Origin: Terebella lapidaria
Taxonomy: Eukaryota; Annelida; Polychaeta; Terebellida; Terebellidae
DNA: 64,000 nucleotides
NCBI GenBank assembly: GCA_949152475.1
Contig: OX424560.1
Coordinates: 19,655,106 to 19,719,105, forward strand
Direction of reading: 5' to 3'
Within the stretch, counting starts at the first letter, position 1; each line of letters opens with the position of its first letter. The position numbers and the translations under genes are program-made. A model generated the notes under the pieces. It had not been told where the DNA came from. It worked only from the letters and a program-made list of their open reading frames with translations, and ran no database searches. Positions 1-64,000 of this stretch are shown one piece after another.

Positions 1-1630
1 ACGGAGGCAGAAGCCGAAGGAGCCGCAGGCGCAGAATGCGTAGCATCCACTGAACTTGTAGAGGCAGTCGCCTGGGATTCCATTGGAGCCGACGAAGCCG
101 GGGGGTTGGAAATCCCTGGAAGGAGGGGAGATGACGGGACCTCCGCACCCTCAAAATCCTCCGCAATCTGCGGGAAGAAACTCACGTTAGAATCAAATGA
201 CACAGACTTGCGAGATGATTTGATGGAAGTAGTAACGCGAGTTTGTGGACGCGAATGCCATTGGTTAACTATAACCCTGGGAGACAGAGGATAGCCGGGC
301 CTAAAACCCGTACCCGCCATTGAGCTCCGCTGGGATAACGGCCTAGGGGATCCACACCCCGAAACACGGAACAGAGGTGAGGATAAAGGCCGAAACTGGT
401 TCCCGGGAACCGATGCACGGCTCCCGGGAACCGGTTCCCGGGTCCCGAGAACCGGTTCCCGGGTCCCGGGAACCGTAGGTACCGAACCAGCCAGAGTGGA
501 GACAGCCGTAGCCGCCGCCGCCCCAGAGGAACGTGGCAAACCCAAAGCAGGAAACCGGCCCCCGGGATACGGGTATCCCGAGGCGCCAGACGCCTGAAGT
601 CCACAAATTGAGACGTTGACGGAATTGAACCTACGGGTAGAGGACACCGAAGGCCGCATCCGAACGGAGCTCAATGCCAGGTAACCGGGGTCTATGGGCA
701 TGTTTCGGCCCCTTGCCCGGCTACCCTCAGGCGGGACAGGGTTAGAGTTAACCAATGTCATACACGAAGTATGAATTGAAAAACTCGCGGTACTACCGCG
801 GTAGTACTGGTTCCCGGGAACCGGCAAGCCGGGTCCCGGGAACCGAGGAAGGCTGAAAGAAGAGCATAAATCATTACTCACAGCAGAAATCAAATGCAGC
901 AAAGATAAATCCTGCTCCTCACGCTTCTGTATGGCCTGTTTATGTCTAGACCTAGCGCTAGAACTAGCCGAGGGACTTGGAAAGGGCGGGAGAGGTTTAC
1001 TCATCCTTTCTTGTTGAACGGCTCTAAGACCACGCAAGTAGTCCGACCACTCGTCGACCGACCAACTCCCACACAGACCACAAGTCGCCGTTGGCCGACA
1101 CAAAGATCTGCACATCCAGCAGGAAACGTGCAGCTCCCATTTCGGCAAAAACTGCTTACAACCCGCGCACTTCATCTGGAAAATTCCAACATGAAAGAAT
1201 GGGGGCGGGCGATAATTGAGGAAACTAAGTAACACTCGAGGAAATTACCAGTTCCTCAACCGAAACTAAACTAAACTACTCTAAACTACAGTAGCTGTAC
1301 GAAGTACACTAGACTGTGAAGAAATTCCGTTGGAAAAACGATCGTATTCCAAGAGAAAGAGTGAAAACTCCAAATTTGAAAGCCTAGCAAGATCCTTTGA
1401 ACTGGCGCCAAAACCAGGGACAAAGGTAATGGCGGTTCCGGTGGAACAGCTTCGTCAAGAAAGATTTCTCAGTGACCACTGACACAGTCAAGTTTCGTCA
1501 AGAAACTTTTATGAATGACTGTTGACTGAGGGGCATAGAACGACCAGTTTAAGAGAGTTTGCCATTAAAAATTTAATGGCACGATTTCCCTCTTATTTGA
1601 AAGCCAAGTAAGATTACCCAAAGTGTTTAT
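1..1630 (-). mobile_element. DIRS-like retrotransposon, 5' part only (third copy; enters from the left edge)
   Basis: Virus-like fossil. A minus-strand reading frame starts at about 1175 and stays open to the window edge (about 390 codons). Its start has a cysteine-rich zinc-binding pattern (CAGC, CWMC, CGLC followed by SW) that matches the ORF1 starts of the two DIRS elements at 10290 and 17015. That homology is the reason for the DIRS-like call. The remainder is rich in Pro, Gly, Ser and Arg. The 5' boundary is uncertain, between about 1200 and 1630. A palindrome GCCATTAAA/TTTAATGGC lies at about 1561-1580. Only the portion inside the window can be judged, and it looks open. Confidence 0.6.
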
Positions 1631-2271
1631 TATAGAGGTCAAAGTGTGGACATAAATACATACATTTCAGTGGGTAATTTAGGTGCAAAAACAGATAACA
1701 TTGATATAACTTTCTCATTCAAAATCATATTGTCAGTTTCTTGTCATCGAATGATAGGCATATGAGAATTCAAGATTGATGCAAAAATATGAGAATCACA
1801 ATGATTATTTTATGTATCATTAATTTTATTGAATAATTTTTTATTTAAGTAAAAATCGGACAAAGAAATTATATTTCATTTCAGGGTAAATGCTTCATAC
1901 CACATTCGTAGATGCTGGAGATGGTGTGGACACAGCTAGATCTAACATGTACACAGCTAGACACAGCATAGCATCAGTCGACGCCTTGTCATTTAGCGCC
2001 TGTGTGATACAAATCAGAACACAGACATTGTAGGCACCGGAAGATCACCGAAAGCACGTTCATTATAGGAGGCAAAGCATGGCAATATGGATATCGTGCA
2101 CACTGAAGAGTATAAGGTATTGGCACATTTTCATGATTTCTATGCATCAACTGTGTTGTTACTTCGACACAAAATATAAGCCGAAACCCACAAGTTATAT
2201 CCCGACTGTTAATTTTTCAGTACCCAATTCATTTACCCAGTTGAAGCAAAACAAAAGTGTAAGTTACAAAC

Positions 2272-5200
2272 CTTGTAGAGCAGGGCAAAGAGTACGCCAT
2301 GCATACAGCGACAGTGCAGGATTTTCCGCATCATGATATAGTCACGGTGGACCTCCCCTAAGGGTCTGAGTGGGGGCCAGGGGGACGCCTTACCCTTGTA
2401 TAGGCCCTGGCTCTTCACACTGGGGATGGGAAGGAAGGAGGGAGTGAAAATGCTTAGGTGGTATTGTTTTGAATGATGTTGATATTGTAATTGTTTATGC
2501 TATCACATATGTATCAGGAATAAAAACAAGTTTGCATAGTATATTTACATTTGCATGTTAATCATATCCTATTGTTAACATTTTTGGCCCAAGTATCATA
2601 CACTGCGCCTTCCTCTATTTTCAATAAGGATTAAAAAGGTGACAAATTGATTAAATGGCATATATTTAGTGGACAAGTAGTATTAAGGCACAGTGTAAGA
2701 TACTTGGGCCACATTTTCATGCCGAAAATCATGCCAAATTTCTCAAATCCAAAACATTTTTCTGCAGGCCACACAATATGATTACTTTCACCAAATAATT
2801 ATTACTCGTAGATTGACTATATCACCATCAGAAGTTTCCAGCCCTTGCTACTCACTACTCTGCGTATCTGTCGATGGCTGACTGGTAGTCTCGTCTGTGC
2901 ATCGCTCTCAGCTGTGCGTGGAGTGGGTCAAACTCATTCTCCCAGATTTTACCTATCAGGAGCAGAGGTAATTTGACGTAAATCTCGTCAACACTCACAG
3001 TCCGACTCAGTAGTGGCATGTTTCACATATTAAGGTGTACAATGTACAGTTGATTTCAACACGAATGAAAGTTTTGTAGGGGCGAAACTCTCAACTATTG
3101 ATATGGATCATTTCGACATTGTGACTGCATAGCAGTGACATCTGCCATACATGTATTTTGACAGTATTATGTGACCACAACGGTAGAGGTACAGTGGCCT
3201 TACCCTTTGGGATGTACATTCCTTGCTGCATGGCTCCACCAGCCTCGAAGTTAGGCGCCTTGTAGTTAGCAACCTGGCACATTACAAGACATAATAGTTA
3301 AGAACAACAAAAATATTATCATTTAATATAAGGTAGTGGCATTTTCATGCACCAGAATTTGATCAGCTCTTTTAGTACATGGCATGGTAGTAAATATATT
3401 GTACAGTAGTAAGTTTATATGATACATTAGCAGGGTTACATTTTGGACACCAGTGTTCAGTTACTTTACTCTGGACATTATAATTAAATGCTGAGCATTT
3501 AAATGTTAAATGATGCATAGACAACACTCACAGGGCTCGGTACAAATATTACAGGAAAACTCAAGACTTAATCAAGAGTTTTTCAAGAGTTACAAGAGAG
3601 ACAACGGTCATCTATTCTGTCCAAGAGTACAAGCACAGACCTCCTTGAGGATGTTGTCAAATTCCTTGTTCTGTCCAGAGAGACCACACTTCTCTGGCAT
3701 CATGTCCAGTAGCTGGCTGTGTGTGCGGTCAGCCATACAGAGCAGGGTCACCATGTCCAGGCGAGTCAGCTCAGTCTCGTTCATTCCTTACAGGACGAAG
3801 AATGGTTTGTTAACACTTCAATAATACTGTCTTGAAAGACCAAGATCTGCAGTGAATACCATGAAAAAATTTGATAGGCTCCTTTCTCTTTGAACTCCTG
3901 GTGCTTTGTAACGAAGTAACTTTCCACTTTCCCATCCTCAAAAATTTCCAAGAAACAGCACAAACCTATCTGGGAGCGAAAGGTGAGCAGTGTACAGAGC
4001 AGTGTTAATGCGCCCTCTATCATAGGCATGTGGTGCTCTGCGTCAAAGAACGCTCGCCGATACTTGTCATCAAACGTCGCTAGAGTCAGCATCTCTGTCA
4101 CATGGTATCTGAAATGAAAGTTATAGCATGATTCAGGATTCTAAAGGGCGTTCTATTCATCAAAATATACTTTTCTTTTCTTCTTTATTTTGAAGTAGGG
4201 GTGGAGGGTGCATTATCATGATGTTAATAAACTTTCTGATACCTATCCTAACAGTTAGTATTACTACATGTACTAGGATCATATGCAGTGTACAGACCTG
4301 TCGATGACAGTGCTGACGAAATGGTCAGGATCCAGCCTTGCTGCACACACCTAAACATAATATATTAGACAAATGTGTCTCTTAATTCTAATAACTGTTG
4401 TGATATCAATGCTTCTTTTTGTATAAATGTCATTATTTTGTCATTGTGAAAAGTTATATACCATTCTCTGTCAATCAAGCATTTCATACAGCATACAGCA
4501 AGCTATAACAAATTTCCCAAATTTTAATTGTAAATTTGCCGTTTATTGTTATTACTCACCTCTAAACTACTACATGCTCCTTTTCGATCCTTTGGATCGT
4601 TCTGGATAGAAATTCGCGTACTGAAAGCAAGGCACGATCGTCTGCCTGCATGACTCGAGCGCTCCTTTTGCCGCCAAAACCGCCGCGCATATGCGCGCGC
4701 AGCTGCGCAGAAGCTTCACTTTTCTGTCCAAAAAACGACAAAAGGAAGCCCCTAGCACACAACTGGCGGGGATGGATGGGAGGGCCTTTACTGTAGTAGT
4801 TTAGAGGTGAGTAATAACAATAAACGGCAAATTTACAATTAAAATTTGGGAAGTTTATTTTATACATCACCAATCTAAACTACTACATGCTCCTTAGAAT
4901 CAAAGGATAGGCGGTGGAGCAGTAGTGCTAGAGAGTCATGAAAACAGACGATAGTCTTGATTTCAAGCGAATCGCTAAAATGCTACATTTTCGATATATC
5001 TTTAGTAATATAATAAAGATACTCACCTAGCGGTGCGATCGCTTGCCTCCGACATGCACGAATTTCTTCTTCACCCATCGGTGGAAAACGGAATTCTACT
5101 TGAGACCGTAACATAAAGAAACTCAAACACAAACACAAAGTGTTGCTTATATACACGTGCACGTTAAAACCAAGACTTTTCTGTCCAGCTGGTTCAAACA

Positions 5201-8200
5201 ACAGCTTGCGCTACGACCAGCGGACCCAGTCTAAATCTGGACGACTGGTCCTGAAGTTCGGCAGCATTGGACAGATAGAACCCGATGAATGTCGTAGAAT
5301 TAGTCCACATTCCAGCCCTCACGATATATTCCAACGGAATATTCGACCTGGCCGCCAAAGACATCGAGATGTGTCGGATTTGGTGGGACGATATTTTGTA
5401 AGTGACTCGATCGTCAGCACCTGATTCCGCATAGACAGTCCTCACTACAACCTTCACCCATCGGGATAGTGTAGCTGTGGAGATATCCGTAGCCCTATTA
5501 GGCTGATAGGAAATAAATAATCGCTTGCGATCTTTCCTGATCGATCTGGTACGATCGATGTAGATTTTCAGCGCTCTTACCGGGCACAATAGAGCGTCCG
5601 GCTCATTCCGTCCTACGTAACCGCCCAGTGACGGAATTACGATAGGGGAGAACGCTTTCCCGCCCTCAACTGCAGCACGTGTTTTAGGCATAAAATCACG
5701 TACTGGGTATAAGGAAACGGACCCATCCGCGCCAAATGCGACTCGCGATACGTCGATCGCCGCGACATCTGAGCGTCTTCGACCACTTGCTAGCATAACT
5801 AGCAAGAAAGTCTTAAGAGTTAACCTCTGCAAGGAAACTTCCTTGAGAGACTCCCAAGGTGCTTTAGTAAGACAATATAGCACAAAAGCCATGTCCCAAT
5901 CCGGTAGAGTAGGAACTCCGCGTGGCCTTTGCGTCCTAAAGGACGCCAAGAGATCAGCAAGGATACGATTATTAGTTAAATCGATCCCCCTAGCACGGAA
6001 TACAGGGCCCAGCATGGACCTGTATCCCTCGATCGTAGTAGGCTTCAAATTAAGCCTATCAAAGAGATAGCAGAGAAAGTCTAGCACTGCATTCAGAGGG
6101 GCAGAGAGCGGATCAATGCGCCTTCCGTTACACCAACGTACGAATACTCTCCATTTAGCCTCATACGTTTTAGAGGAGGATCTCCTATTCTTTCTCGCGA
6201 GATGTACGGACACCTGCTGAGAAAATCCTGCCTCCTGGAAGGATCGCTCGATAGCCTCCACACGTGTAATTTGAGCACGTGGACGGAATCGTGAAATATA
6301 TCCCGCCCCGGTTGCTTCAGCAACCTGTCCTCGATCGGGAGAACCCGTGGTACATCGATCAGGAGGGACAGTAGCAGGGGGAACCACGCCTGCATCGGCC
6401 AGCATGGCGCCACCAACAGAATCTCGCACTGAGACCTGGCTACTTTGTGCAGCACTTCTGTTAGGAACCGAGTTGGCGGGTACGCATACCCGAACATCCC
6501 GTCCCACGACTGAGACATAGCGTCCACAGCCAGTGCCTCGCTCTCTGGCAGAGGTGAGAAGTAGACCGGGAGCTTGTGATTCCGGGAGGTTGCGAACAGG
6601 TCTATGTTCGGTGTCCCGAACGCCTGACAAACGCGCCGAAACACCCCCGGATGCAGACTCCACTCCGTGCCTATGATCTTGTCCGGTCTCGACAGAGCGT
6701 CCGCTAGGACATTCCTGTGACCCGGCAGGTGCCTCGCCCTGATAAACAGACGGTACTTGAAGGCAAACCTGATCAGACACTCGGCCTCCAAACAAAGCTG
6801 ACTCGACCGAGTTCCACCTTGTTTGTTTATGTGCGCCACTACTGTGCTGTTGTCTGTGAAGACCAACCACTTCGTCCCTGGGGAACTCTGAGGCCCCCAG
6901 ATCTCGAACGCACGTCTCACCGCTCGCAGCTCTAGGACATTGATGTGCAACGCCCTCTCGCTCGTGTTCCACACAGCAGAGAGTTCGTGCTCGTCCATAT
7001 GAGCTCCCCAAGCCAATTCTGACGCATCGGTGAAGAAGGTCCGATCGGGCAGATACTCCGCCAGTGGCATCCCTCGGAAAAGATTCCGATGGTCCCGCCA
7101 CCAATGCATTGCTTCCCGAGCACGATCGTCCACCGATACGACTTGGTCTAGTCGATCGGTGAGGATCCGCCATTGCAACGCTAGACACCATTGAATGGGT
7201 CTGAGGAAGCACCTGCCGAACGGCACCTGTTTCTCCATCGACGCCAACAGACCGATGATGGACAGAAACTGTCGAGCTGTGATCGACGACTGCGTCAGCG
7301 CGACCTCCATCGCCGCAATCGCCTTGAGAACTCTCTTCCGCGGAGGAAGAGCTACTCCTCGCTCTAGATCGTAATCTACCCCGACATACTCGAACCTCTG
7401 TGTCGGGGACAGATGAGACTTCGCCCAATTGGGGATCCAGCCGAGACTGGTCGCCAACCTGAGGACGAACCCGGATTGCTCTATAGCCTGAGACGGGGAG
7501 TCGGCTATGATTAACCAATCGTCGATATAATGGTGGAATTGAATTCCAACCGATCGAAACCTGGCTGCCATCGTCCTTACGATACGGGTGAACACGTAAG
7601 GGGCGGTGGCTACTCCAAAAGGAAGTACCCTGAACTGATACACCGAACCTTCGAAGGCGAACTTGAGGTATCGCCGATCGGCTGGGTGTATTGGCACATG
7701 TAAGTACGCGTCCTTGACGTCGATACTGACTGCCCACTTCCCCTTGGACAGAGCTTTCTGGACGGAAAGCGCCGACTCCATCTTGAACCTGGGTATGATC
7801 AGGAATTTGTTGAGGTTTGACAGATCGAAAACGGGACGCCACCCGCCTGTCTTTTTCGGCACTAGGAAGATGAGAGAATAGAATCCTCTCTCGTCCTTGA
7901 CCACCTCGATCGCACGTTTCTCTAGCAACTGCTGCACCTCGTGCTGCAGAAGCTGAAACTTTTCCCGATCGCCGGGCACAGGGAAGAACCACGCTTTGGG
8001 TCTGATCGGTGGTTTTCCAGCCTCCCATCTGAAGGTGAGACCGAACTTCACCCATGCCACGACTGAATTGTCCGACGACGCCAGATCGCTCCAGTTCTGG
8101 ACGAACTGAGCCAGGCGTCCCCCGACTGGACCAGGTTGTGGAAGATCGAATTCCGACAGAACTGAACCTTCCACAGAGCCTACGCTTTCCCGCAACGAGT

Positions 8201-11200
8201 CACTTCTTACCAGAAGCTTTCCCTTTGCCCTTGAAGCGTCCACCCCCTTTGCCTCCGCGCTTGCCATCCCCCTGGGGAGGGGGAGGCTGCGCCCCCCGAA
8301 AGGGCGGCTGCGTAGAAGCGGGTGCATGTGGTGCCTGAGGTTGGGCAGGCTTCTGACCCTTGGTCTTCTTGCCTGTCCCAGACCCCGCCGACTTCCCAAG
8401 CAAAGCCTTGGCCATAGCCTCATCCCGGAGATGTTCCCGCATGACGGAAATATCCGATCGAGAGAGGTTGGCGTAGGTATAGCCTGAGAAAAGCGGCCTC
8501 CCCCGTAGCTCAGCGACGTCCGTAGCGGACACGTCAAGCAGACGGAGATCGGCATCACGCATGGTGAGATCCAATTGTGCGCCCAGGTGCGCACTGTCAC
8601 GCTCAGCAGCATGGACCACTCCGGCCAAGACGCCGAGTGCTGCACTCCCCTCCTCCAGATCCGCCTCGTCCACAAACTCCTGAACCAAGGTGGTCAGGTG
8701 ATCTGTCAACGAGAGCTGCCCCATCAATTGATGAGACAGCGTCTGCCAGTGAGAAAGGCGAGCCTTTTTCACATAAGCTGACCAGACTGTACCCTGCTTC
8801 CGGGAAAGCAGGTGAAGGTTAGGGTCTTCGACCGGGACGGAAGTCTGATGTCCACCCTCGGACTGTACAGTCCGATAGGTGTCGATCGACTCAGGTCGAA
8901 CACGGCTAGTCGGGAATGTCGACTCCGTACGAGCCACATCCTTCTTAGCCGTAACTCCCTTGTTGATCTTGTCGAAGGACTTGACCAACGCGGGAGCCAC
9001 AGGGAGCCGGATCGGCCGACGAACTGGCGCCGACGCGAACCTACCGGTTCCCCGTGAGGGCCCTGGAGCATCGATCGGCAAGTCCATTCGCCTTGCGACC
9101 GACTCCAAAGCCCACCGGAAGTTAGAACCCCCGGCCTGATCGGAAGTCTCATCCTCCGAGGAGGACGACTCCTGATCAGCTTCCACTCGACCCCCCCGAT
9201 CGTTGGACCTCACAGGTCCGATCGAAGACCTCGATGACCCCAAGGGTACATCAAAGGACGGGCGAGGGAATGCCTGCTCAGCGATCGCGCCCGTCCGGCG
9301 ACTTACATCCGCGTACACAGGACTTGAGTGGCCCTGAGGAACGACCCCAGCACCACCCGCCCGATCGTGCCCTGATCGAGGACCAGGAGCACGATCGCCA
9401 AGTGAAGACTCCCGATCGCACGAACGATCGAGAGCCTCACCCCCAAACAAAGGGAACTCTCCCCCCTCGAACCTCGAGACCGAGGACCCGAATGAGCCAT
9501 CCAAGATGCTCCGCCGATCGAAGCCCGAAGCCTGATCGTCGCCCACCGAGAGGTCGGACGAAGCCTGAGCCACATCGAAAATCGATGTGGTCTCAGCACC
9601 ACGGCGCTTAGAGGAAGCACGCTTCCTCTTCTTGGAAGGCCCCGGGGAAGAGACGACGGACCCCTCCACCTCGATCGGCCCCGACTGAGGGCCGACGAAG
9701 GTGGAGTGCGGTTCCTTGGCTGCTTTCGCCTTGGCAAGAACTGAAACCTTCTTCTTAGAAGATTTCGACTTCTTGCCAGCAGGGGGAGCAAGCTCTCCCT
9801 GCGACGAAGGGGCAGCCGAAGAACCGGCCGGGACTCCCTGTCCAAGCAGGGAAGAGAGACCCAGCAGGAGGGGACCCTGAAGGGACGATAACGACTGTGC
9901 AAAGAAAGATTGCACAGCCGCGTTGACCATGTCCTGTGTTAGCCCCAGGGGCTGGCTAACACCGGACGCAATCTGTGCCGTCACAGGCGGAGTCTCCACC
10001 TCCATGGGCGACTGGCGGACTTGCGGAGCCGAAGCTTCCGCAAGCCTCAAAGCATCCCGACGAGCCAACGAGGCTTCGGAATACTTTGCAGTCGCCTGCA
10101 CGAAGGAAGAGGGACGCCAGAAACGACACAGATCACACCTCAAATCCTCCATAGATACCGGGCCATGGTCTAAACAGTCGAAACACAAACTGTGTTTCTC
10201 CCCTCCTCGGAGGGTATTGACCAGACACTTCGGGCATGGACGTTCGTCCATGGCACCGGTACCAAGGGAGGATTGTGAAGTCATGATCACACAAGGGAAC
10301 TAACCACACACAGTAACAGGGCGGGCAAAATATGCAAACCTGCGACCGCGCTGAAAAAGAACCCTAAGAGGACTACGAATATATAAACTACAGTATACGT
10401 ATACACAATATATACAGTAGAAAATTAACGTAGAACTATTGATAGATGTAAACAACAAGTACACTATCAAGTACGACGGATGGACGATAATAGGGTGAAC
10501 TGGCTATACAAATCGCTGACGATCTAGCAAGTAACAAACTATCGACCAATACTTATCCAAATAGACACAAAACGATGTCTATGAACGTGGCAGGTGAAAT
10601 TCCGTAAGAATATATCGCAAAAGTCTAGTTTGCAGACTAAATTCTACGAATTCACCGGGAACCAAAATCCAAAGCTGCCAAGCAAAAATCAAAAGTTCTA
10701 AAATAACTTTTATTTTTATACTATGCATACTTACCTCTGACTCTGGGGTCGTGTAATTGGCGAGCCCTCATTCGCCAACCACACATGAAATATGGGTGAA
10801 AAAGCTAAACGAAAGTTAGCCGGTCCGTTTAGACCCTGCGTTAGTAATGGTAGTTACCTGAGCAGTTCACCCTCCGTGTGGTAGCATAATCGTGCCGGTC
10901 CACTGCCTCCCAGTTCACTTTTGTTGAGTTGCAACACTTGATCACTGAAGGTTATCTTCTGAAAAGACAAGAAGATAATCAGCGGGGAGGAGGGTGGGAC
11001 CATCCAACGTCAGAGGTAAGTATGCATAGTATAAAAATAAAAGTTATTTTAGAACTTTTGATTTGTTATGCTAAGCGATACTTACCTCTGACTCTGGGGA
11101 ATGGCCTGCCGGTGGTGGGCCCCTCAGAGAGAAAGTACGCCTTGCACAAGATCATCCCCTGAAAGTAGAAGGATGAGAACTATGCATAATACCAGTGACT

Positions 11201-14200
11201 ATAATTACTGTATAAAGGATAAGGAACCCGCTCCTTTCCTATAGTAATTATAATACTAATTAACCACAGAGTAGCTCGGAAGTTAATAGTATACTGAGAG
11301 ATACTTTGTAATCCAGAAGAATCTGAGATTACATACCTGTCGTCGAGTCCCTTGTGAGGCGATGAGCCGTAGCTAGGTGTTGAGACGGCGCTCCCCCCCC
11401 GGACTCTTGGCAGAAGAAGCAGTGGGTTGCACGATGACTTGTGCTGCGACGATGGGTCCCAGATGATAGAGGTCATCCGCGAGGAGCGATACATCGCGCA
11501 GGTAAAATGAGGAAAACGTAGAGTGAGATCTCCAAGTGGCTGCCTTCATGAGATCCTGAAGTGACATGTTGTGTGCAAACGACCAGGAAGTGGAGATGGC
11601 GCGAACCTCGTGAGCCGTACGACCGTAGAGCTGATGTAGGTCCCGACGATCCTTACTGTAAGCACGTGTAACAACAGCCTTGATCCAAAGCGAGATCGTG
11701 TTCTTGGAGACCTGTCCTCTCGATGCCGAAAACGGGAGAAAGAGGTGAGATTCCCTTGGTCGTGAAGGCTTAGTCCTCTTCAGATACAACCGTAACGCAC
11801 GCACCGGACACAGGGACAGATCCCCACAGTCAGTCGCCAACTGAGATAAGGCAGGGACAGAGAACGTTCGCATCCCAGCCGCCAGGGCAGAAGGAGTTTC
11901 GGTCTTGGCAAGAAACCCCAGATGGTACTGGAGGGTAACAGAAGACCAATCTTCCGGGTGTAAGACCTCCGCAGACAGTCCCTGAAGCTCACTGACCCGC
12001 TTCGCGGAAGCAAGGGCCAACAGGAACACAGTCTTGTGCGTGAGAAAACGAAGCTCCGCTTCCTCGAGAGGCTCATATGGAGATTCATTGAGGCTACAAA
12101 GGACCAATGACAAGTCCCATTTTGGTGCGCGGGAGACCGGAGGCAAATCCTGGGCGAAGGACTTGAACAGGGCCGAAATCTCCCGTGATGTAGAAATGTC
12201 CAAACCGTGAGAAGCTAGCACATTAGACAATGCCGCACGGTATCCCTTGACAGTAGTAAGCGCCCTCTTGCGCTTGTCTCTCAACCAGACAAAGAAGTCC
12301 GCTACCGTAGGGAGAGGGGGACGGCGTGGATCAACTTGCCGTCGACCACACCAAGAAGAGAAGACTCTCCACTTGGCTTGATATAATCGCTCTGAGGATG
12401 ACCGAACTGTTCTGGACATCCGCTTGGCAGCGTTCTTCGAAAAGCCAGCCTTTCTGAATGAACGCCTGATAATCTCCACGCGTGAAGATGGAGAACGCCC
12501 AGATGCTCGTGAAACTGACGTCCCTGACGAAGCAGGCTGGGGATCGGTGGTAACAACCGTGGAAGATCCGTCAGAAGCTCCAGGAGTTCCGGAAACCAAG
12601 GCTTGGCTGGCCAGCAGGGAGCCACCAAGATGATCTGGGCCGAGCTTAACCGAATCCTCTGTAGAACCACGGGAATCAGTGAGAACGGAGGAAAAGCGTA
12701 CGCCCATAGGATGGACCAGTCCTGAGCGAGGGCGTCGACTGCCCAGGCATGAGGGTCCGGGAACGGGGACACATAGAGAGGTAGACGATTGTTCTGGAAC
12801 GTGGCGAACAGGTCCAAGTGAGGCTGACCCCAAAGACGCCACAGGTGACTGCAAACCTGAGGGTTCAGAGACCAGTTCGTGGAAACCGGACCCTTCCTCG
12901 AAAGGGCGTCGGCGATGGTGTTCATGGAGCCCGGGATGTGTCGGGCCAGAAGACTGACATCCTGGGATTCCGCCCACTCCAAGATTCTTCGAGTCAAGGC
13001 GCTTAGCTCCCTTGATCGTGTCCCCCCCTGATTCTTGATATAGCCGACGACCGTCGTGTTGTCGGTCATGGCCAGTACCGTGGACCCGGCAACCGTCTGA
13101 TGAAAATGGCGCAGGCCCAACCAGACAGCCCTGAGCTCCAGCCAATTGATGTGATGCCGGAGATCGGCCGCCGACCAGAGACCGGAGACTTGACTTTCGC
13201 CGAGGTGAGCACCCCAACCGAGGCGAGACGCGTCGGAGAAAAGGAGAAAGTCGGGCTCCAACTCGTGAATCGGATGACCCCGTAGCAGGTTGACTGGATC
13301 GGACCACCAGAGGAGATCTGGCTGGAGAGCGGAAACCACCGGAACCAGAGTTGACAAGTCCTGCTCGGAAGACCAGTGGTCCTTCAAGTGGAACTGGATC
13401 GCCCGCATGCGCAACCGTGCACCAGGGACGATCTTCTCTAGCGACACCATGTGACCTAGGAGCCTCAGGAACACCACCGCCGCGACGGGAACCCCGATGG
13501 AGAAAGACCGTAGAACGCCGTTCAAACGTTGAATACGATCTGCCGTCGGACGTGTCAGGAAGGACTGCGTGTCGATGTCCATCCCGAGGTAGGTGACACG
13601 CTGGGAAGGAGCCAAGTCTGACTTCTTGAAATTTATGATGAGACCGACTCGCTGACAAAGCCGAACGATCTGGTCCGTGTGTGCGGCCACCGTCTGCTGG
13701 TCCGTGGCCGTAATCAGCCAATCGTCCAGATACCTCGTGAGACGAATCCCCCTGCGGTGCGCCCACGCCGATACCGGCTGAAACACCCTGGTGAACAGGA
13801 ACGGGGCGGTGGAGAGGCCGAAACACAGAGCACGGAACTGGTAGATCACGTTGCCCCACTGGAAACGAAGGTAGGGCCGTGATGAGGGATGAATCGGGAT
13901 GTGAAAGTAGGCATCTTTCAGATCTATGGAGGTCATCCAGTCCCCGCTGCGCAGAGACAGTAGAACCGTCCGTGGGCACTCCATGGAAAACTTCTCCTTG
14001 GAGACAAACTTGTTCAGGGGACTGAGGTCGATTATCGGTCGCCAGCCGCCCGTGAGCTTGGGGACGACAAACAGACGACTGTAGAAGCCGGGAGAGTTCT
14101 GGGTCACCTTCTCCGTGGCTTCCTTGAGGAGCATCTCGGACACGAGGGCGTCCAGGACCGCAAACTTCTCCGACCCCGGGGCGTAGGATGCGAACGCTAT

Positions 14201-17200
14201 CGGTAGAGGGGAGAGAGGAGGCGCCTGACTGAAGGGAATCCGGTACCCGTGACGCAGTATGGTAGTTACTAGACAGTCCTCGAATTCCGTATCCCAGACT
14301 GGCCAAAAGGCCTGAAGACGAGCTCCCACGGGGGATACATCCGAATCGTGGTTCCGTGGGAGCGTCTGGGACACATCAGGAGCGGGGCTGAGGCTTGGCA
14401 GAAGACGAGGATCCACTGCCGCCGCGACCTCCACGTGAAGAGTTAGTCGACTTCTTGTTCTTGTCAAACTTGGAGCCTTTAGAAAACTGAGACGACTGAG
14501 ACTGCTGTTTCGACTCCGTGGCCTTGACCTTCGGGATCTTGAACGACGAGGAAGAGGATGCCGCAGGCTTCTTCTCCTGGCGTTCCACCAATTTAACTAA
14601 GTTAAATTTGCTGAGAAGGTCCGCTTCCTGGGCAACCGCCTGGCCTGCCTTGGCCAGGACATCCGGGTCAAAGAGGCGAGGACCAAAGACCGAGGACGTG
14701 CGTAACTTGGACTTGAAGGCGTCCGACAGCTTGGAGGTAGATCTCTTGAGAAAGGCGTCCCGTCGCCTGAGAACGACGTTGGCCCACTCCACGTGCGACT
14801 CCTTCGTAATCTGTCCCACACACTTGTTAACGGAGGAAAGAGTCCTCTTGATGCGCAGCAACTCCGACACCGGTACTTGAACAGTGGCATCCGTGTCCAA
14901 ATCGGCGTCCGCTGGAACCGAACCGGGGGCCAGACGGTCGACCTGCACGCTGAGGAGGCCCGAGAGCCAGTCGAGGGTGTTGGCAACCAGTTGTACCCGA
15001 CGCGGGTAAGATTCCCAGGTCTTGAGATCTGAGTCCGAAAGTGTAGCGGTAACACTCGAGGACTTGAGCCCAGGGGCGATGACTGACAGGTCGTCATTCA
15101 CCGCCGCTGCCTCCAGAGTGCTACCGCAATCCGTAGACTGGTAGTGCTTTAATTGTCCTTGGAAGCACGAGGCGAACTTGCCAGCTCGTAGGGGCTGTCC
15201 ATTGACTGGGACGATCTTCTCTTCCACTAGAGTCCGTACTGACAAGATACCCTCGGACCACGGGAAGCGCACGTCCGGCTCCGGCTGCTGACGGGCGTGG
15301 AGCACACGCTCACCCACCGACGTATAAGAAGTCCCCTTGGCTACAGGTAGCTCAATCTCGTCAGGGAAGGCCTCCTGAACCCAAACGCGGACCTGGGCAA
15401 AGGTGTCGTCGTCAGACTTGGAGGAGGAAGGCTTGGAGGTACCGGCCGTAGCTGAGGAGTCGGCAGACCTAGCCGGGCTAGCCACCCGCGGCTTCTTGAC
15501 TGGAGGTTCATCCGAGATCTGGTCTGCCGGGGGGGGAGGCAACGAGACTGGAGGCTCCAAAACAGCAACAGAGGACGACCCGGCCGCGTGTTGCTCACCT
15601 TCAGACCTAGGGGCGTGGTCTGAAGCGGGACGCTTGGGCTCCCTCACACGGTCGTAGTCCGAGCGTGAACTTTTCTCTCCACGGCTACCGTGAGAATCCC
15701 TGGAGGAGTAGTCCCTGCGGTCCGCACGCTCCCGACGGTAGTAGTAGTCCCTATCGTCACGAGAACGGCCGGAACGGTAGTAACGATCCAACTCTTCATG
15801 GTAAGAACGGTCAAAGTCATATTCACGACGATGATCATAAACCCAATCACGGAACCGATCCGCGCGGCTGGAGGACGGACGATCCCAATCGCCGGAACGG
15901 TGTTGATCCACAGGCCGAGCTGGACGGTGGCGGCGGTCAGGCGAGGACGGGCGGCCCACCGCTGGAAGAACACTATCCGCCGTGGCTGTTGACCCGCGGT
16001 GCGAATCTCCACTGGAGGAAGACGACCGGCTGTCCGCGCGTCGACTGACGGACGGTGGAAGATCGCGGGGCAGAACACTGGGCTGAGAAACCCCCGGGCT
16101 GGCCACCGGTGGCTGCTGATCACGGTCACGGTCGGGTAAGCACCCGCGCGGCACCGCTGCGGCTGGAGAAGAGGTACCCTGGGCTGAAGAGGCGTCACGG
16201 TGCTGAACACGGCCCGGGCTACCAGCGAGAGACTTGTCCACCACAAGCACATCAACAGGGCCGTCGGAGAGCTGGACGGTGGAGTAGTCGGGGGGGCCAC
16301 ACTTGGCACGACCGACGGGGCCCCTGCCTTCACCTGACTGTTCCTCCGAGACCGACTCGCCGGTCTCGGCAGCCTGGGAACGGGAATCCACCGTGGCCGA
16401 GTCAACTGGCTCCGAGAAGATCGGGTCCAACGAAGGCAAACCCCAGGAACACGAAGGCTGGTCAGCTGGACTGTGGCTCGGGGGGTTGCCGCCGACGAAC
16501 GGGTCACCAGAGAGAAGCGGCGTCGGAACTTCATCCACCGAGGGGGTGGCCGGTGTCGCAACTCCTTTCCCAACCAGGGACGACAACATCGCCGACATGG
16601 ACGCAATGGAAGTCTGCAAATTCCCAACCGTCTGTTCGAGGGAATCAAGACGAGAGGAGGAAGAGGAATCCAGAGATCGTCGATCAGCAGAACGCGACCT
16701 CTTCTTCTCCCTGTCGATCCTACGCTGATCTATCCTGTCGAATCTGTCATCGGGCCAAGATTCGCAGATCTGACAGCGCTGAGACGCACAGCAAACAAAC
16801 GGTCTGCAAGACGGACAGCGATTGTGAGGATCGAGATCGAGAGGAACCAAGAAGTGTCCACACTTGGTACATCTCCTGACAGAAGACGATTCCATCGTAG
16901 AAACAGCTAAGTTCCAAAATCCAAACTTCAAAGGGGCAATCGCGAGCGACGCAAAGTTGTTGTTGACAGGAGCTCGCCAAAAACAAAAGTGAACTGGGAG
17001 GCAGTGGACCGGCACGATTATGCTACCACACGGAGGGTGAACTGCTCAGGTAACTACCATTACTAACGCAGGGTCTAAACGGACCGGCTAACTTTCGTTT
17101 AGCTTTTTCACCCATATTTCATGTGTGGTTGGCGAATGAGGGCTCGCCAATTACACGACCCCAGAGTCAGAGGTAAGTATCGCTTAGCATAACAAATGGC

Positions 17201-20200
17201 GGTGGACAGAAAAGTGAAGCTTCTGCGCAGCTGCGCGCGAATATGCGCGGCGGTTTTGGCGGCAAAAGGAGCGCTCGAGTCATGCAGGCAGACGATCGTG
17301 CCTTGCTTTCAGTACGCGAATTTCTATCCAGAACGATCCAAAGGATCGAAAAGGAGCATGTAGTAGTTTAGATTGGTGATGTATAAAATAAACTGCAAAC
17401 TTTGAGGAACACCGCTCTTCATACATTTGCCCTTGTCTGTAGACCTACCAGTTTTTACCATTCTTTTGCACTTGCCTGTAACATGAAGAGGTCGGCGTCC
17501 ACCATAGAGTTGGCAAAGTGACACTGGACGTAGGTCATCGCTTGTCCGCGGATCTGGAGGCCATTTCGAACCCACATCCCCGCGAATATCTCTGTGAATA
17601 TCACCTATAAAAAGGTGGGGGGTAGAAGAATACAAATTATCTTCAAACAATTTGGACAATCTGGATTACATTTCGATAAACATTCCATTGAATTTCATAC
17701 AAAATGTTAACCAACTAATTTGGAAACAGAATTTCCAACCTAGTTTCTGCGAACTCTTGCTCGAACAGTCTTCACATAGTTTTCACGTGGAAAAGTAGAC
17801 AATTTCAAGAATTTACAAAGTTGTGTCAGAAAAACCCACATCATGGTATATTGACACAGTGGATAAGTTGCACACTATTCTCTGACCTGTATATGGAGTG
17901 GATGTAGCATCAATCTCTCCAGGGTCTGGTTGGATGGGAGCAGGCTGTCCAGCTCTAGACCTTGTCGCATCACGGCATGGCTCAGAAATACGGCCAGGTA
18001 GCGGTGTAACGGCAGGTGAAACGATATCTCAAAACTCGGAGGCTGAAAAGAATAAAATACAACTTACGTAGGATTTGTGCCCCTAAAAACACTGAAAACA
18101 AACCAATTTTTCTGTCTGGCACATTTCAAATAAACATGAATATAGAACATCAGCATGAAATATTTGGCACAATTTTCTGTGATTCTAGCAAAAATCTGAC
18201 TTTTTGATTGTACATGTAATCTGGATTATTTCTGTGAATTTGTGTGCAAAATATTGAAGCATACCAGAGTGAAAGCGTCGATGTTGTTCGCATCAAACCA
18301 GTCTTCCAGTTCCTCAATGATGGTCTTGATCACAAATCGTGTATATTGTGCTTCGTTCTACAATGGAAAAAAAATCAAAATATATATAACATTTTCCAAT
18401 TCATCATGTTATTGAAGTCTACACCAATAAAATAAAATACTACACCAATAGTGATAAAACAGGTGAAAAACAACAGCAATGTTTACACATGTGGAATCAT
18501 CAGTTAGCATTCATCATATCATATTGTAAAAGGAACATCGAAAATCTCCCAATAATCTAATGAAATACGTCTGGAGAATCAGAACCATAATGTAAGAAAT
18601 TCCTGACCAGCAAGAGTTAATTTCCATTTATCATTGAATAAATAGGTCAATGAAGTAAGTACCTGATCCTTGCAGTGAGCCAGCATGGACCACATCGGTG
18701 ATGAGCAGATCTCAAGCTCAGCGCTGAAAGCTGCGTAGTACGAGTCCGGCTCAAACTCTATGTGTGCGATCAACTCTCTCTTGTTGATGTTCATGCCTAG
18801 GAGGAAATGTCATAATTACAAATTGGCTGTAAATAAATCAAGCATGCCACTGGTATTTACAAGAGAAAATATTTAGCCTCAGGTCAAATTTGTTAGATTT
18901 TAAGGTGAGAATTCCATTGATCTTTATATTTTTTTTGTGATGATATTCTAGTCCCTTTAAATTTGTTTATGTATACCGCAAGAATTTTAGTCATTTTCAA
19001 TGGACACAAGTATGTGAAGTCCCCTCACCCTGGAAGTAGGAAATCAGCTCAAACCAGAAGTGAAGAAGTTTGCCGTTGGACATGAACTCATGAGCGATAT
19101 GTTTATGCGAGAGGACATTGATGACATCACTAATGATCGGCCAATAGCAGTGGTCCTTCAGAATCTCACTACTACAGTCAACGATACTGTGAAAACTGTG
19201 TACACCTGAAAATTGAAGAGGTCTTGACATAAGCACTGACAAATTATTTCACACGAACAAAAGTGAACATAATTTAATATATCATATACACATACATTTT
19301 GTAATGCACTTCACTCCCCGACACTCCACTAACTTGTTACGATCAAATGATCAAAATTATTCAATATTTTAAAATTTAGTTCATCTATCATCTTGACGAA
19401 TTCACACAAGTAGAAATATTATCATATTTTCCAACATATATTCATCAAAAACACAAGTGGAATACACACTGTCAACACTGGTTAGGACGAGTTGCATCAT
19501 GTGTTTCAGACTGCCGAGCATGATGTACATCAGCTTATCTTCGAAGACCATCTTTGTCGCGAGACTCTGGGGACTTAGCAGTTGGACGCTGATGTGGACC
19601 ACGCGGTTGGAAATCTGCTGACGTAGTTGACGTGAAGTCGCTTTCGTCAGCATCGTAAATATCCGACTGTAGTGCTTGATGAAGGAACTCGTGAAAGAAA
19701 TCTGGAGAGATAGAGTGTGTAAGCTGGGTTAGAATGTTTTTTTAAACTTCCCTAGTGTTATGTTCTGTTTTAATACATTATGTGTCTACAAATGTTAATG
19801 ATACCCAAGAAAATTCTAATATTACAAAGTTTTGCTTGTTTCTCATCTAAAACGGACAAGAAATCAATCTCATCAAAGTTATTTTGCAAAAAAAAATGCT
19901 GTACAAATCATGAATATGATTTCTAAACCTAGCACATTTTCATATCATAAAGAATTCATCTGCAATGACACAAATTCTGAAATATTTGAAACAATTCATG
20001 ACATTTCTGCTAATGACAGGTGACCTACCTTATAGTTATCATCCGGTAGTATCGACAGCAGGAAAGTGACGACGTCTTGTGGGAACTCATAGCGAACCAT
20101 CCAGAACACCAGCTCATCCAGGATCGTGTCATGTACTAGCGGCAAACCCAGGCCCTCCACATCTTGAGCAGACATAACACAAATCAGGATCAATCCAACA

Positions 20201-23200
20201 TAACAAATTCTACAACATAACCCATGGATTGAACTTTATAGTATGGATCTAGATGGTGAATTGGGGGTTTCAAAGTCACACATAATTTAAGAGCTTTTTT
20301 TTTGAGAGGAACTTTCATACAACATCACCCATGGATCAAACTTTATAGCATACATCTAGTTGTTGTATTCAAAATCACACATAACTAGACGTCAAGGCCT
20401 AAAGGCCTTGGAGGCATTTCAGGGTGAAGCTATTTATGAAAATGAAAAATGCCGACTCGGTGAAACATTTTCAGGTCAAGTCAAAGTTCATCCCTGATAT
20501 CCCTCAGATATGCTTGTCTAGGACCACGAGTCCGAAAATAATTTCCGGTTTGCTCTACGATGCACAGTTTCCGAGATATCGACGAAAATGAAAAATGCCA
20601 ACTCGGCAAAAAAATTTCAGGTCAAGGTCAAAGTTTATCTCTAGTACCCCTCAGATATGTTTGTCTATTGCCACAAGTCCAAAATTAATGCCTGTTACGC
20701 TCTACGATGTACCGTTTCTGAGATATCGATGAAAACGAAAAATGCCGACTTCGCGAAAAAATTTAAGGCCAAGGTCAAAGTTCATCCCTAGTACCCCTTA
20801 GATATGATTGCCTAGGGCCACTAATCCGAAAATAATGTCCGTTTCGCTCTATGATGCACCGTTTCTGAGATAGCGATGGAAGCAAAAAATGCCGACTCAG
20901 CGAAAAAAATCAAGGTCAAGGTGAAAGGTCATCCATAATACCATTAAGATATGTTTATCTACGGCGACGAGTCCGAAAGTAATGTTCGTTTTGCTCCATG
21001 ACGCACCGTTTCTGAGATATCGACGAAAACCAAAAATGACGACTCAGCGAAAAAATTTAAGGTCAAGGTCAAAGGTCATTTATAATACCCTTAAGACATG
21101 TTTGTCTAGGGCGACGAGTCCGAAAATAACGTCCGTTTCGCTCTACGACGCACCGTTTCCGAGATATAGACGAAAACGAAAAATGCCGACTCAGCGAAAA
21201 AAATTAAGGTCAAGGTCAAAGGTCATCCATAATACTCTATATACATGTTTGTCTCGGGCGACGAGTCCGAAAATAACATCCGTTTCGCTCTATGACGCAC
21301 CAATTCCGAGGTATCGACGAAAACGAAAAATGACGACTCAGCGAAAAAATTTAAGGTCAAGGTCAAAGGTCATCCGTAATACTCTATATACATCTTCGTC
21401 TAGGGCCACGAGTCCGAAAATAACATCCGTTTCGCTCTACGACGCACCGTTTCCGAGATATCGACGAAAACGAAAAATGCCGACTCAAGCGAAAAAATTT
21501 AAGGTCAAGGTCAAAGGTCATCCATAATACCCCTTAGACTTGTTTGTCTAGGACGACGAGTCCGAAAATAACGTCCATTTCGCTCTACGACACACCGTTT
21601 CCGAGATATGCATGAGAGCCTCAAGGATGACTCAGTTAAAATTATTTCGAGCCCTAGGTCAAAGGTCGTTCGACGAATCGGCCTCAAAATCGATAGGCTT
21701 CTTCCCTGGTGATATATGAACCTCCATGCAAAGTTCCACAGTCATTGCCATAATACTTTTTGAGTTATCGTGCGGAAACCAGAAACATTGATTTCATCCT
21801 CACGGACCTCACGGACCCCGGAGCCGGCTCAAAAACAATAGGCTTCTTCCACACAACATTTCTGACCAGCAGTGAAAATTTGGCGAAGATACACCAAGGG
21901 AAACTGAAGTTATCGTGCGGAAACCAAAAAAAAAAAAAAAAACCATAAAGGCATTTCTGCTGAAATGCCTTAATTCTGAGGCAGTATGAGAGCAAAACTT
22001 ATAATCTTTTGTAAACAGGGGACATTTGAGACATACCTTGTAGTTCTAAGATTTCATTTCATACCCTAATGTTTGAGCAAATGTGCAATTCATTTATATC
22101 ATCCTAATCTACATGCTCCCAGCTTTATGCCATTACCAAAAGAAGAAGTACATCCATACCTCTGAAGTCCGAGGGTACATCTGGTGCCATCAGACCAGCA
22201 ATGGCGGACAAGCGCTTGGTCTCGCTGTCACGTTCCTTTTGTGACATGCTGTTAGACACAGCTACGAGGAAAATTTGAATAATAATTATGTTAATACTAT
22301 CATCATAATGCACACAAAGATTTACATGTAGATGATAACAAATAATTTTATCCTGGATAAAAAAAAAAAAAATTTCCTCCTGGATAAATAGCATAAAGGG
22401 TCTAACCTTCCCTGAACTGTGCGTAAAGTTGTGGATCAGAAACAGTCCGTGTTATCAGTCCCCTCATAGCAGCGCCCATTTCACTGAGGCTGTGCAGGAA
22501 TGCAACGAACGACTCGGCATTCTTCATTGCATCCTCTGCCCCTGAAAGTAGCAAGTGTGATAATCTATTTTACTTCATATCAATCCAACACAAGTAGTCT
22601 TGTCTCTTTGTAAGTTTTTGCCTCCGCATGTAAATTTAGCAACAGTCTAAACGGGACATTTAAATGACTTATGTACTAATGTGTAATCTGATTTTTCAAG
22701 GAGGCAATCTTTGCCACATAAACAGCAGCTCTCACGATGTGGCATTAAAATATTTAACGAAATTTCCCCGATTTATAACGTACCTTCCTCTGTCTGTTGT
22801 CGCATGTACAGCAGCAGTCGACAGAGAAGTCTCGGAATCATCACGTCCGCAACTACGAGTAGGTCACTAGGTGTCACCACGGTCTGGCTCTGTGACTGAC
22901 CGTGTCTCGGGCAAAAACTAAAGGTCCATGGAAATTTCATGTTAGAATTTGGAGTTTAGTTAATCTTACAAGTTAAATGTGTCTGAATTTGAATGTTACA
23001 TGATGTTACAAGCTGATGTCATTTTGATAACCTCCATTTGACTAGTGTGTTTAATCTAACATCAACGTGTGATACCACAAAAATAAGAAATTTTCAGGAA
23101 TATATTTTAAACAAAACATATAGATATACAAAGTGCTTATGGAAAGCAAGATCCAAATGAAAAATCTTGGAAATACCGGTAATGTTTCCCTACCCAGCTT

Positions 23201-23846
23201 TATCCATGACGTTGATGTCACCACAGTCGCAAGCGCCCCCTGCCTGCGATCGGAACATGTTGTAATCGTGACCCTCGTGGTTCCCGGCTTGGAAGCAGTC
23301 GGCACAGAGCGACATACAGGGTGATACAGCACAGGTACGGCAACGGTAAGCGACAAAGTTAGCCGTCCAAACGAGGCCACATACCGTCGCATTGTCGTAC
23401 TTTCTCACTGAAAGGGACCAGTTGAAACGGTGTATATTACTTGATGGATAATATGATTATGCATGCTTTGCAATGTAGTTTGGAATGTATGTCGTATTCA
23501 CTGTGGCAATAAGCAAACAGAGTACATTCAAGTTTGGATCTGAACACATGGATAATAGGCTACCAGCTTATGAAATCAAACATTTGTGAAAGTATTGAAG
23601 AAATCACTCACCAGTTTTGTCGAACTCAGCAAACGGTAACCCTCCTCCAATCAGGCACTTGCACCAGTCAATCAACTCGAATTTGTCTGCGTCTCCCAAG
23701 TCTTTCTCCGGATCAAGTAGATAATTCAATATCTCGTGAAGCTGCTGCGGCCTTCCGGGTGCTGGATACCGCAAACATTCGCGCTTAATGTAGACGGCTA
23801 ATTCTGTCTTGTTCTCCCATTTCTTCAGCATCTGCATCCCAGCCAT
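2272..23846 (-). CDS. UBR3: UBR3-like E3 ubiquitin-protein ligase, N-terminal part (18 exons, partial at left edge)
   Basis: UBR-box (N-recognin family) E3 ligase. Exons, 5' to 3' on the minus strand: 23846-23612, 23407-23194, 22917-22784, 22541-22407, 22261-22160, 20162-20029, 19701-19470, 19205-19029, 18796-18663, 18357-18265, 18042-17887, 17604-17476, 4350-4298, 4108-3966, 3786-3641, 3273-3204, 2952-2856, 2419-2272. All phases join without a stop, giving 844 codons. Segments such as [46 protein letters not shown] and GGAMQQGMY match remembered vertebrate UBR3 in order. The C-terminal RING lies beyond the window. The start is taken at MAGM; an in-frame stop lies about 30 codons upstream. 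Vertebrate UBR3 has a longer N-terminus, so an unseen first exon is possible. Intron 12 uses a GC donor and is swollen by DIRS insertions. Confidence 0.93.
4563..4733. repeat. Outer DIRS inverted terminal repeat, left arm
   Basis: This arm matches the reverse complement of about 17203-17372 with only about one difference seen by eye. The outermost left end of the element (from about 4514, TTCCCAAATTTT) is not shared with the right end, as in other DIRS elements with split terminal repeats. Confidence 0.88.
4793..4894. repeat. Outer DIRS internal complementary region
   Basis: The first half is the reverse complement of the extreme left end (from 4514). The second half is the reverse complement of the extreme right end (about 17359-17394). 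The two are fused directly. This is the hallmark internal complementary region of DIRS elements, thought to template circle formation. Confidence 0.88.
5194..8055 (-). CDS. Outer DIRS tyrosine recombinase frame
   Basis: Virus-like element part: a 953-aa open frame. The recognisable tyrosine recombinase is in roughly the last 330 residues, with the family's Arg box (ASGRRRSDV), HxxR box (SSHQIRH) and a C-terminal tyrosine region (FIGFYL). The upstream part overlaps the RT/RNase H frame for about 2 kb, a layout known for DIRS. This overlapping part may not all be translated. Confidence 0.85.
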   Translation of the reverse strand: MGEVRSHLQMGGWKTTDQTQSVVLPCARRSGKVSASAARGAAVARETCDRGGQGRERILFSHLPSAEKDRRVASRFRSVKPQQIPDHTQVQDGVGAFRPESSVQGEVGSQYRRQGRVLTCANTPSRSAIPQVRLRRFGVSVQGTSFWSSHRPLRVHPYRKDDGSQVSIGWNSIPPLYRRLVNHSRLPVSGYRAIRVRPQVGDQSRLDPQLGEVSSVPDTEVRVCRGRLRSRARSSSSSAEESSQGDCGDGGRADAVVDHSSTVSVHHRSVGVDGETGAVRQVLPQTHSMVSSVAMADPHRSTRPSRIGGRSCSGSNALVAGPSESFPRDATGGVSARSDLLHRCVRIGLGSSYGRARTLCCVEHEREGVAHQCPRAASGETCVRDLGASEFPRDEVVGLHRQQHSSGAHKQTRWNSVESALFGGRVSDQVCLQVPSVYQGEAPAGSQECPSGRSVETGQDHRHGVESASGGVSARLSGVRDTEHRPVRNLPESQAPGLLLTSARERGTGCGRYVSVVGRDVRVCVPANSVPNRSAAQSSQVSVRDSVGGAMLADAGVVPPATVPPDRCTTGSPDRGQVAEATGAGYISRFRPRAQITRVEAIERSFQEAGFSQQVSVHLARKNRRSSSKTYEAKWRVFVRWCNGRRIDPLSAPLNAVLDFLCYLFDRLNLKPTTIEGYRSMLGPVFRARGIDLTNNRILADLLASFRTQRPRGVPTLPDWDMAFVLYCLTKAPWESLKEVSLQRLTLKTFLLVMLASGRRRSDVAAIDVSRVAFGADGSVSLYPVRDFMPKTRAAVEGGKAFSPIVIPSLGGYVGRNEPDALLCPVRALKIYIDRTRSIRKDRKRLFISYQPNRATDISTATLSRWVKVVVRTVYAESGADDRVTYKISSHQIRHISMSLAARSNIPLEYIVRAGMWTNSTTFIGFYLSNAAELQDQSSRFRLGPLVVAQAVV
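6093..8675 (-). CDS. Outer DIRS reverse transcriptase / RNase H frame
   Basis: Virus-like element part: an 860-aa frame. Reverse transcriptase spans roughly residues 240-420 ([15 protein letters not shown], then a YIDD active-site box). RNase H is about 525-670 ([25 protein letters not shown]). A conserved region after RNase H (IDLFATSRN...YAYPP...APCWP, about 690-790) is typical of DIRS elements and has been likened to a phage-type DNA methyltransferase. Confidence 0.92.
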   Translation of the reverse strand: MWTRRIWRRGVQHSASWPEWSMLLSVTVRTWAHNWISPCVMPISVCLTCPLRTSLSYGGGRFSQAIPTPTSLDRIFPSCGNISGMRLWPRLCLGSRRGLGQARRPRVRSLPNLRHHMHPLLRSRPFGGRSLPLPRGMASAEAKGVDASRAKGKLLVRSDSLRESVGSVEGSVLSEFDLPQPGPVGGRLAQFVQNWSDLASSDNSVVAWVKFGLTFRWEAGKPPIRPKAWFFPVPGDREKFQLLQHEVQQLLEKRAIEVVKDERGFYSLIFLVPKKTGGWRPVFDLSNLNKFLIIPRFKMESALSVQKALSKGKWAVSIDVKDAYLHVPIHPADRRYLKFAFEGSVYQFRVLPFGVATAPYVFTRIVRTMAARFRSVGIQFHHYIDDWLIIADSPSQAIEQSGFVLRLATSLGWIPNWAKSHLSPTQRFEYVGVDYDLERGVALPPRKRVLKAIAAMEVALTQSSITARQFLSIIGLLASMEKQVPFGRCFLRPIQWCLALQWRILTDRLDQVVSVDDRAREAMHWWRDHRNLFRGMPLAEYLPDRTFFTDASELAWGAHMDEHELSAVWNTSERALHINVLELRAVRRAFEIWGPQSSPGTKWLVFTDNSTVVAHINKQGGTRSSQLCLEAECLIRFAFKYRLFIRARHLPGHRNVLADALSRPDKIIGTEWSLHPGVFRRVCQAFGTPNIDLFATSRNHKLPVYFSPLPESEALAVDAMSQSWDGMFGYAYPPTRFLTEVLHKVARSQCEILLVAPCWPMQAWFPLLLSLLIDVPRVLPIEDRLLKQPGRDIFHDSVHVLKLHVWRLSSDPSRRQDFLSRCPYISRERIGDPPLKRMRLNGEYSYVGVTEGALIRSLPL
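8200..10290 (-). CDS. Outer DIRS ORF1 (Gag-like, N-terminal zinc-binding motif)
   Basis: Virus-like element part: a 696-aa frame. Near the start there is a Cys-rich cluster (CPKC, CFDC, CDLC followed by RFW). A low-complexity Ser/Pro/Lys-rich centre follows, and the end is Lys/Gly-rich and basic. ORF1 of DIRS elements is thought to serve a Gag-like role. It overlaps the next frame by about 475 bp, as is common in this order. Confidence 0.8.
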   Translation of the reverse strand: MIMTSQSSLGTGAMDERPCPKCLVNTLRGGEKHSLCFDCLDHGPVSMEDLRCDLCRFWRPSSFVQATAKYSEASLARRDALRLAEASAPQVRQSPMEVETPPVTAQIASGVSQPLGLTQDMVNAAVQSFFAQSLSSLQGPLLLGLSSLLGQGVPAGSSAAPSSQGELAPPAGKKSKSSKKKVSVLAKAKAAKEPHSTFVGPQSGPIEVEGSVVSSPGPSKKRKRASSKRRGAETTSIFDVAQASSDLSVGDDQASGFDRRSILDGSFGSSVSRFEGGEFPLFGGEALDRSCDRESSLGDRAPGPRSGHDRAGGAGVVPQGHSSPVYADVSRRTGAIAEQAFPRPSFDVPLGSSRSSIGPVRSNDRGGRVEADQESSSSEDETSDQAGGSNFRWALESVARRMDLPIDAPGPSRGTGRFASAPVRRPIRLPVAPALVKSFDKINKGVTAKKDVARTESTFPTSRVRPESIDTYRTVQSEGGHQTSVPVEDPNLHLLSRKQGTVWSAYVKKARLSHWQTLSHQLMGQLSLTDHLTTLVQEFVDEADLEEGSAALGVLAGVVHAAERDSAHLGAQLDLTMRDADLRLLDVSATDVAELRGRPLFSGYTYANLSRSDISVMREHLRDEAMAKALLGKSAGSGTGKKTKGQKPAQPQAPHAPASTQPPFRGAQPPPPQGDGKRGGKGGGRFKGKGKASGKK
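10728..10925. repeat. Inner DIRS inverted terminal repeat, left arm
   Basis: Identical by eye, as a reverse complement, to about 16982-17180. The unique outer left end is 10687-10727. Confidence 0.92.
11011..11099. repeat. Inner DIRS internal complementary region
   Basis: Reverse complements of the extreme left end (10687-10738) and extreme right end (about 17161-17197) are joined at about 11061-11064. The two ends share the trinucleotide AAT/ATT at the junction. Confidence 0.9.
11373..14306 (-). CDS. Inner DIRS tyrosine recombinase frame
   Basis: Virus-like element part: a 977-aa open frame whose last 330 or so residues are a tyrosine recombinase ([11 protein letters not shown] Arg region, TAHEVRAIS HxxR-like box, FSSFYLRDV tyrosine region). 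The upstream part overlaps the RT frame for about 2 kb, as in the outer element. Confidence 0.85.
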   Translation of the reverse strand: MASLGYGIRGLSSNYHTASRVPDSLQSGASSLPSTDSVRILRPGVGEVCGPGRPRVRDAPQGSHGEGDPELSRLLQSSVCRPQAHGRLATDNRPQSPEQVCLQGEVFHGVPTDGSTVSAQRGLDDLHRSERCLLSHPDSSLITALPSFPVGQRDLPVPCSVFRPLHRPVPVHQGVSAGIGVGAPQGDSSHEVSGRLADYGHGPADGGRTHGPDRSALSASRSHHKFQEVRLGSFPACHLPRDGHRHAVLPDTSDGRSYSTFERRSTVFLHRGSRRGGGVPEAPRSHGVAREDRPWCTVAHAGDPVPLEGPLVFRAGLVNSGSGGFRSPARSPLVVRSSQPATGSSDSRVGARLSPFLRRVSPRLGCSPRRKSSLRSLVGGRSPASHQLAGAQGCLVGPAPFSSDGCRVHGTGHDRQHDGRRLYQESGGDTIKGAKRLDSKNLGVGGIPGCQSSGPTHPGLHEHHRRRPFEEGSGFHELVSEPSGLQSPVASLGSASLGPVRHVPEQSSTSLCVPVPGPSCLGSRRPRSGLVHPMGVRFSSVLTDSRGSTEDSVKLGPDHLGGSLLASQALVSGTPGASDGSSTVVTTDPQPASSGTSVSRASGRSPSSRVEIIRRSFRKAGFSKNAAKRMSRTVRSSSERLYQAKWRVFSSWCGRRQVDPRRPPLPTVADFFVWLRDKRKRALTTVKGYRAALSNVLASHGLDISTSREISALFKSFAQDLPPVSRAPKWDLSLVLCSLNESPYEPLEEAELRFLTHKTVFLLALASAKRVSELQGLSAEVLHPEDWSSVTLQYHLGFLAKTETPSALAAGMRTFSVPALSQLATDCGDLSLCPVRALRLYLKRTKPSRPRESHLFLPFSASRGQVSKNTISLWIKAVVTRAYSKDRRDLHQLYGRTAHEVRAISTSWSFAHNMSLQDLMKAATWRSHSTFSSFYLRDVSLLADDLYHLGPIVAAQVIVQPTASSAKSPGGERRLNT
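12302..14467 (-). CDS. Inner DIRS reverse transcriptase / RNase H frame
   Basis: Virus-like element part: a 721-aa frame. Reverse transcriptase is about residues 110-270 ([15 protein letters not shown], active-site box YLDD). RNase H is about 385-520 ([33 protein letters not shown]). The DIRS-specific domain follows ([10 protein letters not shown]...YAFPPFSLI...APCWP). Confidence 0.92.
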   Translation of the reverse strand: MTRTRSRLTLHVEVAAAVDPRLLPSLSPAPDVSQTLPRNHDSDVSPVGARLQAFWPVWDTEFEDCLVTTILRHGYRIPFSQAPPLSPLPIAFASYAPGSEKFAVLDALVSEMLLKEATEKVTQNSPGFYSRLFVVPKLTGGWRPIIDLSPLNKFVSKEKFSMECPRTVLLSLRSGDWMTSIDLKDAYFHIPIHPSSRPYLRFQWGNVIYQFRALCFGLSTAPFLFTRVFQPVSAWAHRRGIRLTRYLDDWLITATDQQTVAAHTDQIVRLCQRVGLIINFKKSDLAPSQRVTYLGMDIDTQSFLTRPTADRIQRLNGVLRSFSIGVPVAAVVFLRLLGHMVSLEKIVPGARLRMRAIQFHLKDHWSSEQDLSTLVPVVSALQPDLLWWSDPVNLLRGHPIHELEPDFLLFSDASRLGWGAHLGESQVSGLWSAADLRHHINWLELRAVWLGLRHFHQTVAGSTVLAMTDNTTVVGYIKNQGGTRSRELSALTRRILEWAESQDVSLLARHIPGSMNTIADALSRKGPVSTNWSLNPQVCSHLWRLWGQPHLDLFATFQNNRLPLYVSPFPDPHAWAVDALAQDWSILWAYAFPPFSLIPVVLQRIRLSSAQIILVAPCWPAKPWFPELLELLTDLPRLLPPIPSLLRQGRQFHEHLGVLHLHAWRLSGVHSERLAFRRTLPSGCPEQFGHPQSDYIKPSGESSLLGVVDGKLIHAVPLSLR
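14376..17015 (-). CDS. Inner DIRS ORF1 (Gag-like, Cys-rich start)
   Basis: Virus-like element part: an 879-aa frame. It opens with a short leader and a Cys-rich motif (CTKC, CPSC, CQIC followed by ESW). A long Ser/Arg/Asp/Tyr-rich low-complexity centre follows, with a Lys/Ser-rich end. The same cysteine layout is seen in the other two DIRS-like ORF1 frames in this window. It overlaps the RT frame by about 90 bp. Confidence 0.8.
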   Translation of the reverse strand: MPVHCLPVHFCFWRAPVNNNFASLAIAPLKFGFWNLAVSTMESSSVRRCTKCGHFLVPLDLDPHNRCPSCRPFVCCASQRCQICESWPDDRFDRIDQRRIDREKKRSRSADRRSLDSSSSSRLDSLEQTVGNLQTSIASMSAMLSSLVGKGVATPATPSVDEVPTPLLSGDPFVGGNPPSHSPADQPSCSWGLPSLDPIFSEPVDSATVDSRSQAAETGESVSEEQSGEGRGPVGRAKCGPPDYSTVQLSDGPVDVLVVDKSLAGSPGRVQHRDASSAQGTSSPAAAVPRGCLPDRDRDQQPPVASPGVSQPSVLPRDLPPSVSRRADSRSSSSSGDSHRGSTATADSVLPAVGRPSSPDRRHRPARPVDQHRSGDWDRPSSSRADRFRDWVYDHRREYDFDRSYHEELDRYYRSGRSRDDRDYYYRRERADRRDYSSRDSHGSRGEKSSRSDYDRVREPKRPASDHAPRSEGEQHAAGSSSVAVLEPPVSLPPPPADQISDEPPVKKPRVASPARSADSSATAGTSKPSSSKSDDDTFAQVRVWVQEAFPDEIELPVAKGTSYTSVGERVLHARQQPEPDVRFPWSEGILSVRTLVEEKIVPVNGQPLRAGKFASCFQGQLKHYQSTDCGSTLEAAAVNDDLSVIAPGLKSSSVTATLSDSDLKTWESYPRRVQLVANTLDWLSGLLSVQVDRLAPGSVPADADLDTDATVQVPVSELLRIKRTLSSVNKCVGQITKESHVEWANVVLRRRDAFLKRSTSKLSDAFKSKLRTSSVFGPRLFDPDVLAKAGQAVAQEADLLSKFNLVKLVERQEKKPAASSSSSFKIPKVKATESKQQSQSSQFSKGSKFDKNKKSTNSSRGGRGGSGSSSSAKPQPRS
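16982..17180. repeat. Inner DIRS inverted terminal repeat, right arm
   Basis: Identical by eye, as a reverse complement, to about 10728-10925. The unique outer right end (CGCTTAGCATAACAAAT) reaches about 17197. Confidence 0.92.
17203..17372. repeat. Outer DIRS inverted terminal repeat, right arm
   Basis: Partner of the left arm at about 4563-4733. The nested inner element separates it from the rest of the outer element. The terminus is at about 17394, 81 bp from the GC splice donor of UBR3 intron 12. Confidence 0.88.
17476..17604 (-). CDS. UBR3: UBR3 exon 12, with non-canonical GC splice donor
   Basis: A 43-codon exon encoding the well-conserved [18 protein letters not shown] stretch. The reading frame and the next exon (4350-4298, [11 protein letters not shown]) require the exon to end at TTACAG followed by GCAAGT. 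This makes intron 12 a GC-AG intron. It is 13.1 kb long because of the nested DIRS pair. Confidence 0.88.
20217..20390 (+). repeat. Imperfect direct duplication of about 65 bp in UBR3 intron 5
   Basis: The segment starting ACCCATGGATTGAACTTTAT (about 20220-20290) recurs as ACCCATGGATCAAACTTTAT (about 20325-20390), with the following CACACATAA shared. It immediately precedes the tandem-array element. Confidence 0.6.
20395..21975. mobile_element. Element with central 150-bp tandem array (possible Helentron-related HINE-type)
   Basis: About 1.6 kb in UBR3 intron 5. The left end (about 20395-20430) contains AGGCATTTCAG. The right end (about 21947-21972) contains a perfect hairpin AAGGCATTTC-TGCT-GAAATGCCTT that carries the inverse of that sequence. 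Between them lie about eight tandem units of 145-152 bp (about 20425-21640), then two copies of GTTATCGTGCGGAAACC (about 21763 and 21911) and a poly-A run. Subterminal inverted repeats, a central tandem array and a 3' hairpin resemble Helentron-associated elements of flies and bivalves. That family call is inference. Confidence 0.5.
20425..21640 (+). repeat. Tandem array, about 8 units of about 150 bp
   Basis: Each unit contains in order: GAAAAATGCCGACTC, TCAAGGTCAAAGGTCATCC, TTGTCTAGGGCGACGAGTCC, CCGTTTCGCTCTACGACGCA and CGTTTCCGAGATATCGACGA. Early units are more diverged; those from about 20900 to 21560 are closest to each other. The 181-aa open frame across it (20982-21527) exists only because the period is near a multiple of three. 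Confidence 0.85.
23194..23407 (-). CDS. UBR3: UBR3 exon 2: UBR-box zinc finger
   Basis: This exon encodes the UBR box, about residues 88-148 of the predicted protein. It contains the family's Cys/His pattern: CGLVW, then [14 protein letters not shown], a GNHEGHDY His cluster and GGACDCGD. In UBR1/UBR2 this fold binds N-degrons. UBR3 has the box but is generally reported not to bind classical N-degrons. The acceptor is TTTCAG and the donor GTAGGG; the exon is 214 nt, entering in phase 1 and leaving in phase 2. Confidence 0.95.
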
Positions 23847-25899
23847 GCCGGAGTTTTCACTGGTGTTGTTTGCGTCACCAAACGCAGAACTATGGAAGTT
23901 TCGGCTGTGACTGTTTCCCAGGCTGATTTCTGATCATAGCAGACAATCTGAAAAAAGTCTACAAATTAGGCCTACTTTATAAGATCAAACTACATTTTGG
24001 AGGAATATTCGACACATTCTGCAAAACGTCATTATCATGATTATTGGCCAAAGAGAAGTTCACCGATGTGAAATGCGCAACTCGGACATCTTTCAGGGGC
24101 TTTGGCGATAGGTCAATTCAACACCTGGGGAAGCTATTGCTTGGCTGGTATGATGTGTGAATGATCTCAGAAACCTATCGACGGGTGACTCGAAAACAGC
24201 TATTTGTATCTGTATACAAGTATACAATTAACTCAGTACCAGCAACAAACCGGCCGCCTGTATCAACAGAAAAATATTGTCTGCTACATGTATACTTTCA
24301 GTGGCGTGGGAAATTAGAACTCTTTTTGGGATTTGGTGCATTGGAAAGTTTTAGCTTCTTGGTTTAATTTATGGACCAGTGCTCTTGAAACGCGATTTAA
24401 CCTAGTTCAGGACAGAGACTGTAGACTGATAGAATCTTTACTGTGCACCATGCTGTCCATGTGATTGCCTATTCCCGAGCACGGATTGAACCATGCATCT
24501 CCACCCAACCCCAACCCCCAATTGTATCGATTGCATTACATGACAACGATTACATATACAATGTACAGTAGTCAAGCTGTACTTGTTCTTTTCCTCAGCC
24601 ATATTGTGATATAGGCCCTGCTTATTTAGTATATTCATGATTATAGTGTTACCATTTTAACTGAATAAGCATCGTCATAATGTAACTGGGACTATTTCAT
24701 GAAAACACCTATTCTTCTACAATTGTCGTGCTCATTCTTGGGCATTTGGACATTCTCGGGGATGGGCCAGTTGGCCCATGACCAACTTGGAATATAAAAT
24801 GTTTTTGGTTACATATTGGCTGTGAACAGCGAACAATATTCACACAATTTGCCTTTCAATTAAAATCGAGGAATAGCAATTCATACAATTTTCCCACATG
24901 TTTATTCAATGAATAAAGGCGAAAATAGCTTAATTACTCAGTACTGCCCCCTGGCGATTGCTAGTACAATCTGCAATAAAGACGATGCTGCCACCTGACG
25001 AGCAGCCCAATTAGCAAGTGACCAGCGCTTGGAGCCTTGAACGTCAGACGGAACCCAGACACTGAACAGACAGCACCTCGGCCTAACGAACCTCCACTCG
25101 ACACACAGAACAAGGTTAGGTTCTACTTTAATACGTTTATCTGGAGGTTTTTTTTTTTTTTTCAAAATTTGTCAGGCATATCCACTGTGTTTTCTTGCTT
25201 ATAAATTTTCTAGCACATAATTAGCTTCAATCCAACTTGGTTATTAAACATAAGTTAATTATTATTTATTTGCCATATTGTCAAGTAATAAATAAGAATC
25301 ATCATGGTGAAATAAGCTCCCTTCCAATACGGTCAATGGCCATTTTGGAATACTCAAGTTTACACTGGACCTTCTCGAGATTGTCTGACTTTCCAATAAT
25401 AACCTTAATTAACACAATTCAGAGTTCAACGCACGCTCTCACAAAACAACGAAAATAATTGACAACAATATCGATGACTGTTTCTTTCTTTGGAAGGGGG
25501 GGGGGGGGGCGGGGGGCAGGGTGCGGGTGGTTATCTTCGGATTTAGTCCTTGCTAGGAAAAGGACAGTCAAATGCGCATAGATCTAGTAAATGAAATATA
25601 CGAGTATCATTATCATTCATCATGTGACACAAACACGAGCAAAATTCAATGGCATGCTCAGCCTCATGATGCTGCAACCAGTCATTGTGAAGCTAGCCGT
25701 GAAAAAACTTTCAAGTTCTTGACAATTGTACATAAAAGTCTGCATGTTGACGTGAAATTGTTTTACATTCACCTAGAAAAGACTGCTAATTTCTATCGTT
25801 GAATGTTTGTGTCAGTTTGACAACCAAAATGTCATTTTTGACAAACGGAAATGATATTGACGACCTGCAGATAACCCAATTGCGTTATTATCGTAACTA
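23847..25899. other. UBR3 upstream region / UBR3-BRCA1 intergenic part 1
   Basis: No coding exon was recognised. It must hold the UBR3 promoter and 5' UTR. Visible features are a CTCF-like core on the minus strand near 24949-24962, a T-run at about 25149-25162 and a G-run at about 25496-25520. Confidence 0.5.
24949..24962 (-). promoter_or_regulatory. CTCF-like core motif (weak candidate)
   Basis: The plus strand reads ACTGCCCCCTGGCG. On the minus strand this gives CGCCAGGGGGCAGT, which fits the central YAGRKGGCR core of bilaterian CTCF sites; the flanking CCA half is not matched. It lies between the divergent UBR3 and BRCA1 genes. Confidence 0.25.
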
Positions 25900-26336
25900 A
25901 TGCTGCGTTCCAATCACGTTGTGCAAATGGTGCGCACGGGTTTCCGAGGAGTATTTTGCGTTCTATTCATGACACAATTGGGAAATTCCCATTTGCACAA
26001 CCTGTGAAGTTGAGGCAGTTGTTCAGACTCAATGTGCACGAGTAGGAAAAACATGGCGCCAAATGGCGTATCGTATAAAAGTAATACAGAATAGAAACAT
26101 TTTGTTAGTTTTACCTAGTATCATACATACAGTAAATGAATGAAATGATTCGAGACTGAAATTTAAAGTGAAGATTTGACTGCATTTTCAATTATTCTTG
26201 GCCTGAGTTAGTTCGAATTTTTATGCAATAATTAGATTGGCAAAACGTGTGCCTTTTTCAATGGAACGCAACAACTCGTACTCTCCAACTTCCCGCCAGT
26301 GCACACCATTTGCACAACATGATTGGAACGCAGCAT
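25900..26336. mobile_element. Non-autonomous TIR DNA element (MITE-like, 437 bp)
   Basis: The ends are ATGCTGCGTTCCAATCA and TGATTGGAACGCAGCAT. The terminal inverted repeats continue for about 35 bp (GTTGTGCAAATGGTGNGCAC) with a few mismatches. The interior has no transposase frame. No clear target duplication was seen, so the superfamily is not assigned. Confidence 0.8.
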
Positions 26337-26633
26337 ATGGTAATTGATGGAAGTTACAATGCGACATACAGTATAAGTATGGTTTGAGAGTGTACTCATT
26401 CAAGGCCCTATATAAATCAACGTATTTTGTCCGAATCCGGAATCTCTTATCTCTGAAAAGAAGAAGAAACTTGTTAATTTTTTTCTGATGGTGATCACAT
26501 GGTATTCACAATTTCACATGGCCAAACATTTCGTCCATAGCGGTGAAGTCTGACTCGGCAGCTGTCTCTCGAGGAACGTCGCTGGGAGGTGGTGGTTCCT
26601 CAGAGTCTCGTCAAAGACGGTGTCAGCTGGTAA

Positions 26634-28813
26634 GGGGCCGGTCATTATTTATCAGGTGGGGGGGGGGGTAAAAACTGGGGGGGGGGGGACACACTTCCAT
26701 TTTCAACATTATTGGGGGGGGGGGGGTCATACTTTTATTTTCAATGGATCGGGGGAGGAGGGGGGGGGGGGGGGGGGTCGGAGTTCGAATTTTAGTTAAT
26801 TTGAGAAAAGTTGTATATTGAAATTAGCACTATTCACGGGCAGAGCCCTATTCAACCACATGCTAAAATGTTTCAATCTAAGATTTGGCGCCAAAAGTCC
26901 CGAAAGGGGATATTTCCCGGATTATGACATCACACCTATCATCAGCTGATTGTATGTTGTTCCCTGACTGGCTAGTTTGAGTGACAGCTTTGTAGCATGA
27001 CAAAACTGCACCAACTGCATGTAAACAAACAGCTGTCAAGTGACAAAGTATGGAATTAACTCAAAATTGAGGGACATAAATCGTTGGAAACAACTGAGAG
27101 GGGAAGAAAATGATGCACAGTGTGTATTTCATGCATTCAAAACATGTTTTGTTCTGAAATAAGTTCACAAATCCTGACCCACTGTGACAGGGTGTCAGGC
27201 GAAAACCGTTGTCGCCTCAGGAAGGGACTAGCACTTAACTCTGTTATTGGGCTGAACTATATTGAAATAGTGAATTAGGTGAAAACAATCCACTCAACCT
27301 GGACTGATGGCTCACTGAAGTATACAGCATGTGGAATCCATCCCTTTGTCACATTATCAGTGAAACTATAGTTTCGCCAAAATTTGATCCTAGGAAGGAC
27401 CATCCAGGAACACCCAAAATCAGGAAATGTCGTGAATCGCTCATCACCCACAGACTGAAACATTGTCACCAGGGATCAACTATGGACCTTAGTACAACAC
27501 AGCAGCACTGCAGCTGAATACGGTGCAAGGTCAGGATGATCAACATGCAGGGCACTGTCAAAGACTAACAATGGATCACCCGGCCCATACCATGCTGACC
27601 AACATCTCGTAACATCCGATGACCCCGAACCAGCATGTCATAATCACAGACCGATTTTCCACTTAACACGTTGCCAACACAGGAACCTCGGCCACTGAGG
27701 ATAATCCTCGATGAGCTCAGGACTGTCCTGGACCGCCATGAACAAAATATGGACCTTTCCATCAAGGATTGCAAAATAGTCCTGGATCGTCCCGGATGAC
27801 GCCATAGTGAATCTGACTTTTTTGGTGGCCAGGACATCGCGGATCATCACGGAACAATATGAACCCATCATGGAGCCAACACAGAATTGATTCAAGGCCG
27901 GGAAAGTACCAGTCCAGGATGGCCTGATTCATCAATGATATGTGGAAGAGTTATAATTTTTCCGAGTTCACTCTGGGGTACAGCTACTATATTTAAAGGA
28001 AGAAATAAGATTCATGGGTTTTTTTTTCATTCCTCCAACAAATTTCCAGTCAGTGAATGAACTGAATGACCTTCAACCCAGATGTTCAACGTGGGGTTTG
28101 GAGTGAAAAAAAAATTTCAGTATTCTGGGGAACATGCTCCTAGACATAGATGTCTTGGGGGGGGGGGGGGGGGTTGCCCCAACATAAAATCAGAGGCTGT
28201 CAATATACCATACCGATATAATATGCCCACAAATAGTAATTGAATCAGTTGTAATGGCACGAATTCATAATATCCACTGACTTAATAATGTAAAAAATTG
28301 CGACAAAAGTCACAATTGTTTTAATAGAATGTGAATGAAGTGTAAAAACATCATTTAAGTATCATACTGGCTCATTATAATGGGGCATGAGCAGAAAAAC
28401 GCCTATTCGCCATCTGGCAGCACTGTTTTAGTGGTAAAATGACGTCATAACGTTATTTATTATGACGATTCCATGGCATTACTCCAAACATACGGAATTT
28501 TCGCGCCAAATGTCACGTGCATGGTTCACAACAGACGAAATTCCGTAGTGATTTGGCGCCAAATTTACCACTATTACAATGCTGCCACCTATCGAATGAG
28601 CTTTGCTCACGCCCCATTGTTACCATTGTGTATTATGGCATTGTATATGTACATGGGGATTGGGGGGGGGGGGTCACACTTTTAGTTTTTATCTTGGTGG
28701 GGGGGTCATACATTGTTTTTCGAGATCGGTGGGGGGGGGGGGGGTCAAACTTTGAAAACTCATTTCTCGGAAAATCCATCCAACACCCCATCCGATAAAT
28801 AATGACCGGTCCC
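26634..28813. mobile_element. PIF/Harbinger-like non-autonomous DNA transposon (2.18 kb)
   Basis: The left end GGGGCCGGTCATTATTTATC and the inverted right end GGGACCGGTCATTATTTATC match, and similarity continues to about 28 bp. The element is flanked on both sides by TAA (26631-26633 and 28814-28816), a 3-bp TWA-type duplication typical of PIF/Harbinger. Subterminal regions carry repeated blocks of a G-run followed by GTCATACTTT or GTCACACTTTT. No transposase or Myb-like frame was recognised. It interrupts a PHD-finger reading frame. Confidence 0.82.
28379..28618. mobile_element. Palindromic MITE-like element inside the Harbinger-like element
   Basis: About 240 bp. The left arm (28379-28440) begins AATGGGGCATGAGC and includes TGGCAGCACTG and AGTGGTAAA. 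The right arm (28549-28618) carries the same blocks inverted, ending GCTCACGCCCCATT. An inner palindrome GTCATAA...TTATGAC lies at about 28444-28466. No coding capacity. Confidence 0.65.
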
Positions 28814-28816
28814 TAA

Positions 28817-29011
28817 CGCACAACGAAAACAGCACCACTCATCATCACACTTGCCTAGTCTGTAGTAGTCTTCGAGGCACATTTCCACACACTTGCGGTG
28901 ACACCACACATCACAAGTGTCACAGCACAGGGCTGCTAGCTGATCCGATCTGACGGGCTTGGCACACTCTCCACACGAGACTGAACACTGTACCAGGGTT
29001 GATCTGGACAT
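28817..29011 (-). pseudogene. PHD-finger reading frame, interrupted by the Harbinger-like element
   Basis: The minus-strand frame from ATG at 29011 encodes a C4HC3 PHD finger: CGEC, CDTC, the WCHRKC His-Cys pair and a final CFRC. It runs into the transposon at the TAA duplication. On the far side (about 26540-26630) coding-like sequence resumes as LPADTVFDETL, and in another frame as EEPPPPSDVP then MDEMFGHVK, so there is also an apparent 1-nt frame slip. PHD fingers of this form followed by a LPxxxxxD-type tail are common in invertebrate LINE (CR1/Jockey-like) ORFs. A LINE remnant is the favoured reading; a decayed host PHD gene is the alternative. Confidence 0.55.
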
Positions 29012-29237
29012 CGTTGGAGATAAGTATCAGCAGAGTCTTGATTGTTAATGTATTATACTTTATTTTCATACCTTCTACACCTATTTACCAGTTTACATAA
29101 TATTTCTTTTTGTTATTATACTGTACTATGAGGGTCATATGATATTTTCTAGGACCACATTGGAAATAAGTGTTTTCACTTTCATGTGTTATCCTGGTTT
29201 TCATTGAATGTTTTACATTATTTACCAAATCAAATCA

Positions 29238-29300
<63 letters not shown>

Positions 29301-30446
29301 CTGAGTGAAAATCCTTCCCTCATCCCATATAAATTAATGTTCATATCATCATAGTTCTATTTGCATAGTACTAATAAAATTACAACTCTCGTATGTATGT
29401 ACTCAGGTCACGTTTTCGCCAGACCGCCAGGTCATGAGGTCCACCTGCCACTGTTTCATTTATCTATAATTATTTCTATATTGCTAATTAATGTATGTTC
29501 AGAAATAGTGGAATAAAGATATTATTGACACAAATATTACACTAACATATCGATGACTGAACAACTTAAGAAAGAAAAACATCTGAAGCAGAGAAAAGTT
29601 TTTTCAACCAAATACAAACCCAAAACGCAAAAATGATGGTTTTCAAGAGTTTCATACGAAAGATCATTTTCATCGATTTATAAATTTTGTTTCGGTTGAT
29701 ATTTCGTATTTGGATGTATCAAATGTCCCAATACTGTGATTGTTAGGCCTATCTCACAGAACGTTTTTTTTTATATTTCGAAAACATCAACGGCATCGAT
29801 CAAATGACATTCGTTAAAGGCTTTTCATAACTTTTGGTAGCTCGGAATACGATAATAAGATAATGCAGAAAATTGCGGGAAAGATGAATCGGTTATGCAA
29901 ACGAAGCACTTTGTCACTTTGTTATTGTTGCAATTTTTACGAAATGAACGCGTTCTGATTATATTTTTGAGGCCAGTGAGGTATGATGTGGATCTATTAG
30001 TCGAAATATCCCGTGTATCAATGTGTATAGCGTCAGAGTAGATTTGGAGTCATAATCTCTGCACTGCCTGTGCTCACTCACTCACTGCTCAGCACAGCAG
30101 CTCAGTGCTGACCTGCTGCAGTGCTGGAGTGCTGTAGCTCAGCTGCAGCTGACACAGTCGGTCACACACGACCACAGTGACCCATTTTGTGACAAGCCAC
30201 TGTGACTGTGCACACTACTACGACACAGTCGCTGACTTGAATGAGTCGCTCATTCATTGACATTCTGCTCTCCTCAGTGGCGTCTTGTAACCGATTAGTT
30301 TAGATTAATTTAAATTTAACCGCAGACGGCAGACTTCTCGTGGGACCACTATTACTGTTGTCGTTGTTGTTGAACTTATGTAACTATTTTTCTTTCTTAG
30401 AGATCTAGTCTGTTGATCATGATTGCAGGTCAAAGTTCAGTGAATC
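29012..30446. promoter_or_regulatory. BRCA1 upstream and 5' UTR region
   Basis: No coding exon was recognised apart from the microsatellite. The stretch 30060-30250 is unusually rich in CAGC/CTGC and CACAGT words (GCTCAGCACAGCAGCTCAG and similar), unlike the surrounding AT-rich DNA, and may mark the core promoter or first non-coding exon. A TTTCTTTCTTAG acceptor-like site at about 30389-30400 suggests a 5' UTR intron ending just before the coding exon. No convincing TATA box was seen. Confidence 0.4.
29239..29299 (+). repeat. (ATT)n microsatellite
   Basis: About 20 uninterrupted copies of ATT. Confidence 0.97.
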
Positions 30447-31059
30447 ATGATGTTGAATGCCACAAAAAGAGCCGAACAGGTTGAAGAAACTATTGGGCTG
30501 CTTCAGAAAACATTCGAATGTCCAATATGGTATGTAATGTGTAGATAAATACTCTACACTCTCATAAATACTCTCATAAATACTCTGTTATTATCCATAA
30601 AATGATTTTCCTACACCTAGTGTATGCACAGTTAATATATTTCACGATAAAATGGTACTGAAATTGTGAACCATATGTACCATATAGAATCGCAAATATT
30701 TTCGAAAAATTGCCACTGACTGAAAATCTATATGCAGCTTGGAGTTGATGCTGAATCCAGTCTCGACGAAATGTGATCACAAATTTTGCAGGTACGTTTC
30801 TGTTGTTACCATGGTTACTGAAGTTAATCTAATTTGGAAATTTCACAGACAAATCTCCTGTGACTTCCAATAATTCGCACTCTCTCGATACCTGTATATT
30901 TGAATTAAATTCTGCTTATTATTTTAAAGCATTATGTGTATATCATGTTGATTTTGTTACCCTGGTTACATGTATGTGTTGCAGACACTGTTTATTGGAA
31001 ACGATCCAGAATCGCCCCAGTGCTCGGTGTCCTCTCTGCAAGGAACGTTTCACAAAAAG
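30447..31059 (+). CDS. BRCA1: BRCA1 exons 1-3: RING finger
   Basis: Three small exons encode a complete C3HC4 RING. The ligands are C25, C28, C40, H42, C45, C48, C61 and C64, in the contexts FECPIC, STKCDHKFCRHC and CPLCKERF. The order and spacing match human BRCA1 (ECPIC, TKCDHIFCKFC, CPLC). Exon 4 continues with RSLQELPRWSQIV, matching the RSLQEST region after the human RING that forms the BARD1-binding helix. Confidence 0.96.
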
Positions 31060-34000
31060 GTATCAACAAAATTAATGATCATCTACTAATCATGCTACTC
31101 TGCAATATAAAAAAATGTAAGCCATTAAATTGCTTGTATAATTTCATTGCAGTTTTCAGTAGTTGTGAATGACGTATTCCTTAAGAATACATCTCAAATT
31201 CCCCTGCCCAACATGCTTTCGTAAAGTATGAAATTTTGCTGTGGCAACTAGAAATGGTTCTCATTGTAATACAAATTCCTACTCTTTCCATTTCAGGAGC
31301 CTCCAGGAACTGCCACGTTGGAGCCAGATTGTCAACGCGGTTCGAGACTTGGTCATAGCCTTCGAGAGGGACACAGGAATACAGTGTAAGGGTTTGACGA
31401 TCATGGGTTCAATTCCGAATCATGTTGATTGTCCATTGAAGTTAATATTTTCAATACTCCAATCTACTTTAAAATGTAAAACTTCGCTTTGAACAATTGT
31501 TCACTTCGTTAGGAAAAAACTATATTGAATACAAATTTCAAGAGGCTGAATATGAAAAAATGACTTTGAACTTTCGATATGAAAAAGTCATATTTGATAT
31601 CTTATAATATTTTGATGAATGCTCATGCCCCAAGATTCCCCAAGACACGGACCACCAACTCTGAACGAACCCACTCCAGAAAAGCCAACAGGGAAGGCGA
31701 CTGCTTCAACATCAAGAAAAAACTTGAGACAAACCCGCAAAGCTCAACAGGTATCAAAGTCAGATTAAATATCCAAAACGCTATAATGACAAAACTAGGT
31801 GAGTGTGTTTTCAAGCACGCAGGAAAGATCGAGTTTGAACTGGCGGAAGAATACAGGAGAGCACGAGACCGAAGGTCGAGTGCTTTCTGGTGTTATTCCG
31901 CCAGTTCAAACGAGATCTTTCCCGCGTGCTGGAAAACACACGAAACAGGTTTTGTTTTTATCACATGCTATGAATTTATGATTCTGAAATATTTCAAAAC
32001 CCAACGCATGTAAAGTAAAGTGAAATTGTACCAAAGATTGGGAGAACTTCTTGCAATCTTTGATCTCATGCGTACAAGAGCCGTGAACATGTGCGTTGCT
32101 AGGAAACAGTATAAACAATGCAGATCACCGGGTCGTCAAATACTTTGTATTATGACGTCACAGTGGTTTATGTTTTCGGCATGGTTATATGTTACTAAGG
32201 CTGAATCGCGTGGAGTTTCACTGTCACGTCATAGAACACTCGTGCTTTCATTGTTGTTTCACATGTGAAAAGTGCACAAAAGTGCATGTGAATATGTGAC
32301 ATGTGAAACAAAAATGTGAAGAAAAAAATAGTGCAAACATGATGTTTTCGGCAAAGGTTTTCACACTGTCGGAAATCACTGTGTGTTCCTACTGTTTGTA
32401 GTTTAAGATAAATTCATAGCATGTGATAATATTAAGGTTCACCTGAAAATGGACACTTCCCATGTGTTAATCTCTATACCAAACACTGAAATTGTTTTTA
32501 TATAAAATTGCATCCAGGATAAAGAATTTATATTTGACAATATCGCCCAAATTTCCTGCAGAAACCACCTGATTTAGGAACTGAGCCTTCATTGATTTAT
32601 GAAGATGGTAAGATACCCCAGGTCCATATGCAATTGTAACATATGTTTCAATACATAAAATTTATATCAAATACTTTGCAGCATGTGGTATTAGTACTTT
32701 GTGTACATGTATTTTACATGAAATTGTTAGAATAGATTTTGATCGTTAAAAATTTTTCAGGGGAAGACACTGTCGCCACAACTTCCAAACCAATTCGCTC
32801 CCACATCAATATCAGGTACGTATGAAGTAGTCGTATATAGTCGTGAAATATCAGGTACGTGTAGTCGTATCAGGTATAAATACATGTAGTCGTATCAGGT
32901 ATGAATACATGTAGTCGAATCAGGTATGAATACGTGTAGTCGTATCAGGTATCAATACGTGTAGTCGTATCAGGTATGAATACGTGTAGTCGTATCAGGT
33001 ATGAATACGTGTAGTCGTATCAGGTATGAATACGTGTAGTCGTATCAGGTATGAATACGTGTAGTCGTATCAGGTATGAATACGTGTAGTCGTATCAGGT
33101 ATGAATACGTGTAGTCGTATCAGGTATGAATACGTGTAGTCGTATCAGGTATGAATACGTGTAGTCGTATCAGGTATGAATACGTGTAGTCGTATCAGGT
33201 ATGAATACGTGTAGTCGTATCAGGTATGAATACGTGTAGTCGTATCAGGTATGAATACGTGTAGTCGTATCAGGTATGAATACGTGTAGTCGTATCAGGT
33301 ATGAATACGTGTAGTCGTATCAGGTATGAATACGTGTAGTCGTATCAGGTATGAATACGTGTAGTCGTATCAGGTATGAATACGTGTAGTCGTATCAGGT
33401 ATGAATACGTGTAGTCGTATCAGGTATGAATACGTGTAGTCGTATCAGGTATGAATACGTGTAGTCGTATCAGGTATGAATACGTGTAGTCGTATCAGGT
33501 ATGAATACGTGTAGTCGTATCAGGTATGAATACGTGTAGTCGTATCAGGTATGAATACGTGTAGTCGTATCAGGTATGAATACGTGTAGTCGTATCAGGT
33601 ATGAATACGTGTAGTCGTATCAGGTATGAATACGTGTAGTCGTATCAGGTATGAATACGTGTAGTCGTATCAGGTATGAATACGTGTAGTCGTATCAGGT
33701 ATGAATACGTGTAGTCGTATCAGGTATGAATACGTGTAGTCGTATCAGGTATGAATACGTGTAGTCGTATCAGGTATGAATACGTGTAGTCGTATCAGGT
33801 ATGAATACGTGTAGTCGTATCAGGTATGAATACGTGTAGTCGTATCAGGTATGAATACGTGTAGTCGTATCAGGTATGAATACGTGTAGTCGTATCAGGT
33901 ATGAATACGTGTAGTCGTATCAGGTATGAATACGTGTAGTCGTATCAGGTATGAATACGTGTAGTCGTATCAGGTATGAATACGTGTAGTCGTATCAGGT

Positions 34001-37000
34001 ATGAATACGTGTAGTCGTATCAGGTATGAATACGTGTAGTCGTATCAGGTATGAATACGTGTAGTCGTATCAGGTATGAATACGTGTAGTCGTATCAGGT
34101 ATGAATACGTGTAGTCGTATCAGGTATGAATACGTGTAGTCGTATCAGGTATGAATACGTGTAGTCGTATCAGGTATGAATACGTGTAGTCGTATCAGGT
34201 ATGAATACGTGTAGTCGTATCAGGTATGAATACGTGTAGTCGTATCAGGTATGAATACGTGTAGTCGTATCAGGTATGAATACGTGTAGTCGTATCAGGT
34301 ATGAATACGTGTAGTCGTATCAGGTATGAATACGTGTAGTCGTATCAGGTATGAATACGTGTAGTCGTATCAGGTATGAATACGTGTAGTCGTATCAGGT
34401 ATGAATACGTGTAGTCGTATCAGGTATGAATACGTGTAGTCGTATCAGGTATGAATACGTGTAGTCGTATCAGGTATGAATACGTGTAGTCGTACCAGGT
34501 ATGAATACGTGTAGTCGTACCAGGTATGAATACGTGTAGTCGTACCAGGTATGAATACGTGAAGTCGTACCAGGTATGAATACGTGTAGTCGTACCAGGT
34601 ATGAATACGTGTAGTCGTACCAGGTATGAATACGTGTAGTCGTACCAGGTATGAATACGTGAAGTCGTACCAGGTATGAATACGTGTAGTCGTACCAGGT
34701 ATGAATACGTGAAGTCGTACCAAGTATGAATACATGTAGTCGTACCAGGTATGAATACATGAAGTCGTACCAGGTATGAATACATGTAGTCGTACCAGGT
34801 ATGAATACATGAAGTCGTACCAGGTATGAATACATGTAGTCGTACCAGGTATGAATACATGTAGTCGTACCAGGTATGAATACATGTAGTCGTACCAGGT
34901 ATGAATACATGTAGTCGTACCAGGTATGAATACATGTAGTCGTACCAGGTTTGAATACATGTAGTCGTACCAGGTATGAATACATGTAGTCGTACCAGGT
35001 ATGAATACATGAAGTCGTACCAGGTATGAATACATGTAGTCGTACCAGGTATGAATACATGAAGTCGTACCAGGTATGAATACATGTAGTCGTACCAGGT
35101 ATGAATACATGAAGTCGTACCAGGTATGAATACATGTAGTCGTACCAGGTATGAATACATGTAGTCGTACCAGGTATGAATACATGTAGTCGTATCAGGT
35201 TGGTAGCAGTGGCAGGGTTCTGGTATCAGAACTTATACCAGGAATTTTCAGAATGTAAGGCTCCTTATGTAAATAGTCCATACAGTTTGCTACATACCAA
35301 TTACAGTGTTAATAGAATATATAGAGTAGCAAATTCATTAAAAGCACTGACACATTACCTGAATAGTGCACTAAAATACAAATGATGTTTATTCCTTTTC
35401 AGGTCCGGTTTCCCTGGTGCCAGTAAATCAACAAAAACAAAACCATCATCGGACTTGTGTAAGGAGCCCACAAAAACCAGAAAGGGAGGAAAGAGGGGTG
35501 CACCCATAGAATCATCGCATCCTCAAGAGAGTGAAGATGTCGCAGTTCAGGGCCAAGTGGACCCTGTTAGTAGACAGAGGGGGCTAATGGAGTTCATAGC
35601 GAATGCAACACACTCACAACTCGGGGGTGTCAAAGGTTCAGACAGTGTTGGGGATGGTAAGGAGGCCATTGAACAAGCTGAGGATTTAGTGGTTGAAGAC
35701 GTTCTTCGCGAAAAGCAGTCCACCGAGCATGAAGTTGTTCTTGAACCGGTCAAAACGTACAGCAGGAAACGCAAAGGCAGAGGGAGAAATCCCAAAGTGA
35801 CTGCAGGGAAAAAGAACAAGCAGAAGTTGGCTGAAGAAGTGCTAGATAATGCCGATGATGATTTCGAGGAAAAGGCCGTCAAATGGCAGCAGGGCGACCA
35901 GCAAGGTGCTGAAGATAAGGTCGGACAGTGGCTTGACCAGATGCCCGAGTCAATGAGCACAATCGACTCTAACTTTGTTGAGAGGTCCCCACTGGTCGCC
36001 CTGATCAACAAGCAAAAACTCCAGAACAGCAAGGGTAAAAGTTCGGTGCAAAGCAATGGTATAGAAAACCAGACTGGTGATATGTCTGAAGCAAAGGTTG
36101 CACAAGTTGGCGAGAAAGTTCCTGCCTCGAATGCACAGAGGGTGGATGGAGTGGAGCTGAATAGTCCTGAGACACAGAGCGAATCCGAGAGTTCAAAGCC
36201 TGCTAACGCTCGACGGATATTCAAGTCGAGGGCATCAGAAGCTGCACAAGAACCACAAAGTCCACCAAGAACTGCAGTCCCTTTTCGGCAGTTTGGGACT
36301 CCAAACTCAGATGATCCTTTCGCATTTAAGCTGAGTCAGAGGACTCCAAAACCGAAGAAAGGGCGGAAAGGGAGTGGTCGGAAAAAAGGGGGCGGTCGTG
36401 GTGCAAAGTCGAAGAAAAAACAACTATCCATAGTTGCAGAAGAGATGATTGCTCGAATGGATGAAGTGAAGGAAGATGGTGCAGATGTTGTTCTTGATTC
36501 TGCTACAAAACAACCTGAGGGTACAGAATTTGAAGCATTGGGAATTCCCGAGCAGGAAATTCCATCACTTCATGAGAAAAATGTCTTGAATGGAAAACAA
36601 AATGGCAAAAAATCGACGAAAAACAGTGCTGTACAGGCAAAAAAGGTAGATTATTCTGCCCCTTCCCAGATTCCGCTACCAGAAAAACCTTATGAGTACC
36701 CATTAGAGTTATACTCAGATAGTACCATGTCTGATGCAGGAGAGGTTGAACAAAAACCCAAAGGGACCAGGCGAACCAAGAAGAAAGCAAAGGTTCTATC
36801 TTCAGAAGAAGATGCAGCCCCGAGTGCTGAATTTGAAGAAATCGTTGAGAAGATTTCCCAAGCTGAAGATTTTGAACTGATGATGAGTCAGCAGTTTCGA
36901 GATTTGCAGTCTGAGGCAAAGAAAGAAGTAGAAAAAACTAAATCAAAGACAACAAGACAGAGTCAGAGGGGCAAGAAGAATAACCGGAAGAAAACCAGTG

Positions 37001-40000
37001 AACAGAAGCAAGATGTGGAACCTCCAAAGCGGGCAATGACCAGGAACAAATCCAAGACGCGGATTGCTGAAAAAGAGGCAGACACACAAGAAAAAGCATC
37101 CAAAATGAACGTCAAAAGCAAGAAATTGGACAGTGAAATCATAAAAGCTGCAGCCGAGGGAGACGAAGCGAAAGAACAAGACACCATTGCCTACTCCTGC
37201 GGAGATATCGTTCAACCCACTCCAAATATCGACAAGAATCACACGGAATATGTGCCTCAGGTCAGGCCTGCTTCCGAGGGTGATGCTGGTGACACGTCCG
37301 TTGTCTTGGAAACGGGAGAAGTTGTTGATGTGGAAGTTCTTAGGAAGAGTCAATTGATGTCAGAAGATTCCAAACAAGCTGAAGTAGTCAGTGTTGTGCA
37401 AGATACACTACCCAACACTGCCCAGGATAGTATGCAAAATGACGATACTTCCAAGAGGAACGATCAGAAAAACTCGATTGATGTTTTCCAGAAGCCAAAA
37501 CAATATAAAAGAAAGGTGCAACCCGCTGACGAGAAAGTGTTGGTAACCAACGATGAGAAACCTGCTGCCCCGGAGAAGAAAAAAACACCAGCCAAGGAAT
37601 GGGAAAGCACCAAACGCATGGCTAAAGATTTGGCTCCAACCAAGAAAAAACAGCTCAAGTTCACAGAAAAGAAAAGAATGGATAAAAAGACTGGGAACAA
37701 AGTGGCAAAGACTAACATGAAAAACGTAATAGGTAAGTAAAAACCTTAGCTATATTCACTTATATCTGTGAATATAATAAGATTGGATGAAACTTCTAAA
37801 GTAAAAATTTCAGATGCAAATTATTGCACTTTTCAGTGGACTCAGTGAATATATTGCAGATCGCAAGCACTGTTCAGTGCAACACAACATTCAATGTGTA
37901 TTATAGTGGTGAAATGATGGGTCTATCTCCATAACATCATAACTTGAGCAATGTTGGGTTACAAGTATCAAATTTTCCTCTAAATTGATAAATTCTCACC
38001 TATTCTGCCCCACAGATGTTCCGGACAGTGAGACTCAAGATGACACAGACGACTTGGAGATAATACCATCCCCAACACAGTACGAACCTCCGGACTTAGG
38101 TAAGGGGCACTGTATAATGTATACATGGATATAATGGGTTTTCACCAGGTTCTCTGGTATCCTCCCACACTAATGGCCACCCTTACGCCAAGATCAGAAC
38201 CAATAACAGATGGTAATATAAGCTGATGCTTGTTCATCAATTGTTGTAAAATGAATAAAGTTTAAAGTATAATGAATATTTATTACACAATTTAATTGCA
38301 TTTTCAAATTTCCTAGTTTGCCTGTGATATATTTCTTGTTGAAATTGTGAAGTTTCTTCTTGAAATAATTGGACATGCTGATTTTTTCCCCAGATATACA
38401 GCCGGAAGAAATCAAGATGAGGCTATCACAGGCTTCTGTATCAAGTAAGATTGAAGAATTTGAATCAATGCAATACTACAAATAATGTTCTTAATTTTGC
38501 AGTAATAATTATTTTTATTGCACAAATGTATAATAAAAATTGTAGGAAATTGATTTGTTGAATTATGATTTACATCGAATATTTAACAGGAAAATCTCAG
38601 ACGTCTTTGAATAACTCAACACCAGAAAGCTTGAACGCCATCCCTCCAACTTTGACACAACAGAACAAAAGAATGAAAAAGGTCTCCGACAAAACCGTCA
38701 CTTCCACTTCAAGGTCATCTCGGCGCCAAGGAAGGTCACAAATGACAACATCACAGTTGGAAACCGTACCATATGCTTCGAGTGCAAACAATGACCAACA
38801 GGGTGAAAGTATTCAACTTGTCCCCAATACCTTGGAATCGGCTGGTCTCCAGGCGCAAAATTCAGAGGTGTTAGTAGTGTCGAACACTGAACAGTCACTT
38901 CCAGCTGATACTGCATTAGGAAAAGTTGACGATAATGAAGGAAACACTGTTATGAGCTGTGCAACAAGTCAGAAATCAAGCAGGAATTCACAGAGAAAAT
39001 CATTGAGAAACAGAGGCAAAAGGAAGGGCAAAAATGTCAACCAGAACTGCTCATCTCAGTCCACCGTTGATCCACGAAGTTCCACACAGGATGACCTCAC
39101 GGAAAACGACGGCAACCAGATTCCCAACACGCTAGGGGCCTCGATAGACAAAACGCCAGTCATCAACGTCCCAGTGAGCTCGCAAAGTGAGAAGAAGAAA
39201 AAAGGGACGAAAAGAGTAGAAGTCCAGATCTATCCGAGTCACAGGGAAAATCCCGAGTTTCTCATCGAGGAAACAAAGACATCTCCGGAGCCATGCAAAA
39301 TGAAGGAGACCTTGTTGAGTCCTTCATCTCTCTCCGATGGTACACAGGATAGTGTGTCCTTGTTGAAACCTGCAAGGTTATCGCTATCCGCTCGAAAGAA
39401 GTCACCTCCAACTGCAAAAGAGGTCCACAGTAGTCAACCGAAGATCAAGGAAAGTGTCGCCAATCATGAAGTTCTTGATGACGATGATGATTTGGATGAC
39501 GCAGACACGTCCAGTGACGAAGCCTTGATCAGCACCAAACACCATCAGTTCACCGAAAGTTCTGGCGAAGAAGATGCAGAGGTGATTATGTCTGGTGTAG
39601 CTCATCAAACCAACAAGTGTGATGATGCAGATGATGCAGATGATGACGGTGATGATGATACTTCGAGTGATGAAGCTTTGATCACCAACAAGTATGACAC
39701 GCTTCAAACGCCCGTATCTGAGGTAGAATCCTCGCCTATATGTTCTCCACGGAGGCCCATCAGACACCGATTAGAGAAAACCGACAACGATGAAAATCAA
39801 GCTGAATCCAACCGGGAAGATGGTGATGATGACGATGACTTTCTGCCCAGTTTTCCTCAAGAGACAGGCAATTTAAATCATCTGGATCCATCACCTTTGC
39901 CTTCCAATAATGATGACAATAACGAGATGGAAGTGATGGAAATCAAACCAGTCATCACTAAGAAGCTGAAGTTTCCTAGAAGAGGAGGTTCTTTGGTGGG

Positions 40001-43000
40001 AACAAAGTTAGCATTAGTTGAAACAAAAGGAGTATCGAGTCCATCACAAGAAGGCGAACTCACGAGTCCCAAAAAGGCTGAAAATCATGAAACTGGGGAT
40101 GCTGAAGAACTGGAACCAGCCATCAAAACAGTAGACTTGACCGATGATGAGGACGTGGAGTTCACAAGAAAAAACAAGCAGAAGTCACCGAGAGAATCTG
40201 TTGATTTCCAGGAATCCACAGATGAAGAAGATGAAGACGACTTGATTCCACCGACTCCAGCGAGAAATGTCACCAAGAAAATCAGTCCAAAGTTTGGCAC
40301 AAGTCTCTTGCAAGCTTTGAGAACAACAGACAAACCCAACTCTCTGGATGAGGCAGTTGATGTCGAACGTGAAGGTTGGTCATATATAATTTCACAGTCC
40401 CAGTGTGTAATCCATATTGAAATTTGTGATGCAGTTGTTACTCATTTAGACTTACTACTACACATACATGTATAATCAAATGAATTCTGTGTTTTCCCAG
40501 ATATTAACAAAGGCTCTCCTGACCTCAAACCGTCTACAAGGCCACAAATTCTACTGGATTCAGAAATTTGTGATCCAGAGATATCGGAGGAGCCATATGA
40601 AACTGCAAAAGACCCAGATGATCCAGATATCTCAGATCTAGAGTCTGACCATGTAAGAGATCAGCTAAATGAATATTATAAATATTATATACAGTGAATT
40701 CAAGTTAATAAATAAATCACATTACAAATTCCATGCATTTCAATTGTGCAAATAAAATCATGTCAGATTTGAAAGCTGATTTTATCTTCAGCATGTTTGA
40801 AAGGTGTTGTGCTTTTGCTTTGTGTTGGTTTAAGGAAGATGTTGTGCCTGTGAAAAAGCGTAGAAGTGCCCCGATTCTCGACGACAGCTCCGCAGACGAG
40901 ACTGATGTGAAGCTGATTGAGTCCTCGGATTCTGACAGTTTGTACCAAGATCTTTCTGGCCTTGATTTTATCTCACTGATAATTTAGATAAACAAGCCTA
41001 ATTCAATGCTGATGTACACAAGATTCACTTCAAAAAATGTGGAACTTAATTGTGATGAAAAGATTTTCAGAGGAAGAAAAATGTGAATAATATATTTCTC
41101 GTTTTGAATCTTTTATTACCTAAAATAATGTTTGTATTACTCAGCAAATCACACTGTTTTATTTTGGTGTTTTAGGTGATGTGGACATACGGGCGTTGAA
41201 TGCGACTTCGTCCAGTGCTTTGTCAAGCCAGAGTGAGGCAGTCAACAGCCAGGTACCGCTTTACAGAAACCATTATTGTAACATATCTGCTCTCAAGGCT
41301 AGTGCAACGTTAATGTACAGTTTAAAATTCTGGTACATTTGTATATGCTTTTAGACAGATTGCTCTAATTAGTATGCTAAATAAGATACCGATGATTTTT
41401 ATCCAAAAACATATCAGACAAAACAGAACCTGGAGATGAGCGTTGAGAACATTCGGAGTGAGATCGCTCGTCTAGAGGCCCAGCTTGCTGCACAGGAAGC
41501 CAAGAGTCGATCTGATGGATCGTCTGACCCCGAAGTGGAAATCCGCAAATCACGAGTGAAGCTAAGAAGGCAAGGCAAATCTTCAACGATAAAAGATTTG
41601 TGTTCTGGGAGTTCTGAGCGAATGAGGAGCGGGAGAAAAACTCGGAAAAATGTCAGGAGAGTTGGACGAATTTCCAGCGATGATGATGTTGATGATGATG
41701 ATGACAATGACAATGAAAAAGTTTCCTTGGAGAGAAGTGGCACGCAAAGTAGCACCACCAAAGTTTCTAGAACTAAAAAACAGAAAGCTGTGAGGAGTCA
41801 AAGAAGTAAAGACTTGGATGAGGAGGTTAGTGATAATGACAATGACCTGCACTGCAGTCTTGAATCGCTGCCAAGAGGTCTATCCTTGACCTCAAAGCAT
41901 GATGCATCGGGAGACGAAGATGACGCTAGAGGTCTACTTCCATGTCGATCCAGTCCAATATGTTTACCGGAAACTGGTCCAAATGGTTCAGTTGACCTCG
42001 ATGAGACGGTACATGAAGGTGGACGTGAGAGTGGAAATCTTTCATGTGAGACTCCAGTTAAGAAGCCTTCATCGCAACTGCACAATGACGGACTGATAGA
42101 AAGTCCAAGACCCGCTTCTACACCACGATCTCCATCACCACCCCCTCCTCTGGAATCAGCAGAACTTTTCAGTCCCGATGATGTAAAAATTCCAGATAGC
42201 TTAAAAAGAGTCAGGAATCTGGTGGGAATCACATCATCAAACGGAAAATATACGAAGCGAAAACGGGGCTCCCAGTTGTTCAAGGACGATTCCATGTCAA
42301 ATGCGAGTGGGATGACCAAGTCCGCAAGAATGGATGATTGTCCAGCTGCGATCGAAGTTGTGACAGTTCCAAGTTCAGCTACAGATGAACAATCTGTGGT
42401 CGTTTTGGATGAAGATTCTAGAGATCGACTGCCGAATTCCTCTCTGTGTTCAACGAGTTCTTCAGGGAAAAAACGTAAAAGAACGGACGGCAGAAACACA
42501 GGGAGGTCCAAAGTTTCCCGGAGGGTTTCTCCAGTTAGAAATGCTGAGGCTATGAAAGAAAACGATATTGACGTTGTGCCCTCATCACTGAACGAAGCTG
42601 AAATCTCTTCAAATGCCCAACACTTACCACCATCTAATCCTGGCCTAAGAAACACATCTCAAGATAAAGTAACGAAACCCATAGAAGCGTCATCAGAGTT
42701 CATAATGCACGATACTCCAACCCCATTGTCAACCAATCTGAACAAGAGTAATGTTGAGGACTTGGACTTGGACTGGCCTCAACATCCCGACTGGTGCTTC
42801 GTGGCGTCGGGAATCAGCAAAACACAGCACAAAGTGAGCGGCGATACACATGTTTTAATACACAATTACACATTAACTGGTAGAGCTACAGATTTGTTTG
42901 TATCAGTGGCCTTTTTTGTCTTAGTCATATCTGATTTCAATTACTTGTGAGCAAATTTGTCAAAGTTGAATAGCATTTGAGAAGTTCTTGAATACCATAC

Positions 43001-44798
43001 TACCAATATTTGACCCAGTACATTTAGATGAAAATGAAATAATGAGTGATAATGTACTCACTGATAATTTCTCATTTTGACTAAAAACTTTTTATTCAAG
43101 GTGTGTTTTTTCTGATTTGCATTGCAGCCATACATCGACAAGCTGCTGGGTTTTGTGGCTGGATCATTCAACAAAATCTTCACAGAAAAAACTACTCATA
43201 TTCTCGTGAAACCAGGTAATTTCTAAATAACATCTATTGTGTCAAACAAACTTTATCTAATATTTTGTGATTTGAAATTAAAATGAATATTGTTGGTCAG
43301 TCGTTTTGTATGAATTTTTCTACATTCAAACTATGTAATTCTAACAAAAAAACTTCATTCATAACGGATCCGACCAATGTTTGTTTTGATAATTTTCCAA
43401 TAAATTTCTAATCATATTTTTTGCCATGTCTGTAGCGACCCTGGGCTCACGGCGATGTCAGCGCACTCTCAAATACTTCCAAGCCATTGCACATGGCAAG
43501 TGGCTGCTCAGCGTGGACTGGGCTATCATGTCCGTCAAGAAAAACAAACTTCTGCCTATGGTAAGAAATCTCTACATTTATTCTCGCTCGTGTGCACAAT
43601 TTTGTGGAATGTTTAAGGATACAAACGTCTTTCTTCAAACACATCAAAGCAGTGTTAATGAGCGATAATATGTATAAGGTAGCAACCAGTACCTATGATG
43701 TGTATGAATTTATCCTTCACAAAAACTCACCAGGATCAAGTTATGTGGTCCAATTACGCCCAACAAATCCCTTATAAATTGTTGAATATGTGCATGAAAT
43801 CAAAGCCCCTAACTACACCAACCCCCTCTGGTTGCCAGGCGCAGTATGAGATTGTGGGTGACGTTGTCGAGGACGACGAACATTTCGCCCCTCAGAAGTC
43901 CCGTCTGGCCCCGGGAACACTACTTCTACGATACCAGTTCTGTTGCCTCGGCCTCTTCCAGGACCTTACAAAAGGTAATCCCACCCCAGTAGACCATTAT
44001 GATTGACTAAAACTACTTAAAGCAGGGAATAGTAGCTGGGCGCCTTTTTTCCTTTCACATACATAAATTTTGTGTCATATATATATATATATGGAGAATA
44101 GTTATGTATCATGTATATCGATACATATTACATGTCTAGATATCAAAAAGTTGTGATAATAATTGGACATAATGTCTATTTTATATCAGTATCTATTTTG
44201 ATCAAAGAAGATTCCATATTCATCCTTTTACCCTGTCAGATAACCTGTATGAGCTGATCCGTGCCTGTGGAGGAAGGACTGTGACCCACCCTAGTAACTT
44301 CTCAGACCACCCAGACAGACAGGCCGTCATACTGGTGGAGGCAGAGGAGGCCACTAAAATGCCTTTTATTCACAGTATGTACTTGTCACTGTAATGCACT
44401 TGGAATCACATTTGGGCATAAAATCTGATAGTTTTTCGATGGAAGTGTTCAGTTATAAATACTAGTATGCATCGATTGTTCGGATGTCACTTTGTGGAGA
44501 AAGATAAATCAAAATTTTTCATCTATTAGGTAAGAATATCAAGTGATGGGGTAAATAATTCGATGTTCACTGGGAGATCGTGAATATCTCTCTAAAATTT
44601 GTCACCGTTTAATCATACTCAAGTCGTTAATGAAACACAAATGACTGATTAGATTCTCTTTATGACGTTGTGTTATATGTATTTGCAGAGTTGGAGAAGC
44701 AATACAGGTGTCAAGTGCTGATCAAGGAATGGATTCTGGATACGATAGGAACTTACAGCATCAGAGAACCGGATCATTACTTCGTGGGACCTATCTAA
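30447..44798 (+). CDS. BRCA1: BRCA1 (RING, coiled coil, tandem BRCT); 20 coding exons, about 2369 aa
   Basis: E3 ligase and DNA-repair scaffold; known BRCA1 pairs with BARD1 through the RING and with PALB2 through the coiled coil. Exons: 30447-30529, 30738-30791, 30985-31059, 31297-31385, 31635-31750, 32562-32607, 32761-32815, 35403-37732, 38016-38099, 38394-38444, 38590-40374, 40501-40652, 40835-40937, 41176-41252, 41418-42833, 43128-43215, 43436-43560, 43839-43974, 44240-44374, 44689-44798. Phases agree throughout and the frame ends at TAA 44796-44798. RING is residues 25-64, coiled coil about 1703-1735, BRCT repeats about 2160-2365. The middle is long, charged and low in complexity, with scattered SQ/TQ sites. 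Human BRCA1 is 1863 aa. The exon 5 acceptor has a poor pyrimidine tract, so that boundary is less sure. Two ATGs are adjacent at the start (30447 and 30450). Confidence 0.93.
31803..31942. mobile_element. Foldback (hairpin) element in BRCA1 intron 5
   Basis: A near-perfect long palindrome of about 140 bp. The left arm GTGTGTTTTCAAGCACGC, then GAAAGATC and TTTGAACTGGCGGA, is mirrored by TCCGCCAGTTCAAA, GATCTTTC and GCGTGCTGGAAAACACAC. The apex AGCACGAGACC/GGTCGAGTGCT also pairs. Most likely a MITE or an inverted-duplicated end of one. It starts about 50 bp after the exon 5 donor. Confidence 0.75.
31958..32428. repeat. Pair of inverted 21-bp repeats, possible 470-bp MITE
   Basis: TATCACATGCTATGAATTTAT at about 31960 is inverted as ATAAATTCATAGCATGTGATA ending at about 32428. 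No target duplication or transposase was seen. The element may have inserted next to the foldback element. Confidence 0.5.
32806..35199 (+). repeat. 25-bp tandem array, about 95 copies, derived from the BRCA1 exon 7 splice donor
   Basis: The consensus unit is ATCAGGTATGAATACGTGTA followed by GTCGT. The array begins at the real donor ATATCAG|GTACGTATGA, passes through a few irregular units (32806-32900), becomes highly uniform (about 32900-34490), then shifts to a CCAG-containing variant with ATG/AAG alternation (about 34490-35190). It fills nearly all of intron 7. All three minus-strand frames are open across it, which gives long but meaningless reading frames. Confidence 0.97.
35403..37732 (+). 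CDS. BRCA1: BRCA1 exon 8: large charged exon (776 codons)
   Basis: The single large exon of the N-terminal half corresponds in position to the large central exon of vertebrate BRCA1. It is Lys/Glu-rich and disordered in character, with several clusters like KKKRK and RGKKNNRKK that could be nuclear localisation signals. No folded domain was recognised. It begins just after the 2.4 kb tandem array. Confidence 0.85.
38590..40374 (+). CDS. BRCA1: BRCA1 exon 11: second large exon, with internal acidic duplication
   Basis: 594 codons, Ser/Asp/Glu-rich. The phrase TSSDEALI occurs twice about 50 residues apart (about 39500-39530 and 39660-39690), each time after a run of aspartates. SQ and TQ dipeptides are frequent (SQKSS, SSQST, SSTQDD, DGTQDS, SPSQEG), as in ATM/ATR-target scaffolds. 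No fold was recognised. Confidence 0.85.
41418..42833 (+). CDS. BRCA1: BRCA1 exon 15: PALB2-type coiled coil and linker to BRCT
   Basis: Opens with TKQNLEMSVENIRSEIARLE, a heptad pattern that aligns with the human BRCA1 coiled coil (MQNNLIKLQQEMAELEAVLE) that binds PALB2. A Ser/Asp-rich linker follows. The exon ends with DWCFVASGIS, the first strand of BRCT1. The Ser in VASG corresponds to human S1655, which contacts the phosphoserine of partner peptides. Confidence 0.88.
43128..44798 (+). CDS. BRCA1: BRCA1 exons 16-20: tandem BRCT repeats
   Basis: BRCT1 includes FTEKTTHILVKP and RTLKYFQAIAHGKW. The RTLKYF motif holds the residues equivalent to human R1699 and K1702 that grip phospho-SPxF peptides. 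BRCT2 starts at about LLLRYQFCCLGLF and ends LIKEWILDTIGTYS, matching human VTREWVLDSVALYQ. The protein stops soon after at GPI, a little shorter than the human tail. Confidence 0.94.
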
Positions 44799-46757
44799 TA
44801 TTAAAACAAATTTTGGATCTATTGGACTCGCAAAGAAAAAAAATTGAGAGATGAATTCTATTGGGTGACTGTTGTGTCATGAAATTGGAGATTTGATAAA
44901 ATGACAAAACAATGTGGAGTTCATGTATTATATAAGTTTATTTCGGTAATAATGAAAAAAGCTTTTTTCCCCTCGCACAATTGAGGGCACATGATGAATA
45001 ATATGTAAATAATGAATGAAATCATTCTCAAATTGTGAATCAGTCATCGACCTGGAAATGAAATTAACAAAACTGAATTAAATTGTCCTCTGTAACAGTT
45101 ACAGATACCAAAATGTACAGAAAACAAGTTGCACATTGAAGAAATATATCCATGTATATTGTACAAATCGTATAAATTATGAAATATTGAAAGTCCATAT
45201 GTACTGATTCCAAGTTGGGACTTTGATTTTACGATTCTGATTGTTGTATATATCTATAGCAGGTGTTATGGCTTGAAGATATTGATACAAAATTTTGACA
45301 TTGTAATATTATATGAAAATATTACAGTACGATAAAATAATGCAAACAAAAATGCTGTTTTTGTTCCTACATTCTAGAAATCTACTTGCGTGTCACTAAA
45401 AATACAGGTACAAACTAGCATTGCTTTTCCTATATCGACGACTAGTTTCATTCGAGTACACAACCATTTCTGTACACTATATTTGTTTTACAAATGGCAC
45501 ATCATACGGATTAAGTAGTTCTAGCCAAGACTAAAGTTCTGCGTAAGTTCAATTCTCATGAATTAAGTTGATTTCAGTTGCCTGCAACTGTGGTTATTCT
45601 AAAGGTCACAAAATAGCTTCTGATTTTGGAGTAGGTTAAAAAAAATTTCAAATTTTATATGATTCGTAACAAATACCATATGCATATTGCTGGAATAATA
45701 TTACAACATTGTTTTTTTCACACACGGTGACATTAAAAGTGAAAAATATCAAGAGTCATGCAGTGCTTCAGGAGTATGCTTTTTCACTTCAATAAGTACT
45801 AGATATCAAATTTACAACACATTTCACATGATTCAAGACAATATTCATAATGGCACTTGCTTGTTTACCTATTGGCTATGTATACAATTAAAATACAATA
45901 TTTTTCACATTTCTAAAGTTGAATTGACATATTGTAATTTAGTGCCCCGATGGGTACTACGCATACATGAACAGTAACATTTTCAACTATTCACAAATTG
46001 TCAAATTCTAAACTTTGTACAATTCATAACACGAGTGCACATTATATTATAAATAGTACAGATAGTACGTACACAGGCTGTACAAAATAGCATTACACAA
46101 CTGGGTTGATATTAACATTGGGCATATTCACAAAATATTCTAGCACCTTTTCTTGAATCTTGCACAGTTATCATGACTTGCCAGTGCCAAATCGGACTTG
46201 ATGGCTAGCTGTATTTTCCTCTCAACAAAATTTGGCTAATGTGAACATTTATTTGAACAAATTCTCAATTTATCTGGGCAATTTCACCATAGATAAACCA
46301 GTCACAAAATATTTTCCTGCATACGGATATTAGACAACAAGTTATGAGTTAGTGAGTATTTCCTGTATTTTAATGCCAACATATCACCTCTAAATTTCAA
46401 GTCCACATTTTGAAGTTTCACATTAGGCTGGATTTTTAAAAAAAGTTCCACACAGCAGCGAATCTATCACGAAACAATAACAAGAACAACAACAGAAATG
46501 TATCAAACAAAACAAAACTGAACATGCCGAATCAACGAATTCACGTCACCACCAAAATATTTGACAACACAGAAACATTTTCATAACGATAAACAGAAAT
46601 CTCCAACTTCACACCAGCCATTTCATTGCACAGTCATCTCGGAGTCTGTGTTGTACACAAATAATTTAGTCCCACAACATCCAAAACAAAATGTGCCCGA
46701 GGCATGCCATAGTTTAGTAAAATAAATGCATTTTGTTTTTTACGGAACAGGCTTCCC
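44799..46757. other. Convergent 3' regions of BRCA1 and the MRL gene
   Basis: No coding exon was seen. Possible polyadenylation signals are ATTAAA at 45077-45082 (plus strand, about 280 nt after the BRCA1 stop) and AATAAA on the minus strand at 46253-46248 (about 505 nt after the MRL stop). The rest is AT-rich and unremarkable. Confidence 0.45.
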
Positions 46758-48194
46758 TCAATGTTGCCCACGAGGAACTGCAACAAATGTCTTTTTCTGC
46801 ACAGGCGGCGGTTGCCGAACCTGCCTGCGAGCTTGTTGTAACCCCTCCAAAAGTTCCGCAGGGGGTGGGGGTAACCATTCGTCCATCACAACAGGTGGGT
46901 TGCTAGGGACTTTCGGTTTGACTGGCGGGGGTGTCGGTGGAAACGAGGCAGGTTCCTGTGGCATTTCTCGTGACCAAACATGTTTCTGGTCTAACACTCG
47001 CTGTAAGTCTGAGATAAAGTACTGAGTTTGTGGGCTGTCTCCGTGCACTGAAAGCTTGGTATTCTGCGAGCGTTTTGGCGGAGGTGGTGGCCGCTTTCCC
47101 GCGTCTGTACCCTGTCCCCCGGGACTCGACGACACTCGCCTGTGGGCTGCTATCCCTGGGCGCGGGCCGTGTGTTGGTGTTGCGTAGTGTGGGATCTGTG
47201 GGGGTTTTGGGGGCTGGGCTGTGGGAGATGCAGGGGATTGGAGTGGTACTGGGGCAGGCGAATGTGTGGCACTGAAGGAAGACTGGTGTGGAAGGTGTCC
47301 ATTACCCACTAGATCCACGGGTATTTGAGGTTTTGCGTAGATTGGCGGACGTTTCTGAGGGCTGTTAGGAAGACTGCCACCGATTCGGACGCTGCCGCTC
47401 TCTGGAATGCGAGCTTGACTGACACTTACAACGCTGTACGCTACTTCCTCGGCTTGTGGAGGCGGACTCAATAGTTCCGGAGGTGGCGGTGGCAAGTCAT
47501 CAATGTCCATGGATGCCGACACGTTAGACGGTTTGGCACTGGTCGGCGCGGGAGGTAGAACGTTTGGATCCATGTTGGGTATGCTTCGCTTTTTACCTGC
47601 TCCCTGCGAGGGGCGACGCTTGAGTGTCCCAGATGCTGCGTTGTGGTCGGTGAGTGACTTCGTTGTCATAGTTGTGACTGGAAGGATCGGGGTCTTTTTC
47701 CCGGGAGTCCTGAGGTCTTCATCGCTCCCTACGCCGTCCAGACCCTTGGGAAGATCCCCGCTGTGCGTCGACGTGCGACGGTTCTCGACGTCTAAAAGTG
47801 GGACACTACTTCGCCTACAGGTTCCGTTAGGGCCACTGACATGGTTACCCACGGTGACATCGCTTAGCTTCCTCACGGGAGTCCCAGGTGCAGTTGCTGA
47901 TTGTCCTATGGTTCCCGCTAGCTGCTTCACTCGTGGTTCGTGACTGCCAGTGCTAGAAGCAATACTGCGTGAGTCGCCCTCTTCGTTCTCCGATATGTCG
48001 CCCATCGCCTGCGCCGTGACCTGACAAATGGATCGTCGCGGGCGAAGCTGATGCTCTTTGGCAAACTCCTGGTTCCTCTCATTCTGTTTGGCCAGGTACT
48101 CCGCAAAGTTCTGGTTGGGAAGAATCTCCTTGCTACCCCATGAGTCTAAGCTGCTCCTCACTTGACGGTAGTTCTTCAACAGCTGTTCTCCGTA
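46758..48194 (-). CDS. MRL exon 12: proline-rich C-terminal tail
   Basis: A 478-aa last exon. It starts [12 protein letters not shown], continuing the RA-PH unit. It is rich in Ser/Pro and includes [35 protein letters not shown] and [16 protein letters not shown]. The last closely matches the end of human lamellipodin (PPAPPKRDQNTKLS). Such stretches bind Ena/VASP EVH1 domains, SH3 domains and profilin in relatives. Confidence 0.92.
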   Translation of the reverse strand, partial: YGEQLLKNYRQVRSSLDSWGSKEILPNQNFAEYLAKQNERNQEFAKEHQLRPRRSICQVTAQAMGDISENEEGDSRSIASSTGSHEPRVKQLAGTIGQSATAPGTPVRKLSDVTVGNHVSGPNGTCRRSSVPLLDVENRRTSTHSGDLPKGLDGVGSDEDLRTPGKKTPILPVTTMTTKSLTDHNAASGTLKRRPSQGAGKKRSIPNMDPNVLPPAPTSAKPSNVSASMDIDDLPPPPPELLSPPPQAEEVAYSVVSVSQARIPESGSVRIGGSLPNSPQKRPPIYAKPQIPVDLVGNGHLPHQSSFSATHSPAPVPLQSPASPTAQPPKPPQIPHYATPTHGPRPGIAAHRRVSSSPGGQGTDAGKRPPPPPKRSQNTKLSVHGDSPQTQYFISDLQRVLDQKHVWSREMPQEPASFPPTPPPVKPKVPSNPPVVMDEWLPPPPAELLEGLQQARRQVRQPPPVQKKTFVAVPRGQH

Positions 48195-51100
48195 CTGCAA
48201 TTCAAAATAAAATTCAAGTTTAACAGTAGAATCACGATATATTTCTGTCAAAATTTCTGTCAATAATTCACACATGCATGTCTGGTTTTCTATACAATAT
48301 TGGCTAATTATTTAATACACAGTAAATTAGACTTGAAAAATCAATCGCGAATACTGGATAATTTTGCATCTTCCAGTATTCATTTTAGTTCAGTGTTCAT
48401 TTACCTTAGCGATTCTGATGCCAGTAACCCACTGGGAGAAAGTCTTCTGGTCATCAGCACAGAGGTACTTGATGTACTTGGGAGACTTGGTCTGAATCTG
48501 AGGGTGCTGGGAAAACAAAACATCATTGTCATCATTTGTAATAATGTAACATCATGAGCCTTGATTATAGATTATACTCGAAACCCAAAATACATACACA
48601 CTCCAAATTCTGTTGCTCAGTACAATCACTTCTTTTATTCCAAATACAGTTCTAGTTTCATGAAACTGTTGCTTACTTTGAGAGCGAAGCCATACTCAGT
48701 GGGTGCTTTGTATTTTTTCTTCCAGGATACGGCCGTGTATACCTCCACTACATCCAACTTCTGTAGGCATACCAGGTCCTTCGACGTCTGTGAAAACAAA
48801 ATCAAATTCCATTTTCATCACCATATTCACGATAGTTCCATTGAACCTGGTACAACTGATTTATGCTAACTTGCTGTTTGAATTGACAACTTTTTCATCA
48901 TGTTCAAGCGATTAGACGTTGCTTGATTTTGTGGAATACTAACTATAGAAGATCAGCTATTTAGGAGACCCCACTGTAAACTTTTTCGTGGAGAAAACAA
49001 ACGAATACAAACCTTGCCCTTGCCCTTGGGTGAGTAGTATACTCCAGAAGCTCGGAGTACGAAGTAATGTTTCTTCCACGCTTTTTTGCCCTCGGCCTTG
49101 AGGAAGAGCTGGCCATCAATCTCTGGGAACCTCTGGTTGTCTCCCGAGAAATACTCCTGTTCCGGGATAAAATTATGCATTTGAAGCCATGCATTAATTG
49201 GTCAATTTGTTAGTTTTGACATCTACATATTTTATGAAAGAATAGAGGAAAATATGTATTTTTCAAAGAAGAGAAAGTCATTAAATTTTACCTCGATAAG
49301 TGCCGTTCTAGCTGTGTCAGTGAATTCTTCATTTTTGTCAGGGCGTAGATAGACCTGAAATATCAAAGGAATACGTGTATATACGATGGTTTATATATAT
49401 ACGATCTCATTGTATCTTCCAAACTTTCTTTGATGAATATGCGAAGAATTCAACACAGAGGAATAAGTTAAAATCTACCAGGAATGTTTAGCTACCTCTG
49501 GGCGTAGGAATATGTCGTATTTGCCGGGACTTTGTACGAACAGCAGTCGGTTTTTCGAGTCTCTGGTCCACATCAGTAAAGGCTCCACCAGCAACTCATG
49601 GTCTTCCAACAGGCGCTCTGAAAATGTTTTTTTTTTTATTAAAATATATCAGCAATCAAGGTTGGCTTGAACACAGATATTCAATTACTGATTATATCAC
49701 TCAACATCACTGCATTTCAATGATACTTTTGTGTTTTTGGGAGAACACCGGATCCACTGAATTGATGAATAAATTCCTAAATTTTGATCAATACAGCTAG
49801 GAAAACATATTTTGATATTAATTCTAAGTATGACCATACATACCCATGTAGAGGTCGGGAAGATTTTCGACGACCGCCCAGTTGACAGAGGGGGTGGTGT
49901 TGTTCTTGATGACGAGTCTCTCACAGACCTGTATTCCCGTCATCTTGTCGTCAACGAGAATGCTCTTGCTACAGCCGTCATCTGAGTAAAACCGCACGAA
50001 CAACTGCAAGGCGGGGAAAATTGTCACTTGAGAAAATTATGGATATTTGTCAATAATGCACATTCAACATTCAATAAAATTGGCAAAAGTTCACATTTGA
50101 TTACATGGAAAAAGTTAATTTTCAGGGACTGAAATTGATCGATGTTCAAGAAGTCAAATTTTTTTAAAATCCAATTTTCACCACATTTGGTAACATGTAA
50201 GCCTGTATAGAAATTCATATAGCCTGTATAGGTTACATTATGATTAGCAGTGCAAACTTTAGGTCATAATGCGACCAGTTTTTCTCCACAATTCTACAGA
50301 GCGAATGCTTCCATGCAAGAAGTTTTTGCCTGACCTGAAATGAACTCGCAAGTGGACTAGTTTACATTGTGTAGGGGTACAGAGTAAAAGGTATAGTACC
50401 ATGGAGTACACTCACTAAACCATGGCTCTTGTCCAACAGCGTAAAAAAATTAGTCATTACGCATAGCCGGCTGATGACCACTCCTGTGTGATACTTTGGA
50501 ATGATAAATTTGGAAAGAGCAATTAGCCACGTGGCTGAAAGATGTTTGTTTTTATATTCATATGTCAAATATTCAAATCCTGGTATAGTATTTCACGGAA
50601 AAACATATTCATACGGTAGAGTTTATATGTTTTCCAGCATGCGTCAGCTAAAAAGTATACACACATGATTATATGTACAACTATTTGAAGATAATAAAAG
50701 TTTATTTATTTAATTTTCATCATTAGATATTCATAGCCTATTGATCCCACTATCATCGAATCAGTTCAATCTATCTGGCGGTACAGTTTTACAAATCCAT
50801 GAATCGCTTAGAAATTTTGATAATGTGATTACTCCTGTAACAAAATTAATCATCTCGATATTATCACATTATTTATTTCCATTTGATTGATAGAGCATTT
50901 CAAAAGATAACAGTGCTTCATGGTGATGTTTTCAAACACTATCTGTTTATTGGAACCCCACAACATGCTCAATCAAAAGGCAAACTTTTTTCGCTAATCT
51001 TCATTCCAATGGGGAAACCTTAGTACAATTAATCAAAGCTTGACATTCAATTCAAGCTGATATTTTGATATGTGCAAAAGTTTTGCATCTTTTATTTGAA

Positions 51101-54100
51101 TTATGCATTTATTTTAAAATTTGGTATCATATTGAATTTCTGTTTGTAACGTGGTCTTTATTTATCAGATTTTCAGTGGTGAATTTAATGAGACAAAAAT
51201 CTTTTAGAAATGGACAGACATTCCCCTCCCCGATAAAATCTCCCCGAGATGATTCACAAACTCAAGGCGGGAAAATAAAAATCCGCACCTTCGCAATTCT
51301 CTGATGCATCGATGAGCGGTTGCCATGGCAACTAGGTGAAATAATTAGACAATCAGTCCTTTCAAAATCGCTGGCCAGCTTCGGAATAAAACTGAATACA
51401 ATGGCACCAATGCCACGCATTGAAATCCCCCTCCTAATCTAACTCAAGCACATGACTCAACTGACACAAACATATTACAGACTCTTTTTCCTGCCATTTT
51501 TCAGGTAATCTTCATAATAGCGTCCTATTACAGTAGACCCGTTTGCTTCCTTAATCACGGTAATCATTTTATTGAAATCAGCGTGACACATTGGACAGTC
51601 AGCCCATTGTCGACTTTTTTTTATCCCCCCCCCCCATCCCTTGCACGATATTATATCTCCTTTTAATACCTGGGCATTGGCTGGATGGCTCGTAAAATTG
51701 CATCACAATTTTTTAAAATTATTTCCTGGGTTTGACACTGTTTCCCCCTCATGATTTAAATCACTACTTTATACAGCTATGCAGGCGAAGAACGCTATTT
51801 CCTCAACTTTAATCTGGTCAAATACTCCCCACCGTGATGTCATCATGGCATTTCCACACTAGTCATTTGCCCTCTGTTGTGGACATTTTAACCATGAAAT
51901 TGCTTAACATCCCATCTGTCAGGTGTCAACTTGAATAAACTTTAAGTCCACTTACGGGATTTACTAAAAACTTCTGCACATACATGCATTACCTAGACTT
52001 AGTTAGGCATGAAATAAGTTTGAATGGAGATTTTCTACTTGAAGAAGTAATTCGGCAAACCATACATACTGGAAAGTTTTCCATATTTAGAGACACAATA
52101 TCACTTCTAAATTTTGTGTTTTGCCCATTGGCAAGCAACAATCGAACACACACTATCCATATATATTAATAAGTGATAACAAATACCGGTATATATGCAG
52201 GAAAGATATGAACAAATCGCTGTAGACAAAGCTTCTTTCAGAGTTAAAGCTCCCCAAATGGGTGGAAAAAAGGGCTCGGAAGTCACTGTCCAATGGTCAG
52301 TCACTGACCTCTGAGTGACCGTCCCAGACTGACCATTCCTGCCCTGCCCTGCCCTCACTGCACCCCTACCCCCATCCCCCCCCCCCTCCACCCCCCTAAT
52401 TGGCCCCTAATGGCCATCGTCCAGTTGGTACCATAGGGGATTATCTGCAGCCATCACAGATAGATCAGAAAGATCCGACCACAGTGAAAAGTTAACCTTT
52501 TACCGTCCCCTTTTTACCCATGTTTGAACACATGGCTGGGGATGAGCTTTCACGTGCTTGGACACTGGTCATTTTTGCCTCGGACACTGGTCACTTTGTC
52601 CCCAAACGCAAGTCAAACAACTCCCCAGTTACCCGCCTAGCCTCCACACCCCCACCCCTAGCAGTTGTCATGCCAAAAGTCTATCAGACATCGCTAGGGA
52701 GATTGAGATATCGAGGTATCGCTGGGGGTATCTGTGGAATGCATGAGGCACGTGCAGGAGACTCAATATTGGTGGAAAGATTGGCCCTGCTGAATTCCTC
52801 CCATAGAGGAAAATCTAAACCAATGTTCAGATGGTCAGGAATCCGGGGATGGGATAAAATTGCTTAGCAGTAGCTCAGTCATTTACCGGAGGGAAAACAA
52901 AGACATATTTCACATTATATCATGCTTACAGCAAAGGAGAATACATTGCATGTATTCGTAAATTACTTTCCCATGAAAAGCTTGCAGGGATATAATCTAG
53001 AGAAAATTGAATGCAATTCATCAACATGATCATTTTGCATTATTCATATTAATTAAGTGTCAACATTTAATTACAACTCAATTTGCATGGACAATGCACA
53101 ATGCAAATTTAGGAATTAGCTTCTAGCCACATGAGCATTACAAATAGATGAACCTCCACCCATCTAATGCATGGTTATGCCCCTCGTACCAATGCCCAGA
53201 GGCAATGCTGTAATTTGATATCATATTAATCCTCACTGATAATATTTGCATGGTCAAGCAGTCCCCTCCCCCCACCCCCCCACCCCACTCCTTTTTCAGC
53301 TACAACTTGTGATAAAACACTGTTGAACATGTCATGCCCAGACTTTATAATGAGAGGCGTCTCTGTTGAACCCAGATATGATGTTAATTGGGTAAGTTGA
53401 TACCCTCTGTTTACCACATCCCCAGTGAGTATCACATGGGAAGTCCAATGGTCGAGTTGGCATTTATTGAAAGTTGGCCAGGATACGAAATAATTAATGG
53501 AGGTTCCAATGCTATCACACTTTAGTGTCACTGACACTTTTCGCTTCTTTTTTTTCTACACAAAGAGATATGATATGCAGTCAAATCAATTGCATCAACT
53601 TGAACCGCCAGAAAAACTTCATAAGTGACTCAAACAAAAACTCCATATATGGAAACCTAGGAAGAGTAGCTTAATTCAATTCCATGGTCCTGCATGGGAA
53701 AATATTCGCAGGAGAGTCCCTATGTCCGTAGATGAGGTTATGTCGTCTCCCAACAAACCTAGCATAAAATCGCTTCTCCCCACGGCATGGGAAAGGTGAT
53801 TTATTACCCCGGGTTAGTAGGGGTTTTGTGTGGCCAAGGAAAATATCCCAAAATTGGGTGTAGCACGGTAAATATTTACCCTGTTAACATCTCAATGGAC
53901 ATAGGGAACAAGAGCCGACCATGGAAATTCCTCTAATAATGTTTTATTCAGTCGAGTGCTCTGAAAACACATGGAGCACAGCTGTGAAGGGGTGGTTTTT
54001 TTTTGAGCGACGTAAGGGTTTATCGTTGGTTAGCAGAGTCCTTTATTTTATGTACTCGGCCGCAAAGATTCCACTCCATATTTGGGTTCGGGGTTTTCGT

Positions 54101-57100
54101 TGGTGGGGTCGGCACACAATACGCACAAAGCATTCGGTAATTTATTATGATTTCCTTGCCACCGTTTGTCCACTCGTCCACGGAATTTGTTTCTATGCTT
54201 GCGCACGAGTGTTATTACAGTTTTTACCGTTATTTGTCTTGCGTTCGCCCGACTTGTCACCTATTTCAGGCCCTAGAAGTCACATTGTTTTTATTGCCAT
54301 AAGGTCTTTTATTACAGTTGTGGAAATTGTGGGGTGTGGTTACTGTTACCTTCTGGATGTTGGCTTCTTTGATCTTCTCCAGTGCGATTCGGACTTTCTC
54401 CGCCTTCAACTTGGACGCCTGCTCAGACTGGAGGGAGAAATAACAATAATTTACCGGGTTAATACAACTTTGTAATGGAAGATTAGGTATTGGCAACAAT
54501 CAACATATATTTAAATATATTTAAATATATTTAAATAAACTTTTGTTTGTTAAGACATTTTGATCAACACCAACATGATTGATGCAATTTTATACATATT
54601 ACCAGATCTTCACATGCATTTACATCTATAATATATCTGTTACCATTACAATACAGTAACCATAAATTAGTGTACAAATATACAACAGACAAAAGTGTAG
54701 AGGCTTTGATGTTCAAAAAGCTGTGTTGGTTACTTGAAAGCAGTTACACAGACCAGATACAATATTAGAAATGGTCCCTTGTGCATTACAAGGTCGTTAT
54801 TTTGAATTGACAGTAGGTCACCTGCGGTCAAACGGTCATGCAGATCCTTGATATTACAACTGCTCTAAGCCAAAATTATTGCCTTGCATGGGGAGCATGC
54901 ATTGCCTCAGCTTAAGTCATGATTGATCGTTGATGTCTCGATCATAGATGTGAAACTGAAACGTCCCTCTGTTCATCCAAAGTAATGACATAAATGGTCA
55001 GATTTTATTGTACGGTACAGGCTCATTACGATCTATTGATACCGTAAGTAGGCATAATACACACCATTGACAATATGGCACACAGGATGGGGGGGGGGGG
55101 GTTCTAAAGAGAGAAAAAGTTTGGGGTGGGGGGGGGGGGGGAGTGGTAGGAAAGGGAGAGCATGGGATTATTTCTTCATTTTTGTATTTCATGGGAAAAG
55201 GAAGGGGAAATGTGTTGGGGAGGGGTGGGGGTAAGGGAGGTCAAAGTCAATCAAACGTCAAGCTTCGAGGCTACCAACCAACGCTATTTGCCCTCAAAAT
55301 ATTATCCTGTCCAGTCCGCAATCAAATCATGATTGACTTGCAATAAATATTCATCATGGTAACCGTGTATGACATTAATTATTGCCGAACATTTCGTTGC
55401 ATGCGTGTTCCCCTTTCACTACATGCTACAGGATTCAGCAGTCATAAGCCGTCAATCAACTCCACATCACGGGATAAACAGATTGGGATAAAAATGTCAG
55501 GATGGTTATCATGGGTTTGATCATATCTTCAAAGTCCCATTTTTACATTGACATCCTGGGAGAGATGTACTGGATATTTCGTTATCTGTGAATACTTGAA
55601 GCTAATTCTGATACAGACTTCGTGATATCATTGTTTCAGACCTTTTCGATCAATGTTTATTAGCATCTGCACAGAATTCCAAATTGTTGTTGAGAATAAA
55701 TAAGTCAACTTATTTAGTTGACTTCTAGCATGTACATTTACCGGTACTAATACATATAAGAAATTCCTGTAGGCATAATTTTGCGATTCACGAGAATTAG
55801 GACAGCAGTTCAAGTTGGGGTTTTTGATATGGCTGAGCCATGTGCATACCACATGCTAAAAGACACTCCTTCCATCAATAAAGACCAAAGACACATCTGC
55901 ACACACGCCCTACCCGAGTCCTATCGTCCCTTGCACACGTGCACGATCACCATCAACCATCCATACATCTCATAAAAGTCGTGCTAAACTCGATCTAAGT
56001 GACAGCCCTGAGGATTTACCGTCATGAATGTGCGTGGATGCCCTGCCCTGTCCGATATCACCGTCTAATGCGAGATTATCTACTGCGTTAGATACGCTGA
56101 TCGTTCTTACATGAGTGTCGGGGATAAGGCCATGATATGGGGTGGACATGCAGAGCATGTAGCATGTATGTGGAAAGGGCGTTCTTGGCAAGTGGGGCAA
56201 GTATTTCTTCTGCCAGGAAATGACGCTTTTTCGGTCATCTTTTCTGGGGTCATGCTGGGTTTTTGGCTTATTCGGTACGTGAGTGGGCCATAGGAAGATA
56301 CTGGACATTGCTGATCTGGGAAGTTCAAGGAAGGGGGAAGGGAGGGGGGGGGGGGGGGAGGGGGTTGTATATTGGGGGTGAATTACGGGTAGGGATATTG
56401 TGGATTTGCAGCGGATTTATGATCAGCAATCCTGCGTGGAATTGACAATGACCATAAAGTGAGGGCAGGGGGTTCCAACTCGGTCCACGGGAAAGTAGCT
56501 TCCCTCTGAACTTCGGCTGTCATCGATGACCACAGTATTGTGTGACAGTTATCAACTATGCAGTGGAAAATGCAGTGCAGAATTTTAGGGGGGAGGGGGG
56601 TTAGTTTGAGTTCAGGGTTAAGTGAGGATTCAGTTGTCAAAATCATGCAGGAAACAAGTTGTGACATGTCACAACAATTAAGAAGATAAAATTCATTGAT
56701 GTCACGCAAACTTCTTCCTGTGGTTATTGTGCCTCATGTCATATTCAAGATAACAATGGAAGTTTTGAAGGGGCTTATCTAAAAATTCACAGAAATTTGT
56801 CAGATCTATATGTATATCTCCTATTCAGTCACGATATTTCCAAAGAACTACATAATTATGTATCATGTTTGACTCTAAAGTTACATAGTATAAGATTCCC
56901 CTCATTAGAGATAAGACTCCCCCCCCCCCTTCCCCCCACTCTGTATTTTATATTAGAATCTACCACCAAATCACAAACTTTTACACAGTCATGTACATGA
57001 AAATTATCGAACGCCCATATAATATTAATGTCCCTCAATTACAAGTAGCTCCGTTTTAACTAAAACTTTCCCCTGCGGAGAATCCCCGTCACGTGACACG

Positions 57101-60100
57101 CATTGCAACTCAATATCACGACCACAAGAGGAACCAATCAAGTGGTCAAACAAGGGCATCGCTTTTTGACGCCCAAAATGCCCCCACCCACTGCATGAAA
57201 GACCCAGGACCCTTTACAAAACATCATGTTCGTGCAATCTGGGATGTGATTTTCAACGGGTCCTTTTGGAGTGGCTACTCGAATTACGCACTCAAATCTC
57301 TGGGCTTCTGTTTGAGCCGAAATTGCATTTTCAACCGGATCTTTTTCACTCCAGCAGGCTCAGGATTCTTTTTTTTTTCGAGGCACTGCCTGCCAAACGT
57401 TTGCAGACCTAATAGCATCGAATGGAAAGTCCATTGAAATTGTCCTATTTCAGTTTATTTCATCCTCTGATCGTATTTAATGAACATGCCAGCCAATCGT
57501 GAACACACAATACAGATTGTCCAATCACAACAAAAACAGAGGTCAATTTTGAACCTCATGGCCAAAATTCAAGAACCAATTGGTGTGCTCTAAATTTTTC
57601 GCAAAAATTTCCAGAAATCTCACAGCTAGAAATGCATGTAGGCTAGCACAAATGGTAGCTATGCTAACATGAGTAATAATCAAACACACAGTCCAATATT
57701 TGCAATTGTGCATGTCCACCAACGCACAAACTCATTCATTTGTACAATCAAGCGTCCTCTTCAAGTCCAAATTCTCGATGAATCCAAGCGTCGAATGACC
57801 CTGATGAATATCGATGTTTTCTGAACAATGATTGATAATTTCGGAAGTTGACCAACTACTTGGGAAGCGTACGACTACAAGGTTTTGCGGGTGGCAGGCT
57901 TGTTTGTCAGGTCAGCAAGGGAGGGCAAATTGGCCACCCCTCGAACAAAATGTCGCGGACTTCATCCCAGGGTAAACGCCATAACCATCGTTAACCCGAG
58001 TGTAAACAGTAAGGCATGATGTGAATCAGGATATAGGAATAACGGGACAGGCAGATGCATGCGTTCCCGTCGAAAGATGGAAATGTTTCAATGTTGGTGC
58101 CTTCAAGAGATTGAATATATATTCTGTCACGTGCTTGATGATTTTCCAAGTTAAGTTCTGATAATATTTAATCTTTTTGACTTTTGAGTTAAATTCATAT
58201 TGTATGAGAATAATTGTTTAGATATTAAATCACACACAATCCTATTCACATTCTATTATTTTGTATGGTCAGTAATTGTGATTTGCAATGTCATCATTAA
58301 TTATGTCTTTCTTTTTATGTGACAGAAAAAGAATATTGTAATAATATTATGGGTTATATAATTATTATGAAAGTAGAAGGTAGGAGTATTAAATGTATAT
58401 ATATGTACAATATAGTCATAGATCATGAATATTCATTAAGGACAGAAGATACCACACTTAAGTAATGTCTCTAAAGGGGCTGTCTCAAAGTTACGTCCTT
58501 AACTATATCACCTACTGGGGACAAGTTTTGTTTTTCCAGCGATTTGCGAAACTCCTTTAGGTGTTCCTTTATGTTGTCCAGCTCATAAAAACCATACATG
58601 CGATCCTGTGATGGAGGGGGGGGGGGGGGGTTGAATATATTTGAAAGATGGTTGAAAGGCAGAGAAAAAGGGGTAAAAGAAAACACAAAATAATTAGTAA
58701 CTGAACAGGAATTCAAAACGCAACAGTTAATATATATATTTCCAAAAGCAACTACTAAGGTGCACAAAATATATAGTCACTACATGTAATAAATCGATAT
58801 AATCAACACCACAGCGATAAATCTACTGGAAAGCATGCAAAAGTCAGGGTGATAAATCTCTAATAATAGTATGAATATTACAACAACTGAATATGATTAA
58901 AACTGGAATAATGCAGGCCAGTCACCACAAAATCAAAATGCATGCCGGCATACCAATATGCACATTGCAAACACTCCCATGAATGTACATTGCAACATAA
59001 AACCACATTATAGTTGTTTCCAAAGTCAACTACTTTCAGTTTTCACGTTCATATATTTATGCTAGGAATATTGCTTGGATAACTTCAGGCATAAACTTAC
59101 AAAAAATGTATCAGTGGTAACAATTTTATGGACAAATATCACATTTTATCAAGGATTGTGGACAGAATTTGTGCTGTTCTCAAAAAATGTCATGACATTT
59201 TGATACGGTTCCGCCCGAACGTGCTCAAGTGACCTTGAATCACCAATGATTTTGACATATTCCCTCATTTATACCCCTAACAGACTACGCTAACATCATT
59301 AACTGACGAACCAATACCGGGGGAATGTCACATAAACGATGCTGAGTGCGTAGTGTCATCGTAATCAAGAAACAAGCTTCCGAAGGACACTGGAAGATAT
59401 AAAACAGGACAGAGAAAACAATGTCCTACTATTGGTAGAGTAGAAAATGTATCCTCTCTTATGTTATCCCGTTGTTCTCCCATATTTATAAAAGCATAGC
59501 ATACTTTCATTGTAAACACATTTTTGTATGTTTTGGTTGAATGTGGCAGGCATTTTATGTCCATAATTGTGAGTTGCGGCATATATTCATATCTGTAAGT
59601 ATTTATTGTTTACCCCTTTATGTGTTACTTGCAGAGTCAAATTATGAATATTATAGGCAGCTTGCGATCTCAAGCATCCAGCTTCTTTTTATTCAATCAT
59701 ACCCTTTCCCTGCATACTCCTTTTGGGATGAATTCCGTTTTTATTTCAGGTGCTACCAAGGAGGATATTTCCCGGAGGATACCGCCCCAGACATGATATT
59801 TATATAGTGGCGAGAAGCACTCTTGAGCATGTTGAGACGGCCCCTCACCCGCGTGAAATACCATTGAGATGGCTCCCTATAGATCCATATAGCACCAGGG
59901 GAAAAACCACTGCGGGGAAACCGCAATACCACTGCGCCTTATATGTGACAATGCGAGTTATTCCGGTAGAATTCTAGTACCGCGTACTGCCACTTCTTGA
60001 ATATCGCAATAACTCGAAGCAGAAATGGGGCAAGTAGTTGCGGAATGTGTAGCATTCCATCTGATCAAGAATATCATTGAGAGTATTGCTATTTATGAAT

Positions 60101-62632
60101 GTAATAACAACATGAGCATCTGTCATGTCATCTTTAGTACTCCCCACCTGCTTTATACACTGTGAACTGCACAGCAGCAGAATGTTAACTAGTAATTTAT
60201 TCACCCATATGTTATTTACAGGACCAGTTTATGTGATGCCTCGAGCAATGCATCACTGATGTTGTTAGAGTTATCGGAAATTGTATAATGAAATGTAACG
60301 CAGGTTTATATTTAGATGAGTAAATGAATTTGAAGTGTCTACTGAAATTATTAGTACTTGAAACAGGTTGAAAGTAGTTGACTTGGAAACAAAAGAACCA
60401 GAAACCGAAACATGACAACTGACGACCACCATCACTATGCATCTACGGTTTCTATGACTACCTACCATGGAGACGTTGGTTGCCGTGCTGACCCCTGATG
60501 ACCGAGAGCTACCGCTGCTATTCTGACTAGACGATGTTCCCACGGAAACGTGTGACCCTGACGACGGCAGCGAAGAACTATCTGAGAAAGCGGAGTCAGT
60601 ATCGACGCCATCTGGTGAGTAATCCTGGAAATGCGAATCAACACTGCTAGCACCATGCGAAGACGATTTTCCGCCGGAGAAACCATCGTCGCTAGAAACA
60701 TGTCTATCTGGAATTTCCACCGAGAGACCGGCGGAATTTGGCACCTTGCTTTGACCTTGACCTTCAGGACTCTGGACACAGAGCGAGTTTCCCGAAGGTG
60801 ACGTTGTAAAGTTTATCCCGACAAGGTCACTGAGTTCTGACAGAGCACTTTGAAGGTCATTGTCAAGGGCGGACTGCAGCTCCGCGAATGAGTCTCTATC
60901 CTTGACCTTGGTTGTCGGTTTGACCTCCCGGATCTTGACCTCGGATTGGTTGCCTTGGTTACCAGCGGGTTTCTCGGGCTCGCCGCCGGCTTTCTGCATG
61001 GACGTGTTGATTTCGGTTTGCTGGGTGGTGAGTTGCGTCTCGAGCTGACAGAGTTCTCCCAGGATCGCATCCAAGTCCTGGTCCTGGTCCCCTGTTGCCA
61101 TAGTTACAAAAACATTCTCGGTAATACATGAAATGGATATTTGGTTTTTTTTACATAACTGTACACATTATCCATGGGTGTCATGTCAAAGTATGTTTAC
61201 ATCCAATGTTAAACATGATGAAATAAACTTCATTTTGCTAGTGGAAAAAGTTCAAAAGGGTTGCTTTTATGATATTAAAGCATGATAAATTTAGTATTAT
61301 TAAACAAAGTTATTTTACAACAGTGTGCGATATTAAAACTCAATAAAAATTGGTAAAGCACTCAAACTTACCACCTTCCAGTATGGATGACCTGAAGCTG
61401 TCCATGACCTGTTTGGGAGTGAAAGTAACACCAGCCTGCGGTTTCTTTGGGATAGACGCATTCGGATCCTGAAAATACATAAAATACAGAATTCTGTTAA
61501 TTAGTTTTCATCAAAACTCACTACAAAGTACACACAACACATATCTAAGGTTGGTGATATATATATACATGTATTACATGTTCCAAAGTGTGATATTGAT
61601 TCCTTTGTGTCTTCCATGAACACAGACAGAACTTCAGACAAATATATCAGTGTAATTGCATTGAAACCAGTGTGCCCAGCCCAGATATAGATAGCTGGAG
61701 ATAATGTAAATGCATTATCGGTAGAAAATCCATCAGAACGTAGGTGGATTATACCTGAATCCACACACATGTATCAACATCAATTTCTTTTTTCGACCCA
61801 AAACTACACTTGTTTTCTTGCCAAAAGGTAAAACAAGCGACTTCCTGAGACTTTTTTGTGGGCGCCGTGAAATATGTCCAGTGAGTCGAAGAACTATAGT
61901 GGTTCGATCGCCAGTTGGTCGAACTGATTTGTTTCCTGGGGAATAAAAACCAAAGTGAAATTCCAACCTTTCAATGAGAAACTGATGGGAAGCTGCATCT
62001 CGGAGAAAATGGATTCAACATGTTACATCGAGAGGGGCAAAAATCAACACATCTTTGGCGAAAAACGGAAGTTGTACATGCTCCCAGTAAGTTCGGAAAT
62101 GCTGGATACTTCAGAAACTGCTCTCTATCTTGGTTTGAGATATGGAAACCTTGTAAAGATATTGCATGAAGTGACTAGACAATAGAGATCTATTGCGAAG
62201 ATGAATATTACAAAACTGACTAGTAGACAACCTTAATGGACGGACATATATCAAACGCTGTAATCTAACGGCACTATGCTACAAGCCATCCACACACATT
62301 TACACGGACAATCCTTCCCTCACAAGTTGTCTGATATTATGTGTATCACCATGGTAACCATATAGACTCCAGCTGACAGATATACACGTATGCCCCAGAC
62401 ACCGACAAAAAATTTCAAACAAAAAATTCAAGAACACTAATTTCAACCAATTATGTCATTAGGATTCACTTCAACATGTTCAAATATTGCCGGTTTTGAT
62501 AACCATTGAATACAATTTTTTCAAAAAAAATTCTACCACATGGTCACATAATATCCTATATTCATTACAAGTTCTTCATGTCGATATACATTGGATACAA
62601 ACTTGAACACATACCTGTTCTGTAATGTACAT
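46758..62632 (-). CDS. MRL-family adaptor (MIG-10/RIAM/lamellipodin-like); 12 coding exons, about 1015 aa
   Basis: Links Ras/Rap GTPases and phosphoinositides to Ena/VASP and actin at the leading edge, by family. Exons, minus strand: 62632-62615, 61468-61372, 61091-60466, 58605-58516, 54427-54350, 50003-49844, 49617-49496, 49354-49292, 49156-49013, 48787-48677, 48506-48405, 48194-46758. Lengths sum to 3048 nt with phases agreeing. Features in order: N-terminal [11 protein letters not shown] motif (as in lamellipodin and RIAM), Ser-rich region, coiled coil [17 protein letters not shown] (about 280-303), RA domain (about 303-390), PH domain (about 430-540), and a proline-rich tail with LPPPPPELL and FPPTPPP. 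It is the single invertebrate-type member, so neither RAPH1 nor APBB1IP is assigned. An alternative start is at 61101. Confidence 0.92.
48405..49156 (-). CDS. MRL exons 9-11: PH domain
   Basis: Three exons encode [50 protein letters not shown] and [12 protein letters not shown]...[12 protein letters not shown]. All align with the lamellipodin PH domain (SWKKRYFLLRASGIYYVPKGK, KYKAPTDY, QYIKYLCCDD, QWVNGIRIAKYG). In the family this domain binds phosphoinositides and packs with RA as one unit. Confidence 0.95.
49844..54427 (-). CDS. MRL exons 5-6: coiled coil and Ras-association domain start
   Basis: Exon 5 (54427-54350) encodes [20 protein letters not shown], matching the coiled coil before the RA domain of lamellipodin ([17 protein letters not shown]). 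Exon 6 (50003-49844) encodes [18 protein letters not shown] and [12 protein letters not shown], the ubiquitin-like RA fold. Exon 7 continues with [20 protein letters not shown], a close match to lamellipodin ERIFEDHENLVENLLNWTRD. The 4.35 kb intron between exons 5 and 6 holds only unique AT-rich sequence and short C-runs. Confidence 0.93.
50004..54349. other. MRL intron 5
   Basis: No exon, RNA gene or recognised transposon was seen. C-runs occur at about 51627-51637, 52375-52397 and 53264-53286. The plus-strand open frame 53921-54475 overlaps exon 5 in antisense and is not credible as a gene. Confidence 0.5.
54428..58515. other. MRL intron 4
   Basis: No exon recognised. Contains three copies of an ATATATTTAAA unit (about 54506-54538), G-runs at about 55089-55141 and 56346-56362, and a C-run at about 56921-56936. 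Nothing else could be supported. Confidence 0.5.
58606..60465. other. MRL intron 3
   Basis: Starts (in gene sense, at its 3' end) with a 15-nt C-run forming the polypyrimidine tract of exon 4 (58616-58630 on the plus strand as G). No other feature could be recognised. Confidence 0.5.
60466..61101 (-). CDS. MRL exon 3, with in-frame alternative start ATG at 61101
   Basis: In the spliced form the exon begins at 61091 after CAACAG. The intronic bases just before it read ATGGCAACAG and are in the same frame, so a transcript beginning here would start [17 protein letters not shown]. That resembles human RIAM, which starts MGESNEDIDQMF. Exon 2 (61468-61372) joins in frame too, so two N-termini seem possible. 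The rest is Ser/Gly-rich. Confidence 0.75.
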
Positions 62633-64000
62633 CTTTACAACATATCCATTGACAGATTAATATACGACTCGTATTGTTTCGATCGTCTGAACTGTTCGGA
62701 GGACGATAACCTAACTAAACCGAAATAGACAACAGCTCGTGTGTTTTATCGTGAATGCGAGCGTCACGCATCGATTTTATCGTGATCTACATGTACAATA
62801 TCACCCCCTCTGCGGTGGGCGTTTAACTCCTCTCTTCCGATGACGTCTATGCTACAAGTTCTAGTCTTCTTCGTATTTACTAACAACTTGATTTCATTCA
62901 TTCATTCATTCACTCAGCAGCATAACGAAAGTCGACACGCGTGCCTTAGCTGTGTGTCAAAGTTAGCTGACCCGTGGCGGTTTCGCCGTATGTAACTTGA
63001 CAGCTAATATGCTCAACTCCCAACCACACCCCCCCCCCCCCTTGCCGCCCCAAACCATCCAATTCAATATCACAAGTGGCTTCTTTCATGAAGTGTTTTC
63101 CACAACGAACAACACAGTGTGTTCAAAGATTACGCAGGGAGGCGTATGTTATTTCCGGTGTCAATGCAGCACATATGGTTAATACGCAGTACGCGAGAAA
63201 GAAAGCATTGAATAAGTGTGAAGGCGCATCTGCAATAGGCCTATATATATACCCAGTCATTTTCTAGCCACCTGTTTACATTTACAAGTACCCCGGTAGA
63301 AGTCATTTGCTCAGATAGGTAATTATTTCTGTTGTGGTATGCCGAATACCATTACCAAAAAATTAAACTTATAACAATACATCTTTGCTGAAGTGGCAAT
63401 ACCAATACCATTTTCATATATTCATGATATTACCAGCACATTCTTATCTTGGTAAAGACACATCGATATTTTAAAATGACTTGTACATGTATGTCATATG
63501 CCATTGTCATATATGACTTCATGATATACTATCGTCATAAAGTTTCAGCGAAAGCTCCTTATACATAATGTGCAGAATTACAGAAATGTAATTGCCTAAT
63601 ATTCTTACGAACGTACCATAATGATCAGTCTTGTAGATTATCCATAAAGCAGATCAAGGCTAATTTTCGTAATTTTCCATAACTTGCTTTTCCATAGAAG
63701 CCTATGAAACGGTCACTTTCATTCTGCATTATGTACATGTATATAAGATGGCCTAAAAAAGAAGTTTTGTAAATATTTACATAGTCATTTAGATCAGGGA
63801 TATTATGCCTAAATACTTAACTACCCACAACAAAGGACTAATCGGTTTTTAATCCGAACAATCTCCGAAATAAATATAATTTTGGCACCGCAGTGGATCA
63901 CATGATCAATAGCATTCCAAATAATCTCTTGGCTCGACTTTCACATTTGAAGCACAATGGTGGCGACTCAGGTCTAATACTTGACCTTACTAGGGCATGC
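62633..64000. promoter_or_regulatory. MRL upstream region
   Basis: No gene recognised. A CRE-like TGACGTCT lies at 62841-62848, about 210 bp before the MRL start. An (ATTC)n run of about four copies is near 62893-62910. A C-run is at about 63028-63041. The last kilobase is AT-rich and featureless by eye. Confidence 0.35.
62635..62649 (-). other. Four-codon upstream ORF before the MRL start
   Basis: ATG GAT ATG TTG TAA ends 2 nt before the main ATG at 62632, in another frame. Real only if this stretch is part of the mature 5' UTR. Confidence 0.4.

Follow-up and report, generated by a model that had tools for sequence, protein, structure and literature searches.

Intron 7 of a BRCA1 gene carries a tandem array of donor-like splice signals, which occupies 91% of its 2587 bases (32843-35200) and likely arose from the exon 7/intron 7 junction itself. 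We regard this array as a minisatellite of the "mirage" type known from lancelets, which is probably passive, neutral or nearly so, and spliced out together with intron 7. The same architecture recurs at exons of other genes in the same genome.

The preliminary description had already named BRCA1 as the host gene, and both ends of the product agree: the best PDB match of the RING part is 1jm7_A (human BRCA1, E 3.2e-29), and that of the hand-joined BRCT part is human BRCA1 BRCT (E 5.8e-29). Exons 1-5 were joined in frame by reading, after a one-base shift at the end of exon 3 and of exon 4, and exons 6, 7 and 8 join in an open frame when spliced normally. In the window (the whole stretch of DNA that was analysed, 64,000 nucleotides), the gene model is as follows:

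30447..30529, + strand: coding exon 1, start taken at ATG
30738..30791, + strand: coding exon 2, RING finger, with a RING match to human BRCA1
30985..31059, + strand: coding exon 3, RING finger, 3' end set by reading and moved one base
31297..31391, + strand: coding exon 4, end moved one base by reading, putative donor AAGG/GTTTGA
31635..31750, + strand: coding exon 5, putative acceptor
32562..32607, + strand: coding exon 6, frame open across exons 6-7-8
32761..32815, + strand: coding exon 7, last six bases TATCAG identical to the repeat unit
32816..32821, + strand: authentic 5' splice site GTACGT, U1 pairing -9.8 kcal/mol
32822..32824, + strand: TGA stop reached by exon 7 extensions, from their translation
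35403..37740, + strand: exon 8, the large central exon, with a provisional end set by the open frame
42700..44800, + strand: approximate span of the BRCT-coding exons, hand-joined pieces with human BRCA1 BRCT as best PDB match

Tandem Repeats Finder recognizes one array at 32856-35200, with a period of 25, 93.8 copies and 98% matches, and a unit-by-unit layout resolves 93 clean 25-bp units spanning 32868-35192. The consensus unit TATCAGGTATGAATACGTGTAGTCG is exact in 61 of these, CAGGTATGA is present in 89 and TATCAGGTATGAATAC in 62. The units carry splice signals (AG/GT), nearly all clean ones having a CAG/GT donor: CAGGT occurs 95 times with the true donor included, with 94 sites downstream of it and the last at 35196. 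The earlier figure of about 95 tandem copies and their position at the exon 7 donor are confirmed. The clean array begins 40 bases 3' of that donor, and the intervening bases consist of diverged copies only. The combination of TATCAG with GTATGAATAC, which had been attributed to every unit, is found in only 62 of the 93 clean units; units 65-92 form a TACCAG subfamily. The array consists of a homogenized core with diverged 5' units and a distinct 3' subfamily:

32808..32867, + strand: diverged initial copies, one at the junction and one partial, with AATATCAGGTACGT at 32808 and 32847
32868..32967, + strand: units 0-3, slightly diverged (unit layout)
32968..34492, + strand: units 4-64, 61 identical 25-bp units (unit layout)
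34493..35192, + strand: units 65-92, TACCAG subfamily, eight with GAAG replacing GTAG (unit layout)
35193..35200, + strand: last copy, partial, TATCAGGT (Tandem Repeats Finder and unit layout)

The link between array and junction is visible in the bases themselves. Exon 7 ends in ATATCAG and intron 7 begins with GTACGT, and the repeat spans this boundary with exon bases in its unit (TATCAG/GTACGT in the junction copy). In the whole window AATATCAGGTACGT occurs twice, at the junction (32808) and, 39 bases apart from it, in the first diverged copy (32847); junction and next copy share a 14-base identity. A gapped local alignment of unit and junction scores 25, a value reached by none of 17562 background windows and by none of 22 windows centred on CAGGTA (maximum 18), although the background maximum of 24 makes the alignment test on its own a narrow one. 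In an ungapped comparison, unit and junction agree in six bases of the exon and three of the intron; it counts against a junction origin that the exact exon match is limited to six bases, three of which are the usual CAG. Taken together, the alignment, the repeated AATATCAGGTACGT and the ungapped match make it very likely that the first repeat copy is the junction itself, diverged since. Growth of the array from the exon-intron junction, as had been suggested, is therefore likely.

Donor strength was expressed as pairing energy with the genome's own U1 and not as the score of a trained splice-site model; the 5' end of U1, taken from the one copy that was read (L077), is the usual ATACTTACCTG. 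Pairing energies are -9.8 kcal/mol for the true donor and -7.2 kcal/mol for 89 of the 95 sites downstream of it, the latter value falling among those of five further BRCA1 donors (-5.7 to -8.0; that of exon 1 misaligned by one base, that of exon 4 left out). The possibility, raised in the preliminary description, that every unit might score weakly is thus not borne out, and most array donors appear plausible yet weaker than the real donor. Two copies at the array ends nevertheless rival the true donor, the first partial copy with -9.8 and the last with -9.6 kcal/mol, which counts against an exon-proximal advantage. Comparison of the units gave no sign of extra conservation of the donor 9-mer, on only eight types of change between units and consensus, four of which fall in the 9-mer (nine of 25 positions). 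An RNA model of six units folds unit on unit, with a mean unpaired value of 0.34 for the true donor, 0.16-0.19 for four unit donors, and 0.38 and 0.62 for two that are more open. Masking of donors by the RNA fold is present in this model and was rejected as a distinctive property, because arrays of shuffled units were equally stable in 16% of 200 trials and the modelled fold is therefore not special. Recursive splicing was considered from the AG/GT motif, and no polypyrimidine tract was seen before the AG on reading the units.

BRCA1 is not the only gene with such an array. Two donor-motif scans of the same genome yielded 11 distinct loci among the matches listed, where three neighbouring clusters at C3:25.67-25.69 Mb were counted as one locus and represented by the first cluster. 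All 11 loci were inspected at their upstream edge, and at nine an open, apparently coding exon ends in the donor. Five of the nine anchored exons have Pfam matches above cut-off, two have matches below it and two are without match:

Exon-anchored array at C1:1143785
Exon-anchored array at a plexin-type PSI exon (Pfam PSI above cut-off)
Exon-anchored array at an EGF_CA exon (Pfam above cut-off)
Exon-anchored array at a mitochondrial-carrier-like exon (Pfam Mito_carr below cut-off)
Exon-anchored array at a WD40 exon (Pfam above cut-off)
Exon-anchored array at a MORC-like ATPase exon (Pfam HATPase_c_3 above cut-off)
Exon-anchored array at a coiled-coil exon resembling TPR (five exon bases match the unit, a weak case)
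Exon-anchored array at an F5/8 C-like exon (Pfam below cut-off)
Exon-anchored array at a Phe-tRNA synthetase exon (Pfam Phe-tRNA synthetase core above cut-off)

Three of the array-bearing genes we take to be plexin-, MORC- and TPR-like. In seven of the nine loci the array boundary falls within the exon, by 5 to 31 bases; at the F5/8 C-like and the Phe-tRNA synthetase locus it is found further downstream, at 47 and 337 bases from the donor, respectively, in both cases preceded by exon-like copies. At these same two loci the unit donor pairs at -10.6, compared to -5.7 and -6.4 for the authentic donors, so that the unit donor is stronger than the authentic one in two of nine cases and exon-proximal strength is no general rule. 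An exon end was looked for and not found at C1:52518454 (39 bp unit), and no exon was seen at the array edge of C1:42397769 (about 4 copies). The same architecture at unrelated genes argues for a general mutational process.

That donor sites are hot spots of duplication was considered, but the counts do not show it. On contig C1, CAGGTANG is found in seven distinct arrays among the matches listed (to 99.95 of 100.8 Mb), five of them at apparent exon donors, versus ten arrays among the listed matches of the reversed motif, a count that includes the plexin donor array itself. Hits of the donor motif exceed those of the reversed motif (1224 vs 718 in the first scan, 236 vs 181 in the second), which could hint at a preference, but large arrays dominate the hits. 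If the base rate is taken to be 0.25, 0.4 or 0.5, the anchoring of five of seven arrays has P values of 0.013, 0.096 and 0.23, and that of nine of 11 loci 0.0001, 0.006 and 0.033; the excess of anchoring is clear against a base rate of 0.25 and only weak against 0.5. As any enrichment hinges on the rate at which the motif marks true donors, we make no claim of junctions being hot spots. Within the window CAGGTANG has four sites outside the array, one of which is a known donor. A pattern for the acceptor side, TTTNCAGG, gave 167 hits compared to 316 with its control, dispersed repeat families accounting for many of them.

Repeats of this kind have been described as mirages in amphioxus, where, according to the accessible parts of the reports, minisatellite-like repeats of unstable length extend across exon-intron boundaries and contain AG/GT signals (PMC3087553, PMC3902484). 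The hosts named there are Adh3, globins and troponin C, with similar repeats in PGBD5, and Adh3 data together with globin RT-PCR suggested that regular splicing is undisturbed (PMC3087553). Cluster boundaries are reported to be left out of homogenization (PMC3087553), and the BRCA1 array resembles this pattern in its divergent edge units and identical core. It differs in phylum (mitochondrial gene order of annelid type), in host gene and in its approximately 95 copies; amphioxus mirages are described at 3' boundaries as well, whereas here the donor side alone was followed. Lancelet hosts are the known range of mirages and not a part of their definition. Among the publications listed in literature searches, none was found to apply the name mirage to repeats outside lancelets. 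What is new is a mirage-type minisatellite in a new host lineage and with a large copy number.

The mitochondrial gene order of the host, nad3-S-nad2-cox1-N-cox2-D-atp8-Y-G-cox3 (cox1 recognized by Pfam, the remaining protein genes by eye, the tRNAs located separately), fits annelids. In the published material accessible to us, nad3 adjoining nad2 is given as annelid order (PMC2639372, PMC4866719), and a table for Sipunculus resembles the run cox1-N-cox2-D-atp8-Y-(E)-G-cox3 here. A lancelet host was rejected on this gene order. The GFP family was not found in a search of the genome, but the control of this search likewise gave no match, so that this is no proof.

A minisatellite in human IFI6/G1P3 (6-16) was reportedly the subject of Turri et al. 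1995. Two of its downstream repeat units serve as donors (PMC4526556), and the likeness to the BRCA1 array lies in minisatellite units that supply splice donor sites; alternative units are used as donors there, so far as the available part of that report goes, whereas such use would be hypothetical for the BRCA1 array. Variable repeats at the exon-intron boundary of human duplicated genes have been proposed to form new introns, but these average about 4 copies of 30 bp, and donor arrays as such are undescribed in the accessible text (PMC2812944). A large minisatellite within an intron is also known from an annelid, in intron 1 of an earthworm metallothionein gene; its monomers average about 180 bp, and the consulted part of the report leaves unstated whether they span a splice junction (PMC12783039).

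We infer that a short segment over the exon 7/intron 7 junction, consisting of the last exon bases and the donor, was duplicated in tandem, then expanded and recently homogenized via slippage or unequal exchange. The exon-proximal donor, equalled in U1 pairing only by the first partial copy, would be the one used, and the array would leave with the intron, with possible leakage to copies near exon 7. The consequence of such leakage can be read from the frame: exon 7 extended to the first five and the last three of the 94 downstream donors gave Tyr-Val-stop in all eight translations. The preliminary description had predicted truncation of BRCA1 when array donors are used, which agrees with these eight, but had placed the stop inside the array, while the TGA (32822-32824) precedes the first array donor. 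Occasional use of nearby copies would accordingly give transcripts ending two residues beyond exon 7, with a truncated product of roughly 177 residues (counted by hand) that would keep the RING and lose the BRCT part, and transcripts with this premature stop would be expected to be degraded.

The near-exon copies might, on the other hand, be regulated alternative donors, used according to splicing-factor levels in the manner of IFI6 (G1P3), with premature stops tuning BRCA1 output. A regulatory role is possible, although what speaks for it in this gene does not go beyond donor-like sequence and a convenient stop: the same stop follows from all eight donors translated, the unit donors resemble the five other BRCA1 donors in the strength of U1 pairing, the first partial copy equals the true donor, and the two donor units of IFI6 provide a precedent (PMC4526556). 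Yet the donor 9-mer is without extra conservation, the architecture recurs in unrelated genes, and amphioxus mirages are reported, in the parts of the papers accessible, to leave splicing undisturbed (PMC3087553, PMC3902484), and we consider regulated use unlikely. A bolder version holds that junctions repeatedly seed large donor arrays in this worm lineage and that array length is a heritable, fast-mutating dial on premature-stop transcripts, including the dose of BRCA1; each added unit would be a further competing donor, so that copy number would set the premature-stop share. We judge this to be quite improbable.

The preliminary description had also proposed a U1 sink or splice buffer, in which the array would capture U1 locally or protect the intron against premature polyadenylation. 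With 94 CAGGT sites in 2.4 kb beyond the true donor the array offers targets for this, but the donor motif is not conserved, most units pair below the true donor, four of six modelled unit donors are less open than it (two are more open), and the architecture occurs at unrelated genes. Motif-bearing arrays on contig C1 are, among the matches listed, no more numerous than control-motif arrays. Moreover, the genome holds at least 22 U1 matches, 19 of which form one tandem cluster, which makes titration by a single intron unlikely; an evolved sink is not upheld and seems highly improbable to us. There is equally little reason to expect an assembly artefact or a misplaced satellite, even if the exact count of 61 identical units is difficult: the 16-mer TATCAGGTATGAATAC occurs 62 times in the array and once elsewhere, the edge divergence and the two subfamilies look biological, and a 701-base probe taken 3' of the array has a single match, consistent with one locus, one haplotype and a unique 3' flank.

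As a mirage-type minisatellite, the BRCA1 array extends the junction-spanning minisatellites of lancelets to an apparent annelid, in which they are perhaps frequent (five of the seven arrays listed on C1 are anchored). With up to about 95 donors in tandem at a genuine exon, such natural arrays provide a test of how the spliceosome chooses one 5' splice site among many, and the array in BRCA1 brings its own readout, since choosing a wrong donor leads at once to a stop. Donor arrays likewise test the idea that duplications of junctions create new introns.

Besides the array in BRCA1 intron 7, the window contains the following elements:

5194-10299 and 11373-17045, minus strand: two blocks with long open reading frames
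20438-21609: tandem repeat with a 147-bp unit in 8 copies, core AAGGTCAAGGTCAAAGGTCA
46758-48311 and 60271-61167, minus strand: shorter open reading frames

Judged by eye from their sequence, the two long blocks look like retrotransposons, with a reverse transcriptase and a recombinase-like part. The shorter open reading frames are probably exons of a proline-rich gene neighbouring BRCA1, whose product, again by eye, resembles a lamellipodin-type adaptor.

Elsewhere in the genome assembly of this species (G000), 19 matches to U1 snRNA are arranged in tandem on contig C1 (63436151-63452200), with a spacing of mostly 821 bases. A second, weaker match to COX1, with an open frame of 703 residues, is located on a separate contig (C417:44633-46450) and possibly represents a contaminant or a foreign mitochondrion.

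Minisatellites anchored at a splice donor accompany eight further apparent exons (excerpted loci L036, L041, L069, L070, L071, L072, L074 and L075), besides the one at locus L009 considered below; the exon types are PSI, MORC-like, coiled-coil, WD40, EGF_CA, carrier-like, F5/8 C-like and Phe-tRNA synthetase. The TPR-like coiled-coil exon is preceded upstream by another, distinct minisatellite, with a 48-bp unit repeated about 24 times (first 1136 bases of L069 read as its reverse complement). Among the matches listed for the control motif, the reversed donor motif, the arrays at C2:853012-855083, C1:71661726 and C1:77802216 likewise have donor-like AGGT sequences in their units.

One junction array keeps its exon's reading frame open over its entire length:

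L009 1143-2662 (region of G000 C1:1143785): junction array with a 33-bp unit in 46 copies

Its translation consists of repeated 11-residue units such as CTVALTQNCQV. The number of protein repeats could here be set by the choice of donor, or the array could itself be a coding repeat.
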